Assembly (NCBI GenBank): GCA_012932865.1
Contig: SAXG01000076.1
Span: 124,001-188,000 of the forward strand
Direction: 5' to 3'
DNA: 64,000 bases
Source: Amylostereum areolatum
Taxonomy: Eukaryota; Basidiomycota; Agaricomycetes; Russulales; Stereaceae
Below the pieces are notes generated by a model, which made no database searches, had not been told where the DNA came from, and saw nothing but the letters and a program-made list of their open reading frames with translations. The position numbers and the translations under genes are program-made. Positions 1 to 64,000 of the stretch are shown here, piece by piece. Each line of letters begins with the position of its first letter. Positions within the stretch are counted from its first letter, which is position 1.

Positions 1-1969
1 TGTTCTTGCCATAGGTGGAGATCAGCCGACGCTCGGGAGACTCGGGCTTCCAGCACCCCGCGCCGCTTTTCGTCCAGGATCTTATGCTTCTGGAGCGCTT
101 CGAGCTCCTCCGCGAGGGCGCCGTGCCGAAGTTTGTGGCAGAGTGCGATGATCCGGTCGAGGCCGTCGCTTTCCATCGTGGCCCGGTGTTCGAGGCGTGA
201 CGAGAGGTCGTCCATGTTCTTGAGCACGCCATTGATCAGACGTAAATTATGCAGCTATGCATCGGGTCAGCAAGCAGTAAGGGCACCGAATTTCGAGGGA
301 AAATTTACAGCATAGTCTCCAAGGGTTTCGTTGACGCCTTCGCCTTCGCCCGCAAGGCTATCCGCAGTGCCCCGACCTGCGATCACCATGGCCATGCTCT
401 TGAACCAGTAAGCGTAAGGAGAGTTGCCCGCGGCCATGGCCTCTGTGAGCGCAGTGAGCGCGACCAGGACGGCCTGTAATCCGACCCCGTCGTCCCAATG
501 CACGAGGAAGGTAAGCAGTTCGACGACGAGCTTCCGAGTGGCGACTCGGGGCGAGTTCAAAGACCTGGTGACTTGGGAGACGAGGTCGTTATGCGCCTCA
601 ACGTTGCGTGTGTATGTCTGCTGGATCACAATCAGCATGCTACGACTACGTATAGTGAAAAGAAAGCGACTGGCTGGGATACGGAGAATGTGTCGTAGAC
701 AGGCTAATATTCCGCACTCCAGTGGATGCTCGGCGTCCTGGCTTCATGGTAGTCGACGTCAGACTGGATACCTAACGTCCAAAGAAAGGGCTCACCGGTC
801 CACACCCCTCCCATTTATCCACGTCAAAGCGTTTCCTAAGGCCGGCAACCCACCACCCTCGACGAATCGCCTCGTCCAACTAAAATGACGTCAGAGCTGG
901 ACCCTATGCAGAACCACCGCGAGACGCACTCTCGCTCGTCTCTCCTGAGCGACTCGAGCAACGCAGTGGACTGGCTTCCCACCAGCGTGTGCTCCTTCAG
1001 CCGCTGGAGGTACCACGCGGGCAAGGTATCCTCTCCTGCAGCCTGGCCCGCATCTCTCCCAGATCTCTCGACGCGATCTCGTTTATCCTTCGACTTGATC
1101 GCGGGACGTCGCTGGAGCCGCTCGCTCCCGCGTCCTCCATGCCTCTCCCCTTCAATGGGCGAGGACGCGTCGCTGCGCGGAGAGCTCTCCTGTCGTCGAT
1201 GCGTCCCCGAGCCGACGAACTCCCTCGGGAGGGGCGGTCGACGGGCCCACGACCCCACAGTGGCCGTCGATGCTGGCCCGTCGTCCCAGCCTCGAGGAGA
1301 CGCCGCGCCTGATCCTGCGAAGGGCTCCTGAGAGAACGGAGGCCGCAAGGAGACGCCCGTGTCGATGGTCGCGATACGACGATGATGGGTGCCTCCGCTC
1401 GCACCGCCGCTGGGAAGATGGGGATCGTTCTGGCTCCGGAGACGGTCTTCGGAGAGCGCGCTCCTGGCGTCGACGGACTTGCTTCGCCGCTTGAGGGCGA
1501 GGGCGTGCGTTTGTGGTGAGCGGTGGGTCCACGGAGGCGTCTCCCTCGGGTGAAACTCGATGGAGGATGTGCCAGAGGGGGAGGAGTAGAGGCCCCTTTG
1601 TGCCGGTGAAAAGGGCGAGATAGGAGGGTGAGGCGAGGCGCTGGATTGTTGGGAGAGCAGGGAGAGCGGGGACCGCGAGGGGATCCTGTCGGTCCTTGCG
1701 GGCGTGCCAGCTCCGTTCGAGGCCTGACGGCGGCTTGTATGGAGGGTGGGATTGGAAGAGGGTGCTGAGATGATGTCCGTCGCGATTCGAGTCAAGGAAG
1801 GCTGAGAAAATGCAGGACGGTGGGGAGGCCGCGATCCGAGGCCGTCAGTCGTCGCGGTCGAAAGAGACGGGATTATAAAACTCACCCGGGTAGATGATTG
1901 GGAGCGTACATGGGTCCGCGAGTTCGTAGAGCCCGTCTTGGTCTTCCACAGGTTGACGAGCGAGTCCAT
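1..1969 (-). CDS. Formin (N-terminal part, cut by window edge)
   Basis: Formins nucleate and elongate unbranched actin filaments at growth tips and septa. The ATG is at 1969. An 84-nt in-frame intron (1885-1802, GTGAGT...CTCAG) follows the first 28 residues. Next comes a long Ser/Pro/Arg-rich disordered stretch, then a start of the GTPase-binding region (LPAWYLQRLKEHT...) near 1000-900. At 638-267 there is an Armadillo-like FH3 segment containing AAGNSPYAYWFKS. The frame continues toward position 1 with residues aligning to the second formin-like gene at 13.4-16.4 kb. FH1 and FH2 would lie outside the window, so actin nucleation itself is inferred from family architecture. Intron positions between 836 and 638 were not fully resolved. 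The call rests on the shared GBD/FH3 pattern and on similarity to the second copy. Confidence 0.72.
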
Positions 1970-4338
1970 AGGTCGAGTGAGAGTCCCGGCTCCCCATGCA
2001 ACATGGGGGTCCGGATGAGCACGACGGCACGATGTCCCCCTGGGGTCACAAGGCAGAGAACGGGACCGTCGTATCCGGAACGTCCCATGTCAAAGGTCGA
2101 GTTTAGAAGTCCAGTGACTGACGGCTTCCGCGTAGATTGGGGGTGCTGGCAACGAGGAAGACCGTGGTCGATGTAGTGATTGAATCGAGTGATACCGGTA
2201 GCAGGCACTTGGCGGCCTTCGCGCGGGTCAGATCTCGTCGGACTATATTATGGGCGCTAACGTGGAGAAGGAGACTTGCACTCAGACGCGGCGCCGATGG
2301 CCTTTGAATGGGTGGGTGTACACGGGGAGTGCGCGGTGAGCAAAAAGTGGGAAAGAGGGAGGCGAGAAACAGAGACTTCGTCAGTTTCTCGCGCGCACGT
2401 GATCTTTCGTTCTTGCATCTTCCCGACTTCGTCGTTCCGACTCCGAGCAGTCTGAACTGGTCGCATACGATCCCCCACAACTACGAAACAGAACAACCTC
2501 GCAACGACCGGTGCCATCGGGGGGTAGAAGGCGTCACAGCCACGAAGGAAGCGCAGGGATGGATTCTGAACCAATGCGCGAATGGTCATAGGTCGATTCA
2601 CCTAAGCCTAAGCAAGTAGGGGGGGTGGGACGTCGGAACGATCGAGCCTGGGGGTGATACGCAGCGCAAAGCAGTGGACGACGAACGACATCCTTTAATA
2701 CAAAGAGAGACGCGGTGGAGCGCTGCGTCACGTCACGACACAAACCGCGAGACAAGTGAGCTTTCTGATTGGTTGTGGGACAACAGCCACGTCATCGTAA
2801 CGCGACACGTGACAGGTCGCGTTGACAAATGCACGTGGCTGCTTGCGTCATCCTAGGCTTGCGCGTCGGCCGGGTCGCCGCGTCGCTCTTCGTCTTGACC
2901 TCCACCACGTACTTGGCCACCGTCATACCTTCCCACTCTCTATGGCACCTCTACGCACCGCCGTTAGCGTCAAAGTAGCCTCCATGGCACAGCCCTACTT
3001 ATACCTTTTACTTTGTATATCAGAAAACAAATTCAAATCAATTTTCCTCCAAAGCAATGTTTGTGCAGCAACACGGACGTGTTTTGTCGCTTCGGTCACG
3101 ATGACCGCGTCGCTCCCACCCCCCCTGATTGGATTTATTTATATATCTAGAGATTTTTCGGGAAATTTCCTCGGTGCTCGGATGAGGCGTGGTGGTCCCG
3201 AGCTCGAGTGATGTACGACACGACACGACCCGACACGACACAGTACAGCACACCCTGTCATCTGCATCCAGTGCATCTCGGTGCATTCATCTGGATCATG
3301 TGCGCATTTTCTTTCTCTCTTGCGAGACGAACTGACATGTACTATTTGTGCAGAAGAATCTATGCGAGTTGGGGGTGACATTGGCTGGCCATTGGGATGG
3401 TGCACCGAGCAGGAACGCAGGTCCACTGATTCCGTCCAAGATGCAGCCCCCAGAAACAGTGCCCATTCAACCTCCTCGCAAGCGAACGAGAACACGGCCG
3501 TCCAGGTATGACTGACCTTAACAAACTGATCAATGTCCTTGCTTACTATATTGTTGTCTACAGCTTTCCTCGGCTGACGCCATTGGCCACCGCCGGTCTT
3601 GAGTGCGAGCACAACGACATCCTCAGGATCCTGAAGGTCCGCAACAGCATTGTATTGTGTCGTCCACGTCCGAATCAACGACAGGCGACACGATAATGCA
3701 AGAACCCAACCAACCAGCAAGCCTCGAACGGAGCTTTCATAGATGGTACGTGCATACAGTATCAATCAATGTGATAGTAAAGGCTTTACTGATCCTTTTG
3801 TTATCCATATCACAGGTGATATGTCCTCATCGACATTGCATATTCGCAGGCCTACTCGGCCCTCAGCGACTTGCTTCCTACGCCCCCAAGGACTCCAGCT
3901 CTGAACCCTCAAGGAACAGAACAACCCACTCTGCTATCGAAATGGCAGATTGCCAAGAGAGCCCGACACGAGCGAGAGCATTTGGGACCGTCACAAACCC
4001 CTCTAGGCATCCCGGCTACAGTTTTCCTACTATCGGACTGCGAGTTGAATCTTCTACACTTCATGCTTAGTACTTAGTTATGCTTATTTGTTGCTTATTT
4101 GAATACAATCACCACAGCCTTGCTACTTGAATGAGTGCAATGCATGGGTCTATGCTAGTAAAGGTACAATACAATACGATAGACATAATGATACGCTCGA
4201 GACTACGTACGAGAGCACAGAGTCCGGAGCAGCAAGTCAAAGCGATGGCGAAGGCAGGCGAGGTACTTAGGACACGCGCGGCGCGACCGGGGCCCCTCAA
4301 CTCAAGAAACGTCGAGCTTCAAGCTTCACAGCCTCGGG
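1970..4338. other. Long stretch without an assignable gene
   Basis: It holds the formin promoter (about 1970-2250) and AT-richer sequence. Between about 3360 and 4080 on the plus strand there are good splice-like signals: a GTATGA...CTACAG pair at about 3509-3564 and a GTACGT...CACAG pair at about 3747-3818. Short open pieces sit around them, one with a basic PPRKRTRTRP stretch. No chain of exons I tried stays in frame over more than about 70 codons. It could be a small unknown gene, a decayed gene or a noncoding transcript. Confidence 0.5.
3213..3244. repeat. Short GACAC-type tandem repeat
   Basis: Roughly six imperfect copies of a CGACA/CGACC unit in a row, in noncoding DNA. It is a simple repeat with no evident function. 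Confidence 0.6.
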
Positions 4339-5433
4339 TCAGACGCACACCCGCTTCCGCACCCCGCCATACACGTACGCCTCCTCGGCCCCCTGGCCCT
4401 CCTCCCACAGCGCCATCGCGCCCCGCTTGCGCAGCCCCGTCCCGCCCGCGTGCATGTATGCCAACGCGCGAGGCGCGAGGAGCATCGGGTCGATCCTGCC
4501 CGCGAACGAGGCGGACGTCGTGCCGATCGCGCCCGCGCCGGTGTGTGCGTATCCGTCCGTGCGGAGGCGCGGGTCCGGCGCGCCGGCGTAGTAGTAAGGC
4601 GGGCTGGGCTGGGATTCGTCCAGCGCGGACGGGTGGGAAGGACAGAGAGCGGGCGAGGAGCGTTGGTGCTGGACCGAGCCCCGGTGCTGGCGGGGGTGGT
4701 ATCCGTCATAAGCTGGGTACGAGCCCTCGAACGCAACCGAGAACGCCGCCTCCGTCCCCGCCGCCTCCGTCCCCGCCGCCTCCGTCCGCACATGCGACTC
4801 GCGCGCGCCGCGCCTCCGTTCCCCCTGCGGCCGCGAGTGGGGCGTGAGCACGCCCGGCCTGCCCATGGTCGACACGAGCTTGCGGCGGATGTCGTACGGG
4901 ATGGCCTCCGGCGGGATGTGGACGTGCACGGAGGTCATCCCGGGCGGGGGCACCCAGCCGTCGATGTCTATGCAGGGAGAGGATTGAGAGACGGAGAAGT
5001 AGACGCCTGGAGCGCCGGGGCCGACGAGTTGGGTGGGATAGGGGGTGGGGGAGGGGGTCGGGAGGAGGGAAGGAGGGGCGCGGATGGGAGCTGTGGGAGG
5101 GTGGGTGAGCGAGGGTTGGTGGAGACGGAGGGGAGAGGGGAAGAACGTACCCCCAAAGTCGTACGTCGTACTGTCCTCTGACGAGGGCGGCAACGGGCCA
5201 TGGTGGTTGGGGTCCAAGCTGCCATTCCAGTACCCGGCGGCGGCGGAAAAATTATAGGGGATGTGGCTCCCGTGGGCGTTGGTAGGGTCGAATGAAGGCT
5301 CGACGGGTGAGAGGAGGTGCTCGATGTTCATCGATGTAGAATGGTGGGATGGGAATGCGGGGTGGGACTGATGCTCGTGGTGGTGGGAAGGGGGCAGGTG
5401 GACGTCGACCGGGTGGAATATAACGGCGTCCAT
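4339..5433 (-). CDS. Hypothetical His/Pro-rich protein
   Basis: I do not recognise the family. The ATG is at 5433 and the stop at 4339. A 183-nt intron (5150-4968, GTACGT...GCATAG) keeps frame whether removed or retained; spliced, the protein is 303 residues. The N-terminus is rich in His and Pro. The first conserved-looking block straddles the splice (DGWVPPPGMTSVHVHIPPEA, then a YDIRRKLVSTM-like segment). The second half holds a small coding minisatellite of TEAAG units at about 4747-4790, then a Gly/Arg-rich tail ending in YGGVRKRVCV. No signal peptide or membrane segment is visible. The VHVHIPPE block may be the structured core. Confidence 0.6.
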   Translation of the reverse strand: MDAVIFHPVDVHLPPSHHHEHQSHPAFPSHHSTSMNIEHLLSPVEPSFDPTNAHGSHIPYNFSAAAGYWNGSLDPNHHGPLPPSSEDSTTYDFGGTFFPSPLRLHQPSLTHPPTAPIRAPPSLLPTPSPTPYPTQLVGPGAPGVYFSVSQSSPCIDIDGWVPPPGMTSVHVHIPPEAIPYDIRRKLVSTMGRPGVLTPHSRPQGERRRGARESHVRTEAAGTEAAGTEAAFSVAFEGSYPAYDGYHPRQHRGSVQHQRSSPALCPSHPSALDESQPSPPYYYAGAPDPRLRTDGYAHTGAGAIGTTSASFAGRIDPMLLAPRALAYMHAGGTGLRKRGAMALWEEGQGAEEAYVYGGVRKRVCV

Positions 5434-5853
5434 TTCAATTGAGACCGATGCTTCCGCGGTTCGAAGGAATGGGATCGCGGTTCAGACCAGGAAAGTATGA
5501 CACCGGTTGGGCTTTCTTGACCTTTGAACTCGACGTGAGATGAGGGAGGTTGGCCTTGGGATGTTGTGGCTAAGAGGGAGAGGGGCTCAGAGGACGACGG
5601 TTAAAAGCACGGTGAAAAGGGGATGTAGCGAGAGGGGCTTGAAGGGGGACACGTTAGGTCAGAGGTTTCGTAATGGGAAAAATGGAGAGGATGTCTCAAA
5701 CGTTATGGGACATGCGTGGGCCGCCGCCGCACCGGGCGCGGGCCATCAAGACGTCGCTGTCAGCGTCGAGGAAAGGAAAGGAAAAATCGACATGGATTGC
5801 GGGACATCTGCGCGGCATAGAGAGAGAGAAAAGTCGACACGGTGACGGGACAG
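5434..5853. other. Intergenic region, hypothetical gene promoter / SURF6 3' side
   Basis: About 420 bp between the start of the hypothetical gene and the stop of SURF6, both on the minus strand. It should carry the promoter of the former and the terminator of the latter. I see no gene or distinct repeat in it. Confidence 0.5.
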
Positions 5854-7343
5854 CTACTTCTTCTTCCCCGACGGCGCACCCTTCCCCTTCCCGAACGACT
5901 TGCCCTCGAACCCGGGGCGCGCCTTGTGCTTCGGCTTGACCCCCTTCTTCTTGTCGCTTCTCCGCTCGTTGCGGGACGCGATATTGTCGGAGCGTTTCTT
6001 CTGCTTTGCGGCCATCGACGCGGTGAGCTGCTCCTTCCGCTCGTCCCTGCGCACGACGGAGGGGGAAAAAAGGAAGGAATGAGCGATTTGCGCGGGGCGA
6101 AGATCCGGGGAACGGGGCCACGTACCAGGTCTTCTTGCTCTTGACTTTCTCCTTTTCCGTACGCTTGGCCGCTTTTTTGAGGCGGGCCTCGTTGTCGTGG
6201 ACCTTGACGCCCTCCATGCGCGCCTCGGCCTTTTCCCATTTTTCGCGCTCCTCGATGTGCTTGCGCTTGTCCTCCGGCATGGCGGCGAGGCGCTCCTTCC
6301 GGGAGGCCAGCTGGGCCAAAGCTTGGGAGGGGTTGGATGAGGTCTTGAGACGTTGGCCTTTTTTGGAGGAGGAAGCTGCGTCGGCGAGGGCGGAGAAGGT
6401 GACGTTGGTGAACGAGGATTGGGGGTCGTGAGGGAGCCGAGAGGACGAGGCTTGATCGGGGACGATGAGCTGCGTCTGACAATTCGGCCAGCGTCAGGAG
6501 GATGGCAAAGGCATGAAGAATGAAACGGGCCATGAAGAACGCACCTTGTTCGGCACGGCCTTGTCCTTGCTCTTTTCCTTGTCTTTACCCTTGCCCTTGC
6601 CCCGCCGCTCCTCCTCCCGTCTGATCTTCTCCCGCGTTTCCTTCCGTCGCCGCTCGCGCATGGCCGCGCGTTGCATCCTGCGCTCCTCGAGCAACTCGTC
6701 TCTGCTCGACGGATTGCCGCCCCATCGCTTGCGATGTTGCATCATGTCGATCTTCGCGTGAAGTTTTGCGCGGAGGGCGTCGATGCTCTCCGCCTCGGGC
6801 ATGGGCACGAAGGCCGCGTCATCTCCCTCGACGGCGTCTTCGTCGCTGAGATCGACGTCGACGTCCATGACGGCGGCATCCTCGTCGTCCGAGCCGTCGT
6901 CCGGCACGGAGGCTTTTTGTTTGCCCTTTCCGGCGAGGTGTTTGGATGTGGCGCGCGCCTCGGACTGCAAGTCGAGAATGGACTTGTTGTTGGCAGGATC
7001 GAGCTGTGCGTGCGAAGGGAAGGACAGGGGAATGAATGAGACACCGCTCGGGTCCATACACGACTGTACCACACACCTTCTCCCTGCGGGCCTTTTTAGA
7101 GGCCTCCTTGATGGCCTGTTTGGGAGCCTGGTTCTTCTTCTTATTTTTGTGGTACTTGGACACGCCCTGCAACGAGGGTCAGGCGAGGCGGAAGCGGACG
7201 AGGGCGAGAGAAAAAAAACGCACCTGGTCGTCTACGTCGTCCTGGACGAGGTAGTATCGGGCAGGGATGAGTTTGAGAAGGGACTCGAAGGTGCTGTTGT
7301 GGCACTGAAGGGAAGCGTGGAGGGAGGCGGTGGACGTCGGCAT
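5854..7343 (-). CDS. SURF6/Rrp14 family nucleolar ribosome-biogenesis protein
   Basis: SURF6 (yeast Rrp14) binds pre-rRNA in the nucleolus and helps assemble both ribosomal subunits. The start at 7343 gives MPTSTASLHASLQCHNSTFE followed by SLLKLIPARYYL, the typical N-terminal motif; an ATG at 7433 is also in frame but fits the family less well. Exon 1 is 40 codons, with its donor at 7223. Further exons give a KYHKNKKKNQAPKQAIKEA block, an acidic Ser/Asp stretch, the core DALRAKLHAKIDMMQHRKRW, then very basic Lys/Arg-rich helices, and a C-terminus ending in KGKGAPSGKKK. The long charged coiled helices and lysine tail fit RNA binding. It is divergently arranged with the Ste6-like gene. Three to four short introns are inferred. 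Confidence 0.88.
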
Positions 7344-7750
7344 CGTCGGGGACGGCGTCGTGGTGGGCGGTGAACGGGGCTGTGTGACGGGAAAGTCACG
7401 AACAATGGCGGTGTGTGACGTGACGTGTGACATTGTGTGACACGGTGGCCACCGCCCATAAATTCACCACTTTGACCAGCCCGCCTTCCCTTCGCTACGA
7501 GTCCCCGAGATGAGGACAAGAGCATCGTAGGACATGATGCATGAAATGCAGTTTTCTGGGTGATAGCGGAGTGAGACAGAAGGGGGAGACAAAGAAGTCG
7601 GAGTCACGCCCTGGGTCTTTTGTGATTACATAATGCGAACGAAGACAATAGAGAGCAAAGAGAATTGCTTTCGCGTTCGCCTCAAAGACAATAAATCATG
7701 GCCGCCCGCTGGAAAGTGCCCGCCCTCCCCCTTCCCTTCCCTCCCCCACC
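7344..7750. promoter_or_regulatory. Divergent promoter, SURF6 / Ste6-like exporter
   Basis: The 407-bp gap between two divergent ATGs must hold both promoters. Near SURF6, at 7381-7443, GTGAC/TGACGT motifs are clustered (TGTGTGACGG, GTGTGTGACG, TGACGTGTGA, TTGTGTGACAC), like bZIP/CRE-type sites. Which gene they serve is not known. Confidence 0.5.
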
Positions 7751-10700
7751 ATGTCGCACGACGCAAAGACGGAGAGCGCGTCGGTCGTCGTCGACCTCGA
7801 CGCCCGCTCCATCGCCTCTTCCACCGCATCCACCCCCAAAGTCCCCGACTACACCCCGCCCGCCCCCACCATTCGCCTTCTCTTCTCCCTCGTCTCTCGA
7901 CGAGACGTCTGTATCCTTATTCTCCCCGCCGTCATCCTCTCCCTCATCGCAGGCGGCGTCGCCCCCTTCATGACCTTCGTCATCGGCGAGGTCTTCAACA
8001 CCTTCGCCCAGTTCTCCCTCATCGCCGCGCCCACCGCCCAGGACAAGCACACCCTCCGTCACGGCGTCGCCATCTCCGCCCTCGAGCTTCTCGGACTCGC
8101 CATTGCCGCTCTCGCCCTCAGCAGCGCGACCTCCAGTCTTTGGATTTGGACGGGCGAGCGCAACACCGCCCTCATCCGGAAGAAGGTGTATACCTCGGTC
8201 GCTGGCAAAGAAATGGCATGGTACGACACCAAGATTGGTTCAGAGGACGCTGTCCAAACCGCGGAAGGGGATGGTCCAGTCGGTGCAGGCGGCCTTATGG
8301 CCAAGTTCGCAAAGTGCGTGTCTATTTCCTGTCGGCTGCGCGCGTTCATTCGTCCGTTCTAATGCACGGTTCATTTCAGAGACACCGAAGAAATCCGCAT
8401 GGCCTCCTCGCTCGCTTGCGGGATGGTTCTCCAGCACCTCACTACCTGCGTGGTCTGCCTCGTTCTCGGATTCATCCGGTCCTGGGCTCTCACCCTCGTC
8501 ATCCTTTCCGCCGTCCCAGTCATGATGGCCGTTCAAGCCGTGTCCCAGGCGACCGCAGGTCCCCTCGTGGGCGTCGAACGCGCTCGGATCGCGTCTGCGG
8601 CCACCGTGGTCGACCGCGCGGTCAGCGCCATCGCCACCGTCAAGGCCTTCAACGCCGCATCGTACGAGTACGCAGCCTTCACCGCGATGACCGAGAAGCT
8701 CCGCACCGCTGCCTGGGACCTCAACCGCACGTGGGCCTTCACCTCCGGCATGACCCAGTTCACCGTCATGGCCATGTTCGTCCAGGGTTTCTGGTTCGGT
8801 GCTAAGCTCGTCCGCGACGGCTCCGTCGGCGCGGGCGACGTGATGGCCGTCTTCTGGGCGTGCCTCATCGCCACAACCAACCTCCAGATGTGCGTCCCGC
8901 ACTTCATCACCCTCGCCAAGGGCAAGTTCGCCATGAGCTCCTTGATTGGCCTCGTCGAGGCGCCGACCCCCGTCCCCGCCGTACGCCGCGGCAGCGTCTT
9001 CTCCACCCTCCCCCGCCGCAAGACCGCCAACTTCCGCAAGATCATCCCGAAGCAGTTCCACGGCGACATCAGCCTGCACAACGTCACGTTCGCGTACCCG
9101 TCCCGCCCCACGGCCCCCGTCCTCAACGACGTCACGATGTTCATCGCCGCGGGCGAGACCACGTTCATCGTCGGCGGCTCCGGGTCCGGCAAGTCCACGA
9201 TCGCGCAGCTGCTGTTGCGCATGTACGACATCCAGGCGGGCGACATCATGCTCGACGAACAGGACGTCGAGTACCTTGACCTCGAGTGGACCCGTCAACA
9301 AATCGGCGCCGTCTCCCAAGGCGCGATCCTCTTCGACATGAGCGTGCACGACAACGTCGCCATGGGTCTCGCAGGCTCCGGCTGCGGACGTCGTCCCGAA
9401 GACGTGACCCGTCAAGAGGTCATCGGCGCGTGCACGGTCGCTCTCATGCAGCGTTTCGTGGAGGATCTCCCGAACGGCTATGATACCATGCTCGGCAACG
9501 GCGGTGCCAACCTTTCTGGTGGACAGAAGCAGCGCCTCGCTATCGCCCGCGCTATGCTCCGCGACCCCAAGGTTCTCATTCTCGGTAAGTACTGATCTTT
9601 CACACGTCGACGACACGATACTCACAGTCAATTACTAGATGAGGCGACGTCCGCGCTGGACGCGACTTCTCGCATCCTTGTCTTCGAAGCTGTCAAGCGC
9701 TGCCGCCAGAACAAGACCACCATCGTCATCACACACGACCTCTCCCAGATCAGCCCGGACGATTTCGTGTACGTCCTCAGAGACGGCCAGGTCGCCGAGC
9801 AGGGGTTCCGCCACGACCTCGAGGAGACCGAAGGCGGCGAGTTCCGAAAGATGGCCGATACGCAGGGCGCAGCGGGCGGGTTCCCCGAGCGGGCGCTTGA
9901 CCTGTGGTCCGAGGATGCCGTTCGCCTGCGGGAGGAGCGCGTCGAGCGGATTTTCGAGGAGCAGGAGAGGGCGCGCGAAGAGCAGGTGGACATTCGCCGC
10001 CAGTCGATCGTGCAGCCCTCCCTCCGGCCTCTCACCCTCGGCAACTGGATGTTCGACGTCGTTCATGACTTGACTGGCAACAGCGGCATGCCCGCCATGC
10101 CTCAGGCCGTGCTCAGTACCCGCGAGTCGGCACGCATCAGTCGGTTCATCCCTGCGGACGCGTTCGGTCCGGGCATGGACTTCAGCCAGTACGAACCCAG
10201 TCCCCGCCGTCCGTCCACCGTCGCCGTCGATATCCCATCCCCCACTCCCGCCCACACGACCTCGTCCCACCGCCTCAGCCTCCAGTTCTCCCCAACATCC
10301 CCCGTCTACTCTAACCACACTTACTCCACGACCTCCTCGACGCTCTTCGACGACTTCGGCTTCGACGAGAAGCGCGCGCTCAAGTTCCAAGGCATGAGCG
10401 CCTCGCGCCGTCGCGCATCCGCAGAGCCGGCGAAGAGGCGCACGCGCGCCAAGTGGGACACGATCGGCCTGCAGCCACTCAAGGAGGTCGCGATCCCGGA
10501 AGAGAAGGAGGACGAAGAGCCCGCGACGGAGCCGCAGGAGTCGTTCTGGCAGCTCATGCGCGAGGTGTACCCGACCATCCCGTACAAACCCCTCGTCGTC
10601 CTCGGCATCCTCTGCTCCATGATCAGCGGCGCGATCACGCCCCTCTTTTCGTTCATGCTCTCCCGCCTGCTCTTCGAGGTGTCCATCGGAGCGCGGGACG

Positions 10701-12396
10701 TCTCCGTGATCAACACCTTCGGCGGGATCGTGCTCGCCATCGCCGTCGCGGACGGGCTGTTCATGGGCCTCAAGTACTTCATCCTCGAGACCTCGGCCAT
10801 GTTCTGGGTGACGCGGCTGAGGGACATCACCTACAAGCTCATCCTCGCGCAGGACAAGAGGTGGTTCGACAAGAGCGAGAACACCGCGGTGCGCCTCGTG
10901 CAGATTCTCATCAAGGACGGCGACGACGCGCGCTCGCTCATCGCGACCGTGCTTGGGCAGGGTGTCGTGGTCATCACGATGCTCTCTGTCGGTCTCATCT
11001 GGGCTCTGGCCTGGGGATGGCAGCTCACCCTCGTGGGCTTCGCGATCGCTCCGATTTTCGGGATCACCATGGCCGTCCAGACCAACCTCGTGTCCAAGTA
11101 CGAGTACCGCAACAAGCGTTCGCGCGAGGAGGTTGCCAAGGGCTACTACGAGGTACATTCTCTTGCCTACCTTTTTTCATGCGGGCCGTGGCTGACGCGT
11201 CATCTCTAGACCATCCTTAACATCCGTGGTATCCGCGCGATGGGCTTCGAGTCCGTGTTCCTCCAGCGCTTCAATACCTCCGTCGACTCGGCGCTGCGCA
11301 CGGGTGTGCGCGGCGCCTTCGTTGAGGGCTGCACCTACGGCGTCGCGAGCTCGCTCATCTACCTCTCCGAGGCCCTTCTGTTCTACGTCGGCGCGGTGCT
11401 CGTCACCAACGGCACCTACACCTACCTCCAGATGGTCCAAGTCCTCAACCTCGTCGTTTTCTCCGTCAGCATCGGCTCCCAGCTTATGGCCTTCAGTGAG
11501 TGGTTTCTTTTACGTTTGGCGTGGATCTGCAAAGCTGACGGCGGTCGGTAGCCCAACGCATTGCCAAGTCCATCCAGGCCACCCGCGATTTCAACACGCT
11601 TCTGCAGCTTTCCCCCGACACCACCGAGTCCCGCGGCCGCCTGCAGCCCCCCGTCAACAACACGATCTCCTTCAACAACGTCGCCTTCTCCTACCCCGAA
11701 CGCCCGGACGTTCCCGTCCTCAAGGACGTGTCCCTCGACATCCGCACCGGCGAAAGCGTCGCCATCGTCGGCGCGTCCGGCTCCGGAAAATCCACCGTCG
11801 CCGCCCTCCTCCAGCGCCTGTACGAGCCCGACGCGGGCTCGATCACCGTCGGCCCCTGGGAGCTCGGCGCGACGGACGTGCACTACCTCCGCGAACACGT
11901 CTCGGTCGTCAGCCAAAACCCGCACCTGTTCGACGCGACCGTCGCCGAGAACATCGCGTACGGCACCGTCGGCCTCCCGCGGGAGGACGTCGAGCGCGCC
12001 GCGCGCGCGGCGAACGTGCACGCGTTCATCATGGGCCTCCCCAACGGGTACGAGACCATGGTCGGCGAGAACGCGGCGCTCATCTCGGGCGGGCAGGCGC
12101 AGCGCCTGCAGATCGCGCGCGCGCTCCTGCGGCCGTCCAAGATCCTCATCCTGGACGAGTGCACGAGCGCGCTCGACGGCGCGAACCAGGCCGCGGTCAT
12201 GGACACCATCCTCGACGCCAAGGTCGGGCGCACGACGGTCGTGGTCACGCACAAGCTCGCGCTGATGCGCCTGTGCGACCGCATCGTGGTGCTGAACGAC
12301 GGCGTCGTGGCGGAGGAGGGCACGTACGAGCAGCTCGTGGAGCGGAGAGGTGTGTTCGCAGCATTGGCGACGGGTGGGGAGTGGCAGGGCGAGTGA
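7751..12396 (+). CDS. STE6: ABC transporter, Ste6-like lipopeptide (mating pheromone) exporter
   Basis: A full-length ABCB transporter of 1,470 residues in TMD-NBD-TMD-NBD order. Five exons join across introns 8314-8379, 9585-9638, 11153-11209 and 11496-11551, and the sum is divisible by three. TMD1 begins near residue 45. NBD1 has Walker A GGSGSGKST, signature LSGGQKQR and Walker B VLILDEATSALD. A long insert of more than 200 residues rich in Ser/Pro/Arg separates NBD1 from TMD2. NBD2 has Walker A GASGSGKST, signature ISGGQAQR and Walker B ILILDECTSALD. The Q-loops, the H-loop histidines (VITHD, VVTHK) and both D-loops are present, so both sites look active. The long linker and the ISGGQ/DECTSALD form of NBD2 recall fungal Ste6, which exports farnesylated pheromone. 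A general multidrug exporter is the alternative. No pheromone or receptor gene lies nearby. Confidence 0.85.
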
Positions 12397-13366
12397 GCGG
12401 CCCTCCTCCCGTCTGCTCTCGATCTCTTTCTTTTCTGTCTCTTTCGTTTGATGGTGTATTTGTTTGCCTCCTCTGTTTCCCTTTCCTCCACGATTCCCCT
12501 CGCTCGCCTCTGGACTGCGCGATACCAGGGGGTACCCGCGTGCGGGCCCACCCCTCCGACGCTCCTTTACGGCTGGATTCGACTTGACCTGATTTGACTT
12601 TTTTTTAACGCGCTCCACACTTTTTACGGCCTCCTTACGACGCAATTCTTTCTGTATTATTATCGCATCTACGCATCAACCCCTCACTGTCTCGCACACC
12701 ACATCTGTATCGGATATTTGTCGTATAGAGCTCTTTTACGTTTGTTAACGTTACTTAGTACTCAGCTGATTATTGTAGCTTTCCCTTGCGGAACTTCAAT
12801 GTTGATTTCATTGAAGCATGGGCATTGCATCGGCGGACTCAGAGCTAGCAAGTCACTGGTGTATGTAGACTTCCCGTTATCAGCTATCAAAGATCTTATC
12901 TTCTAAGTATATCTCGGTTTACGTGCTTTGCTTTACTTATCTGATCAGACTTCGCGCCCCATGAACTGGAACCAGAGTTTGACGACGCTGTGACAGAATG
13001 ATACTCTCCAATGCCTTCAAGCAGTGTCGGAACACGTTTAGCGTCCGGTCTTTGAAACTGCGGAGGCTGGACACCCAAAGTAAGCAACTCTCTTCAGCCA
13101 CTGGCACTAATAGTCGTCTGATGACACTCGGAAAACGTTAGGAACACTCCTGTCGAACGGGTGCCCACAGGTTCTCATAGGCTTACTCAAGCTCTCCCGG
13201 AATTGAATAAATAGGATGATGATACTGACATTTGGCCGCCGCCCTGATACGCCAGTGCTCCGAACTCAGGCTGCCCTTTTGCTTCCAGCCCCTTCATGTA
13301 ACACGGGCGTGCTCTGTCGCTCGACTGGGGCCCCAGGTCATCTCAATGAATCTCCTCGCTTCTATC
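12397..13366. other. Intergenic region between the exporter and formin-like gene
   Basis: About 970 bp. It starts with a T-rich stretch downstream of the exporter stop, likely its 3' UTR. The rest has only short open frames. The last 200 bp presumably hold the promoter of the formin-like gene; an AATAAATAGG stretch at about 13205-13214 is the only TATA-like element seen. Confidence 0.45.
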
Positions 13367-16300
13367 ATGAGCTTCTGGAGGCGAAAGCCGAAGTCTAAAG
13401 CGTCCTCTGGTGCCAGTATGTCACCCCTTCCCCTGCCAGTGAGTTGTGATAGTGTAATCACCTGCCAGCGCATCCTTATTTCTCGCTCAGGTTACGCCGA
13501 CACGCGCAGGTGCTCAGACTACCTGGTCACCCTCCTCAAGTCCGAGACGTGAAACAGATAGCAGTCAGCGTGAGGATCGAGGGCGTTCGAAGGCGAGACT
13601 GAGCGTCAGCACGCCGCCTGCGGGTTCCCCCGCTTCCCCTCATGGCAACCCATCGTCTCCTACACTTCGAACGCCACATCCTCCCGAGGAGCCCCTGCGC
13701 TCTCATGCCTCCGGTCGCGTCTCGCCAAATGGTCAATCCCCCGTACGAACGCCTGGAACACCAACTTCTCAGGACCCCCGACGCTCCCGGGTAGGACGAA
13801 AACATAGCAAGTCAGTCGATGCCGGACGAGGTACCTTCAAAAGCATGCAGGACCGGCATGCATCGGAGACGAGGACTCGAAGTCGCTCTACAGACCTTCC
13901 AGAAAGGAATCGTGCTGGGGAATCCCCTTACGTGAAAACGGGGAGAGGGCGCCCTGCATATCCAGGCGCAACGCTGTCCGTGGAATATACGCGCAGGAGC
14001 CGCTCTTCGGACGATGATGCTGACAGGAGCTATGCGTCAGGCGCAGGCGCACGCCGAAGCCACTCCGCGGATTCGCGGCGCCATGGTCGAGATGGCCAGC
14101 ATCGCGTCGCTCCCTCCACCAGTGCCGATCCCTCTTCGTTCGAACCTTCGAGCCCACTTGTTTGGAGACCAATCGCCAGGAGTCAGCCCTTCTCTGCTCT
14201 TCACGACGCACGTTCTTCCCCCTCTCCGTCACCCGGTGCTAGTGGTTCAGACCTGCCATCACATCATGCACTCTCATCATCATCCGGCGCGGCGAAATCC
14301 AGATCGCGGCAGCGGGAGCTTCGTGGACAACGAGCTAAAGCGTCGAGGATCGGTCACGGGCCCGTGCATGCGAGCAGTCGTAAACAGACTCGGAGAGGTC
14401 CCAAAGGCTCCCCTGAGCTATACGTACAGTTGTTGAACGATACCATTTCTGTCGGCGAAGCCAAAGACCTTCTTGGCATATTGCAGCGCAACAAGAAGTA
14501 CGTCAATGCTCTTACACCTCGACATACGTCTATGCCCTTACCCAGACCATCCGCTTCATATAGCTGGATGCAGCATTTTGTCCGAATTTCTGGCACGCCA
14601 GCGTTGGGAGACGCCTTGGAGCGCTTCAGCGACAAGCGCTCGCCGTGGTGCGAATGGCTCGTTCATCACGCCACTACATTCAGATTTTTATCGCCAGTTA
14701 TGACAGGAGATCGGAAGAGCACCATACCTTAGAACAGACGTTATTAAACTGCGTGGACTCTATCATGCGTATTCCCGTAAGTGTCTGCCCCCGTTACGCC
14801 GCGAAATAGGTCTAAACCCACCTTTATTCATAGGCCAACATAAGCCAAATCGAGGTTCATGAAGGCATCGTGGACCGGATCGCCTTATCACTGTCCTCCC
14901 CGCACATTTTCACTCGCACACTCGTCGTCAAAATTCTGTTGGCGTTTGTGGAGTGGGAGGAAGGGAAAGCCACGAACATTGTCTTGTCCGCCCTGGCATC
15001 CCTTACAGCGAATGTGTCGGGAGGGAACTCTCCATACGCGTATTGGTTCAAGACTACGAGGATGACGTTATCGGGAGGTGTTGAAGTCTGCCGTGCTGGG
15101 GAGTGGAACGAGGTCAAGAAAACCTACAAGGATTACGCGGTAAGTTCCGGGGACTGGCGAGAGAGGGCGCTTTTTCTAACGCTTTATCGTACTTCAGCTT
15201 CAAAGTTTGCTCTTAGTCAAGGCCATGCTGGAGAATGTGACCGACGACTTGTGGATGCGTATACAGCGCCGTACCTCCATGGACAGCCATGGCCTCGAAC
15301 GCATCATCATACTGTCCCGAGCCCTCAACGCTCAGGATGGCGGTCTGGATCAGGTGCTGTCTCTGCTCAAAAAACAAAAGGCTTCCGATGAATGGGATCG
15401 CCAGGCGCGTGAGGTCGGATCGTCGCCTTCGAGCAAATACCACCAGATCGAACAGCAGACCTATTCGGACATCCTAGACGATATTTTCAACATCGAGGAC
15501 ATCTACGTCACGCTTCAAGAACAAACGGACGATGCCCAAGCTCAAGAGCATCTCCTCTCCGTCGTTCAGCGTCTTCTCTTAATCCCCGAAGAGAACTCCG
15601 CGCTGGTCTTTCAACTCATCAAACACCTCGTTGCAGACGCCTCCACGGAAGCGGAGCCCGACGACGAGTGGGAAGAGCGCCGGCTCGACTACGTTAGCCC
15701 TGTCGGGCGCTTGACACGCGCTGCGCGGACAGAGAGAAGGATATCCCGTGCTCCTGCCGCTCACAGGTCCACCTCCGTGCCGCGCCAGAGGGTCCACCGC
15801 CGTCCATCGAAGAGGTTCACGGGCTTTATCGCCAGTCTCCAGAAGAGTTTGTACGACTCCCGTCGGCACGCGGGCCAATTGGAGAAGCAACTCGAGAAGG
15901 AAGCCAGGCGACACGAACAAGAAATCTCCGCACACAAGGTCCAATGGGATGAACAGCAAGCCGGATACGAGGACAAAGTACTCAAGTTGAAGGAGGAAAT
16001 GGACTGGCTCCTTCGTACTCTGGATGACGTCGAGAATGCCCTCAGCGATGCCCTCGCAAAAGACACCATAGACAAAGACAAGCTGGCCGCCATCCTCCAC
16101 CATCTCCAGCAAGTTTGGGGCGAAGGTTCCGACGATACTACCATATACCCGGTACCTTCGTCGAACAGGTTAGCGGCGGGGATGTTGACCTCATTTTCTT
16201 CCGGCACTATAGTCAACAATGCTCTCGACAACAAGGCTGACCTGCTCATCGAAGCAGAGAAGATAGATAAGGCGGAGACCAAGCTTCGGGCCCTTCAAAT

Positions 16301-16421
16301 GCAGCGCCAGCTGAAGTCGGCCCGAGGACTTGTGCGTAACGTTATTCAGAAGGCACTCTTGTTACACCGAGGCATTCATGACAGAGCACTGGTGTCTCCC
16401 TATGGCAATCATTACATTTGA
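13367..16421 (+). CDS. Formin-like protein lacking FH1 and FH2
   Basis: Six exons (introns 13439-13490, 14498-14563, 14648-14706, 14777-14833, 15140-15197) sum to 920 codons. The ATG at 13367 has A at -3; an in-frame ATG lies at 13346. The product starts MSFWRRKPKSK, followed by about 280 Ser/Arg/Pro-rich residues. The GBD/FH3 region follows: NDTISVGEAKDLLGILQRN, WMQHFVRISGTPALGDALE, HTLEQTLLNCVDSIMRIP, SGGNSPYAYWFKT and SLLLVKAMLENVTDDLWMRI. The C-terminal third is a charged coiled coil (about residues 680-870). The frame then ends with no poly-proline FH1 and no FH2. It resembles the left-edge formin block for block, with an intron at the matching place before WMQ. It could bind Rho-type GTPases or the full formin without nucleating actin; that role is inference. 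Confidence 0.75.
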
Positions 16422-17623
16422 ACTTACAATACGTATATGTGCTCGTGGAAGGACAAACGCGTAACCTATGCTTATACTTATACTACTTAGCAGCGCGACG
16501 ACAGGATAACCGTACTGAGACCCTTGTCCGATGCACCGCGTTTAAACTTTGGCTGGCCAAGAGACGGTGGTGATGTAGGAGCCCGAATCGACATGACCTT
16601 ATTGAAACTTGCAGATGAATTCGCAACAATTCGAACGATCGGTAATAAGCATCGGAGGGTGGGGGAAATGGACAACTACGCACCAAGGAAAGTATTACAT
16701 CCCTTGTTTCCTTGGTCAGTCATCCAGACATCGGAGCCCAGTGTGTCGGCCCAGCGCGGCAAGATTGCTCAACAAAAAGCGTAGAGCAGGACTGTCATTG
16801 ATTTATAAGGGGTACGATTCAAAGTAATGTCCTGTATGTCGAACATGGTCAGTGTCTGCGAACTGCTCAGCGTTTCGACCAGATCTCACCATTGTTGCAG
16901 AGCTCCAAGCGGCGAGCCTTCGCGGTCTTCATGGCCAGAGAACCCAAGGATAGTCGAAGAGGATATTATGGCACATTAAGACGAGCGACAGGCTAGTGCG
17001 AAAGACTGAAGTGGTTGGAACTTGGAACTTGAAGGATGTAGTGGCTGGAAGTTCGAGGAGGCCAGAGGAGGCCGGCGGTCGGGTTAGGCGCCCGCGCTGG
17101 CCGCGCCGTGTCACGTGCAAATGGACTCACTCCGCGCAGCTCCGACGTTTTCGTTCTATGAATCTATCTTCTCTCCAACTTCTTCTCGTTCCATCGTCGT
17201 CGAGTCTTGCGTCGTACCATCTCGCCGTCATACCCATATCGACACTTCTTACCCTTGAAATCAGCAGCTCAGATGGATCAATCACTATCTTCCAGACCCT
17301 TCAAGTTTTCAACAGCGCCGCTCCGGGACCCTTCGCGTCGTGGGCCATGATCTGACGGTATTCTCGTCTCGTTGAACATCAAGTCCAGCTGTGCTTCCTT
17401 GGAACATCCGACATACCCGCCAGGTAAAGGTATATGTACAACATCAAACGGCTCATACACCCCCATCACGCTTCCCTCTCTTTCGCTTCCCCTTCGTCTC
17501 TCTCTTTTTATCTCTATTTCTCCTTCGTCCCCCCTTCTTTTCCTATCCTGCCAGTTTTTATTTTATTTTCAGCTTTGTCCATCCCCCCTCTGAACTTCAA
17601 TTTACGATCCACTCATTCATTCC
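16422..17623. other. Intergenic region with pyrimidine-rich promoter tract
   Basis: About 1.2 kb without a supported gene. Positions 17460-17580 are a long C/T-rich tract directly before the mucin-like gene, a pattern often seen upstream of strongly expressed fungal genes. A GAGGAGGCCAGAGGAGGCCGG run near 17054-17075 is a small direct repeat. Confidence 0.45.
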
Positions 17624-19650
17624 ATGCACGTCAACTTATCTATTCTCTCTCTCGCCTTATTCTCGCAGGGTGTACTTGTGCATGCTGCTCCTTACAAGCA
17701 ATTGTACGAGCCTACGTCCGTCCGTCTTCTCCTCTCTTTTACTGCCCTCACTCACTGTTATTCAGGTACGCGCCTGACGCGCCAACCGGCGACGTAGTAA
17801 TCTATGAGTCTGTCGGCGTCGTCATCGAATATAGCCAGGAAGAGGATGCGACGGTTTATAGAGACCACACCGTCACTGTGCCATCGTATATGACGGTCAT
17901 GGTGACAGCCACGAAGTCCGCTTCCCCCACGCCGATCGGCGCGACGACTAGAAAACCCACCTCCTCCCCAGAACCCTCGCCAGTGTCGAGAACTTCGACC
18001 ACTGAAAGTCACCTGCGGTCGGGCTCTGCATCATCGTCCACTGCGAAGGAACACGAGACCGGGACAGGATCCGCCACGCCATCTGCTCCCATTTCCTCCA
18101 AATCACCATCATCGAGGGCGTCGGCTACGAAGACGAGCCTTCATTCGTCCACCGTGCCATCGTCCACAGAGAAAGAGCGCGAAACGGAAACCGGGTCTCT
18201 CGCATCATCCACGCCGACGATGAAGACTTCGGCGCCTTCTCCCCTATCCTCGACGCAATCCGGTACCCCTTCCACCGGCCTTTCCGCGCACTCCTCCGCG
18301 TCCGCTTCGTCGACCATAAGGGACTCGCATCCGCGCTCAAGCTCATCCACCGTCTCTGCGAGCTCGAGCTCGACGTACAGCCCCCGCTCGTCGACGCCTT
18401 CCCCCTCGAAGAGCAGTGGCCGTCCCTCGTCATCGCGTGCGAGAACCCAGACCCCGTCTACCTCGCCCGGCCCAAGAACGAAGAGCAGATCTCCGTCCTC
18501 TGCCACGACGAAGGTCCGCTCATCGTCCCCGCCGTCGTCTACATCGGAGAAAGGAGGCTCCGAAAAGCCAAGGCCCTCTACGACAGGAAAGCCGCAGTCC
18601 TCCACGCCTTCGTCATCCATGGAACCAAAAACCCGTACCCGCACATCGCCCTCTACCGAGAAGCCCAAAACATCGACGACAACGAGGGCAAAATCCGCTG
18701 CGGAACCGTCCTCCACGAAGAAACCGAACACGAGCTTGGGGGCACATTCAAAGGCGCCAAGCGCCTCTCCGCCGTCGGCGACAGGCGAGAAGCCTCCCAC
18801 AGGACCGTCACCGACGAAAGGATCGGGTCCACAATCTACGCAACCCACGGACGGAAAATCCCCGTCAGGCGAGGACGATCCTGCGGATACCAAACCGGGC
18901 GCCACGCAATCGCCGTCAAGCGGGAAGGAGGGCTCAGCGCCCCCAAGGACGAAGACGTCGAACAAGACGAGTTCGCCGCCCACGCCCTCGTCGAAGACGA
19001 GCCCGACTTCACCGGGATCGAGCAGTGCACCCTCCCATGGAACGCCGCCAGGGTCTTCCCCCCCATCATCCGCAAAGCCCGGCCCAGGGTCTTCTCCCGG
19101 TGGCACACCTCCTGCGGGGACCACGGGCTCCTCGTCTCCATCGTCTGGGGGGCCTGATTCTGACTCGCCACCCAAAGGCACGACACCGAAAGGCTCGTCA
19201 GGTTCGCCGCCGCCGCCGCCGCCTGGGACAGATCCATCCTCGAATGGAGCTCCACCGTCCTCGTCGTCTCCGGGCACAAAAGGCCCTGGGTCGTCGCCTG
19301 GAAGCAGCCCGTCAAAGAGTAACCCCCCGAAACAAGGCTCCCCGTCGTCCACGAAGGCGAGGCCGAGTTCATCCGCGCGTCCCGCCACGACCAAACCGAA
19401 GCCTTCCTCGACGAAACCGTCTAAGCCCGTCGCTACGACTAGCCTGGTGCCTGCCACCACCTCGTCGTCGACGCCGCCCTCCCCAACGACGACTTCGAGT
19501 CCTTCTCCTCCACCACCACCACCACCGCCGCCGCCGCCGCCGCCGATGACTTCCAGCTCACCTCCTGCATCGTCGCCTACACACCCCGGGATCCCCTACC
19601 ACTACGGTCCCTTCCCGTCGCGTTCAGATTCGGAGGTCCTTGATTCCTGA
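17624..19650 (+). CDS. Secreted Ser/Thr/Pro-rich mucin-like protein
   Basis: Two exons (intron 17704-17765, 62 nt) give 654 residues. The first exon encodes a clear signal peptide (MHVNLSILSLALFSQGVLVH, cleavage expected near HAA). A short folded-looking segment follows: GDVVIYESVGVVIEYSQEED, then a TVYRDHTVTVPSYMTVMVTA-like strand. From about residue 75 to the end the protein is almost wholly Ser, Thr, Pro, Gly and Lys, with repeated PSS, SSTKKP and PPP runs and a run of more than ten prolines near 19515-19540. This is typical of heavily O-glycosylated cell-wall or matrix proteins. No GPI-type hydrophobic tail is seen; it ends PFPSRSDSEVLDS. An upstream in-frame ATG at 17434 is rejected because it lacks the signal peptide. 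Confidence 0.78.
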
Positions 19651-19960
19651 GAAGGACTGCATGTTTATTGTGTCGCGTTCAGATTCGAAAAATATTTCAA
19701 TGGATGGGATGAGGAGTTAGGCCGGTTAGGAGCTGGGGGGTGTTGTTACCTTGCAGGAAAGTAAATCATCCCACGTCGGACTGCGATTTATGAATATGGG
19801 AGGTGACAAGTAGGCGTGAATCGAAGATGCTCTGCATGTAGCGGTCGACTGGTACATCTAATTTACAGGCAGAAGAGATCATTTAACAACGGACGGTATT
19901 TACGCTCGCGCTTTTTTCGCGAGGACCGTCAGTACCATCATCTGGATCTACCCCCCGAAA
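19651..19960. other. Gap between convergent genes
   Basis: About 310 bp between the mucin-like gene and the minus-strand hypothetical gene, presumably 3' UTRs and terminators of both. Nothing else is seen. Confidence 0.45.
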
Positions 19961-20709
19961 TCAGAATCCCCATCCTAACCCATGCCCGAACATCTTAGTC
20001 CAGATCGCGCGCAACTCAAAGACCCCATACAATTCTCCCGCCCCACCACGACGGTCACTGGGAAGATGTGGGTCCGTACGCGGCGCGGCGTCGATATCAT
20101 GGACGACTCGCAACCGAGGTGGAGGGGGCGCTCGTACGCGAATATGGAGTAGAAAATACGACCCGGTGGTGATCCCAAGCTCGTCCAAAACCTCGAACGG
20201 GTCCGCGGCAACATCCTCGGCGACTGGAAATACGACCCGGTAGTCTCCTATATCCACCTCGCACTGCGGTCCCAGCACACCAAGAAACGTGGCTCCGCGC
20301 TCACCGCATCGGTGTCTGACCCATCACCGTCAAAGAAAAACCAATCATCATACAGAGAATCCTCTCTTCCAGATGCGAAACTCAAGTCACCCGCACGGTC
20401 CGAAACAACCAAAATATCTCCTCGCCCTCCGATCCCCTTGCCAAAGCATCCACCGCCGTTGTGGTGCCTTCCGTCACTCGTAAAGCGACTTCCAGCGTGA
20501 CAGTCCAGCCCAGACCCACCACGAGCCCACGCCGACGACCAGCTCACTCTTCGACGCGATATGTACGGATAGAAAGACTTACAACAAGGATATACAACGG
20601 CTGGCACGCTGTGGAGTTTCCGGGTTTCTAAGCAGACGTTTTGACTCTTGAGGACGGCTGTCATCGGCGATTCAGAGATCCTTGGATGGTATAATTCATT
20701 GGTCGACAT
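19961..20709 (-). CDS. Small hypothetical protein
   Basis: I do not recognise it. The ATG is at 20709. A 41-nt intron (20304-20264, GTGAGC...CCGCAG) joins two open pieces into 235 codons ending at 19961. The second exon reads like a folded protein (CEVDIGDYRVVFPVAEDVAA, FEVLDELGITTGSYFLLHI). The middle of exon 1 is Gly/Arg-rich and may hide another intron after PAVVYPC, where a GTAAGT occurs. No signal peptide or membrane helix is seen. Confidence is limited because 41 nt is short even for this genome. Confidence 0.38.
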
Positions 20710-20995
20710 AGTTTGGCCGCATAGCAGGAATGAAGGCGAACGAGAGTAGCCGAGAGGCGGACGGGCACCGAGAGGACGCTGGATGGCAGAAGGTCAACCG
20801 GTCAAGGGATTGAAGGAACTGCATCCCGAGGAAGCAAGAATTCGAACTCCGCGTCGGGCCTCGTGTTCGCCCCACTGCCTACTGCCCACTGCCTCTCTCG
20901 AGTATCGTTGTACTCGCACCTCTACATCCTCTGTGCTCTACATCTTGTCTATCACTCAAAATCAAAATCTCATTCTAAAGCTCCAGCAATCCTCG

Positions 20996-23900
20996 ATGAC
21001 TTCCATCCAGATCGGGTGTGTGCCTTATCGCGACGGGGCAACCGACACCGAACTCAGTTCAACTCACGTCTTTGCAGCGACCCGGTACCTCCCAGCGCGC
21101 AACCCCAGGACGACAGAGGAGCTCTCGTCGATATAACCGTGAATAGTACGTGAACCAGACAGAATATCATATCTGCGAGATCATTCAACTGAGCGACGTG
21201 TTCAGGACTCTTTGCGAGTTCTCTTCCCAAGGTCTCAAAGATTATGAAAGTGATACCGAGGGACGTGTACTGTTCAATCAACGTGGGAGGCATTGTTCAA
21301 TCCACGGAATGTGTCGATGCACGTACAGACGTAGTATGGCCTGATGTGAACCTTCACTTGTACGTCCGTCGTTTCCCATCAAATTTTTCTTGCTCGTTTA
21401 CCCGATATTCGTAGTGCCAGAGTTGCACGTTCTTCTGTATTCAAGGTGGAACTCTTCATTCGTCGCCATCGACGCGCCGACGAGTCGCTCGGGTACTTTG
21501 AAGCACCTCTCGCATCCCTCGTTGAAGAGACGCGCAACGAACCGCGTATGTCTACTTGCACTTCTTCCTGCTTGGTAAAAGGAAACATACTTTCCGTTTC
21601 AGACCACAGCCACGACCTTGCCGGGTCCTTATCAGGCGCCAAGATTATTTTCAATTTCAGCGTACAGCCATCTCTGCAAGACCCCGTACGGTCTTTACCT
21701 CCTTTCAATGATACAATCAGAGCCAGTGCCGAGCCAGAGCAAGCCCTTGCCACTGCGAACGCACCGATTCACCCATCGCAATCCCCACCCGGTGTCTTCA
21801 GCACCGCCGATACATCTGCGAACATGCCTGGCGAAGCTTTGCTTTCCGCTACCGCCGTGTTAGACCATATGCACGTTGCACACACTTCTGTGGAATCAGC
21901 CGCCGTAGCGATGAACAAGGCAACGACTATCTTTGGAGGCACGCAAACTGCCATCGACGTACTGGATCCATTGTTGTCCAAGATCAACATCTTCACGGGT
22001 GTTGTCGATAAGATCGCGGAAGTGCGTATTCTACTGTTAGTAACTGTCGCAGACGCTCAGGATTGGCGCTTTCGCAGGTACACCCATATGCAAAAATGGC
22101 GTGGAGTATCTTGTCTGCGGCGAAGAAGGTATGCTATGTGTTAGGTTACTCTCGCACGTATACTCATGTTACATCTTGCAGGTATTCGAGAATCAGGTCG
22201 AACTGGACAAGAACGTGAAGGACCTCCTCGTTGCAATGGATTCCTTCTTTGACATTGTTTCTGATTTGCTCCCCGACATGCTGGACTCGAGTCGCCACCG
22301 TGCGATTGACCTTTCTTCAGGCCGCGAGACTAGCATCCTTGCGCGTATCGCCCAGCAGACCGTTGAGTGCTGCTACTTTATTGAAGAGTACGGGAGTGTC
22401 GAGAGTTTCGGTACGAGCATATCCTGTTCATCTGCGCGTATACCGGTTCCTAACTGGATGAACAGCTCGCCGCACTGCCAAACACACGCTCTCAGACACT
22501 AAAGCAAAAGTGGACGAATACAAATCCGCTCTGGCGCAGCTGAAGGAGGAATTTCATTTGCGCGTGGCGAAGGGCACGCTCCTCGAAGTCACAAATATGT
22601 CCATCACCTTGGCAAGGACTATGGAAACCATGCAAGCCATAGGTCCGGACACTTCCTTTTGCCTCATTTTCATGGCTCTTTGCTAACTCGGTCCATAACC
22701 AGGCGATAATGTAGAGCTGACGAAGCTCACTCATGCTCATGCGGCAGGCATGAACAAGATGAAGAAATGTCTCCCCGGGACGCGCGTCGAAACTCTGAAT
22801 CGCCTCGCGGAATGGATCAACGGTCCTACGGATGAGCGGGTGTGCTTCCTCGTCGGCGGAGCGGGGATGGGCAAGTCTGCCATCGCGCACGCCATCGGAG
22901 ATCGCTTCGACTCCCTCGATCGTCTCGGCGCGTTTTTCTGCTTCGATCGCAACTTTCAAGGCGACCGCCATCCCGAGTCTGTCTTCAGCACCATCGCATG
23001 GAACCTGGCTTGCTGGGATCCCAGTTTCAAACGTGCATTAGCAGACGTCATCACCCGCCGCGGCTCACTCGCCGACACACCCGACATCATCTCCCAATGG
23101 GAGTATCTCGTCGTCGAACCGGCTAAGGCCCTCGCCATCTCCGGCCCTGTCCTCCTCGTCATCGACGCTCTTGACGAGAGTGGCCACAATGGATCACGAC
23201 GACTTCTTCTCTCCTTCTTAACTCAACACGCAATGGATCTACCTCCAAACTTCCGAGTAGTTGTGACATCTCGCCCGGAAACTGATGTCATGGACGCGAT
23301 CCGTACAAAGGGCACACAGGTTCATTGCATGAATTTGGAAGATGAGGTGGCCGAGGCCCAGGAGGATATCATGGTCTACATATGCCATCGCTTTTCCCTA
23401 GTGGATTCTCGGGTCGGGCGTCTGGATGATTCCCATTGCAAAGTGCTAGCAGAGAAGTCGGAAGGTCTCTTTCAGTGGGCATTCACTGCTTGCGAAGTCA
23501 TTCTAGGGCCAAAAATAGCAGGGTTAAAACTAGTAAAACGCTTTGACCGTCTTCTTGGCTCCATCAAACCTACTGGTCTCAAACCCATTGATGCACTTTA
23601 CTCTGGTGCTCTTGCACAAGTCTTTGACCAAGATGATGGTGATGCGATGACCATTTTCTACTCTGTTATGGCACAGGTCTTGAGTGCAGTGGAACCCTTG
23701 TCAGTGAACTCACTAGAAGAAATCCGTCGATGCTGGAGTAATGTCTCTGAGGATGAGGTTAGCTTGGTTGTGCCATTTATGGGAGCTGTTCTCAGTGGAG
23801 CCCTAGATCATGATACTCCAGTTCGACCCTTTCACACATCTTTCCGGGATTTCCTGACAACAAGAGAGCGCAGTGGAATATGGCATGTTGACTATCACCA

Positions 23901-24982
23901 TGGGAACCATATAATGGCTATGGGCTCTATTTGCCTGATGAACTTGAGTTTGCGGTTCAACATTTGTGGACTAGAGACATCATACATCCATAACAAAGAC
24001 ATACCAGATCTAAATAACCGCCTCATGCAAGCTTCATCCCCTGGCCTCCGCTATGCTGCACAATACTGGCAGACTCATCTTATGTCACTGGAAAACACAC
24101 ACCTTTTGGAGGCCTTCTGGACATTCCTGCATGACAAATTTCTTTTCTGGCTAGAACTTTTGAGCCTGATGGGGGAAGTAAAGCAAGCTGGGCGTGCATT
24201 ACATGTTGTGTTTAAATTACTTCAGGTATGGTATTTTATTTGGTGAAGTATTAGCATAGTGGCTCAACATTGCACATATAGAGCACTCAAGAGCCTGATC
24301 TGGTCATATTTGTCCAGGATGCTGAGTGGTTTGTCCGCCGGTTTGGAGGACTAATTGCACAATCTGCACCACATATATATATATCTGCATTACCATTTTC
24401 CCCAACCAGGTCTGTAATACAGAGTCACTATATATCCAGGTTTCCACAGGTTGCAACTATCCACAAAAAGAATTTCACTCAGTCAATGTTTCAGAATGTT
24501 CTTCAAGATAATATATCCCGTGCTAGATGTGTTGCATGGTCACCAGATGGGACCCGGATTGTATCTGGCTTTGAGGAGGCAACTATTCGCATCTGGGATG
24601 CAGAGACGGGGAGAGCGATGTGTGATCCTCTAACAGGCCATACTCAAAGAGTGTTATCTGTTGCCTATTCACCAGATGGCACTCACATTGTCTCTTGTTC
24701 TGATGACTTAACCATCCGCTTATGGGATGCAGAGACAGGGAGAGCAGTGGCACATCCCTTACAAGGCCACACTCGTGGAGTTCACTCTGTTGCCTTTTCA
24801 CCAGATGGCACTCATATTGTGTCTGGCTTAGGGGATTCAACCATTTGCATATGGAATGTAGAGACAGGGAGCATAGTGGGTGATCCTCTGACTGGGGGTC
24901 ATACTGCTCTAATTTCTTCTGTTGCCTATTCTCCAGATGGCACTCACATTGTCTCTGGCTCTTGGGATATGACCCTTCTCAT
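20996..24982 (+). pseudogene. NLR-type receptor, 5' part (C2-like, NACHT, WD40), disrupted
   Basis: Fungal NLRs are cytosolic sensors linked to non-self recognition. Introns (21016-21077, 21146-21205, 21360-21414, 21546-21602, 22022-22077, 22129-22181, 22411-22465, 22643-22702, 24226-24281) join ten exons in frame. An N-terminal C2-like region (VYCSINVGGIVQSTECVDAR, SVFKVELFIRRHRRADE) is followed by a helical linker. NACHT follows at about 22840-23330, with Walker A GGAGMGKSAIA, Walker B VLLVIDALDES and sensor VVTSRPE. WD40 repeats begin at about 24519. In the fourth repeat, after GSWDMTLL, the frame enters an LTR and stops at 25073, so the present product would be 1,187 residues with a 29-residue LTR-encoded tail. 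The remainder lies at 35307-37020; without the insertion the gene is 1,704 codons. Confidence 0.85.
24978..24982. repeat. Target-site duplication, left copy (CTCAT)
   Basis: The five bases CTCAT sit directly before the 5' LTR and recur directly after the 3' LTR. Five bp is usual for Ty3/gypsy integrases. Confidence 0.93.
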
Positions 24983-25528
24983 TGTTACAACTCGTTCAAG
25001 GTACTTCATTTCGGTCGCCTTATTAGGAAGGACGTCGCTAAACGACGAGTTACGACTGTGCCCCAGCTCGTAACCGTCCCGACGACATAGCCACGACCGC
25101 GCCACAGCTCGTCGGCATCTCGACAACACAGCTCCGACAGTGCCACAGTTCGTCGACATGTCGACAACACAGCTACGACTGTGCCACAGTCGCGTCCCCG
25201 TAGATACTTGATACGATCGTTGCCTTATGTACATTTATTTACTCGACCTCCTTTCATATAAAAGGAGGCTCAACGAACGAGCTATTCCTCAGCTCGTTCT
25301 CTTTGTAAATACAGGACTGTTCTAATAAGAACCTCCTCTTAAGCATACTAAAGAGAATCCAAACTAAGTTAATAAGCTCGCCTAAGTCTTCCGTGAAGAC
25401 TTACTGCTTCGCTTATTGACCTTTACCTTCGTATAAACCGAGACGTCTGGATCACCTGATCCCACCTCTCACGCATAAGAGTACTGTAGCCTGAGCCGCT
25501 TGTCACGTGATAAGGACCGTCCTTAACA
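24983..25528 (+). repeat. 5' LTR
   Basis: 546 bp with TG...CA ends. It contains a TATA box (25257-25265) placing the RNA start near 25290, and several CACAGCTCG/CGACGA-type short repeats in U3 (25060-25200). It matches the copy at 34761-35306 with no difference seen. Confidence 0.96.
25257..25265 (+). promoter_or_regulatory. LTR TATA box
   Basis: TATAAAAGG in the 5' LTR, repeated in the 3' LTR. Transcription would start about 28-34 nt downstream, at or near AGCTCGTTCT (25291-25300). Confidence 0.7.
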
Positions 25529-25530
25529 CT

Positions 25531-25540
25531 AGAACGAGCT
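25531..25540 (+). other. Probable self-priming primer-binding site
   Basis: Two bases after the LTR comes AGAACGAGCT. It is the exact reverse complement of AGCTCGTTCT at 25291-25300, where the RNA 5' end is predicted. Tf1/sushi chromoviruses prime minus-strand DNA by folding the RNA 5' end onto such a site. No tRNA-type TGG motif sits next to the LTR; a TGGCGCAGAGCG at 25569-25580 is about 40 nt away. Confidence 0.6.
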
Positions 25541-25554
25541 CTCCTCTACACTAG

Positions 25555-26331
25555 CTCACCCTACAGTTTGGCGCAGAGCGTCAAACGAAAACACCCACCA
25601 CGGAGCCAGCGGAACAACCCGCTGAAGAAAGACCATCAGACTTCGAAGTCCCTTATATCCGATCAAACTATAAAGAAGAGCTTCCCAACGGAAACGAAGA
25701 CCATCACTGGACATTTGATCCCACTTATCTCCTCACTTACTACGACGGAATCCTCACTGCAAAGAAAAACAAAGGGACATACGAATATCAGTGGAACCCA
25801 CCCATATACAGATACAACCTTCCCCCAGCCGCAGAGTACTACAAAGATAGATCAAAAAGAGAAAAAGAAGACGGAACCTACGACAATTCACATTGGAAGC
25901 TCTCAGATTATTCAAGACCTCATATCGGGCCCCTCTCATCAGAAGAACTCTGGAAACACCCGGACGCACAGAAAGTCGAAGAGAAACCTTACACCGGGAA
26001 CATTAAGGACTACTGGGAATTTGATCCCGATACCGACACAGCCGATACGACAACCGAACCACAGAACCCTCGAACCGAACTCCAGCATCCTCAAGAACCC
26101 GCAACAGCCGCACCACCTCCAGAAGAAACCGCGCCAGAACCTGAGAGAACTATATCAAGCCCCCAAATTAAGTCCGATCCCGGAGGAAGTCGAGAAGGCA
26201 GCCCATCGAGCGCAGCAGAAACGGAAGAACATACAGAGAACCCAACAAGATCCCCATCACCTGACGACATCTTCGGAACCACAGAAGGAAGAAAAGGAAA
26301 TCTATTCGGAAAACCCGAAAACATCGCATCA
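25555..26331 (+). other. ATG-less open reading frame continuous with gag
   Basis: The gag frame stays open for 259 codons upstream of the first ATG, from the stop at 25552-25554. Its translation looks like a real protein rich in Tyr, Trp, Asp and Pro (YIRSNYKEELPNGNEDHHWT, TYEYQWNPPIYRYNLPPAAE, NIKDYWEFDPDTDTAD). No ATG occurs in any plus frame from about 25230 to 26331. Either a non-AUG codon starts a long Gag, or an mRNA splices here: CTAG...CCCTACAG before 25567 resembles an intron end. Confidence 0.6.
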
Positions 26332-27651
26332 ATGGGAGACACCGCCACCTCGATACCCAACCCCGCCACCGCACTTGGCAATGTCCCCCCTGGAGAGACT
26401 AATGTACCGCGCCAGACGCCTGCAACTCCAACACCAGCCGATCCCGCAAAACCGAGACATGAGACTCGATTCTCCCTAGGACTTGGCACGACCGACCCAA
26501 TAGGATGGAGAACGCTAACGCCACCATCACCAACATTCTCCAACCAATCAATAGATAACAAAAAGGGAAAAGAAGTCAGAGACTACGTCTTCGGAAGAGG
26601 AGCAACCGCGGATCTTCCGAAAGAATCGAAGCACCCACCAGGGAATTCCCCACCAGGAGGAACAGGCACAATCGGATCAAAACCCGATGATAAGGACAAA
26701 GGATTCAAACTAAACGCACTGGGAGTATACGACGGAAGAGATCGAGCGAAAGCAGCAAAGTTCATAGAACAATGCGTACTTCGCTTCATAGCCTTTCCCA
26801 ACGCGTATGCAGCCAACATGCGTAAGATAACCTTTGTACTCTCGCATCTCACTGATGGACCAGCCCTCCACTGGGCGTCCCTCTTAATAAGTAAGATCGA
26901 TAAAATACGAGATCGTGGTCTAGATCCAGAAGTATACCTCCCATGGACGGCATTCCGCGACGCCTTCTTAGAAACCTTCGGAGAAATAGACCCAGGAAGA
27001 GACGCTAGATTCAATATACAGCGCCTAGAACAAGGGACTATGGAAACCAAAGATTATATTACAATCTTCAGGGACTACGCCATGGAAGCAGGCTACGATC
27101 ATAAAGCACTGATCGACCAATTCAAGAGAGGACTGCGCAATGATATCGTGGTCGAGATCCTCAAAAGAGACCACATCTCGAACGATATTGATGAATGGTA
27201 CGAACTCGCATTACGCATTGACAATAACTGGAGAGAAGCGCAAGCGTTCCAACGACATTACACGAGACCAATGAACCCGACGAGTGATCTCACACTCCTA
27301 TACAAGAAACCACAGACATATATTCCATTCAGAAAAGGAAATGGGAATAAAGGAAACGCGACCACCGCCAGAGCGGCACAAACAGGGAACAACGGCCGAA
27401 ACTTCAGACGCCTTACCCCGCAAGAACGTACCGAACTCCAGAAGTCAGGATCATGCTTCTATTGCCGGAAGCCAGGACATATCTCCAGGAACTGCCCAGA
27501 GAAACGTACCCAAACAACGATCAATGCACGAACGGCGAATCTAACAGAAGAAGAATCCCCGATTGATCAGATCACCAAGCTTGTGAATAAGATGGACAGT
27601 GAAACGTTCGCACGCACTGCCAACATGTTCAAAGACAATCAGGGTTTTTGA
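26332..27651 (+). CDS. gag: Gag polyprotein of the retrotransposon
   Basis: From the first ATG (26332) to TGA (27649-27651), 439 residues. The N-terminal 100 residues are Pro/Thr-rich. A Retrotrans_gag capsid region spans about 26720-27270 (AKAAKFIEQCVLRFIAFPNA, LTDGPALHWASLLI, WTAFRDAFLETFG). One CCHC zinc knuckle (CFYCRKPGHISRNC) lies near 27453-27494. Gag forms the virus-like particle and packages element RNA in the cytoplasm. The frame is open for a further 259 codons upstream, so the protein may be longer. The end overlaps a -1 frameshift signal that joins it to pol. Confidence 0.88.
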   Translation: MGDTATSIPNPATALGNVPPGETNVPRQTPATPTPADPAKPRHETRFSLGLGTTDPIGWRTLTPPSPTFSNQSIDNKKGKEVRDYVFGRGATADLPKESKHPPGNSPPGGTGTIGSKPDDKDKGFKLNALGVYDGRDRAKAAKFIEQCVLRFIAFPNAYAANMRKITFVLSHLTDGPALHWASLLISKIDKIRDRGLDPEVYLPWTAFRDAFLETFGEIDPGRDARFNIQRLEQGTMETKDYITIFRDYAMEAGYDHKALIDQFKRGLRNDIVVEILKRDHISNDIDEWYELALRIDNNWREAQAFQRHYTRPMNPTSDLTLLYKKPQTYIPFRKGNGNKGNATTARAAQTGNNGRNFRRLTPQERTELQKSGSCFYCRKPGHISRNCPEKRTQTTINARTANLTEEESPIDQITKLVNKMDSETFARTANMFKDNQGF

Positions 27652-27682
27652 ATCGTCCTTCAACCGCGGCTGTTGAAAGGAC
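27642..27682 (+). promoter_or_regulatory. Programmed -1 frameshift signal, gag to pol
   Basis: Slippery heptamer G GGT TTT (27642-27648) in the gag frame is followed at once by the gag stop TGA. After a 6-nt spacer there is a stem-loop: arm GTCCTTCAAC (27655-27664), 7-nt loop, arm GTTGAAAGGAC (27672-27682), 10 pairs with one bulged A. A -1 slip enters the pol frame (GGG TTT TTG AAT). Pol has no ATG before its 15th codon. Confidence 0.82.
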
Positions 27683-30600
27683 ACAGACAATGAACTTTTC
27701 AAATCAATCTCCTGTGCAGGACACAAGAGATGACGTAAATAGAACAGTGTATATAAGGTCATACCAAGATGGAGCAACGCACGCTCCATCAATTCATATA
27801 CCTGTTACGTTTCATGAAAAGTTCCGTAAAGCCGCCGCAAAGGCACTGCTAGATAGTGGAGCAAGCAGCACCCTGATCCATCCAGATTTCGTACGAAAAC
27901 ACAAGATGAATCTGATCCAATTAAAGAAGCCAATACCGATATACAACGTTGATGGATCTAGGAACACTCTAGGAGAGATCAAGCAGAAAGTGTACCTTCC
28001 AATGACGATGGAAGGAACCAACGGAGAAATTCACCGCGAAAACTTAGGATTGTTCGTCACAGCCCTGGGAGGAGACGAAGTAATCTTAGGAACCCCTTGG
28101 CTCAAGAAACACAATCCTCATATTGATTGGAGAAAGAGACAGATTACACTACAGACATGTCCAGGTACGTGCGTCACTACCAGCAGAACAATGATCATCC
28201 AAGGAAAAGACGAACACTCTCTACAATCATTCGAAGAACAGAAGATCAACCATCACGCAACAGTAGAAGAACAAGAAGATCCCGAATCCAACTCCGATCT
28301 CGCCGATATCAGGATAGTCAGAACGTTCCATGGAAAAACGGACGTAGAAACAATGCCGATTGCAAAAGAAGCAAACGAACCCGGTATCTGGATAACAGCA
28401 AGAGCAACCAAGGCACAAGAACTCGCAGAAAGAGCGGCCATAGGAGAGAAGAAGAAGACACTCGATGAGATGATTCCATCTAGTTACAAACAGTATCAGA
28501 AGGTATTCGAAAAGAAAGCGTCGGAACGCTTCCCAATCAGCAGACCTTGGGATCACGCGATAGACCTGACTGAAGGATGGAAACCTCGAAATTGCAAAGT
28601 ATACCCAATGACGGTACCAGAACGAAAGGAACTGGACACATTCATAGATGAACATTTACGAAAAGGGTACATCCGAGAATCAAAATCAGAGATATTGTCA
28701 CCCTTCTTCTTTATCAAGAAGAAAGATGGATCTCTCCGACCAGTACAGGACTATCGCTATCTTAACTCGATAACGGTCAAAAACGAATACCCGATACCGC
28801 TCATTTCAGATCTCATCGACAAATTAAAAGGCGCTAAAATCTTCTCAAAGCTCGATCTCCGATGGGGATACAACAATGTTCGGATCAAGGAAGGAGATCA
28901 ATGGAAAGCGGCATTCAAAACAAACAGAGGCCTTTTCGAACCAATGGTGATGTTCTTCGGACTAACCAACTCACCCGCAACATTCCAAGCAATGATGAAC
29001 GCACTATTCAAAGAATTAATAGACACCGGAAAAGTAGTGGTCTATATGGATGACATACTGATATTTACAGAAACACTCGACGAACATAGAAGACTTATGA
29101 AAGAAGCCCTCCAACTTCTAGAACGGAACGATCTATTCCTCAAACCGGAGAAGTGCTTCTTCGAACAACCATCGATCGAGTACCTAGGCGTGATAATCAC
29201 GCACAACAAGGTACAGATGGATCCGGTCAAAGTCCAAGGGCTAGCCGAATGGCCCACACCGAGGAAGGTAAAAGAAGTCCAATCATTCCTCGGATTTGGA
29301 AATTTCTATCGACGCTTCATCAAAGACTATTCCAAGATCGCCAGACCCCTATTCCAGCTCACAAAGAAAGACCACGAATGGAACTGGACGGCCGAATGTG
29401 AACGTACTTTCGAAAGACTGAAACAAGAATTCACATCGTCCCCAATCTTGATCATGCCCGATGAAAACAAACCATTCCGCATAGAGAGTGACGCCTCCGA
29501 CTTTGCGTACGGAGCCATCCTATCGCAACCAGACGAGATCGAAAGATGGCATCCGGTCGCGTACCTATCCAAATCACTATCTCCCGCGGAACAAAATTAC
29601 GAGATATACGACAAAGAACTCTTAGGAGTAGTGAAAGCCTTAGAACACTGGCGACACTATCTAGAAGGAGCGAACCACAAAGTCGAAATCTGGACAGATC
29701 ACAAAAATCTAGAATATTTCACAACAGCTCAGAAACTCAATCGACGACAAGCACGATGGAGCTTGTATCTGTCCCGTTTCGACTACACCCTGGTACACAA
29801 ACCAGGAAGTACAAACAAAGCAGACGGACTCTCTAGAAGACCAGATCATAAGGAAGATATTCCAGACAACGACGACCGCATCCTACTTCACCCTTCGGTT
29901 TTCAGGGCTAGAGCCACCGGAAGAGGAACAGTCGAAGCAGTCGGAGACAAAGAACTTCTCAAAGAACTAAGAAACTTCTCTCACCTAGATGATGAAGTTT
30001 GGACGGCGTTAGATATGATCAAAAGATCGGGACCACGCACCCTCGCAAAAGGAATCGAAGACTGGAACTTCGAGAACGATCTGATCATCAGAAAAGGAAA
30101 AATCTATGTACCACAGAATCTCGAACTCAGGCGCATGATCCTAAAATCGCATCATGATCTAGAAACGATTGGACATCCAGGCGAAATGAAAACTCTAGAA
30201 CTAGTACAAAGAAACTTTTGGTGGCCAAAGATGATTTCATTCGTAAAAAATTATGTTCAAGGATGTCCCGTATGCCAGTCAACGAAGAATGTCACGCATC
30301 CGGCGAAACACCCATTACAACCTACGGAAATACCAGAACGACCATGGGAAACAATCACATCAGATTTCATTACAGATCTTCCGATCTCCAACGGATTCGA
30401 TTCAATCAACGTAGTCGTCGATAGGTTCACCAAAACCGCAGTATTTACACCGTGCCTAAAGACGATCAACGCAGAAGAAACAGCCGACCTTCTGATCGAC
30501 AACGTTTACAGACGATTTGGACTATGGAAAAGAATGATATCGGACCGAGGTCCTCAATTCGCATCCAAAGTATTCCAATCCATCTGCGAAAGCCTCGGAG

Positions 30601-31535
30601 TTATTTCATCGCTCAGTACAGCGTATCATCCCCAAACAGATGGCGAAACAGAAAGAGTGAATCAAGAGTTAGAACAATATCTTCGAGCATTCTGCAACGG
30701 AGATCAAACGAATTGGGCGAAACTCCTACCAAAAGCAGAATTTGCACACAATATAAGACAACATTCAGCTACGAAAGCTTCCCCATTCGAACTCCTACAC
30801 GGGTATCAACCGGTTTTCAATCCGGCAATACCAACCGATCCGCGAATACCAACGGCCGAAGAAAGAATAAAAAACTTTAAGGACGCATGGGACAACGCGG
30901 AAGCAAGTCTGGAAATAGCTGCTAAATTAATGAAAATGCAGCATGATCAAACATTCACGCTAAGAGATCAACTCAAACAAGGCGATCAAGTATGGTTAGA
31001 CGGAAAAAACCTTAACACGGTATACCCGAAAACCAAGCTAGCACCGAAACGATTCGGCCCATTCAAAATCGAAAAAGTTATAGGACCGGTAACCTACCGC
31101 CTAGAACTACCGACGAAGTGGAAAATACATCCAGTATTCCATGCAGCATTGTTGATTCCATTCAAAGAAACAGAACAATACGGCAAAGCTTACGAAAGAC
31201 CACCTCCAGAACTAGTAAACGATGAAGAACTCTACGAACTAGAAACAATAGTAGCCTCAAAATTAGACAAACGATATTCAGAACCGCTACATTACTTCGT
31301 GAAATGGAAAGGATACCCAGACTCTGGTAACACATGGGAACCAGCATCTAATCTAGAAGGATCAAAAGATGCGATCGCAGAGTTCCATCGGAATAACCCC
31401 AAGGCACCGAAGTTGCCACCACAGCCAATCAAAGATACCAACACAGAAACCACTGATCGCGACGAAACCGACGCAACGCAGCGAGAACGAAGACCAACAA
31501 GACGAAAGAAACGCAAGACGAGAATGAGACATTAG
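27642..31535 (+). CDS. pol: Pol polyprotein: protease, RT, RNase H, integrase, chromodomain
   Basis: About 1,297 codons in the -1 frame of gag, without internal stops. Domains in order: aspartic protease with ALLDSGASS (27852-27860 is the D-S-G triad); reverse transcriptase with FFIKKKDGSLRPVQDYRYLN and YMDD at 29043-29054; RNase H (FRIESDASDFAYGAILSQ, EIYDKELLGVVKALEHWRHY); integrase with the HHCC finger (HHDLETIGH...CPVCQ, about 30150-30290), catalytic Asp in TSDFITD and SDRGPQF and Glu in DGETERVNQE; the GPY/F-type module (RFGPFKIEKVIGPVTYRLEL); and a C-terminal chromodomain (YFVKWKGYPDSGNTWEPASN, about 31230-31410). In chromoviruses the chromodomain steers integration toward marked chromatin. 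This copy, however, landed in a gene. It ends in a basic RRKKRKTRMRH tail. Confidence 0.96.
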   Translation, partial: GFLNRPSTAAVERTQTMNFSNQSPVQDTRDDVNRTVYIRSYQDGATHAPSIHIPVTFHEKFRKAAAKALLDSGASSTLIHPDFVRKHKMNLIQLKKPIPIYNVDGSRNTLGEIKQKVYLPMTMEGTNGEIHRENLGLFVTALGGDEVILGTPWLKKHNPHIDWRKRQITLQTCPGTCVTTSRTMIIQGKDEHSLQSFEEQKINHHATVEEQEDPESNSDLADIRIVRTFHGKTDVETMPIAKEANEPGIWITARATKAQELAERAAIGEKKKTLDEMIPSSYKQYQKVFEKKASERFPISRPWDHAIDLTEGWKPRNCKVYPMTVPERKELDTFIDEHLRKGYIRESKSEILSPFFFIKKKDGSLRPVQDYRYLNSITVKNEYPIPLISDLIDKLKGAKIFSKLDLRWGYNNVRIKEGDQWKAAFKTNRGLFEPMVMFFGLTNSPATFQAMMNALFKELIDTGKVVVYMDDILIFTETLDEHRRLMKEALQLLERNDLFLKPEKCFFEQPSIEYLGVIITHNKVQMDPVKVQGLAEWPTPRKVKEVQSFLGFGNFYRRFIKDYSKIARPLFQLTKKDHEWNWTAECERTFERLKQEFTSSPILIMPDENKPFRIESDASDFAYGAILSQPDEIERWHPVAYLSKSLSPAEQNYEIYDKELLGVVKALEHWRHYLEGANHKVEIWTDHKNLEYFTTAQKLNRRQARWSLYLSRFDYTLVHKPGSTNKADGLSRRPDHKEDIPDNDDRILLHPSVFRARATGRGTVEAVGDKELLKELRNFSHLDDEVWTALDMIKRSGPRTLAKGIEDWNFENDLIIRKGKIYVPQNLELRRMILKSHHDLETIGHPGEMKTLELVQRNFWWPKMISFVKNYVQGCPVCQSTKNVTHPAKHPLQPTEIPERPWETITSDFITDLPISNGFDSINVVVDRFTKTAVFTPCLKTINAEETADLLIDNVYRRFGLWKRMISDRGPQFASKVFQSICESLGVISSLSTAYHPQTDGETERVNQELEQYLRAFCNGDQTNWAKLLPKAEFAHNIRQHSATKASPFELLHGYQPVFNPAIPTDPRIPTAEERIKNFKDAWDNAEASLEIAAKLMKMQHDQTFTLRDQLKQGDQVWLDGKNLNTVYPKTKLAPKRFGPFKIEKVIGPVTYRLELPTKWKIHPVFHAALLIPFKETEQYGKAYERPPPELVNDEELYELETIVASKLDKRYSEPLHYFVKWKGYPDSGNTWEPASNLEGSKDAIAEFHRNNPKAPKLPPQPIKDTNTETTDRDETDATQRERRPTRRKKRKTRMRH

Positions 31536-31617
31536 TGAGACTCAACAGCATTCAGGCGAATGCACTGCCAACAAAGGGGGGATAAAAACCCTACGGGTTC
31601 AACAAGACAGATCACCA

Positions 31618-31872
31618 ATGTCCACCACCCCGAACGCAACCAACATCTCCTCTACCAATCAAACCGTCTCACCCAACAATGTCGACCGCATCCGTCTCGT
31701 CTGCAACAAAGCGCACCACTCTCAACAGGAACGCGCCCTCTGCGGAGACTGCTTCATCGCTCGATCGGCAGCAGTCTTCGCAATTAAGTCAGTACCTCCT
31801 CCGTCTAGGTCAGGACCAGACGGAAGAACAGGGGGTCAGCTGATTGGAAGCACACAGAAGGACCCTAACTGA
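31618..31872 (+). CDS. Retrotransposon ORF after pol (84 aa, Cys/His-rich)
   Basis: Unknown. ATG at 31618 in good context (CACCAATGTCC). A Thr/Asn-rich start is followed by a short Cys/His cluster (VCNKAHHSQQERALCGDCF) that could bind zinc. It may be a first exon: a GTACCT donor at 31792 and an acceptor at 31892 (CTAAC branch, CTCACAG) would fuse it in frame to the 31893-33623 frame, which lacks its own ATG. This splicing is a proposal from sequence only. Confidence 0.4.
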   Translation: MSTTPNATNISSTNQTVSPNNVDRIRLVCNKAHHSQQERALCGDCFIARSAAVFAIKSVPPPSRSGPDGRTGGQLIGSTQKDPN

Positions 31873-33463
31873 AGCACCCGGATTCCTCACAGGTGCCAAC
31901 GCAATCCCCGTCGTCCGGAACGACGAAGGTCCCAACACCCGATTCCCCGATACTCGAGAATCAAATAGCCCACATGATAGCCGGAGTAGCGATCGAGCAG
32001 GCCAGGCAGCGGATCGACGACCTCAGGAGGGAGTTGGCCGACGTCCAGGGCATCCTGGAAGACCACAACAAGATGCTCGACGAAGAACTCCATCAGCTGG
32101 ACTTGAGGTACATGACGCTCTCGACCGAAATGGAGGAACGAGAGGTCAAACTCCTTCGACGATTCAGGAAGCTAACGCAGCGGCTTTACTCAATGTCGCA
32201 GAACTCCGGAGATTCCTTACCGAAGTCGGACTCAGAGTTAACTGGCTTAACTGGGAAAGACACACCTTCCGCGCCGCCTACGAAGGAGAAATCCTCCGAA
32301 GACGAATGGAAACTACTGGAGTTCCCCATATGTCTTCGAAAGAAGGCCCCGACATCGACCTTATCTTCCATGGACATCACATCTCCCCGGGCTACACTGT
32401 TCGACCCGATCCCATCGCATCCGCCCTCACCAGACCCCCGTTCCTTCCTAACGCCCCTCCACGACCCGTCACCGCCCCTACGCCACCAGGATCCTTACCC
32501 ATCCCCGGCATCACCCAGCTTAACCCCGTCCAGCCTCCCGTCGTTAGAAACGGATTACCCGAAGAGCAGTTCAGACAGCCCCTGCCAAGAGAGCTATCGG
32601 GACAGTCCCTGGTCCTTCCAGAGCCCGGACAATCGACCGGACGACCGGCCAGCAATCCGCGACCGGTACCTAGGACACCTCCTCAGCTGCCCGCCGTGCA
32701 TAGAACGCCAACTCCATTCCCACTATCTGCTAGCGACACTCCCATGCCTTGGCACGGAAACCACGCCCCTTATCCCTCATTCCCACGCCCGCACCCCGAC
32801 TACGCTCGAAATCCCGTCGCCCAGGATCCCCGAGTCACCGCACAGAGACGTAAACATGATTCTACCGAGCCCAACGGAAGACCAGTCAAGCGGATCAGAG
32901 AGTTCAGACTCCCCGATGCATCGGGTGAGGAAGAACTTCAAAGAACTCAAGAAGATAGTCGATCGGATGATGGAGGAGCGCGCTCGCAGGAGACAGGAAC
33001 TCAACCTAACGGACGAGTCGGACAGTTCAGCGGACGAATCGGACAGCTCGACGGACAGATCGGAGAAGGACGACAAGACGAAGGAAGCAGCCGAGAATCC
33101 CTCGGACCCATGGAGCAACGAACCGACCACGTGGACGCAAGAAGAGTGGGACGCGATTCCCTCGAAGCCGCGGAAACGCTGCTGGAAATGCGGCAAGCGA
33201 GGCCATCTCCGCCGAGACTGCCCCCGTCGCAAGAACGCTCCCCCTCACTTCCCCCAATCTCGGTCCTACCATCCCCTTCGACCACAGACTCTTCCCCCTC
33301 ACCCTCGCCCGAACCGTCCGGATATCAGTTACGGTCCAGGAACACTGATGTCCCACCCCCGCCTCCGACGTACCGACGCTACCGCCCGCGCCCACAGGCA
33401 ACTCCTGGGATTCCTCACACGACGCGAGAGCCTGACGCACGAAGCCGCCCAGCACGCCACTGA
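31844..33463 (+). CDS. Retrotransposon ORF overlapping the CCHC ORF in another frame
   Basis: Open for about 540 codons in a different frame across nearly the same DNA. Part looks folded (LLNVAELRRFLTEVGLRVNW, HTFRAAYEGEILRRRMETTG); the rest is Pro-rich, with a basic patch (NGRPVKRIREFRLPD) and a C-terminal GYQLRSRNT motif. It has no clear ATG at its start. Alternatives are true dual coding, compensating frameshifts between one ancestral ORF and two frames, or chance openness caused by C-rich composition. Confidence 0.35.
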   Translation: MEAHRRTLTEAPGFLTGANAIPVVRNDEGPNTRFPDTRESNSPHDSRSSDRAGQAADRRPQEGVGRRPGHPGRPQQDARRRTPSAGLEVHDALDRNGGTRGQTPSTIQEANAAALLNVAELRRFLTEVGLRVNWLNWERHTFRAAYEGEILRRRMETTGVPHMSSKEGPDIDLIFHGHHISPGYTVRPDPIASALTRPPFLPNAPPRPVTAPTPPGSLPIPGITQLNPVQPPVVRNGLPEEQFRQPLPRELSGQSLVLPEPGQSTGRPASNPRPVPRTPPQLPAVHRTPTPFPLSASDTPMPWHGNHAPYPSFPRPHPDYARNPVAQDPRVTAQRRKHDSTEPNGRPVKRIREFRLPDASGEEELQRTQEDSRSDDGGARSQETGTQPNGRVGQFSGRIGQLDGQIGEGRQDEGSSRESLGPMEQRTDHVDARRVGRDSLEAAETLLEMRQARPSPPRLPPSQERSPSLPPISVLPSPSTTDSSPSPSPEPSGYQLRSRNTDVPPPPPTYRRYRPRPQATPGIPHTTREPDARSRPARH

Positions 33464-33623
33464 ACAATGGTTGTACTGGGAGGACGCCATGCTCCGCACT
33501 CAGCGAGAACCCCCATCGCGCTTCAATCACTCTTGGCGCGTCGACGATCTCTTCTGGAAGATAGAAGATTGGGACTTGCAGGAAGCGGAGGAGTCGAAGG
33601 ATCACTGGCCGGAGCCCTGGTAA
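31869..33623 (+). CDS. Retrotransposon ORF with coiled coil and second CCHC knuckle
   Basis: The frame is open from 31869 to 33623 and has no ATG at its start (GTG at 31893), so it probably needs the splice noted for the 84-aa ORF or a non-AUG start. An N-terminal coiled coil (HMIAGVAIEQARQRIDDLRR onward, about 75 residues) is followed by a long Ser/Pro-rich region. Next come a charged helix (NFKELKKIVDRMMEERARRR), an acidic Ser/Asp repeat and a canonical zinc knuckle, CWKCGKRGHLRRDC, at about 33179-33221. The C-terminus is Trp-rich (DHWPEPW). Coiled coil, Pro-rich stretch and knuckle resemble a second Gag-like, nucleic-acid-binding protein. Most of it overlaps another open frame. Confidence 0.55.
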   Translation: MKHPDSSQVPTQSPSSGTTKVPTPDSPILENQIAHMIAGVAIEQARQRIDDLRRELADVQGILEDHNKMLDEELHQLDLRYMTLSTEMEEREVKLLRRFRKLTQRLYSMSQNSGDSLPKSDSELTGLTGKDTPSAPPTKEKSSEDEWKLLEFPICLRKKAPTSTLSSMDITSPRATLFDPIPSHPPSPDPRSFLTPLHDPSPPLRHQDPYPSPASPSLTPSSLPSLETDYPKSSSDSPCQESYRDSPWSFQSPDNRPDDRPAIRDRYLGHLLSCPPCIERQLHSHYLLATLPCLGTETTPLIPHSHARTPTTLEIPSPRIPESPHRDVNMILPSPTEDQSSGSESSDSPMHRVRKNFKELKKIVDRMMEERARRRQELNLTDESDSSADESDSSTDRSEKDDKTKEAAENPSDPWSNEPTTWTQEEWDAIPSKPRKRCWKCGKRGHLRRDCPRRKNAPPHFPQSRSYHPLRPQTLPPHPRPNRPDISYGPGTLMSHPRLRRTDATARAHRQLLGFLTRRESLTHEAAQHATEQWLYWEDAMLRTQREPPSRFNHSWRVDDLFWKIEDWDLQEAEESKDHWPEPW

Positions 33624-34071
33624 GCGCACGGACGAACTTTCATTCATCATCATGCACTCGGACTTTCTTACTTCACCCATCATACGCACTCGGACTATCT
33701 CTCGCATCATCATTTACGTCTTCATCCCGTTCCTATCATCCCGCCCTTACGATTTCTCCTTACGATACTCCTCGGACTGATCACGGACTGCGCCCTCACT
33801 CGTACGCATATTTTCCTCGGACTTCTCTACTATACCGGTTCCTATCGCTATGAGGAAGGCGAAACGCTTAGCATCTTTCCCAGCGACGCACTGGATGCAT
33901 CGCTTACTTACAACTCATGTCTAATTATGTACGAGATTCCCGCTTACGATTGACGGCAATGATTACATCATTGCTCCTCCACATCGCAAGCATAAAAGGA
34001 AAGTCACAAAGACGATAACATCCTCAGACATCGTCTAAACAAACTCACTCGCACCGCCCAAACCAACAAAA

Positions 34072-34455
34072 ATGTCTTCTACTCTTACCTCCTCGTCGCG
34101 CAACCTCTCCACCACCGACCACACTCCTCCTACCACTCCTCCTCCTTCGCCCGTCCTCTCGCGCACTCCCACGCCCGACCCACAGGACGAAGAACTCCTT
34201 CGTCATCTCAAACGAGTCACGGAACTCCTAAACCGTCCGGACGTCGCTCGCGCCATGAAGAGGCCGAGAAGCTTAGACGAAGAAGCTATGCAGGAGTCGA
34301 AGGGAAGATCCGGCATCAAGGGACTCTTCCGAAAGCGCGGGCCTCGGTTCAAGAGCCCGGATCACGCGACGACGGCGAGGATAGGGCATCGGTTAGGGGC
34401 TACTACGATAAACGGAGAGGACCTAAAGGTAGTAGAAGCGTTGTTGAAACGATAG
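34072..34455 (+). CDS. Retrotransposon ORF, basic 127-aa protein
   Basis: Unknown. The ATG is in excellent context (CAAAAATGTC) after an A/C-rich leader. A Ser/Thr/Pro-rich N-terminus (about 40 residues) precedes a Lys/Arg-rich C-terminal half (EELLRHLKRVTELLNRP, GIKGLFRKRGPRFKSP). A TATA-like ATAAAAGG at about 33992-33999 lies about 75 bp upstream, so it may have its own promoter. It could be a small nucleic-acid-binding accessory protein. Confidence 0.5.
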   Translation: MSSTLTSSSRNLSTTDHTPPTTPPPSPVLSRTPTPDPQDEELLRHLKRVTELLNRPDVARAMKRPRSLDEEAMQESKGRSGIKGLFRKRGPRFKSPDHATTARIGHRLGATTINGEDLKVVEALLKR

Positions 34456-34527
34456 AATAGAATTCTATCGTTAGGGTCCGGGCAAGGATATAAAGAGTGA
34501 ACATCAGAAAACGACAAACCCAGAAGC

Positions 34528-34851
34528 ATGATGCAATCAACACAATCACCCGACCTATTGATCTTCAATACGCCCACTCCTCGCTGGCTCATCGCCGTCA
34601 TCAGCATCATCGTAGGACTTACGATCCTCACCTTCCTCGCATCAACCATATTCCTTCTCCAATGGCGAAGAGCGAGCGACCGACAACACGTTCAAGACAT
34701 CCCGCTAGAACCACTTAGGTTCAGGAATCTACGAGACGTAGATTCTAGAGAGGGGGATAGTGTTACAACTCGTTCAAGGTACTTCATTTCGGTCGCCTTA
34801 TTAGGAAGGACGTCGCTAAACGACGAGTTACGACTGTGCCCCAGCTCGTAA
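34528..34851 (+). CDS. Retrotransposon ORF, single-pass membrane protein ending in 3' LTR
   Basis: 107 residues. A short N-terminus is followed by one strong hydrophobic helix (WLIAVISIIVGLTILTFLAS, continuing TIFLLQW) and a basic cytosolic-type flank (RRASDRQH). The last 30 or so codons lie in the 3' LTR, with a stop at 34849-34851. One membrane span near the 3' end recalls the place of env in retroviruses, but there is no signal peptide, large ectodomain or similarity that I can see, so an env role is speculative. Confidence 0.45.
   Translation: MMQSTQSPDLLIFNTPTPRWLIAVISIIVGLTILTFLASTIFLLQWRRASDRQHVQDIPLEPLRFRNLRDVDSREGDSVTTRSRYFISVALLGRTSLNDELRLCPSS
34747..34757 (+). other. Polypurine tract
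   Basis: AGAGAGGGGGA ends three bases before the 3' LTR, where plus-strand DNA synthesis of LTR elements is primed. Confidence 0.82.
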
Positions 34852-35306
34852 CCGTCCCGACGACATAGCCACGACCGCGCCACAGCTCGTCGGCATCTCG
34901 ACAACACAGCTCCGACAGTGCCACAGTTCGTCGACATGTCGACAACACAGCTACGACTGTGCCACAGTCGCGTCCCCGTAGATACTTGATACGATCGTTG
35001 CCTTATGTACATTTATTTACTCGACCTCCTTTCATATAAAAGGAGGCTCAACGAACGAGCTATTCCTCAGCTCGTTCTCTTTGTAAATACAGGACTGTTC
35101 TAATAAGAACCTCCTCTTAAGCATACTAAAGAGAATCCAAACTAAGTTAATAAGCTCGCCTAAGTCTTCCGTGAAGACTTACTGCTTCGCTTATTGACCT
35201 TTACCTTCGTATAAACCGAGACGTCTGGATCACCTGATCCCACCTCTCACGCATAAGAGTACTGTAGCCTGAGCCGCTTGTCACGTGATAAGGACCGTCC
35301 TTAACA
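34761..35306 (+). repeat. 3' LTR
   Basis: 546 bp, matching the 5' LTR base for base as far as I can read. Its promoter could drive the downstream NLR fragment. Confidence 0.96.
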
Positions 35307-35311
35307 CTCAT
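35307..35311. repeat. Target-site duplication, right copy (CTCAT)
   Basis: Second copy of the 5-bp duplication. Reading straight from the left flank through a single copy restores the WD40 frame (CTT CTC ATA TGG GAC). Confidence 0.93.
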
Positions 35312-37020
35312 ATGGGACACAACATCAGGGAAGGTGGTGGGGGATCCTCTAGAAGGTCATACTGATAGAGTTAATTGTGCTGCCTATTCACCAAATGGTA
35401 CTCAAATTGTCTCTGGTTCTAATGACTCAACCATATGTATCTGGGATGCAAAGACAAGGGAAGTGATAGGTGGCCCTCTAAAAGGTCATACTCAGGCAGT
35501 GTATTCAGTTGCCTATTCACCAGATGGCACTCATATTGTCTCTGGCTCTGATGACTCAACCATCCGTGTATGGGATGTAGAGACAGGGAGAGAAGACTGT
35601 CATCCTTTGAGGGGCCACACTGCATGGGTTTCCTCTGTGGCTTATTCACCAGATGGCACTCATATTGTCTCTGGCTCTTATGACTCAACAATCTACATCT
35701 GGACTGCAGATACAGGGAGATTAGCCAACCATTCACTGCAAGGCCAACCCTCACAGATATCCTCTGTTGCCTATGCACAAGATGGCAAGTGCATTGTTTC
35801 TGGCTCCTCTGATGGAGCAGTCCAAATCTGGGATGCAAAGACTGGAAGCACAGTTGGTGAACCTCTGAGAGGTCACACTTACTCAGTTTGCTTTATTGCC
35901 TATTCACCAGATGGCAAGCACATCATCTCTGGCTGTGATGAAGTAATCTATATCTGGGATGTAGAGACAAGAAAAAAAGTGGGACAATATTCACTGCAAA
36001 TGAATGGATCCTCAGAGTATTCTAGTATTACCTGTGTTGCCTACTCATCAGATGGAAAGCACATTATATGTGGTTCTAATGAGGAATCAGTCTATATACT
36101 GGATGCAGAGACTGGGAGGATGGTGGTTGATTCTCTAAAAGTACAGAATCCCAGTTCAACCCCTTGTTCTGTTGCATGCTCACCAGATGGCAAGTATATT
36201 GTCTCTGGCTTATATGACACAACAATCCGCATCTGGGATGCAGAAATGGGAATACTAGTAGGGGATCCTCTAAAAGGTCATACTGATGCAGTCTATGCTG
36301 TGGCCTATTCACCAGATGGCAAACACATTATCTCTGGCTCAGATGACACAACAGTCTGCATCTGGGATGCAGAGACAGGGAGAGCAGTAGGTGATCCTCT
36401 GAAAGGTCATGCTGCTGGAATCTATTCTATTGCGTATTCCCCATCTGGTGAATACATTGTCTCTGCCTCTTCTGACTCAACAATCTGTATATGGGATGCA
36501 AGGACAGGAAAAGCTGTTTGCAATTCACTGCAAGGTCATGCCTCAGTGATCACATCAGTTGCCTACTCCCCAGATGGAACCCACATTGTCTCTAGCTCAT
36601 TGGACACAACAATCCGAGTCTGGGATGTGAAAATGAAAGCAGCAGACTTGCATGTACTTCAATATTCAAGTATGTTCAAGAATCATCCATATCAATCTCA
36701 GATGATGATACTCATTCTTTTATTGTATATCTATAGATACTTACCCCTTGGCCAATTTCCATAGCCAGAGCACCACTTGCTCAAACAGTGGAATATCCCT
36801 CCCCTTCAAAATCAAAGATGGATGGATCACTGACAGCGAATCTCATCTCCTCATCTGGGTTCCAGATGAATATAGAAATGCTCTGTGGTGGCCTGGAACA
36901 GAGAAGATTATCGGACGCACACCAATTGAAATTGACTTCAAGCATGCAAAGCATGGAGTGGAGTGGACCAAGTGCATGGATAGTGTGGAGTCTGAATCAG
37001 ATTTATATGCTCCTGCTTGA
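35307..37020 (+). pseudogene. NLR-type receptor, 3' part (WD40 repeats and C-terminal cap)
   Basis: This is the continuation of the gene beginning at 20996, displaced by the retrotransposon. It carries the second half of WD40 repeat 4 and repeats 5-14, nearly uniform units of about 43 residues (core VAYSPDGTHIVSGS, DSTIRVWDVETG). With the 3.5 repeats on the other side this makes 14 blades, two seven-bladed propellers. Repeats 8-11 are more divergent. An intron at 36670-36736 leads to a conserved-looking C-terminal cap (DGWITDSESHLLIWVPDEYR, HGVEWTKCMDS) ending at 37020. The fragment has no start codon of its own close to the LTR, so it is probably silent unless read from the LTR promoter. Confidence 0.85.
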
Positions 37021-37494
37021 CATCCAATTTCATCTTCAGTGTAAGTATCTGTAGCCGTCAATACGTCGTGTACAGCCAGGCTTGCGGTGCCACTATAAAC
37101 ACCCTGCACCTCTGCTGTTGCTCTCGAACCTATGTACTTCTAGTCCTACTACTTACCTTCATATGCAAACCTCCTCGCTTTGTACCTACTACTAAGTACT
37201 TACTCGAATCAAACACTCCTCCCCATCGCGCGAGCACCGCAAGCCGTCAAGTCTATATTACATCTGAATTACCGTATCGTACACGTCGCTAGCATTCGAA
37301 TCACGGAGAAGCATAACAGAAAATAAACATACGTCCCGCAAATGAGCCGCCGCGCCTCCAAACGCGCCCAAGAATCCCCCCATCGGCATTCGCAAGAACC
37401 CCCCCTCCCCTGTCACCGTTCATGCAAATCCCCCCGGTCAGCGTTCGTACGAATCCCCCAGACTCCGTTCGTACGAATTCCACGGGACGCACAC
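37021..37494. other. Gap between convergent NLR fragment and ACS gene
   Basis: About 470 bp of 3' flanks. Several TACTACT/AGTACTTAC short repeats lie at 37130-37205, and GAATCCCCC/GTACGAATCC repeats at 37370-37480 near the ACS stop. No gene is seen. Confidence 0.45.
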
Positions 37495-40326
37495 TCACGC
37501 CGCGCCGGCAGCGGCGACCTTCGCCTTGATCGTGTCGACGACGGCGGGGTCGGCGAGCGTGCTGAGGTCTCCGAGCTGGTCGCCCTCGCCCGCGACGATC
37601 TTGCGCATGATGCGGCGCATGATCTACGCACCGAGACGCGCGTCAGCAAGTCCAACACCGATCGCACCAAGACAAGATTTTAAAAAAGGGGCGGCATGGG
37701 AAGAGGTAAGGGTAAGGGGGAGACGAAGGAGCGGGACCGCGCACCTTCCCCGAGCGCGTCTTAGGCAGGTCCCCGACGACGTAGATCTTCTTCGGCGCCG
37801 CGAACGGGCCGATCACCTTGCGCACTTGGAGGGTGAGCTCCTTGACGAGGCCGGACTCGTCCGACGGGTCGAACTTGAACTCCCTGAGTAGTAGCGCGTC
37901 AGAAGGATGTGGATCCCGAAGATACGAAGGTGACGCACGGCTTGAGCGTGACGAACGCGTACACGGCTTGGCCCGTCAGCTCGTCCGCGCATCCGATCAC
38001 TGAAACCATCATAGCATCCGTCAGCAAGGTTTCGCGAGGCCTTTACTGGCACCCAAAGCCAAAAAGCCAAAATCCAAAGCGACGAGAACCCACCTGCGGT
38101 CTCCGCGACGCCCGAATGCATGATCAGCGCCGACTCGATCTCCGCCGTGGACAGACGATGTCCGGACACGTTGATGACGTCTATTCGGGATAACGCGATC
38201 ACGGGTCAGCACGCGGGCAACAACGACGAGGAGGAAGAGGACAGTCGGTTGAAACGGGGAGGAGGGGTGTGCGCTGGCGCGGGCCGCACAAAGCCGGGAG
38301 GGGATGACATGACAGCCAGCATGGAAGGACGAAACCGACAGCTCGTACGGACGAAGCAAGAGGACGACAGCGCGGAATGGAACTCGGCAAAGTCCGACAG
38401 CAAGAACGAACGAACGAAAGAAAGACAGGAAGAACGCACCGTCGACCCGGCCCTTGATCCAGATATACCCGTGCTCGTCGCGCGCGGCGCCGTCGCCGGT
38501 GTAGAACACGCCAGGGTACGGGCGCATGTACGTGTCGAGGTACCGCGCGTGGTCCTCGTACACCGTGCGCGCGATCGACGGCCACGGCGACTTGAGCACC
38601 AGCACGCCCTCGACGTTGTTGCCCTTCAGCTCCTGTAACGCCCCCGGTTCAGCATCGCGGCGCTCATCAACGCAGTGCAGCGAGGGGAACGCACCACGCC
38701 CGTCGTCGGGTCCAAAATCGCGGGCTCGATCCCGAAGAACGGCACCGTCGCCGCCCCCGGCTTGGTCTCGATCGCGCCCGGGAACGGCGTGACGACGATG
38801 CTGCCCGTCTCCGTCTGCCAGAACGTGTCCACGATCGCGGCCTCGAACCGCCCGACGTGCTCGTTGAACCAGTTCCACGCCTCGGGGTTGATCGGCTCCC
38901 CCACGGAGCCCAGCACGCGCAGGGAGGAGAGGTCGTGCGGCTCGGCGTGGTGCGCGCCGAGACGGCGGAGGAGGCGGATGGCGGTGGGCGCGGTGTAGAA
39001 CTGCGTGAGCGCGTGCTTTTCGACGGTTTGCCAGTAGCGCGCGGGGGAGGGGTAGACGGGGGTCGATTCGAAGACGACGGTGGAGACGCCGTTGGCGAGC
39101 GGGCCGTAGACGATGTAACTGGTGAGAGGGGGTTAGTGAATGGGTGATGAAAGAAGGGAGAGGAGGGGACGAACGTGTGGCCCGTGATCCAGCCGACGTC
39201 CGCCATGCACGCGAACTTGTCGTCCGGGTGGACGTCGAAGACGTACTTGACCGTGAGCGCGGCGCCGAGAAGATACCCCGCTGTCGTGTGCACGACGCCC
39301 TTCGGCTTTCCCGTCGAGCCTGACGTCTGCAATGTCCGACGTCCATCAGCCTCGGACGCCACCAACACAAACGCGGAGATGGACGCACGTAGAGGATGAA
39401 GAGCGGGTCCTCGCTCGCCATGATCTCCGGCGGGCAGTAATTCGGCACCTTCGCCGTCTCCTCGTGCCACCACTTATCCCTGCCCTCCGTCCACGCCACC
39501 TCGTTGCCCGTCCTTCGCAGCACGAGCACATGCTCGACGCGCGGACACTGGCGCAGGGCCGCGTCCACGATCGCCTTGGTCGCGATCGTCTTCCCCCCGC
39601 GCTTGCCCTCGTCCGCGGTGAGCAGCACGCGCGATTTGCAGTCGACGACGCGATCGCGGAGGGCCTCGGCGGAGAAGCCGGCGAAGACGACGGAGTGGAT
39701 GGCGCCGATGCGGGCGCAGGCGAGGAAGGCGGCGACGGCGTGCCAGGTCATGGGGAGATAGACGGAGACGGTGTCGCCCTTCTTGACGCCCATCGACTTG
39801 AGCACGTTCGCGAGCGAGCAGACCTCGCGCAGGAGCTCGGCGTAGGAGATGTTGCGGCCCTCGTGCGGCTCGTCCGCTTCGTAGATGATCGCCGTCTGTA
39901 CTGACGCGTGTCAGAGAAAAGAAGGGGGTGAGATGGGGGAAGGGACGCGCCTTATCGGGATGTTTGAACGCCCATCGGTCGACGCAGTTGTAGGAGGCGT
40001 TGAGCCCGCCCTCGGGGAACCATACGATGTCGCCCGTCTCGAAGGCGCCGGCGCGCACGGTGTGGAACGGCCTGTCCCAGCTGAGCGTCTCTCTCGCCAT
40101 CTGTTCCCCGCCCCGCCGCCGCCGATGAGCTCGCGGCTCCGCTGCGCGCGCACAACTTGGATGCACGCACCTTGGCCCACCATTTGTCGGATTCGTGGCC
40201 GACGGTCTCGGCGTGCGCGAGTCGGTAGGCGTCGATGTGGGGGCCGATGTGGGGAACCTTGGGCCCGTTCTTGAGACGGGGCGCGACGGGATGGATGGGC
40301 ACTGCAGGCGGGGCGTCGTCGGACAT
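37495..40326 (-). CDS. ACS1: Acetyl-CoA synthetase
   Basis: It converts acetate, ATP and CoA to acetyl-CoA in the cytosol and nucleus, feeding lipid synthesis and histone acetylation. The ATG is at 40326 ([15 protein letters not shown]) and the stop at 37495. In order: N-terminal domain ([39 protein letters not shown]), [20 protein letters not shown], the ATP-binding loop [43 protein letters not shown], the acetate-pocket WQTETGS, and a C-terminal domain ([14 protein letters not shown]) with the PKTRSGK...IMRR lysine that is acetylated in this family. Seven or more short introns break the gene. A typical family length of about 660-680 residues fits. The flanking F-box and NLR genes are unrelated. 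Confidence 0.95.
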
Positions 40327-40410
40327 CGTGGTTCGTTGGAATGCGATGCGACGATGGATACGTTGGGGAACGGGGATGGGGAGAAAGTGGAGGGGAATGG
40401 GGGAGCGCGG

Positions 40411-40500
40411 GGAGGCGTGTAATTATACGCAAGCGGGGGCGCAGGCCGGCTCCCGCTTCCCGGATGGGGCAAGGGGGCCATGGGCGCGCGCCAATCAGCG
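40411..40500 (-). promoter_or_regulatory. ACS promoter elements
   Basis: Upstream of the minus-strand ATG are an AT-rich TATAATTA-like element (40417-40428), a TCC-N8-GGA site (40451-40464) like those bound by FacB/Cat8 zinc-cluster factors in ascomycetes, and a CCAAT box (40491-40495). Use of these sites here is inferred. Confidence 0.4.
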
Positions 40501-42843
40501 GCGGGGCGAGGACGCGCTTAGCGCCCGGAACACGGGACTCCCCCGTCTCGTTCCCCTCCTCCTCGTCCTCCCCCGCACCCGGCTCACCTTCTCCCCCTCG
40601 GCACCCCCCACCCTCTCTCTCTCCCGGTCCAATCGTCGTCGTTCAACGCCCCCGTCACCTCAACCGAACGTATTTTTCAGTATGTAACCCCTTGGTCGTG
40701 TTTGCGCGCCCTTGCGACCGCGGGGACACATGGGCACCCGCTAAGACAAGAGCCCCCGTCATGGGACCCCGCCTGGACCGCAATATCTGGATTCCCCGCA
40801 CCTCCCTTCCCCGCATTCCCCACCCCCGCCGCCCTATCGGCCCTCTTATCGGCGTATGTGGCGCGTGCCGCGGGGAGTGTGATCTTATTTCGTGCTTGGG
40901 CGCGGAAGGGACGGCTTGGGAGGTGGGCGCTGGGCGTTACTCCGTTGCCGCTGGGAAGGAGGACGGTCGATGGTCGACGGCAGGCCGCGGTATCGTTGGC
41001 ACGGCTTGCGATCGGGACGGCAGAAGCAGCAGCTCGCTTGAGGAGCGGGTCTTAGTATGTTCGTGTCGGTACCTTTCTCGCACCGTCTACGAGCAACAAA
41101 CGGCACCACCGTATGTACTTCACGCTCGCCATTCGCATTCGCATTCGCGGCTTCGCCCGTGACGTCGACGTTCTCTCCCCAAAGCGGACGTCGATCCTGC
41201 CCGATCCCCCATCGTCAAGTCGAAAGGAAGTCCACCCTTCCGCTTCGAGCGGCGGGCCAATGGGAAGAAGCACTTTGGAAGAGCCCTTGCCGTGGCCGGC
41301 ACGCCCGCGGTGCGAAGAAAAGCCCCCCCCTCTCCGCCCCGCCGCGAGCAGAACGGCATCCTATAATCCCCCACCCCCAACGGACGTATCCTCATTCGCC
41401 CCGGTTCCCTCAGACTCACCCTTCCGAAACATGTCACTTCGGCTTTCCGAATCCCAGGACCACGCCATCCCCCAACCCCCAACCCCCAACCCCGGCGCAC
41501 GAAGCCTTTCTGGCGCGCCCGCGGTACCGTGCCTGCGATCGGGCTTGCGACGGGGTGGCTGCCTAGCATAAGGTTATGGCTACGCCTACGCTTGTTCCAA
41601 ATTGGCGTCGAGGGCCGCGGTACGAGCATCAGATACTTCGTCAAAAGCCTGTCGGAGCGGGAGAAGTGCGTGGGGGCTTCGAGGCGTCGTCAGTTGACCG
41701 TGACGCACGCGCGCGATCCAGGCCAGGTCGCTCGGACATGCGCTCGAACGGGGTTTCGATTCACTTTGCCTTTTGATTGACTTTGGGTGGCGGTTATAGG
41801 GGTTGGTCTTGGCTTGTGTCGCACGAGGTGGACGGTGTATGTACCTCTCGTAATACGACGGCCAGGTTCGGGAGTGCGATTCAGCCCGATTCCGCCCCCC
41901 GCCTTTCCTCGCATTTGCGATCGGATTTGTGCAACGGTCGTGCTGATATCGCATGTTCCTTTCGTAGGAAACCTCCACGCGTCGAACGCGGTCAACTCGA
42001 AGACATCCTTCTCTGCGGATCTTGAATCCCTGGGTCCCAAAGACCCAGAAAGCCCCTCCTACGATGAGATACACCTCACGAGAGGGCCCGTGTACGTGTG
42101 GCGGTATGATGCTCGTGGCGGGGGCACGACAAAGGGCCGAACAAGGTCAACATTCGACAGGATTCACGGTGGTCCAGTACAGTCTTGTCTAAAACATTCC
42201 AGTGCTTGATTTATTCATTCGTGAACTCGGAGGCGGGGTCGTATGAGCGCACATTCCACATCTTCCCATATGCTATGCAGTTGATGTCTTTTGCGGTAGA
42301 GAGCTGTAAGTGGAAAGAGATGAACGCAAACGACCGAGTTCAAATGCTCACGTCGTTCAACCTTGGACTTGGTGGAAGATGACCATGTCCATCGTGACAG
42401 ACAGTGAGCTCAGATGACTCTCGACGGGCCACGGCGCCTCGTTCCCAGTCCGTTCGCATGACACAATTCCATGATATGTAAGAGGGACGGCCTCACGAGT
42501 TCTCCCCTCTTCCATAAGTAATCTTGACACCGGCTGGGTACGAGCCTATGCATTCAGCATTCCTGAGGCTCAACATGATTAGTGAATAAATTGGCGTACA
42601 GGAAAATATTGAGATCATACAGTGACCAATCCCACTCAGAGCAACCCTGCAGGATGCCGAAAGGTGGGATCAGAGAAACACCAGGTCCTCGATATAGGGG
42701 GCTGGTCGAAAGACAGCTAGCTGTATGAGAAGCAGCCTGTCGCGGCCGCGCGTGCACGGTTCAGGAATCGGAGACTCGTACTTAGGTTTTAAAAAAATAC
42801 AGTCGCGGAACGTCGCACGAAAGAGGACCGTCATACAAGGGGT
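40501..42843. other. 2.3-kb intergenic stretch
   Basis: It holds a pyrimidine-rich region (40550-40670) and GC-rich sequence with overlapping short frames on both strands, none resembling a known protein. It ends in the 3' flank of the F-box/LRR gene. I see no gene, repeat or RNA that I can support. Confidence 0.4.
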
Positions 42844-44783
42844 TCATGCGCGGACGACCAGGAACTGCTCGGGAATATCTGGGCTCTCGTACGCCGCTAA
42901 CACTCGTCTCGCAACCATCTTTCCATCCTGCTCCTCGATGATGCGATCCACCTATCGCGCGCCGATAAGCAAAGTGCATATACCCACTCACAGGCGGCGA
43001 GGGGGGACTTACGTGCCACACGCGTGTTTCTATTCCGAGCTGGGTCACCGTAGGACTGCAGTGGGAGAGGAGGGCGTGCGCCTGGTCTCGTGGGTGGTAC
43101 GCCTTGGGTCGGTGGGTCAGATTGACGTGCACGGTGCGCAGGGCCGTGGCGCGGGCGAGGACGGGACCCAACGAGGGCTGCAAGGTCGACACTCGATCAG
43201 TCGCACGCGTCGGCTCGGAACGGCGGGCCGCTCACCAGATCGGTCGGATCGACGAGCATGAACAGCTGCTGAAGTTCCGTGCAGCGGACGCAGACCTCCG
43301 TGATGGCGGCCGGGGTGAGGCGCAGACGGTTGAAGGCGAAGCGGGCGAGCCGGGGGCCGTGCCCGGCGACGATGCGGGCGCACAGGGCGTCCGCGCTGTA
43401 GCTTTTGGAGGTCGTGTCGGTCGCGTAGAGTTGGAAGGCTTCAAGGGGCGAGTGCGAGAGGAGGCGAGAGGCGCCGTCGATCCAAGCGTCGGTGAGGAGG
43501 TCGGGGCGGATCGTGAGCGTGAAGGACTCCAGGGAGGTCAGGAACCCCGCGCGCGCGCACTCGCCGCTGAGCGCGACGATGTCCTGCATTCGGGGGGTCG
43601 ACAAAATGTGGATGGGTCGGGGTATGCGAACGCACAAAGTGAGGTGTCAGGCCTTCCAGGCCTAGGCCACGGATTCCGCCGACGTTGTGGCGGATCGCAG
43701 CCCATACGCCTTCGTGTGTGACCTTGGGGCATCCGGCAAGGGAGAGACGCTCGATGCGGCGAAGATGCGGCGAGAGGTTGCCGAGCAGCGCGTCGTTGAC
43801 GAGCGGTGTTGCCTAGCACACTTGGTGAGGTTGATCATCGAGTGGGATGGGACGGAAGACGCTGACTTTGCATATGAGAGTGAGTGTACGAAGACGGGGG
43901 CCCGTCGCGGCGATCCACTGGGGAAGGATGTTCAGGACTGGGCTGCTGGGCATGATGAGAGTGATCTTCTCCAGGTGCGAGAAGCTGGCGAGCGTGCGCG
44001 GGTCGTAGTTGCCTTGATGGTTCCCGTTGAGCTCGAGTTCGGCAAGGTTGGGGCATGTTTGGAGGGCCTTAAGAATGTCGGTGTTCAAGGTGCCATCGCG
44101 GGTCCATGTGCAGGAGCGTAGATTGGTGGCATTTGCGATACCGCGGATGCAGGACCGTTCGAGGTCTTCGTACGCCTCGTAGGAAGACAGGACCCGGGGG
44201 AAGTCGCGTATCTCTGCGACGGAGACTCGTCAGCCAAAGGGGCGGCTCTGTTGCGCTGCGACGCCCATAGTTCCGGGAATCGAGGGTGGAGTTAATCCCG
44301 AGAAACGCTCGATTGTTTCTGGAGAAACGGCCGTGAGGAGAGACACTGAAAACAAGTCATCTTACCCTCGCTTTCAGCGTCGTTTCCTCACTGCCGTTTC
44401 CTGAGAAACAGTCAAGCGTTTCCCAACCTGAAATCTGACCTTCCTTCCTCGGAATGAAAAGGTCGGCGCAGGCGGTCAGACGCACCCAGACGTGAGACTT
44501 GCTGCGCCAAATGGGGATTCTCTGCGAGCGTGCGGAAGAGGTCGACGATCTGAAGACGTCGTTGAGCATCTGGCGCGAGACGTTCATAGCGTAACAGGCG
44601 CACCTTGGATTTGGCCTGTTTATGCCATGGATATATCACGATCCTCTCGTATAGTGACCCGATGGTGAACGTGTGAAAGGTTCTGTTCACGAGACATAGG
44701 TTTGCCAGGTAGGAAGACTTGGGGACCACATGCTGGATGATCAGAGGAAGGAGTTCGATGGGAAGATCTGTAAAGCAGCCCAT
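42844..44783 (-). CDS. F-box / leucine-rich-repeat-like protein
   Basis: Such proteins are substrate receptors of SCF ubiquitin ligases. The ATG at 44783 starts MGCFTDLPIELLPLIIQHVV, followed by LANLCLVNRTFHTFTIGSLY, a basidiomycete-type F-box. Later exons hold LRR-like strands (NLAELELNGNHQGNYDPRTL, HLEKITLIMPSSP, RRIERLSLAGCPKVTHEGVW, LARFAFNRLRLTPAAITEVC, LRTVHVNLTHRPKAYHPRDQ). The last exon ends VAARRVLAAYE-like, then PEQFLVVRA. Several introns are present, including a longer one of about 230 nt near 44440-44213 with repeated GAAACG/TTTCTC motifs. The target protein is unknown. It is divergent from SPT5. Confidence 0.72.
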
Positions 44784-45001
44784 TGCATTGGGTTGGTTTT
44801 TTCGTGCATGGAGTTGGGAGATGAAGCGGTGTGGACGGCTCGCTCGAGTGTCGATGCCGCCGCAGAGCCAACGACGACAGATTACGTAACTAACGCGGAC
44901 GTGATTGACTGAAGCGCGTGACGTGATGTGACCCTCCTCCCTCTCTTAACGTCCACCAGCCTCCGAACGCTACCCTACTTTCCTTCCTCCGAACCACCAC
45001 C
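44784..45001. promoter_or_regulatory. Divergent promoter, F-box gene / SPT5
   Basis: A 218-bp gap between divergent ATGs. It contains a palindromic TTACGTAA (44882-44889) and TGACGTGA (about 44918-44925), both bZIP/CRE-like sites, followed by a C/T-rich stretch before the SPT5 ATG. Confidence 0.5.
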
Positions 45002-48000
45002 ATGTCCGACGCCGAAGACGAGACCATGTACCAGAACCGAAGTTCCGATCCAGTGCAGCCAGAAGAGGAGGAAGAGGAAGAAGAAGAGGCGGAGGTGCAA
45101 CCGACGGGGAAGTCGAAGGACAAGCATCGACTCAGAGAAGAGGAGGAAGAGGAGGAGGACGAAGAGGACGAAGAGGACGATGAAGACGATGAAGAAGATG
45201 AAGACGACGGCGCTGTTCGAAGTAAAAAACGCCAAAAGGTACGTCGACTGTCTTTCTCCTCAGTGTGCGTGGGCGGCGCTGACCTTTGCGGTGCAGCGTG
45301 GGCGCGGAAGGCGACCAGCGGTCAACCGCTTCCTCGATGTCGAAGCCGAGGTGGACGACGACGAAGAGGAATACGATGACGACGAAGAGGCCGACTTTGG
45401 TCGTGGTACGCACTGCTCAAGTCCGAATGGATTGCCGTCGCTAATAGCACTTCCCCGTAGATGCTTTCATTGCGGAGCCCGGCGTCGAGGGCGACGAGGA
45501 AGAAGATGCACGAAGGTCGCTTCATCACGCCCGTCTCGACCGACGACACCGCGAGCTCGATGACCGCGACCTAGTGGCCATTGCGAATGACATTAGCCAG
45601 CGCAACAAGCGTTCGGCTACACATTACACGGGCGACATGAGCGATATCCCTCAGCGTTTGCTCATGCCCGACGTGAAGGATGCCAATTTGTGGCAAGTTC
45701 GTTGCAAGGTGCGTATCTCGTTCTCGCACAGCATCCTTCGCTGACCCGTACCTCAGATTGGCAGGGAGCGCGACCTTGTCTTTAGTCTCATGCGCAAGGC
45801 CATCGACTACGAATACACCAACCATCCCCTCCAAATCCTCTCCGCCTTCCAGCGCGACTCCCTCATCGGCATGATTTACGTCGAAGCACGCAGTCAAAAA
45901 CAGGTTCTCGACGCCTGCCAAGGTCTTGTCGGTATTTACCCAAGCCGTGGCGTCACGCTGGTCCCCATCGAGGAAATGTCTAGTCTCCTGCAAATCAAGC
46001 AACAAGATCTTACCGTGGCTCCCGGCAGCTGGGTCCGTATCAAGCGCGGAAAGTACCAGGGCGACCTCGCTCAAGTCATGGACGTTACAGAGAACGGAGA
46101 GGAGGCCGGACTCAAGTTCATTCCCAGAATTGACCTCAACCCCAAGGACGAAGCCAACCCAGACGGCAAGAAGCGCAAGAGGATGGGCATTCCGTCCGCA
46201 ACTGGCATCCGTTCCCCGCAGCGTTTCTTCAACTTCGAGGAAGTCGTCAAGGTTTACGGCCGCAAGTCGGTCTCCAAGCGGAATCAAGTCTATGTCTTCC
46301 AGAACGACACCTTCAAGGACGGCTTCATCGAGAAGGACTACAAGATCAACGCGCTCGTCCTGGAGAACGTCAACCCGACCCTCGACGAGATCACTCGTTT
46401 CGCGCGCGGCCAGGACGGCGCCGAAGGCGAGAACAACGTCGATCTCTCCATCATTGCTGAAGCATCCCGCAAGGCCGCCATTGCCGTTCTCCAGCCTGGC
46501 GATCACGTCGAGGTCTTCGAAGGCGAACAGGCGGGCGTCCATGGTATCGTGGACTCCATCGCGCAGGACGTCGTCACGCTCAATCCTGTCGGCGTTGATC
46601 TGGAGGGACAGAAGGTCGAGGTTCCCGCTCGTAGCGTTCGCAAGCGGTTCAAGGCAGGAGACCACGTCAAGGTCATGGCGGGGAAGAACGCCGATGAAAC
46701 CGGTCTCGTCGTTTCGGTCGCCGACAACGTCGTGACATTCTTGTCAGATATGTCCATGCAGGAGGTACGTCGATCCCCTTTCATCGTTCTTCTCTTGCTC
46801 ACGCCATGTAGGTGTCGGTGTTCTCCAAGGACCTTCGGGAGGCGTCCGAAGTCGGCGCAAGCACCAACATCGTCGGCGACTACGAGCTCCACGATCTCGT
46901 TCAGCTTGAGTGCGTCGCGGTGCTTTCCTTTTTCCATTTCGACTGGACTAATGCTCCTCGCAGTCAACAAACTGTTGGCGTTATCTACAAAACGGAGCGA
47001 GACTCGTTCCGCGTTCTAGATCAAAATGGGCAAACACGCCTGGTCCACCCGCACCAAATCTCCATGCGACGCGACTCGAACCGGGCCATTGCGACGGACG
47101 CTGAAGGCCACGAACTGCGCAAAAACGACAACGTCAAGGAGAACGACGGCGAGGTACACCCACCCATTCGTCCTTGAGTATTTCCCGTGTGTCTAATATC
47201 GTTTTACCAGGGTCGGAAAGGTCGGGTCCTCCACATTCACCAGTCATTCTTCGCGTTCCTCCACAACCGCGACGTCACGGAGAATGGAGGGGTGTTCGTC
47301 ACCCGGGCCCGCTCCTTGGTCTCCCTGGCGCCCAAGGGCAACGCTATGAAGCCCGGAACCGACCTCTCGAAGATGAACCCTGCCATGAATGGCGGCGGTA
47401 TGGTCGGCTCGGGGAACATCGGTCGGGGCCCTAGGGACAGGCTAATTGGGATCTTCGTCACCGTCGTCAAAGGTCCTAATAAGGGCTACAACGGCACCAT
47501 CAAGGACACCAACGGACCCATCGCTCGCGTCGAGCTGAACACCGGCAACAAGGTGATCACCATCGACAAGGAAAAGCTCAGGCGACGAAAGTGCGTGCCA
47601 GTCCAGGCGTTTGTAGTCGCTTGCTGACATCGTCCATCCAGCGCCAACGGAACCCTTGAGCCTTTGGAGGGTGCTTATTCTGGCATGGGTCCGCCCATGT
47701 CCGGGCCTGGTTCACCATGGAGCGGGAAGCCGAAGAGCGGGCCGAATCCGTATGCACAGTCCAACCGCACGCCCGCGTGGGGAGGATCCGGGCGCACACC
47801 CAATCCCTACGCCGATGGTTCAGGGAAAACCCCCGCCTGGAATGGCTCGCGGACTCCCAACCCCTATGCCCAACAAGACGGAGGCCGTACGCCCGCGTGG
47901 AACGCTGGGTCGAAGACCCCCAATCCGTATGCATCGGAGAATGCGGGATCGGCCTGGGCAACATCCTCGCGAACACCCAATCCCTATGCCTCTGGCGGCG

Positions 48001-48931
48001 GCGGGAGCAGCGGGGGCTGGGGTGGTGCGACGCCGAACCCAAACAGTGCCGGCTGGAACTCGCCCAAGCCACCCTCAAACTCGGCATGGGGAACGTCTCC
48101 TGCCCAAGGAAGAGACGGTGGATTCGGCGGTGCGACACCTGGTCGCCCGTCAGCGAACCCAACATGGGGCGGCGCTACACCTGGACGCTGGGGTGGCCAA
48201 TGGGTAGGCTTTCGTGCTTTTCTTGATGTCGTATATGGCTGCTCACAATGTTGGTTTAGGACGAAGGTGGCATGTCCGCGCCTACGCCTGGAGGATGGGG
48301 TGCGCCGACACCAGCGGCGACAGCGCCAACCCCTGCTGCAGGAGGATACGGCGGGTTCAGCGCGAAGACCCCCGCCGGTATCTATGCCGGTTGGGGCGAA
48401 TCTTCTGCAGAGACCCCCGCGGTTTCGGCCTCGTTCGAGCCGATCAATACGTCGTTTGGTGGGTCTTTCTTTTAGCTGTATTTTTCTGGCTCGCTAACAT
48501 CCTGCTTGTCCACAGAGCTTTCGAAGAACTGGCTCGGCGAAGACGCGTTCAGAGCACACCGCGCGGGCATGCGCGTGCGCGTGCTCGGCACGCGGGGCGA
48601 CGACGGGTTCATGGAGTGGGACCGCGGGCTGATGGAGGGCAAGGAGGGGATCGTGCTCTCGGTGCTCAACCCGGACAGCGGGCTCACGGCGACGGCGAAC
48701 GTGCGGTTCGGGACGAAGGAGAGCCCCGAGAGCCGCGTGGTACCGATCATGTACCTCGTGCCCGTGCCGCCGTCGCGCCCGCACGGCCAGTGCGTCGCGC
48801 TCGACGGCAAGTACAAGGGCGCGATCCTGAAGCTGCGCGAGAAGGGCATGGGGACGTGGTTGGTCACCGTGGACGAGTCGAGGTTCGAGGATATCCCCGA
48901 GGACCGGTTGGTGTCGTACGAGCCGTTGTAG
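45002..48931 (+). CDS. SPT5: Transcription elongation factor SPT5
   Basis: SPT5 clamps RNA polymerase II during elongation together with SPT4. It starts MSDAEDETMYQNRSS, followed by an extremely acidic Glu/Asp region. Then come the NGN domain (LWQVRCKIGRERDLVFSLMR...GMIYVEARSQKQVLDACQG, about 45690-45990) and several KOW domains (VAPGSWVRIKRGKYQGDLAQ; LQPGDHVEVFEGEQAGVHGI; FKAGDHVKVMAGKNADETGL; RLIGIFVTVVKGPNKGYNGT). A C-terminal repeat region is built of TPNPYA and TPAW units (about 47740-48200), the substrate of Bur1/Cdk9-type kinases. A last KOW (GMRVRVLGTRGDD...SYEPL) closes the protein. About eight short introns are present. The whole gene lies in the window, and its length of roughly 1,100 residues fits the family. 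Confidence 0.95.
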
Positions 48932-49341
48932 GGTCGGAGTTCGTCTTGATTGTCTTGCTGTATTGCTGCACTTTGTTTCTTGTCTGCGCTATGTCGTGTA
49001 TCCTAGGAATCTCATCCATGAAGCCTTCTAATCTGAGCTGTGGACTTCGGTGGGGGAGGTTCTCGATGCGATATGGTGCGGCTGGCAAAGCTCTGGTGAT
49101 CCTCCCTCTACTGTCGGTGTGTCTTCGACTCAGGTCGGAAACGTACTTGTTTGATAAAACCTCGAAGGAGATATCCGGAATCGCACCGGGCACTGTGACA
49201 GACTGCTTTGGTATTGATCTGCGTTGACGGTGATTCAGACAAACGACTCATTGTGTTCAGCACTGCAAATTCTCAAGCCTCCTTTCTATCTTTGCGTGGA
49301 CTACACAGTATCTATTGCCGCATGTCAAGCAAAAACAGTGA
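48932..49341. other. SPT5 downstream region
   Basis: About 410 bp of 3' flank with no supported gene. A minus-strand open frame at 49257-49490 is not protein-like. Confidence 0.4.
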
Positions 49342-50697
49342 ATGAAGGAAGAACAAACGAGAGCAAAGGAGAGCTTGCTAAAGGAGGTAGAGTATAAGAG
49401 AAAGATATGCCACCAGAGCCCAAATAACGCCCCATCCCCACAGACATACCCCTGCATATTCCCCGCCGCGTCCTCCATGGCATACAGCACCTCCTCGACG
49501 ACGCCCTACACCCATTCAGCTGCCCGGTACACGCCCCCGATGGAGTTCGACATGTCCACGCTAACCCTCTTCGACACATCCTTTCTGGAATCTGCCAAGG
49601 ACTCTGCTTGCTCCACCTATCCTCCCGCCCAGTGCCCCGACCAGATATTGGCACGCTTCGAGCTCGGGTTGTTCTTCCACGATGCGTCGAAACGACGGAA
49701 AATGTCGTCATCAGAGCTATCTCACCTTCAAAAGCTTTGGAACGCCGTCAGCGATGACGGCTCCCGTGTCCCCCCTACAAACGGGTGGAAGGGTAAACCG
49801 CGCTCCAGCGACTCGGACGCGACGGTCCGCGCTCTCCCAGTACGCGCACCCGGTGTAGGAGCCCGACCCCGATTCCGTTTCGAGAATAGGCAGCCTGATC
49901 AAAGACTCGAGCTCGTTTATTCGAGTGCGCCCTGCCGACGTGGCACATCCATACCACCGCGACATCGGCTCGCCAACCTTCAAGCCTCGCAAGCTGCAGA
50001 GAACCAGGGGCACAGAACCCATGCGGTGGACGAGACCGTTCCGCTTTCCTTTCTCGTGGAAACGGACGATATCCATGCTATAGTTGATGCTGTCAAACTT
50101 GCCGAAGAAAACAATATACAGAGGGGAGGACTTGCGATCCGCCGGGCGGTGATCGCGGCTGCGGAGCAGCGCTGGAGGCGGGTAAGTCGTGGTCCTCAGC
50201 ATTCTGCAGGCGGTCGCATGATGACGAGCGACTTACTTTTATAGGACTACGCCTGGATGGAGCAGCCCAAACAGGGTGGACGAGGGGCTCATTGGTACGC
50301 GAGGCTCGTTGTCGCGCTCGTCAGAATCAACGTCCTCTGCGCGCCCGACATTCGGCATATCCTTAGCCTCCTTGTCCAGGCCGAACCATCTGCGGATCGG
50401 CTCATTGCTCTGTTGGTAATCCTGGATAATAGTGAGGGGGACGTGTTCCAGGGTGCGTGGGGTAGACGGATGATAGGGGTACTCCGGATGTTGACGAGGA
50501 AAGGGAGCGTGCTCAGGTTGGACGACGGTGCGGTAAACGTGCGTATTTCTGACTCACGAGGATACGAATACCCCTACTCACATGGGTCTTGGGTAGGCTC
50601 TGAGCGATATTGTAGAACGATTGGGAGCCTCGCGATAATCAGGCTGAGTATTGTACGGATGGTCTTGAGGCCCGGGGAGAAGGGGGGAGACGTCTAA
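49342..50697 (+). CDS. Hypothetical protein
   Basis: Not recognised. Two open pieces join through an intron at 50182-50244 (GTAAGT...TTATAG) in phase, giving up to 430 codons from the ATG at 49342; starts at 49477, 49543 or 49555 are equally possible. The N-terminal half is polar and Ser/Arg-rich. Better-looking parts are ETDDIHAIVDAVKLAEENNI, GLAIRRAVIAAAEQRWRRDY and WYARLVVALVRINVLCAPDI, then HILSLLVQAEPSADRLIALL, which suggest a helical domain. A further GTGCGT...GGGTAG pair at about 50538-50597 would shorten the end to VNALSDIVERLGASR. No signal peptide or membrane segment is clear. Confidence 0.45.
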
Positions 50698-51162
50698 TTT
50701 CGGAGCCTTGCGATACTGAGAAAAGGGTTCTTGGACTCGGAGCTCATGACTTCTCATGAATATATTGGAGGGTTAAGTGAATTATACAGTGTATGTATGC
50801 GCAGGCTGAGCCTATAGGATGGGATCGTTAGCAAACTCAAAGACGAAGAAGTGATTAGTACGCGCCTCGAATTCTCACTAGACCTCCTTGTCCTTTTCCA
50901 GTCATGCAACGACCCAAGTACCTCAGCCCCAACGCCGTCGTGAAGAATCGGAGCTATAAGAGGATCCTGTTTGTGCGTTGAAAAGTTGAAGAAGTAAGAA
51001 GATTCCTCCCCGGTTGCTTAGTCTTGCGTTCGCGCGGCGTGGACGATAAGATTATATAAGTAAGTAAGGGATCGTCCAACGGCGTCCGAGTGACGAGACT
51101 TCTTCTTCCACTCCCGTTGCCAATTTTCACCACCGCCTCCCCACACTACTGAACACCAAGAT
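50698..51162. other. Intergenic region upstream of the F-box gene
   Basis: About 465 bp. AT-rich sequence with GATTATATAAGTAAGTAAG at 51048-51066 provides a likely TATA box about 110 bp before the next ATG. Nothing else is seen. Confidence 0.45.
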
Positions 51163-52161
51163 ATGTCGAACGCTGAATCAGCGATACACCGCCTGTTTCT
51201 TGAAATTCTACTCGAGATCTTTCTCATCGTCCGTGACCTTGAACCGCCAGATGATAACGGATCATCATGGGACTCGGAGGACGGCACTGAAGATCCTGGA
51301 CGCTACGAGTTGGGGTGGATTTTGAGCACACACGTATGCCGTCGCTGGCGCCAGGTGAGTCTGGTGCAGTCACCATTGTGCCCACGGTCGTTATTGATGC
51401 GGATGTGGAAGGCTGCCTTAGGATACCCCTTACTGTGGTCTTACATGGACCTTGAGACGATTCCACCACTATTTGTCGAACAGATGCTCTTTCGATCTGG
51501 GGCTTGCCCGTTAACCGTATATTTCCCGCCTCCTTGGAACGACAAGTATTGGAGTATGTTTGCTCTCATCGCCCCGGAGCATCACCGCATACGCGTACTT
51601 CAAGTTATCGACACGTGTGACCGATTAATAACCACTTCCGCCGATAAGCCTTTTCCTCCCCTCAACGCCCTTACTCTAGAGGCCCATACTCCAGAGACAT
51701 TTACCATGAGGGAGCCCGAAGATCCAGGCCTCATATACCCCGAATCCATGTTCGCGCCATCCGCGCCCCGTCTTCGCCAGTTGAAGCTCGTCGGCGCGCA
51801 CTTTCCTTGGACATCAGACTTGTATACTAACTTGACGTCTCTTGAAATAGGAATCACCGAATCCCAGGCAAAAATATTCACCTTCACATACTCCGATCTA
51901 GCCGCTCTTTTTGGAAGAATGTCCTGCCTCGAAACCCTCACGGTCCTATCGGACGTTTTTCCGACCAATATCTCCGATACCCCAAGATCACTTTCCATCC
52001 CTCTCCCTCACACCGTAAAGACACTCGAATTGAAGGGCTCGTCAGTGAATGAACGCTGCTTCAAGTTGTTTGGGCGACTTACAGTTCCTCAACACACGAA
52101 AATTACCGTGCGCCCCAAACTAACCTCCGAAGCACTCCTACGACATTGTCTCTCCCGTTGA
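51163..52161 (+). CDS. F-box domain protein, possibly truncated
   Basis: MSNAESAIHRLFLEILLEIF is followed by an acidic loop and THVCRRWRQ. After a 57-nt intron (51355-51411, GTGAGT...GGAAG) comes AALGYPLLWSYMDLETIPPL, the classic agaricomycete F-box arrangement. LRR-like strands follow (PFPPLNALTLEAHTPETF, APRLRQLKLVGAHFPWTSDL, LTSLEIGITES, CLETLTVLSDVFPTN, TVKTLELKGSSVNERCFKLF). The frame stops with TGA at 52159-52161 after 313 codons, but the same frame continues with similar sequence downstream. F-box proteins link substrates to SCF ubiquitin ligases. Family members usually run to 500 residues or more, so this one looks cut short. Confidence 0.65.
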   Translation: MSNAESAIHRLFLEILLEIFLIVRDLEPPDDNGSSWDSEDGTEDPGRYELGWILSTHVCRRWRQVSLVQSPLCPRSLLMRMWKAALGYPLLWSYMDLETIPPLFVEQMLFRSGACPLTVYFPPPWNDKYWSMFALIAPEHHRIRVLQVIDTCDRLITTSADKPFPPLNALTLEAHTPETFTMREPEDPGLIYPESMFAPSAPRLRQLKLVGAHFPWTSDLYTNLTSLEIGITESQAKIFTFTYSDLAALFGRMSCLETLTVLSDVFPTNISDTPRSLSIPLPHTVKTLELKGSSVNERCFKLFGRLTVPQHTKITVRPKLTSEALLRHCLSR

Positions 52162-52803
52162 CGCGGCCCCACATCGCCGGTTACTGCCATCTGCCTTCGA
52201 TCTCCTATGGAGCGTATAATCGGGAGCATATATGGTTGCCTTTCTATAGTGATCCAGAAAGGGTCCACGCTGTGCCACTGCTACACCGGCGTGCTGTGGT
52301 GTTACACGGGAGCAGATTTGTGGCTCACTGTGCCATGGGACCAGGGATACAATCCTCTCGAAACCATTCTCTTCGGGTCGGCATTCTCACTCGGCACGAT
52401 CGTCGATCTACATCTCGAGATGCACAAGGAAACTGTTCCGCAAGATTGGAAGCCGCTGTTTAAACAGCTTTCGAGGGTCCAGCGAATCACGACACTGGAT
52501 GCGCTGTTGTAGACCATGTTTGGTGGGCTCTCGAGTTTGGAAACCATGTTGGATGGTCCTGCGGGGCTACTCGTCCCATGCCTCGAGACCTTGGTCGTTG
52601 ATTTGTATCCTCATCCACGGGTTCATCCCAGAGAGCGATTCAACATGGCACCTCTCTTGGATTTTACAGAGGCGCAAAAGGAAGGCGGCGCACCTATTGG
52701 AGGGATATACCTGCCGGAGATATATTCAGGTCTTCCAGACACAGGAAATTTGGCGATAACGGTCCCACGCGTGGGATGGATTCAGGATCATCGGTATACC
52801 TGA
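52162..52803 (+). pseudogene. Decayed 3' part of the F-box gene
   Basis: The reading frame is that of the preceding gene. After the TGA, the frame is open to a TAG at 52510-52512, then open again to 52803. The segments read as protein (DQGYNPLETILFGSAFSLGT, LFKQLSRVQRITTLDALL, then MFGGLSSLETMLDGPAGLLV, CLETLVVDLYPHPRVHPRER), with LRR-like strands like those upstream. Two nonsense codons in an otherwise continuous frame suggest recent decay. An unrecognised intron around each stop is the alternative. Confidence 0.55.
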
Positions 52804-54232
52804 GATACTTACATGGAGTAGTCTCCTCTTCTTGCTGTAATATTCGACTACTCTCAACTATGCACATTGCCCTACTATGTACGGGCCACGTACTTAGTCG
52901 CGGTATCAGGCGATATCGTTGTATTCGGCCGACGATAGACGTGGTGTTGTGGGGAAAACGGACCGTGGCGGTCACGTCGATACACGTCTGACCATGTGGA
53001 CATCGTGACGGGATGATCGAGACCGCGGGCTGACGTTGCTCAGATATGACAGCAGGCTCAACTTCAACTTGCTAAAGTACAGGCCTGACGCGGCCTGACA
53101 GCTGGCCTGACGTCGCGCAACCGCCGATTGCGACGAGCCGACGGCGACGCCCTCCGAAAACAGCAGCGTCGTTCCATCAACGTACTCGCCAAGTACTCAC
53201 CGTACTCGCCGGTCATTCTTGGTACGCATACTAGTACTTTACTGACATATATGTACATCCTCCTACTCAATGCCAATACTCACTGCTCACTGCTCAACAA
53301 GTACTCGATATTCAATATTCAAGACTTGCAATCTCCACCCTGTGAACTAGCGATTTTTTGCACCCTGCTTTTATCCGATGGCTATAGTACCGACCATCGA
53401 GTCGGTGGCCTCGACAGACCCCGAGGCGGAAAAGCAGCTTATGTAGTGATTGCAAACAACATGCTGCCACATTAGTCTCCTAAAGCAGACGTCGATGGAG
53501 TCAACCCTCGTACCTCGGGATCCTCTCATCTGCCACATGGGATCCCATCGATATCTGCTTTCATTTTAGAGACTATCCGTATATGCCTCTCCAGGCACAC
53601 GGTGTCGGTCCATTTAGGCTGGTCTGGCTCCTTTGTTGCCGTGGTTGGCGATCGTACTGACGGACACCTAGAGACTCGGAGTACGCGTAACGACGCGGCG
53701 ACCAGGCCAAGTAGTTCATTCCGCATGTACTTGCGCACACTTGGCGCACACTTTGAACGTATATTCCAGGCGGGATCGCGCCTGAAGCATGCTCGGGGAA
53801 CGGCCATGTCCTCAAGAACGAGCACCCCTCCGAGCACACGCCATGTTTGCTGGCATGTGGTGCCCCCCGTCGCGGAGGCTTCTTGTCTCCCCGAGGAGGT
53901 TCCGGACAGATCACGGACCGGTCCTGGACGATCTTAGTTCAGAGGCACCATGCGACGTCGTTCCTCGTCGCTTCATCCGGAGCCATTTACTCAATTCTCC
54001 TCCCCCGCAACAGCAACAGCCGTCCGCGGGTCGCCACAGGTCGCCACTAGCGCTGCAGCTGCACCGACTCCATGAAGATCCATCCTCCCGCCGAGCATCA
54101 TAAAAAGGCCTCTCGTCCGTGAGCGTGGATTCATCTCTCCGGGCCCCACCTCCACTGGACCCTCTCCGATTTTTTTCTCCCCGGTTCATTCCCTTCCTCT
54201 CGTTGTCTTCACCACCCCCACACTCTTTCAAA
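52804..54232. other. Intergenic region with small repeats; polygalacturonase promoter
   Basis: About 1.4 kb. GGCCTGAC occurs three times at 53081-53113, and AGTACTCACCGTACTCGCC-type repeats lie at 53185-53215. The end holds a TATA-like CATAAAAAGG at 54099-54108 and a pyrimidine-rich leader before the GH28 start. No gene is supported in between. Confidence 0.5.
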
Positions 54233-55906
54233 ATGCACTCGACGCAGGTCCTTTTCTCGCTTTGCGCCCTCGCGGCCTCGACGCTCGCCGCCCCCACCGC
54301 GCTGGAGCCCCGCGCGTGCACCGGGACGATCTCTTCGCTCGGGGATGTCGCGGCCGCGGTCAAATGCGCCAACGTCGTCATCAACGGCTTCACCGTGCCC
54401 GCGGGCTCCACGCTCAGCCTCAGCCTCGTCGACGGCGCGACGGTCACCATGAGTGCGTGCTCCATTTCAGTGATCGCGCGCCGCGCCACGATGCCGCGCC
54501 GGGAACTCACTCTGCACTCTGCGCAGACGGCGACGTCGCGTTCGGGAAGAAAAACTGGGACGGCCCGCTGTTCCAGGTGAGGTGGGTCGCGGATCGGTGC
54601 TTTCTGCGCGTTGGATCGGTGCGCTGACGCCGAGCGGGGCCGCTTGCTTTACATAGTGGCAAGAATATCAACTGTAAGCATGAGGGCGTTTTTTTCGTGC
54701 CGATAGACATCTTATCGTCGAGCTTGACAGTCAACGGAAATGGCCACACATTCGACGGGAACGGGGCGTTCTACTGGGTACGTTATGCCATCCCCCCTTC
54801 GAGTACTTATCCGAGATCTCACGGCGGCGCGCAGGACGGTCAAGGCGGTAACGGTGGCGTCACCGAGCCCAACCCCATGATGAAGTGCGCCCGTCTCTCT
54901 GGTGCGCTGTTGCTGTGGACTGACAATCGTCGCAGGATCAAGATGTCGGGCACGTTCACCGTGAGCACCTTTTTCGCACTGTCGCGCAGGACGCAGGTCT
55001 GATCGAGGGCTGCCTCGCGCTCGCAGAACGTGAAGGTCTTGAACTCGCCCGCGCGCGTGTACAGCATCGGCTCGAACCCGGCTGCGCTCACACTGTCCAA
55101 GCTCACCGTCGATAACTGTGCGTTCCCCTCGTTCTCGCGTTCCCCTCGTTCTCGCGTTCCCCTCGTTCTCGCGTCCCCCGAGCCTCCCCCCACCCCTTTC
55201 TGACGCGCACCGGTCGACAGCGGCGGGCGACGCGGCCAACAGCCAGAGCGACGGCAAGTCCGCGGGCCACAACACGGACGGGTTCGACGTCAGCGGGACG
55301 GACATCACGATCAAGGATAGGTGCGTCCACAACACGGCGCGCGCTGTGCGGGCTGTGGGCTGACTCCGAGCCTCGGGGTGCAGCACGGTCCTGAACCAGG
55401 ACGATTGCCTTGCGATCAACGACGGGAGCAACATCGTCTTCACCGGCAACACCTGCTCGGGCGGGCACGGGATCTCCATCGTGCGTCCCCCGCCCTCTTC
55501 GCGTCGTGTTGCATTCTGCTGATGTTGTCTTCGATCGCCTTGGGGGGGGGGTGCAGGGCTCCATCTCGAGCGACAAGGCCGTGTCGAAGGTCACGATCTC
55601 CAACAACGTGATCAAGAAGAGGTGCGCGCTCCGTCCTCGGTCGTCCGTCGCCCGACTGACTGTTGGCCACGCAGCGACAACGCGCTCCGGATTAAGACCA
55701 AGGCCTCCGCGGCCTCCGCGTCCGTCTCCGACGTGACATACAACCGGCAACACCGCGACGGACATCCGTCGTTACGGCGTCATCGTCGACCAGGCGCGTC
55801 CATCGTATTTCCCCCCAGACCACCCCCGCTGACCGCATACCCAACCTCCTCCAGAGCTACCCCTCCACCCTCGGTACGCCCGGCACAGGCGTGACGATCT
55901 CCGTGC

Positions 55907-55940
<34 letters not shown>

Positions 55941-56176
55941 ACTCCCCGGCGTCCGGCCTCCGTGCTTGCGTTGCTCGGACTCTGACCGGTTCACTGTAGG
56001 CCGTCACGTTCTCCGGCAAGAACACGATCGCGGTCGGCTCGAGCGCACAGCGCGTGGCCGTCAACTGCGGGTCGGGCGCGTGCAAGGGCACCTGGGACTG
56101 GTCCGGGCTCACCGCGTCGGGAGGCTCGGCGGGCAAGATCAACTACAGCGGGATCAAGGGCTTCAGCAACCAGTGA
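54233..56176 (+). CDS. Endopolygalacturonase, glycoside hydrolase family 28
   Basis: A secreted pectinase that hydrolyses alpha-1,4-galacturonan. It starts [20 protein letters not shown] (signal peptide), then a short propeptide ending EPR before ACTG, a Kex2-like cleavage. About ten short introns split it. Family motifs are in order: [51 protein letters not shown], the catalytic [12 protein letters not shown], the QDDCLAIN pair of Asp residues, GGHGISIGSI with the active-site His, and the substrate-binding RIKTKA. The C-terminus reads [20 protein letters not shown], with the usual disulfide Cys, to GFSNQ at 56176. All catalytic residues are present, so it looks active. A TATA-like box lies 125-135 bp upstream. 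It fits a plant-tissue-degrading lifestyle. Exon edges between 54450 and 55900 are approximate. Confidence 0.92.
55121..55171. repeat. Three 17-bp tandem repeats in an intron
   Basis: Three perfect copies of CGTTCCCCTCGTTCTCG, lying inside an intron of the polygalacturonase gene, just after its donor. Confidence 0.85.
55909..55940. repeat. Homopolymer of about 32 C in an intron
   Basis: An unbroken C run directly after a GTGCGT donor in the polygalacturonase gene. Such a run is prone to slippage and to assembly error. Confidence 0.85.
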
Positions 56177-56887
56177 AGTACAGAGTACATCCTGGAGCCT
56201 TCCGCCTCGCCCCTTCGTTCGTGCTCTGGATCGGATTTGTATATGGGTGTATCAGCACTGCTGCCGTCGCTGTGAATTCCCGTCCCTTATCATTGTCGCG
56301 CGCTCTGTCTTGCATTTTGTCGTCCCGCGTCTGCGACGTGTGTCTCGTTCGTCTACCGCCTTACTGTCTTTCACTCTTTATCACACATACTGCCTGCCTC
56401 TCTCTATCTGGGGTAGTCTGCGCATACTCCCGGTCCGCGCGCGTTATACACGTGCGAGCACCCGCCCGTTCAACTTTGACGCGACCTCGTTCCAAGTGCA
56501 AGCTGCGACCCGGATGAAGTCGATTGAACAAGGCCGCTTCCCGCCTACCACATCCCCCCCCCAGCGCGTCTGAACAGTGAAAATCGACCGCACGTCGACC
56601 CAGAACGACTATCTTCTGGTTAGGTCAGCCACGGAGACTAGTTCCCATCCGCCAGGCCTGCAAAGTGTTGTGTGAGCGGGTGGGTCGAAGGTCGAGGCCG
56701 CCGCCGGCGCGTGCCGCGATGATCCCAAGCACGAGGCCGCAGCCCGCCCGATCCGACTGATCTCTGCTTTCTCTCAACCACCATCTTCAACCCGCCTCCA
56801 CCTCTCCTCCCTCTCCTCCCTCTCCTCCCCACCCCCGTCCACACCCCGCAACACGCAAAACCACATCGCACATCGCACCGACTCCCG
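56177..56887. other. Intergenic region with CT-rich tract
   Basis: About 710 bp. It holds the polygalacturonase 3' flank and, at 56785-56830, repeated CTCCTCCCT units forming a pyrimidine-rich promoter tract just before the next ATG. No gene is supported. Confidence 0.45.
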
Positions 56888-58495
56888 ATGGCGACCAAAC
56901 CCCCGGGCGCGCCCTTCGCCGGCCCCCCGCCCAAGTGCGTGCGCGGTGCACCCCCGGTCCTGCGCGGGTCGCAGGGGGGGGTGATGTGTTTTTTCCCTCG
57001 AACGTCGGGCGCTGATGGAGCGCGATCGCGCAGGTATTTGAACGATTTCAGCAAGGCGCTCGCGAGCGAGGTGCGCATCCTGCTGCAGGAGGTCGGGAAG
57101 CTGCGCGACGAGCGGCGGCAGCTGCAGCAGTGCGTTTTTCTCCCCGTCTCTCTCCATTCTCTCGGCTTCCCCTCCCCTCTGTACCTTCCTCGTCTTCCCC
57201 CGTCCCCCTCCCCGTCCTTTTTTTTCTATCTTTTTCCATTGTCGACGGGTCCGCGCGAGGCTGACGTGGGTGTTTTTTTCTCCCAGCGAGATCGCGGAGC
57301 TGATGGCGGTCAAGTCGAAGCACAGCGCAGGGGGCGAGTACTCGCCCGATTGGATGCCCAAGGTGCGTGCTCCTCGCCCTTCTTCTCCTCGCTCTTCCTC
57401 CCCATACCGCGGCCGCTCGTTTGCTCCCCGCCCTTGCGGCGCGTTCTGTGGGCACGCGCAGTCTGCACGCCGCCTCCCCTCCGTGTGCTTCTCGGGACGT
57501 CGGGGCTGTCGATCGGGGCGATCGGCGCCGTGGGAAGGGCGTCGTGGAGGGAGAAGGTGGACGTCGCGCGTCGATGGGCGGGGGTTTTTTTTTTTGGTTT
57601 GCGGCGGTGGGCCGAGGGGAGTCGGCGACGGCGGCGGAGGCGGAGTGGCGTCATGCAGGTTCACCCCCCCCCCCATCTGCGATCCTCTCGTCGCTCGTTC
57701 ATCCCCTTTGCCCGCCGTGGAAAGGAGCGCTCTCCCCGTCCCTCCTCGAGCGCGCACAGGACGAGTTCGGGACTCCCCCGCCCCCCCGCCTCGTGTTTTT
57801 CCCTCCGTTTTCCATCTCCGTGCCCGACATCCTCACCGACCTCCCTCCTCCCAGTTCCCAATGGTCGAGGCGCCCCCGCCCGACATGCCCCCGCCAGGCC
57901 CGCCGCCGCCCGAAGAACCCCTGCAGCCCGCCCGCCCCGGCTGGCGCACGGTCGTCAAGCGCCCCGAACACGTCCCCGGCGCGCGCAGGAAGGGCAAGGC
58001 CGCCGCCGCCGCGCCCGCGCCCGCGCCACCGCCTCCCCCGCCGGAGCCTCCGCGGCCTGAGATGCCGTCGTGGGCGCAGTGGAGACGTGCGTCGGTGTTC
58101 CCCTTCTTTCTGACCGCCCATCTCCCCTTTACGTCTTTTTCTCTCCGTTCCCCGTGTCTCTCTCTCCGTTCCCCGTGTCTTTCTCTCCCTTCCCCGTGTC
58201 TTTCTCTCCGTTTCCGTGTCTTTCTCTCCCTTCCCCGTGTCTTTTTCGGTCTTGACCCCCTCCACCCCGTTCGGGGGCCGTGTTGAAAAGGAAAGGGGCC
58301 GTCGCGCTGATGCGGTTGCTCTTCCCGTTTGTTTGCAGCGAACCCGTTGTTGGCGCCGGCGGTGCGAGAGCCGCCGACACAGGCGCTCGTCAGTCCGCCG
58401 CCCCGCACGGGCTTGTTCGGTGCGTTGGTTTTGTGCTTTTTGGGGGGCGGGGCTGACGTTGTGGATCAGGACCTGTCACGCCGCCGCCGCAGTGA
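56888..58495 (+). CDS. Small Pro-rich protein with a short coiled coil
   Basis: Not recognised by name. Six exons (56888-56934, 57034-57129, 57287-57362, 57855-58086, 58339-58419, 58470-58495) sum to exactly 185 codons. MATKPPGAPFAGPPPK leads into a helix/coiled coil (YLNDFSKALASEVRILLQEV, GKLRDERRQLQ), then EIAELMAVKSKHSAGGEYSP and DWMPK, then a Pro/Ala-rich tail with PEMPSWAQWR and a final GLFGPVTPPPQ. The conserved-looking part is exons 2-3. The intron at 57363-57854 is 492 nt, unusually long here, and the intron at 58087-58338 contains a tandem repeat. Function is unknown; a scaffold or adaptor role is a guess. Confidence 0.62.
58139..58246. repeat. About five imperfect 20-22-bp tandem repeats in an intron
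   Basis: Units of the type TCTCTCCGTTCCCCGTGTCT are repeated about five times inside an intron of the Pro-rich gene, on the same strand and C/T-rich throughout. Confidence 0.75.
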
Positions 58496-59713
58496 AGGAC
58501 GTGCGCGTATGTTGGTCCCGATTTGACCGGCCAGTGAGCCAGCACGCCATGGCCAGGCCTGCGTATCTATCTATCCTCCCTTTGTCCTGCTTGTTGCTTA
58601 CCACCTCCCTCCCTCTCTCCGCCTTCCGCCCATATCGCGACTTCCATCCGTTTCGCGCCTCCATATATGATTTTGAGATTGCCGCTACGTGCTGACCCTT
58701 ACCCTCCTTGTCTGTTTTTGTCCCTCTCGTTTCTGTCTATCGTGTACGATGTATCGCCCCGCCCCGCCCCGCCCCCGTGTGTCTCCCCATGACTTGTGTT
58801 TATTTAGGATACGGATGGAATGCCGTGTCGCGTGCCTGTCCATGTCCGTGTATGTATGTGACGAACCGCGCCTCTCGTATGGGGCGCTTGGACGGGCTGA
58901 GGTCATCTGTAGGCGTTTCGAAGCGTGCGCGAGTTCGGGTGCCGTCGCCTTATCGTTCTCGAGCCTCGAGGTACTGAGCTGGGGGCGATACTTTCATGGG
59001 CGATCCTGCCAGTGGGCGTTCCGCGGGGGACACACTGCCTGACCCCGCAGGACGGGCGAGCCCACTGCCCAACCCAGTTACGGGATATAACTGGGCGCTG
59101 GGTCAAGGGCGTATCTTTGCCCTGCGGCCCCTGCCCAAACGGTGTGTATGTAAGTCTACGTTCCCCCGACGGCCCTTTCAACCGACCACGGCACGGCACG
59201 GCTCGCATAGCTACATAAAGGCTGGCTATTGGAAAGCTGGCGCTGATCCCGACGCTCGCCCGGGGCGGGGGTGAGAAATGAGTCAGCCTGAGTCCGAGTC
59301 CGAAGGGGGGGAAAAAGGACGATTGGATCTTCGAGGGTGATGGAGCGCCTTTTTTTTGCAAGTGCTATGTATGTATTTAGTTGAGAGCTGTACGAGTCAG
59401 AGAGGGTGTATTTCGCGACGCTTCCTCCCCCTACGATCTTTCCCAAACCCGCCCTCCTCCTCCTCGCCAGTCGTCTCGAGTTCCAAAGGCCACAGCGCAC
59501 GCCGAAGCCCGGCGGAAGAGAAGGACGCAAGGAAGACGATTGGAAGGCCTGCACGACGCTGCTACGGCCCCGTACCACGATAGCTGCACCGCTCCGTCGA
59601 CCCCCCCTACGCGCCCGCCCGCACCGCACCCCCGCGCTCGCCCACTCTCTCCTCACACACACACACATATATACCACGCACCCCCGGCCCACCGTTGATG
59701 CCCGCCCCGCACG
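58496..59713. other. Intergenic region, PLC promoter
   Basis: About 1.2 kb. It ends in ACACACACACATATATACC (59659-59677), with a TATA-like stretch about 45 bp before the PLC ATG. GGACTCCGACTCAGG-type purine/pyrimidine tracts are present. No gene is supported. Confidence 0.45.
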
Positions 59714-62700
59714 ATGGACACCGACGCTAGCTGCAGCCACCCCGTCGACGGTCCCCGACGCACGCACTCCCTCCGACGCGCGGCGAACCTGCTCACGCCC
59801 CGCGGCCAGCCCCTCCCCGCCCTCCGCGAATCCCTCTCCCACATCCCCGAGCTCCCCACCCCCACCCCCGCCCCCGCCCCCGCCCCCGACCCCTCGCACG
59901 ACATCGACGCCCCGTCCGCCCTCCCCCGCCGCGCGCCCGGCCACACGCGCACGCGCTCCCTCGCCGAGCTCGGCCGCCGCGTCAAAGACGCCGGGGTCTC
60001 GCTCGCGCGCACGGGCAGCTGGCGCGCGCGGCGGGTGCACAAGGCCAGCAGTCTCCCCGTCGACGGGCAGGGCGGGAAGGGGGGAGGGGAGAGCGCGGAG
60101 GTGCTGGTGGCCTCGGTGGCCAGGGCGAAGACGACGGCCGGACACGCGCTCCACCCGAAAAGGAAGGCACACCGCAGGAGCCTGTCCGAGGTCGTGTCCC
60201 GCAGCCCGCGCATCCTGCTCTCGTCCTCCTCCTCCGACAGCGTCGTCATCGTCGACGACCACGACCACCACCACCACCACGACGTGCCCAACGACACGCG
60301 CGACGACTCCGAGCGTATATTTCCCGACCTCGCGCCCTACTCCCTCTCGCCCCCCACGATGTCCACCGATCTGGCCTCTGTCGACGTCACGAATGCCGTC
60401 CACGTTCACTCGACCCCGACGCCCCCGCTTACCTCCACCACCGATGCCACCGCCCCCGCCACCGTCAACCCTGCCCATGCCCCCCGCGGCGAGCCCGTCG
60501 CGCAGGAGGCCACCGCGAACGACATCGCGGTGCCGCAACTGCTGCAGCAGGGCACGCCGATGATCAAAGTGTCTAGCAAGAAACAGAAGCGCGTCGTCTT
60601 CCGCCTCGACCCGGACCAAGGCCAGATCCTCTGGGACTCGAGCAAGCACCGCATCAGTGCGTCTTTCTCCCCCCCTCTCCTCCCTCCGTCCGTGCGCCGT
60701 CCTGCGTCTGACCCCCCGCCGCGGCGCAGTCCCGATCGAGAACATCAAGGAGCTCCGCTCGGGCGCGGACGCGCGCTACTACCGCGAGCAGTTCCAGCTC
60801 GCGCGCGAGTACGAGGCGCGGTGGCTCACGATCATCTACACGCTCGAGGGCACGTACAAGACCCTGCACGTCGTCGCGCCCTCCGCGGACGTGTTCCAGA
60901 TGTGGGACGGCACCCTCCGCCGGCTGTACGCCGTCCGCCAGGCGCTCATGAGCGGGCTCGGGCACGTCGAGATGCGCGAGGCCGTGTGGGAGAAGCAGTA
61001 CTGGAAGGGCGCGGAGGAGGGCGACCAGCGCCTGTACTTCGACGACGTCGAGCGGCTCTGCAAGCGCCTGAACATCAACCCGTCCCGGGAGGACCTCCTG
61101 CGCCGGTTCCAGCAGGCGGACGCGCGCGCGCGCGGCTTCCTGGACTTTGCGGACTTCCAGCGGTTCGTGAAGCTGCTGAAGACGCGGCCGGAGCTCGATC
61201 GGCTGTACAAGAGGCTGTGCGCGGGGACGGGCGGCGCGTTTGGGTTCGGGGCGTTCGAGGCGTTCATGCGGGAGCATCAGAAGGTGCGCGTCGCGTTTTT
61301 TTGTCTTCTTTCTTTCATTCTTCTTTCTTTCTTTCTTTCGTCTCCGTCTGCGTCTGAGCGGAGCTGTGCGCTGACGAGGGGTAGCAGTCGACTGCTAGCC
61401 TTGCGGAGCTACAACGGTTGTTTCTGCGGTACGCGTCTTGCCCGACGGAGGACGAGCCCAAGGACGCGCACAGCGCGACACAGCTCCCGCTCGACCTCGT
61501 CCTCAACGAGAAGCAAGGACCGCAGCCCACCGCCGACGCCTCCCCTTCAGCCTCCCCCCCGCACCCCGCCCCGCCCCGCGCCGACGCGACGATGTCGCTC
61601 GAGGCGTTCACCTCCTTCCTGCTCTCGCCGGACAACTCCGCGTTCGGGGAGCCGCAGGGCAGGGTGACGCAGGACATGACGCGGCCGCTGTCGGAGTACT
61701 ACATCTCCTCCTCGCACAACACCTACCTCGTCGGAAACCAGCTCGTGGGCGACAGCACCATCGAGGGGTACATCCGCGCGCTGCTGCACAGCTGCCGGAG
61801 CGTCGAGCGTGCGTCTTTCCTTTCTCTCCCCCCCGCCCCCCCCGCTCCCCCGCTCGCCGGCGCCGCGCGCTCACCTTGCTCCTTTCGTGTCTCCCAGTGG
61901 ACATCTACGACGGCGAAACGGAGCCCGTGATCTACCACGGCAAAACGCTCACCTCCAAGGTCCTCCTGCGCGACATCTGCCACGCGATCGCGAAGTACGC
62001 CTTCGTGGTCTCGCCCTACCCGATCGTCATCTCCGCCGAGGTCCACTGCGGCGTCGCCCAGCAGGCGATGATGGTCGCGATCATGCGCGACGTCTTCGGC
62101 GACGCGCTCGTGAGCGCGCCCGTCGAGGGGCGGCCGAAGATCAGCGTGCTGCCGAGCCCGGAGGCGCTCAGGGGGAGGGTGCTGCTGAAGGTGCGCAGGT
62201 CGGTCGGCCCGGGCGTGGACGGACGGTGCTGACGGGCTTTTGTTTCTCCCGCTGGCCAGGCGAAGAACCTGTTCGTGACGGAGAGCGAGGGATCGCAGCA
62301 GAAGGAGGTCGTCGTCGACGCCGGCGCCGAGTCGTCCACGACCACCGAGACCTCGTCGACCGACGGCGAGATGATCACCGGTACGCTTCGCTGGCCCGCC
62401 TCTTCCCGTCCGCGCGCTCACCCCCGTGCGTCCGCAGAGCTCAGAGAGGAATTCAGCAAGGCGCGCCAGCTCCTCACCCGCCGCCGCTCCGCCCGCGCCC
62501 ACCCGCGCCGGCCCTCCGCCTCCTCCCAGACCGCGCCGGCGCCGACCGCGAAGCCCAGGCAGAAGACGCGCATGTCCCTCGACCTCGTCTGCCTCCTGGT
62601 CTACACCGTCGGCGTCAAGTGCCGCGGCCTGAACAAGAAGGAGCACTACGCGCCCGAGCACGTGTTCTCGCTCTCCGAGACGACCGCGAACAAGATGTAC

Positions 62701-63790
62701 AAGCAGGACGGGACGATGGCGGACCTGATCAAGCACACGCGCACGCACGTGGTCAGGATCTACCCGCGGGGCACCCGCCTCAGCTCGACGAACTACGAGC
62801 CGCACCGGTATTGGAGCGCGGGCGCGCAGCTGGTGGCGATCAACTGGCAGACGTGCGGTGAGTCGCCGTTCGACGGATTTTTTTTTCTCTCTCTCTCTCT
62901 TTTCCGTTTTGGTTTGGCGATCGGCCGGAGGACTGACGCGAGGTGTGTGTGTGGCGCGCAGATTTGGGGTACATGATCAACCACGCGATGTTCCAGCGGA
63001 ACGGGCGGTCGGGCTACGTTCTCAAGCCGCTCGCCCTGCGCTCGGCCGACAAGGACCTCCTCCACCGACACACCAAGCACTACCTCGACGTCACCGTGCG
63101 TCTCTCTCTCTCTCTCTCTCTCTCTCCCCTTCGCCCCTTCCTTCCTTCCCCTCCTCCCCACCGCTGACCCGCGTCGCCTCCCAGGTGATCTCCGCGCAAC
63201 AGCTCCCCCGCCCGAAGGACGGCCACGGCCGCGAGGTCCTCGACAAAGCGATCATGGACCCGTTCGTCGAGGTCTCCGTGCACGTCCCCGACTGGACCTC
63301 CGGCGCGCCTCCCTCGCCCCAAGCCTCCGATCCCGCTTCCGGCTCCGGCTCCCTCCTCTCGGCCTCCCCGCCCAAGCCCGCGCCCGCGCCCGCGCCGATG
63401 CCGACGGTGCCCTCGCGCACGGTGGCGTACCGCACGAGCGTGGTGAAGAACAACGGGTTCAACCCGGTGTGGGAGGAGGCGCTCAGCCTGCCGTTCGAGG
63501 TCGTCGGGGGCATGCGCGAGCTCGTGTTTGTGCGGTTCGCGGTGCGGGAGGAGGGGAGGGAGGAGGACGAGCCGCTGGCGGTGTATTGCGTGTCGCTGGG
63601 GAGCCTGTTGGAAGGTACGCCCTTTTTTTTTCTTTTCTCGAGCTGGGAGGGGGAGGTGAGGAGATGGATATGGGCGCTGATTGGGCGTTGGGCGGTTGTA
63701 GGCTATCGGCATCTGCCGCTGCACGATTCGCAGCTGTCGCAATACCTGTTCTCCACGCTTTTCGTCCAGGTCGGCATCCGCGACGCGTGA
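59714..63790 (+). CDS. PLC1: Phosphoinositide-specific phospholipase C
   Basis: It cleaves PIP2 into IP3 and diacylglycerol at the plasma membrane, in a Ca2+-dependent way. After about 290 mostly disordered residues (including [13 protein letters not shown]) come a PH-like region ([20 protein letters not shown]...[20 protein letters not shown]) and EF-hand-type helices ([20 protein letters not shown]). The catalytic X box has [13 protein letters not shown] (first His), [19 protein letters not shown] (Ca2+ ligands and second His) and [11 protein letters not shown]. The Y box has [40 protein letters not shown] and [14 protein letters not shown]. The C2 domain follows ([31 protein letters not shown]). 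It ends FVQVGIRDA at 63790. About eight introns, some with CT microsatellites (63103-63126). All active-site residues are seen. Architecture matches the delta-like fungal enzyme. Confidence 0.95.
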
Positions 63791-64000
63791 GGGGTTGAAG
63801 GGTCGAACCCCCCCCTCTCTGGCATCTTAGGCGCTCCTTATCTCACCTTACCCACCCCACCGCTCACCTTGCTTTTTGTGCGCACCGCGCGGCTTCGCCT
63901 TCCCCGTGGCGTCTCTCGCATCCCCATGCAAACTTACCCCACCCCTGCCTCCGCGAATCCCCGACGAACAACCATCCCAGCGAGCAGGGGCCTACTTATC

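What the first reader, a model, noticed from the sequence alone, without database searches (positions are those of the whole stretch)
31536..34760. Chromovirus with about 3.2 kb of extra coding capacity after pol, including a second CCHC protein
Typical Ty3/gypsy chromoviruses end shortly after the chromodomain. Here at least five open frames follow: an 84-aa Cys/His ORF, a frame of about 585 codons with a coiled coil and a canonical CCHC knuckle, an overlapping frame of about 540 codons, a basic 127-aa ORF and a membrane ORF. The CCHC frame repeats a Gag-like layout (coiled coil, Pro-rich, knuckle). Base composition is richer in C than gag-pol, which suggests a separate origin such as a captured gene. 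I know of no described element with this set.
Basis: partly seen in the sequence, partly recalled or inferred. Interest (0 to 1): 0.85.

Follow-up and report, generated by a model that had tools for sequence, protein, structure and literature searches.

The report
Retrotransposon with overlapping accessory genes
A mobile element found in many copies in a fungal genome carries, after its usual genes, an extra gene block in which one stretch of DNA appears to encode two different proteins at once, a kind of economy usually seen in viruses.

Summary
The window carries a 10.3-kb Ty3/gypsy chromovirus (24983-35306; identical 546-bp LTRs, CTCAT duplication). The 3.2 kb after pol is no private passenger: pattern counts are 166 pol ends, 167 first exons and 170 ends of the CCHC frame genome-wide. 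Among copies, codon and stop statistics show selection on four products. Two overlap for about 1.7 kb in different frames: A (595 aa) and B (628 aa, CCHC). Each stays open beyond what the other explains (0 of 2000 synonymous permutations; stops 6 against 20.3 expected in A, 1 against 18.9 in B). A 58-nt GT-AG intron joins the 84-aa ORF to A, and a second conserved ATG to B; two copies of different subfamilies lack exactly this intron, as expected of reverse-transcribed spliced RNA. A 127-aa ORF and a membrane ORF running into the 3' LTR are also under selection; the 128-aa ORF at 33467 is not. No homologue of A or B was found; pol gave 6067 in the same database. RNA and protein evidence is missing and functions are inferred. 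Extra ORFs in LTR elements are known; my paper searches listed no spliced, overprinted pair.

The parts
24983..25528 (+). 5' LTR, 546 bp, TGTTAC...TTAACA; TATA-like box near 25256
   Evidence: Identical to the 3' LTR over its whole length; 5-bp duplication CTCAT at 24978-24982 and 35307-35311
25533..25542 (+). possible self-priming site: 10 nt complementary to 25291-25300 in the LTR
   Evidence: Exact complement found; Tf1-type self-priming is recalled, so only a lead
26332..27651 (+). gag (439 aa): Retrotrans_gag, CCHC
   Evidence: Pfam
27648..31535 (+). pol (1295 aa): protease, RT, RNase H, integrase, chromodomain
   Evidence: Pfam
31536..31617 (+). conserved non-coding stretch with PPT-like tract AAAGGGGGGATAAAAACCC (about 31574-31592)
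   Evidence: 6 of 82 sites variable (minor count 2 or more) against 19 of 79 third positions at the end of pol; 141 pattern matches genome-wide at up to 2 mismatches, control 0
31618..31834 (+). exon 1: ATG 31618 starts frame A (C-x3-HH-x7-C-x2-C), ATG 31679 starts frame B
   Evidence: Both ATGs in 37 of 37 rows that cover them; the five Cys/His codons in 39 of 39 covering rows; open to the splice site in both frames
31835..31892 (+). 58-nt intron, donor GTCAGC here, GTAAGC in 37 of the 38 rows that hold a donor; branch-like CTAAC, acceptor CACAG in 39 of 40 rows
   Evidence: Exactly absent from copy L033 and L048; genome-wide 2 spliced, 169 unspliced; donor and acceptor counts
31893..33463 (+). 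frame A, rest of the 595-aa protein
   Evidence: Stops depleted and synonymous changes enriched after allowing for selection on B; ratio 0.26 internal, 0.24 terminal in 32136-32495
31893..33623 (+). frame B, rest of the 628-aa protein: likely coiled coil (by eye), Pro/Ser-rich and acidic middle, CCHC at 33180-33221, conserved C-terminus
   Evidence: Ratio 0.14 internal, 0.20 terminal in 33464-33623, the part not shared with A; CCHC residues in 39 of 39 covering rows; Pfam
33624..34071 (+). non-coding spacer, TATA-like motif near 33994
   Evidence: No codon pattern; 40 distinct indel events listed, 33 not a multiple of three, two of the 40 being ends of cut rows; motif variants
34072..34455 (+). 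127-aa basic ORF
   Evidence: Ratio 0.28 internal, 0.45 terminal; pairwise 0.17-0.27
34531..34851 (+). small membrane ORF with one hydrophobic span (by eye), crossing the tract before the 3' LTR into the LTR
   Evidence: Ratio 0.43 internal, 0.30 terminal up to 34755; pairwise 0.29-0.35; stop lies 19-208 bases inside the LTR in 33 of 36 copies measured
34747..34760 (+). polypurine tract before the 3' LTR, core GGGGGATA shared with the tract after pol
   Evidence: Sequence; 35 of 40 rows within one mismatch over 34738-34761
34761..35306 (+). 3' LTR

Best explanation
The element is a chromovirus with a virus-like accessory gene block after pol. A separate RNA covering the 3' third is spliced at a 58-nt intron and carries two start codons 61 nt apart. 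Ribosomes starting at the first ATG (C at -3) make protein A; those that pass it and start at the second (A or G at -3) make protein B from the same nucleotides in another frame (leaky scanning). B, with a zinc knuckle and a probable coiled coil, most likely binds element RNA and oligomerises as a Gag helper in assembly, packaging or transport. A carries an N-terminal Cys/His cluster and one conserved domain and probably regulates expression or host contacts. The 127-aa ORF and the membrane ORF are further accessory genes, each with a TATA-like motif upstream; the membrane ORF sits where nef sits in lentiviruses (recalled). Shown: the region goes with pol throughout the family; A, B, the 127-aa and the membrane ORF are under protein-level selection; the intron has been lost precisely in two copies. 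Inferred: the promoter, the leaky scanning and every function.
For: Carried by the family: 166 pol ends, 167 exon 1, 170 B ends, reversed controls 0. Selection (internal branches, ratio to expectation): 0.14 in the B-only part, 0.28 for the 127-aa ORF, 0.43 for the membrane ORF; 0.22 for the end of pol as positive control; 0.88-1.29 in the spacer as negative control. Dual coding (all branches): given selection in B, A has 6 stops against 20.3 expected (P 2e-4) and 241 synonymous changes against 188; given selection in A, B has 1 stop against 18.9 (P 1e-7) and 284 synonymous against 204; the third frame has 26 stops against 22.4 or 25.9. Internal branches alone: 0 against 3.4 in A and 0 against 3.5 in B (P 0.03 each). 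Constraint alternates: 32136-32495 protects A (0.26, B 1.56), 32496-32975 protects B (0.51, A 1.52). Permuted synonymous codons never gave so long an open run, 0 of 2000 for either frame. 35 of 40 rows have no stop in A, 39 of 40 none in B, 0 of 40 none in the third frame (projection on window columns). Splicing: two copies of different subfamilies lack exactly GT...AG. -3 contexts: C in 37 of 37, then A or G in 37 of 37. A subgroup 75-92% alike in the parts of the overlap keeps the 58-nt intron and both ATGs, and its deletions there (27, 18 or 15, and 6 bases) keep frame.
Against: No RNA or protein data. The stop counts skip insertions. Of 15 distinct indel events in the overlap, 3 are multiples of three, 11 are single bases and 1 is the cut end of L047; ten of the 11 single-base ones occur in one copy each, one (33384) in 6 of 39. 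So several copies are decayed or carry assembly errors. A is weakly constrained outside 32136-32495: pairwise 0.66-0.86 over the overlap, against 0.46-0.49 for B and 0.93-1.24 for the third frame, and 1.2-1.5 in 32976-33215. None of the three diverged copies has A intact: read from their own letters A is open for 207, 567 and 448 codons, B for 134, 612 and 613. Exon 1 shows weak constraint (0.74 for A, 1.09 for B, internal). The window's splice donor is GTCAGC, so this copy may splice poorly. The TATA-like motifs vary. L019 lacks a match to the last two genes. Copies are related, so the P values are rough.
Confidence: 0.6

Rival explanations
1. The intron is the frame switch. Unspliced RNA read from the second ATG (31679) runs through the intron into frame A (A'); spliced RNA read from the same ATG gives B. 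One start codon and one alternative intron give two proteins that share 52 N-terminal residues.
For: The frame from ATG 31679 is open through the intron in 38 of 41 covering copies, while each of the other two frames has at least one stop there in all 41; 7 of 13 variable intron sites are third positions of this frame (2/7/4). In the three diverged copies intron differences also fall mostly there (5 of 6, 6 of 9, 6 of 8). 28 of 38 copies are open to the end of A by this route (projection on window columns).
Against: Three copies (the window, L036, L039) have TGA at 31841, and L036 and L039 are sisters in the tree, so the family probably spread at least once without this route. The counts are small. 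It leaves the ATG at 31618 and the five invariant Cys/His codons of that frame without a role.
Confidence: 0.25
2. Only B is a gene; A is open merely because the stretch is C-rich and T-poor.
For: A is weakly constrained in most parts and broken in the three diverged copies; in the 5' leader of the window two frames are also open for about 315 codons.
Against: 0 of 2000 synonymous permutations of B keep A as open (longest 327 codons, observed 574); stop depletion P 2e-4 after allowing for B; in 32136-32495 A is protected and B is not; the intron joins an ATG ORF with five invariant Cys/His codons precisely to A.
Confidence: 0.1
3. The block is a captured host or viral gene carried as a passenger, or an envelope-like third gene.
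For: Different base composition; a membrane ORF is present; additional and env-like ORFs are known in other LTR elements (PMC5408684, abstract and passages).
Against: No relatives found for A, for B beyond its knuckle or for the 127-aa ORF. The three large protein searches went to B, A and pol; the 127-aa and membrane ORFs were not put to that search. No glycoprotein-sized ORF with a membrane span was seen; the block counts match pol and the frames are under selection, hence not a passenger.
Confidence: 0.1

Closest known systems
Fungal Ty3/gypsy chromoviruses (basidiomycete clades such as MarY1, Laccy, Tcn)
   Same: LTRs, short duplication, gag with CCHC, pol with RT, integrase and chromodomain; Figure 3 legend of Novikova 2010 (PMC2864245; passages and section 5 read) lists 'add. 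ORF', an additional ORF of unknown function
   Different: That paper says most full-length elements have one or two ORFs; no splicing or overlapping pair is described in the parts I read. Clade not determined here.
Bdelloid rotifer LTR elements with varied ORF3 (PMC5408684; abstract and passages read)
   Same: Extra genes after pol, said to be expressed from spliced messages; small ORFs with TM, and CC types, are mentioned
   Different: Described ORF3 include env-like, GDSL esterase and DEDDy exonuclease; the word 'overlapping' does not occur in the text
Plant Retand elements with long pol-3'LTR region (PMC11963269; abstract only)
   Same: Region of 2.9-6.6 kb between pol and 3' LTR with conserved extra ORFs
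   Different: ORFs are antisense (TRP28 domain); non-chromovirus; often tandem repeats
Viral overprinted accessory genes and lentiviral nef (recalled)
   Same: Two proteins from one stretch in different frames, leaky scanning, a small membrane-associated gene overlapping the 3' LTR
   Different: No sequence relationship shown; analogy only

Membership tests
Ty3/gypsy chromovirus | LTRs with TG...CA ends and short target duplication | tested here: met
   546-bp identical LTRs, CTCAT duplication
Ty3/gypsy chromovirus | gag, and pol in the order protease, RT, RNase H, integrase, chromodomain | tested here: met
   Pfam hits in that order, chromodomain E 2.6e-14
Ty3/gypsy chromovirus | RT phylogenetic position within a named fungal clade | not tested
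   Listed pol relatives are up to 69% identical; named ones include agaricomycetes (Lyophyllum, Dentipellis, Pleurotus) but also an ascomycete, an alga and an amphibian record; no tree built
Env-bearing LTR elements (errantivirus/retrovirus-like) | ORF3 encoding a fusion glycoprotein with signal peptide, ectodomain and anchor | tested here: not met
   The only ORF with an evident membrane span (by eye) is 107 aa, at most 147 codons in other copies, span near its N-terminus; no Pfam env family in any of the eight proteins. Signal peptides were not predicted.
Overprinted gene pair | Both frames under protein-level selection in the shared stretch | tested here: met
   weak for A outside 32136-32495
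Overprinted gene pair | Each frame has its own conserved start | tested here: met
   ATG 31618 and 31679 in 37 of 37 covering rows, given the splice
Overprinted gene pair | Both proteins are made | not testable with these tools
   no RNA, ribosome or peptide data held

The most novel reading that the evidence does not exclude
A cellular LTR retrotransposon has built a virus-style accessory genome: a 1.7-kb stretch encoding two unrelated proteins, governed by one 58-nt intron and two start codons, plus two small genes, one of them crossing into the 3' LTR. This would be a long overprinted pair in a retrotransposon, with about 170 natural copies in one genome in which selection on each frame can be measured.
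Probability: 0.58. Interest if true: 0.85.

Novelty: new variant of a known kind. Interest (0 to 1): 0.73.

Why it matters
Overprinting, leaky scanning and accessory genes are usually counted as features of infectious viruses. Finding them in a multi-copy fungal chromovirus would show that a retrotransposon without an obvious envelope can evolve the same gene economy, and gives a large set of copies (about 170 in one genome) to study how new genes arise inside old ones. The two intron-less copies also suggest that spliced RNA of the element is reverse transcribed and inserted.

Tried and rejected
Homologue searches in 5.8 billion proteins with frame B (exon-2 part) and frame A (539-aa unspliced ORF): none at E 1e-3 among the 7996 and 7992 best candidates scored. 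The pol control gave 6067 of 7979 scored, so fungal retroelements are held, but predicted proteomes often omit or mis-splice such genes and the word filter limits sensitivity. Viral contigs with B, the 127-aa ORF and pol, and prokaryote contigs with pol: no relative. NCBIfam for four proteins: no hit near a cut-off. Solved structures: nothing for A, one chance-level hit for the 127-aa ORF, nucleocapsid knuckles for B; the membrane ORF was not searched there. AlphaFold2 on single sequences of an A segment and the 127-aa ORF: mean pLDDT 45.4 and 60.9, too poor for a fold search.

Rejected: the ORF at 33467-33853 as a gene (no codon pattern beyond B's stop, frameshifting indels shared by many copies). 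Rejected: truncated copies as products of subgenomic splicing. L013 and L026 share a junction from late pol to about 31684 without GT-AG logic. L032 joins the leader (to about 26246) to about 31847 inside a short stretch alike at both ends, leaving the branch and acceptor in place, so a template-switch deletion of gag-pol is likelier. Not resolved: whether the gag frame, open without ATG into the leader, is translated there; variable sites in 8 copies plus the window give only a hint.

Paper searches on extra ORFs, overlapping frames, overprinting and leaky scanning in LTR elements listed no description of an overprinted spliced pair after pol, by title and abstract start; most subscription papers are not held.

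Full report
What is there. The element runs from 24983 to 35306. Its 546-bp LTRs are identical, start TGTTAC and end TTAACA, and are flanked by CTCAT on both sides. It splits a host ORF with an NTPase-like start and WD repeats (reading of translations). gag (26332-27651) and pol (27648-31535) have the domains and order of a chromovirus.

Is it part of the element? A 1.5-kb probe gave 40 scored places of 200 candidates, the window included. I fetched the 39 others; each carries at least part of the region. Six of the 39 rows are incomplete in the alignment: L013, L026 and L032 lack the first 384-548 bases, L047 ends near 33105, L019 has no match to the last two genes, and the tail of L014 exists but was cut by my extraction. 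Short patterns over the whole genome give 166 pol ends, 167 exon 1 and 170 B ends, with none in the reversed controls. I did not match these places one by one. The pol-end pattern lies a few hundred bases from exon 1, and a pattern finds only close relatives, so this says little about elements whose pol is much more diverged.

Which frames are genes? Substitutions were placed on a tree of 40 sequences (2437 changes, 1179 internal). The end of pol, the positive control, has a nonsynonymous-to-synonymous ratio of 0.22 of expectation on internal branches. The part of B beyond the end of A has 0.14, the 127-aa ORF 0.28 and the membrane ORF 0.43. The spacer 33624-34071 has 0.88, 1.12 and 1.29 in its three frames. 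Terminal branches agree (0.25, 0.20, 0.45, 0.30; spacer 0.76-1.28). Pairs with a diverged subgroup give 0.06-0.11 for the end of B, 0.17-0.27 for the 127-aa ORF and 0.29-0.35 for the membrane ORF.

Two frames at once. Over 31895-33463 the ratio is 0.62 (B), 0.91 (A) and 1.25 (third frame) on internal branches and 0.64, 0.78 and 1.45 on terminal ones. The constraint alternates along the stretch: on internal branches 31895-32135 (B 0.33, A 1.54) and 32496-32975 (B 0.51, A 1.52) protect B, while 32136-32495 protects A (A 0.26, B 1.56; terminal A 0.24, B 1.44). A test that first allows for selection in the other frame still finds too few stops and too many synonymous changes in each: A 6 stops against 20.3, B 1 against 18.9, third frame 26 against 22.4 or 25.9. 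On internal branches alone the numbers are small: 0 against 3.4 and 0 against 3.5. If synonymous codons of A are permuted, B never stays open over the observed 594 codons (longest 515 in 2000 trials); the reverse gives at most 327 against 574. The window copy has 25 stops in the third frame of the same spliced stretch.

Splicing and starts. Copy L033 lacks exactly 31835-31892, from GT to AG. A degenerate junction pattern finds one more such place, in a copy with the 12-base duplication of exon 1 (sequence), against 169 unspliced places. The donor is GTAAGC in 37 rows and GTCAGC in the window; two rows have none. Removing the intron joins ATG 31618 to frame A (595 aa) and ATG 31679 to frame B (628 aa). 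Both ATGs are present in 37 of 37 covering rows. The first has C at -3, the second A or G. Leaky scanning is the simplest route to both proteins; it is inferred. The intron itself is open in frame A in 38 of 41 copies, with a weak excess of variable third positions, which leaves room for an intron-retained form of A.

Depth. Three copies of a more diverged subgroup are 75-92% identical in the five parts of the overlap. They keep the 58-base intron and both ATGs, and their deletions there are multiples of three. They are not intact: from their own letters A is open for 207, 567 and 448 codons and B for 134, 612 and 613; on window columns they have 3, 1 and 2 stops in A and 1, 0, 0 in B, against 27-31 in the third frame. 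L050 is 99% identical to the window in the last two genes and 75-92% from the end of pol to the end of B, which indicates recombination between subgroups.

Control regions. The 82 bases after pol vary little: 6 of 82 sites, against 6 of 54 in the intron, 19 of 79 third positions in the end of pol and 149 of 448 in the spacer. They hold a tract AAAGGGGGGATAAAAACCC, whose core resembles the tract before the 3' LTR. It may be a second polypurine tract, a promoter or part of an acceptor region; the data do not choose. TATA-like motifs before the 127-aa and membrane ORFs are kept in varied form.

Function. B has one CCHC knuckle, its only clear similarity to Gag and to HIV nucleocapsid structures. 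A stretch that looks like a coiled coil by eye precedes it. RNA binding and multimerisation are the natural guess. Five Cys/His residues of A in exon 1 are invariant in 39 of 39 covering rows and may bind zinc. The membrane ORF has one hydrophobic span by eye and ends inside the 3' LTR in 33 of 36 copies measured. No homologue of A or B was found, with pol as a working control; the 127-aa and membrane ORFs were not put to that large search.

Novelty. Extra ORFs after pol are known in plants and rotifers, and an additional ORF is marked for fungal elements (PMC11963269, abstract; PMC5408684, abstract and passages; PMC2864245, passages and section 5). My searches listed no paper on a spliced, overprinted gene pair in an LTR retrotransposon. 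I file it as a new variant of a known kind.

Noticed in passing
22750-24982 and 35312-36764: The element interrupts a host ORF with a P-loop NTPase-like start and WD repeats (NLR-like by reading, not by a family search); identical LTRs suggest a recent insertion.
   Followed up: partly
25531-26331: The gag frame is open but without ATG far upstream into the leader, and a second frame of about 303 codons overlaps it; 8 other copies show a weak codon-position bias that favours the gag frame. The window has one base more than the other eight.
   Followed up: partly
25291-25300 and 25533-25542: Ten complementary bases between the LTR and the first internal bases, where no TGG-type tRNA primer site is seen: possible self-priming.
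   Followed up: no
31536-31617: Little-varying non-coding 82 bases with a second polypurine-like tract; possibly a central tract or promoter.
   Followed up: partly
L050:1-3481: Mosaic copy: 99% identical to the window in the last two genes, 75-92% alike before them; recombination between subgroups.
   Followed up: partly
L013 and L026, around window 31208-31684: Two copies share a junction that deletes the end of pol and the start of exon 1, so a defective form has probably been copied.
   Followed up: partly
L032:1-2671: Copy without gag and pol: leader to about window 26246 runs straight into about 31847, joined within a short similar stretch, with the rest of the module kept; a natural gag-pol-less derivative.
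   Followed up: partly
L019:2657-4401: After the B gene the sequence does not match the window's last two genes; a copy with another or missing tail.
   Followed up: no
38021-40481: Minus-strand ORF pieces that read like an acetyl-CoA synthetase gene with introns (translations only).
   Followed up: no
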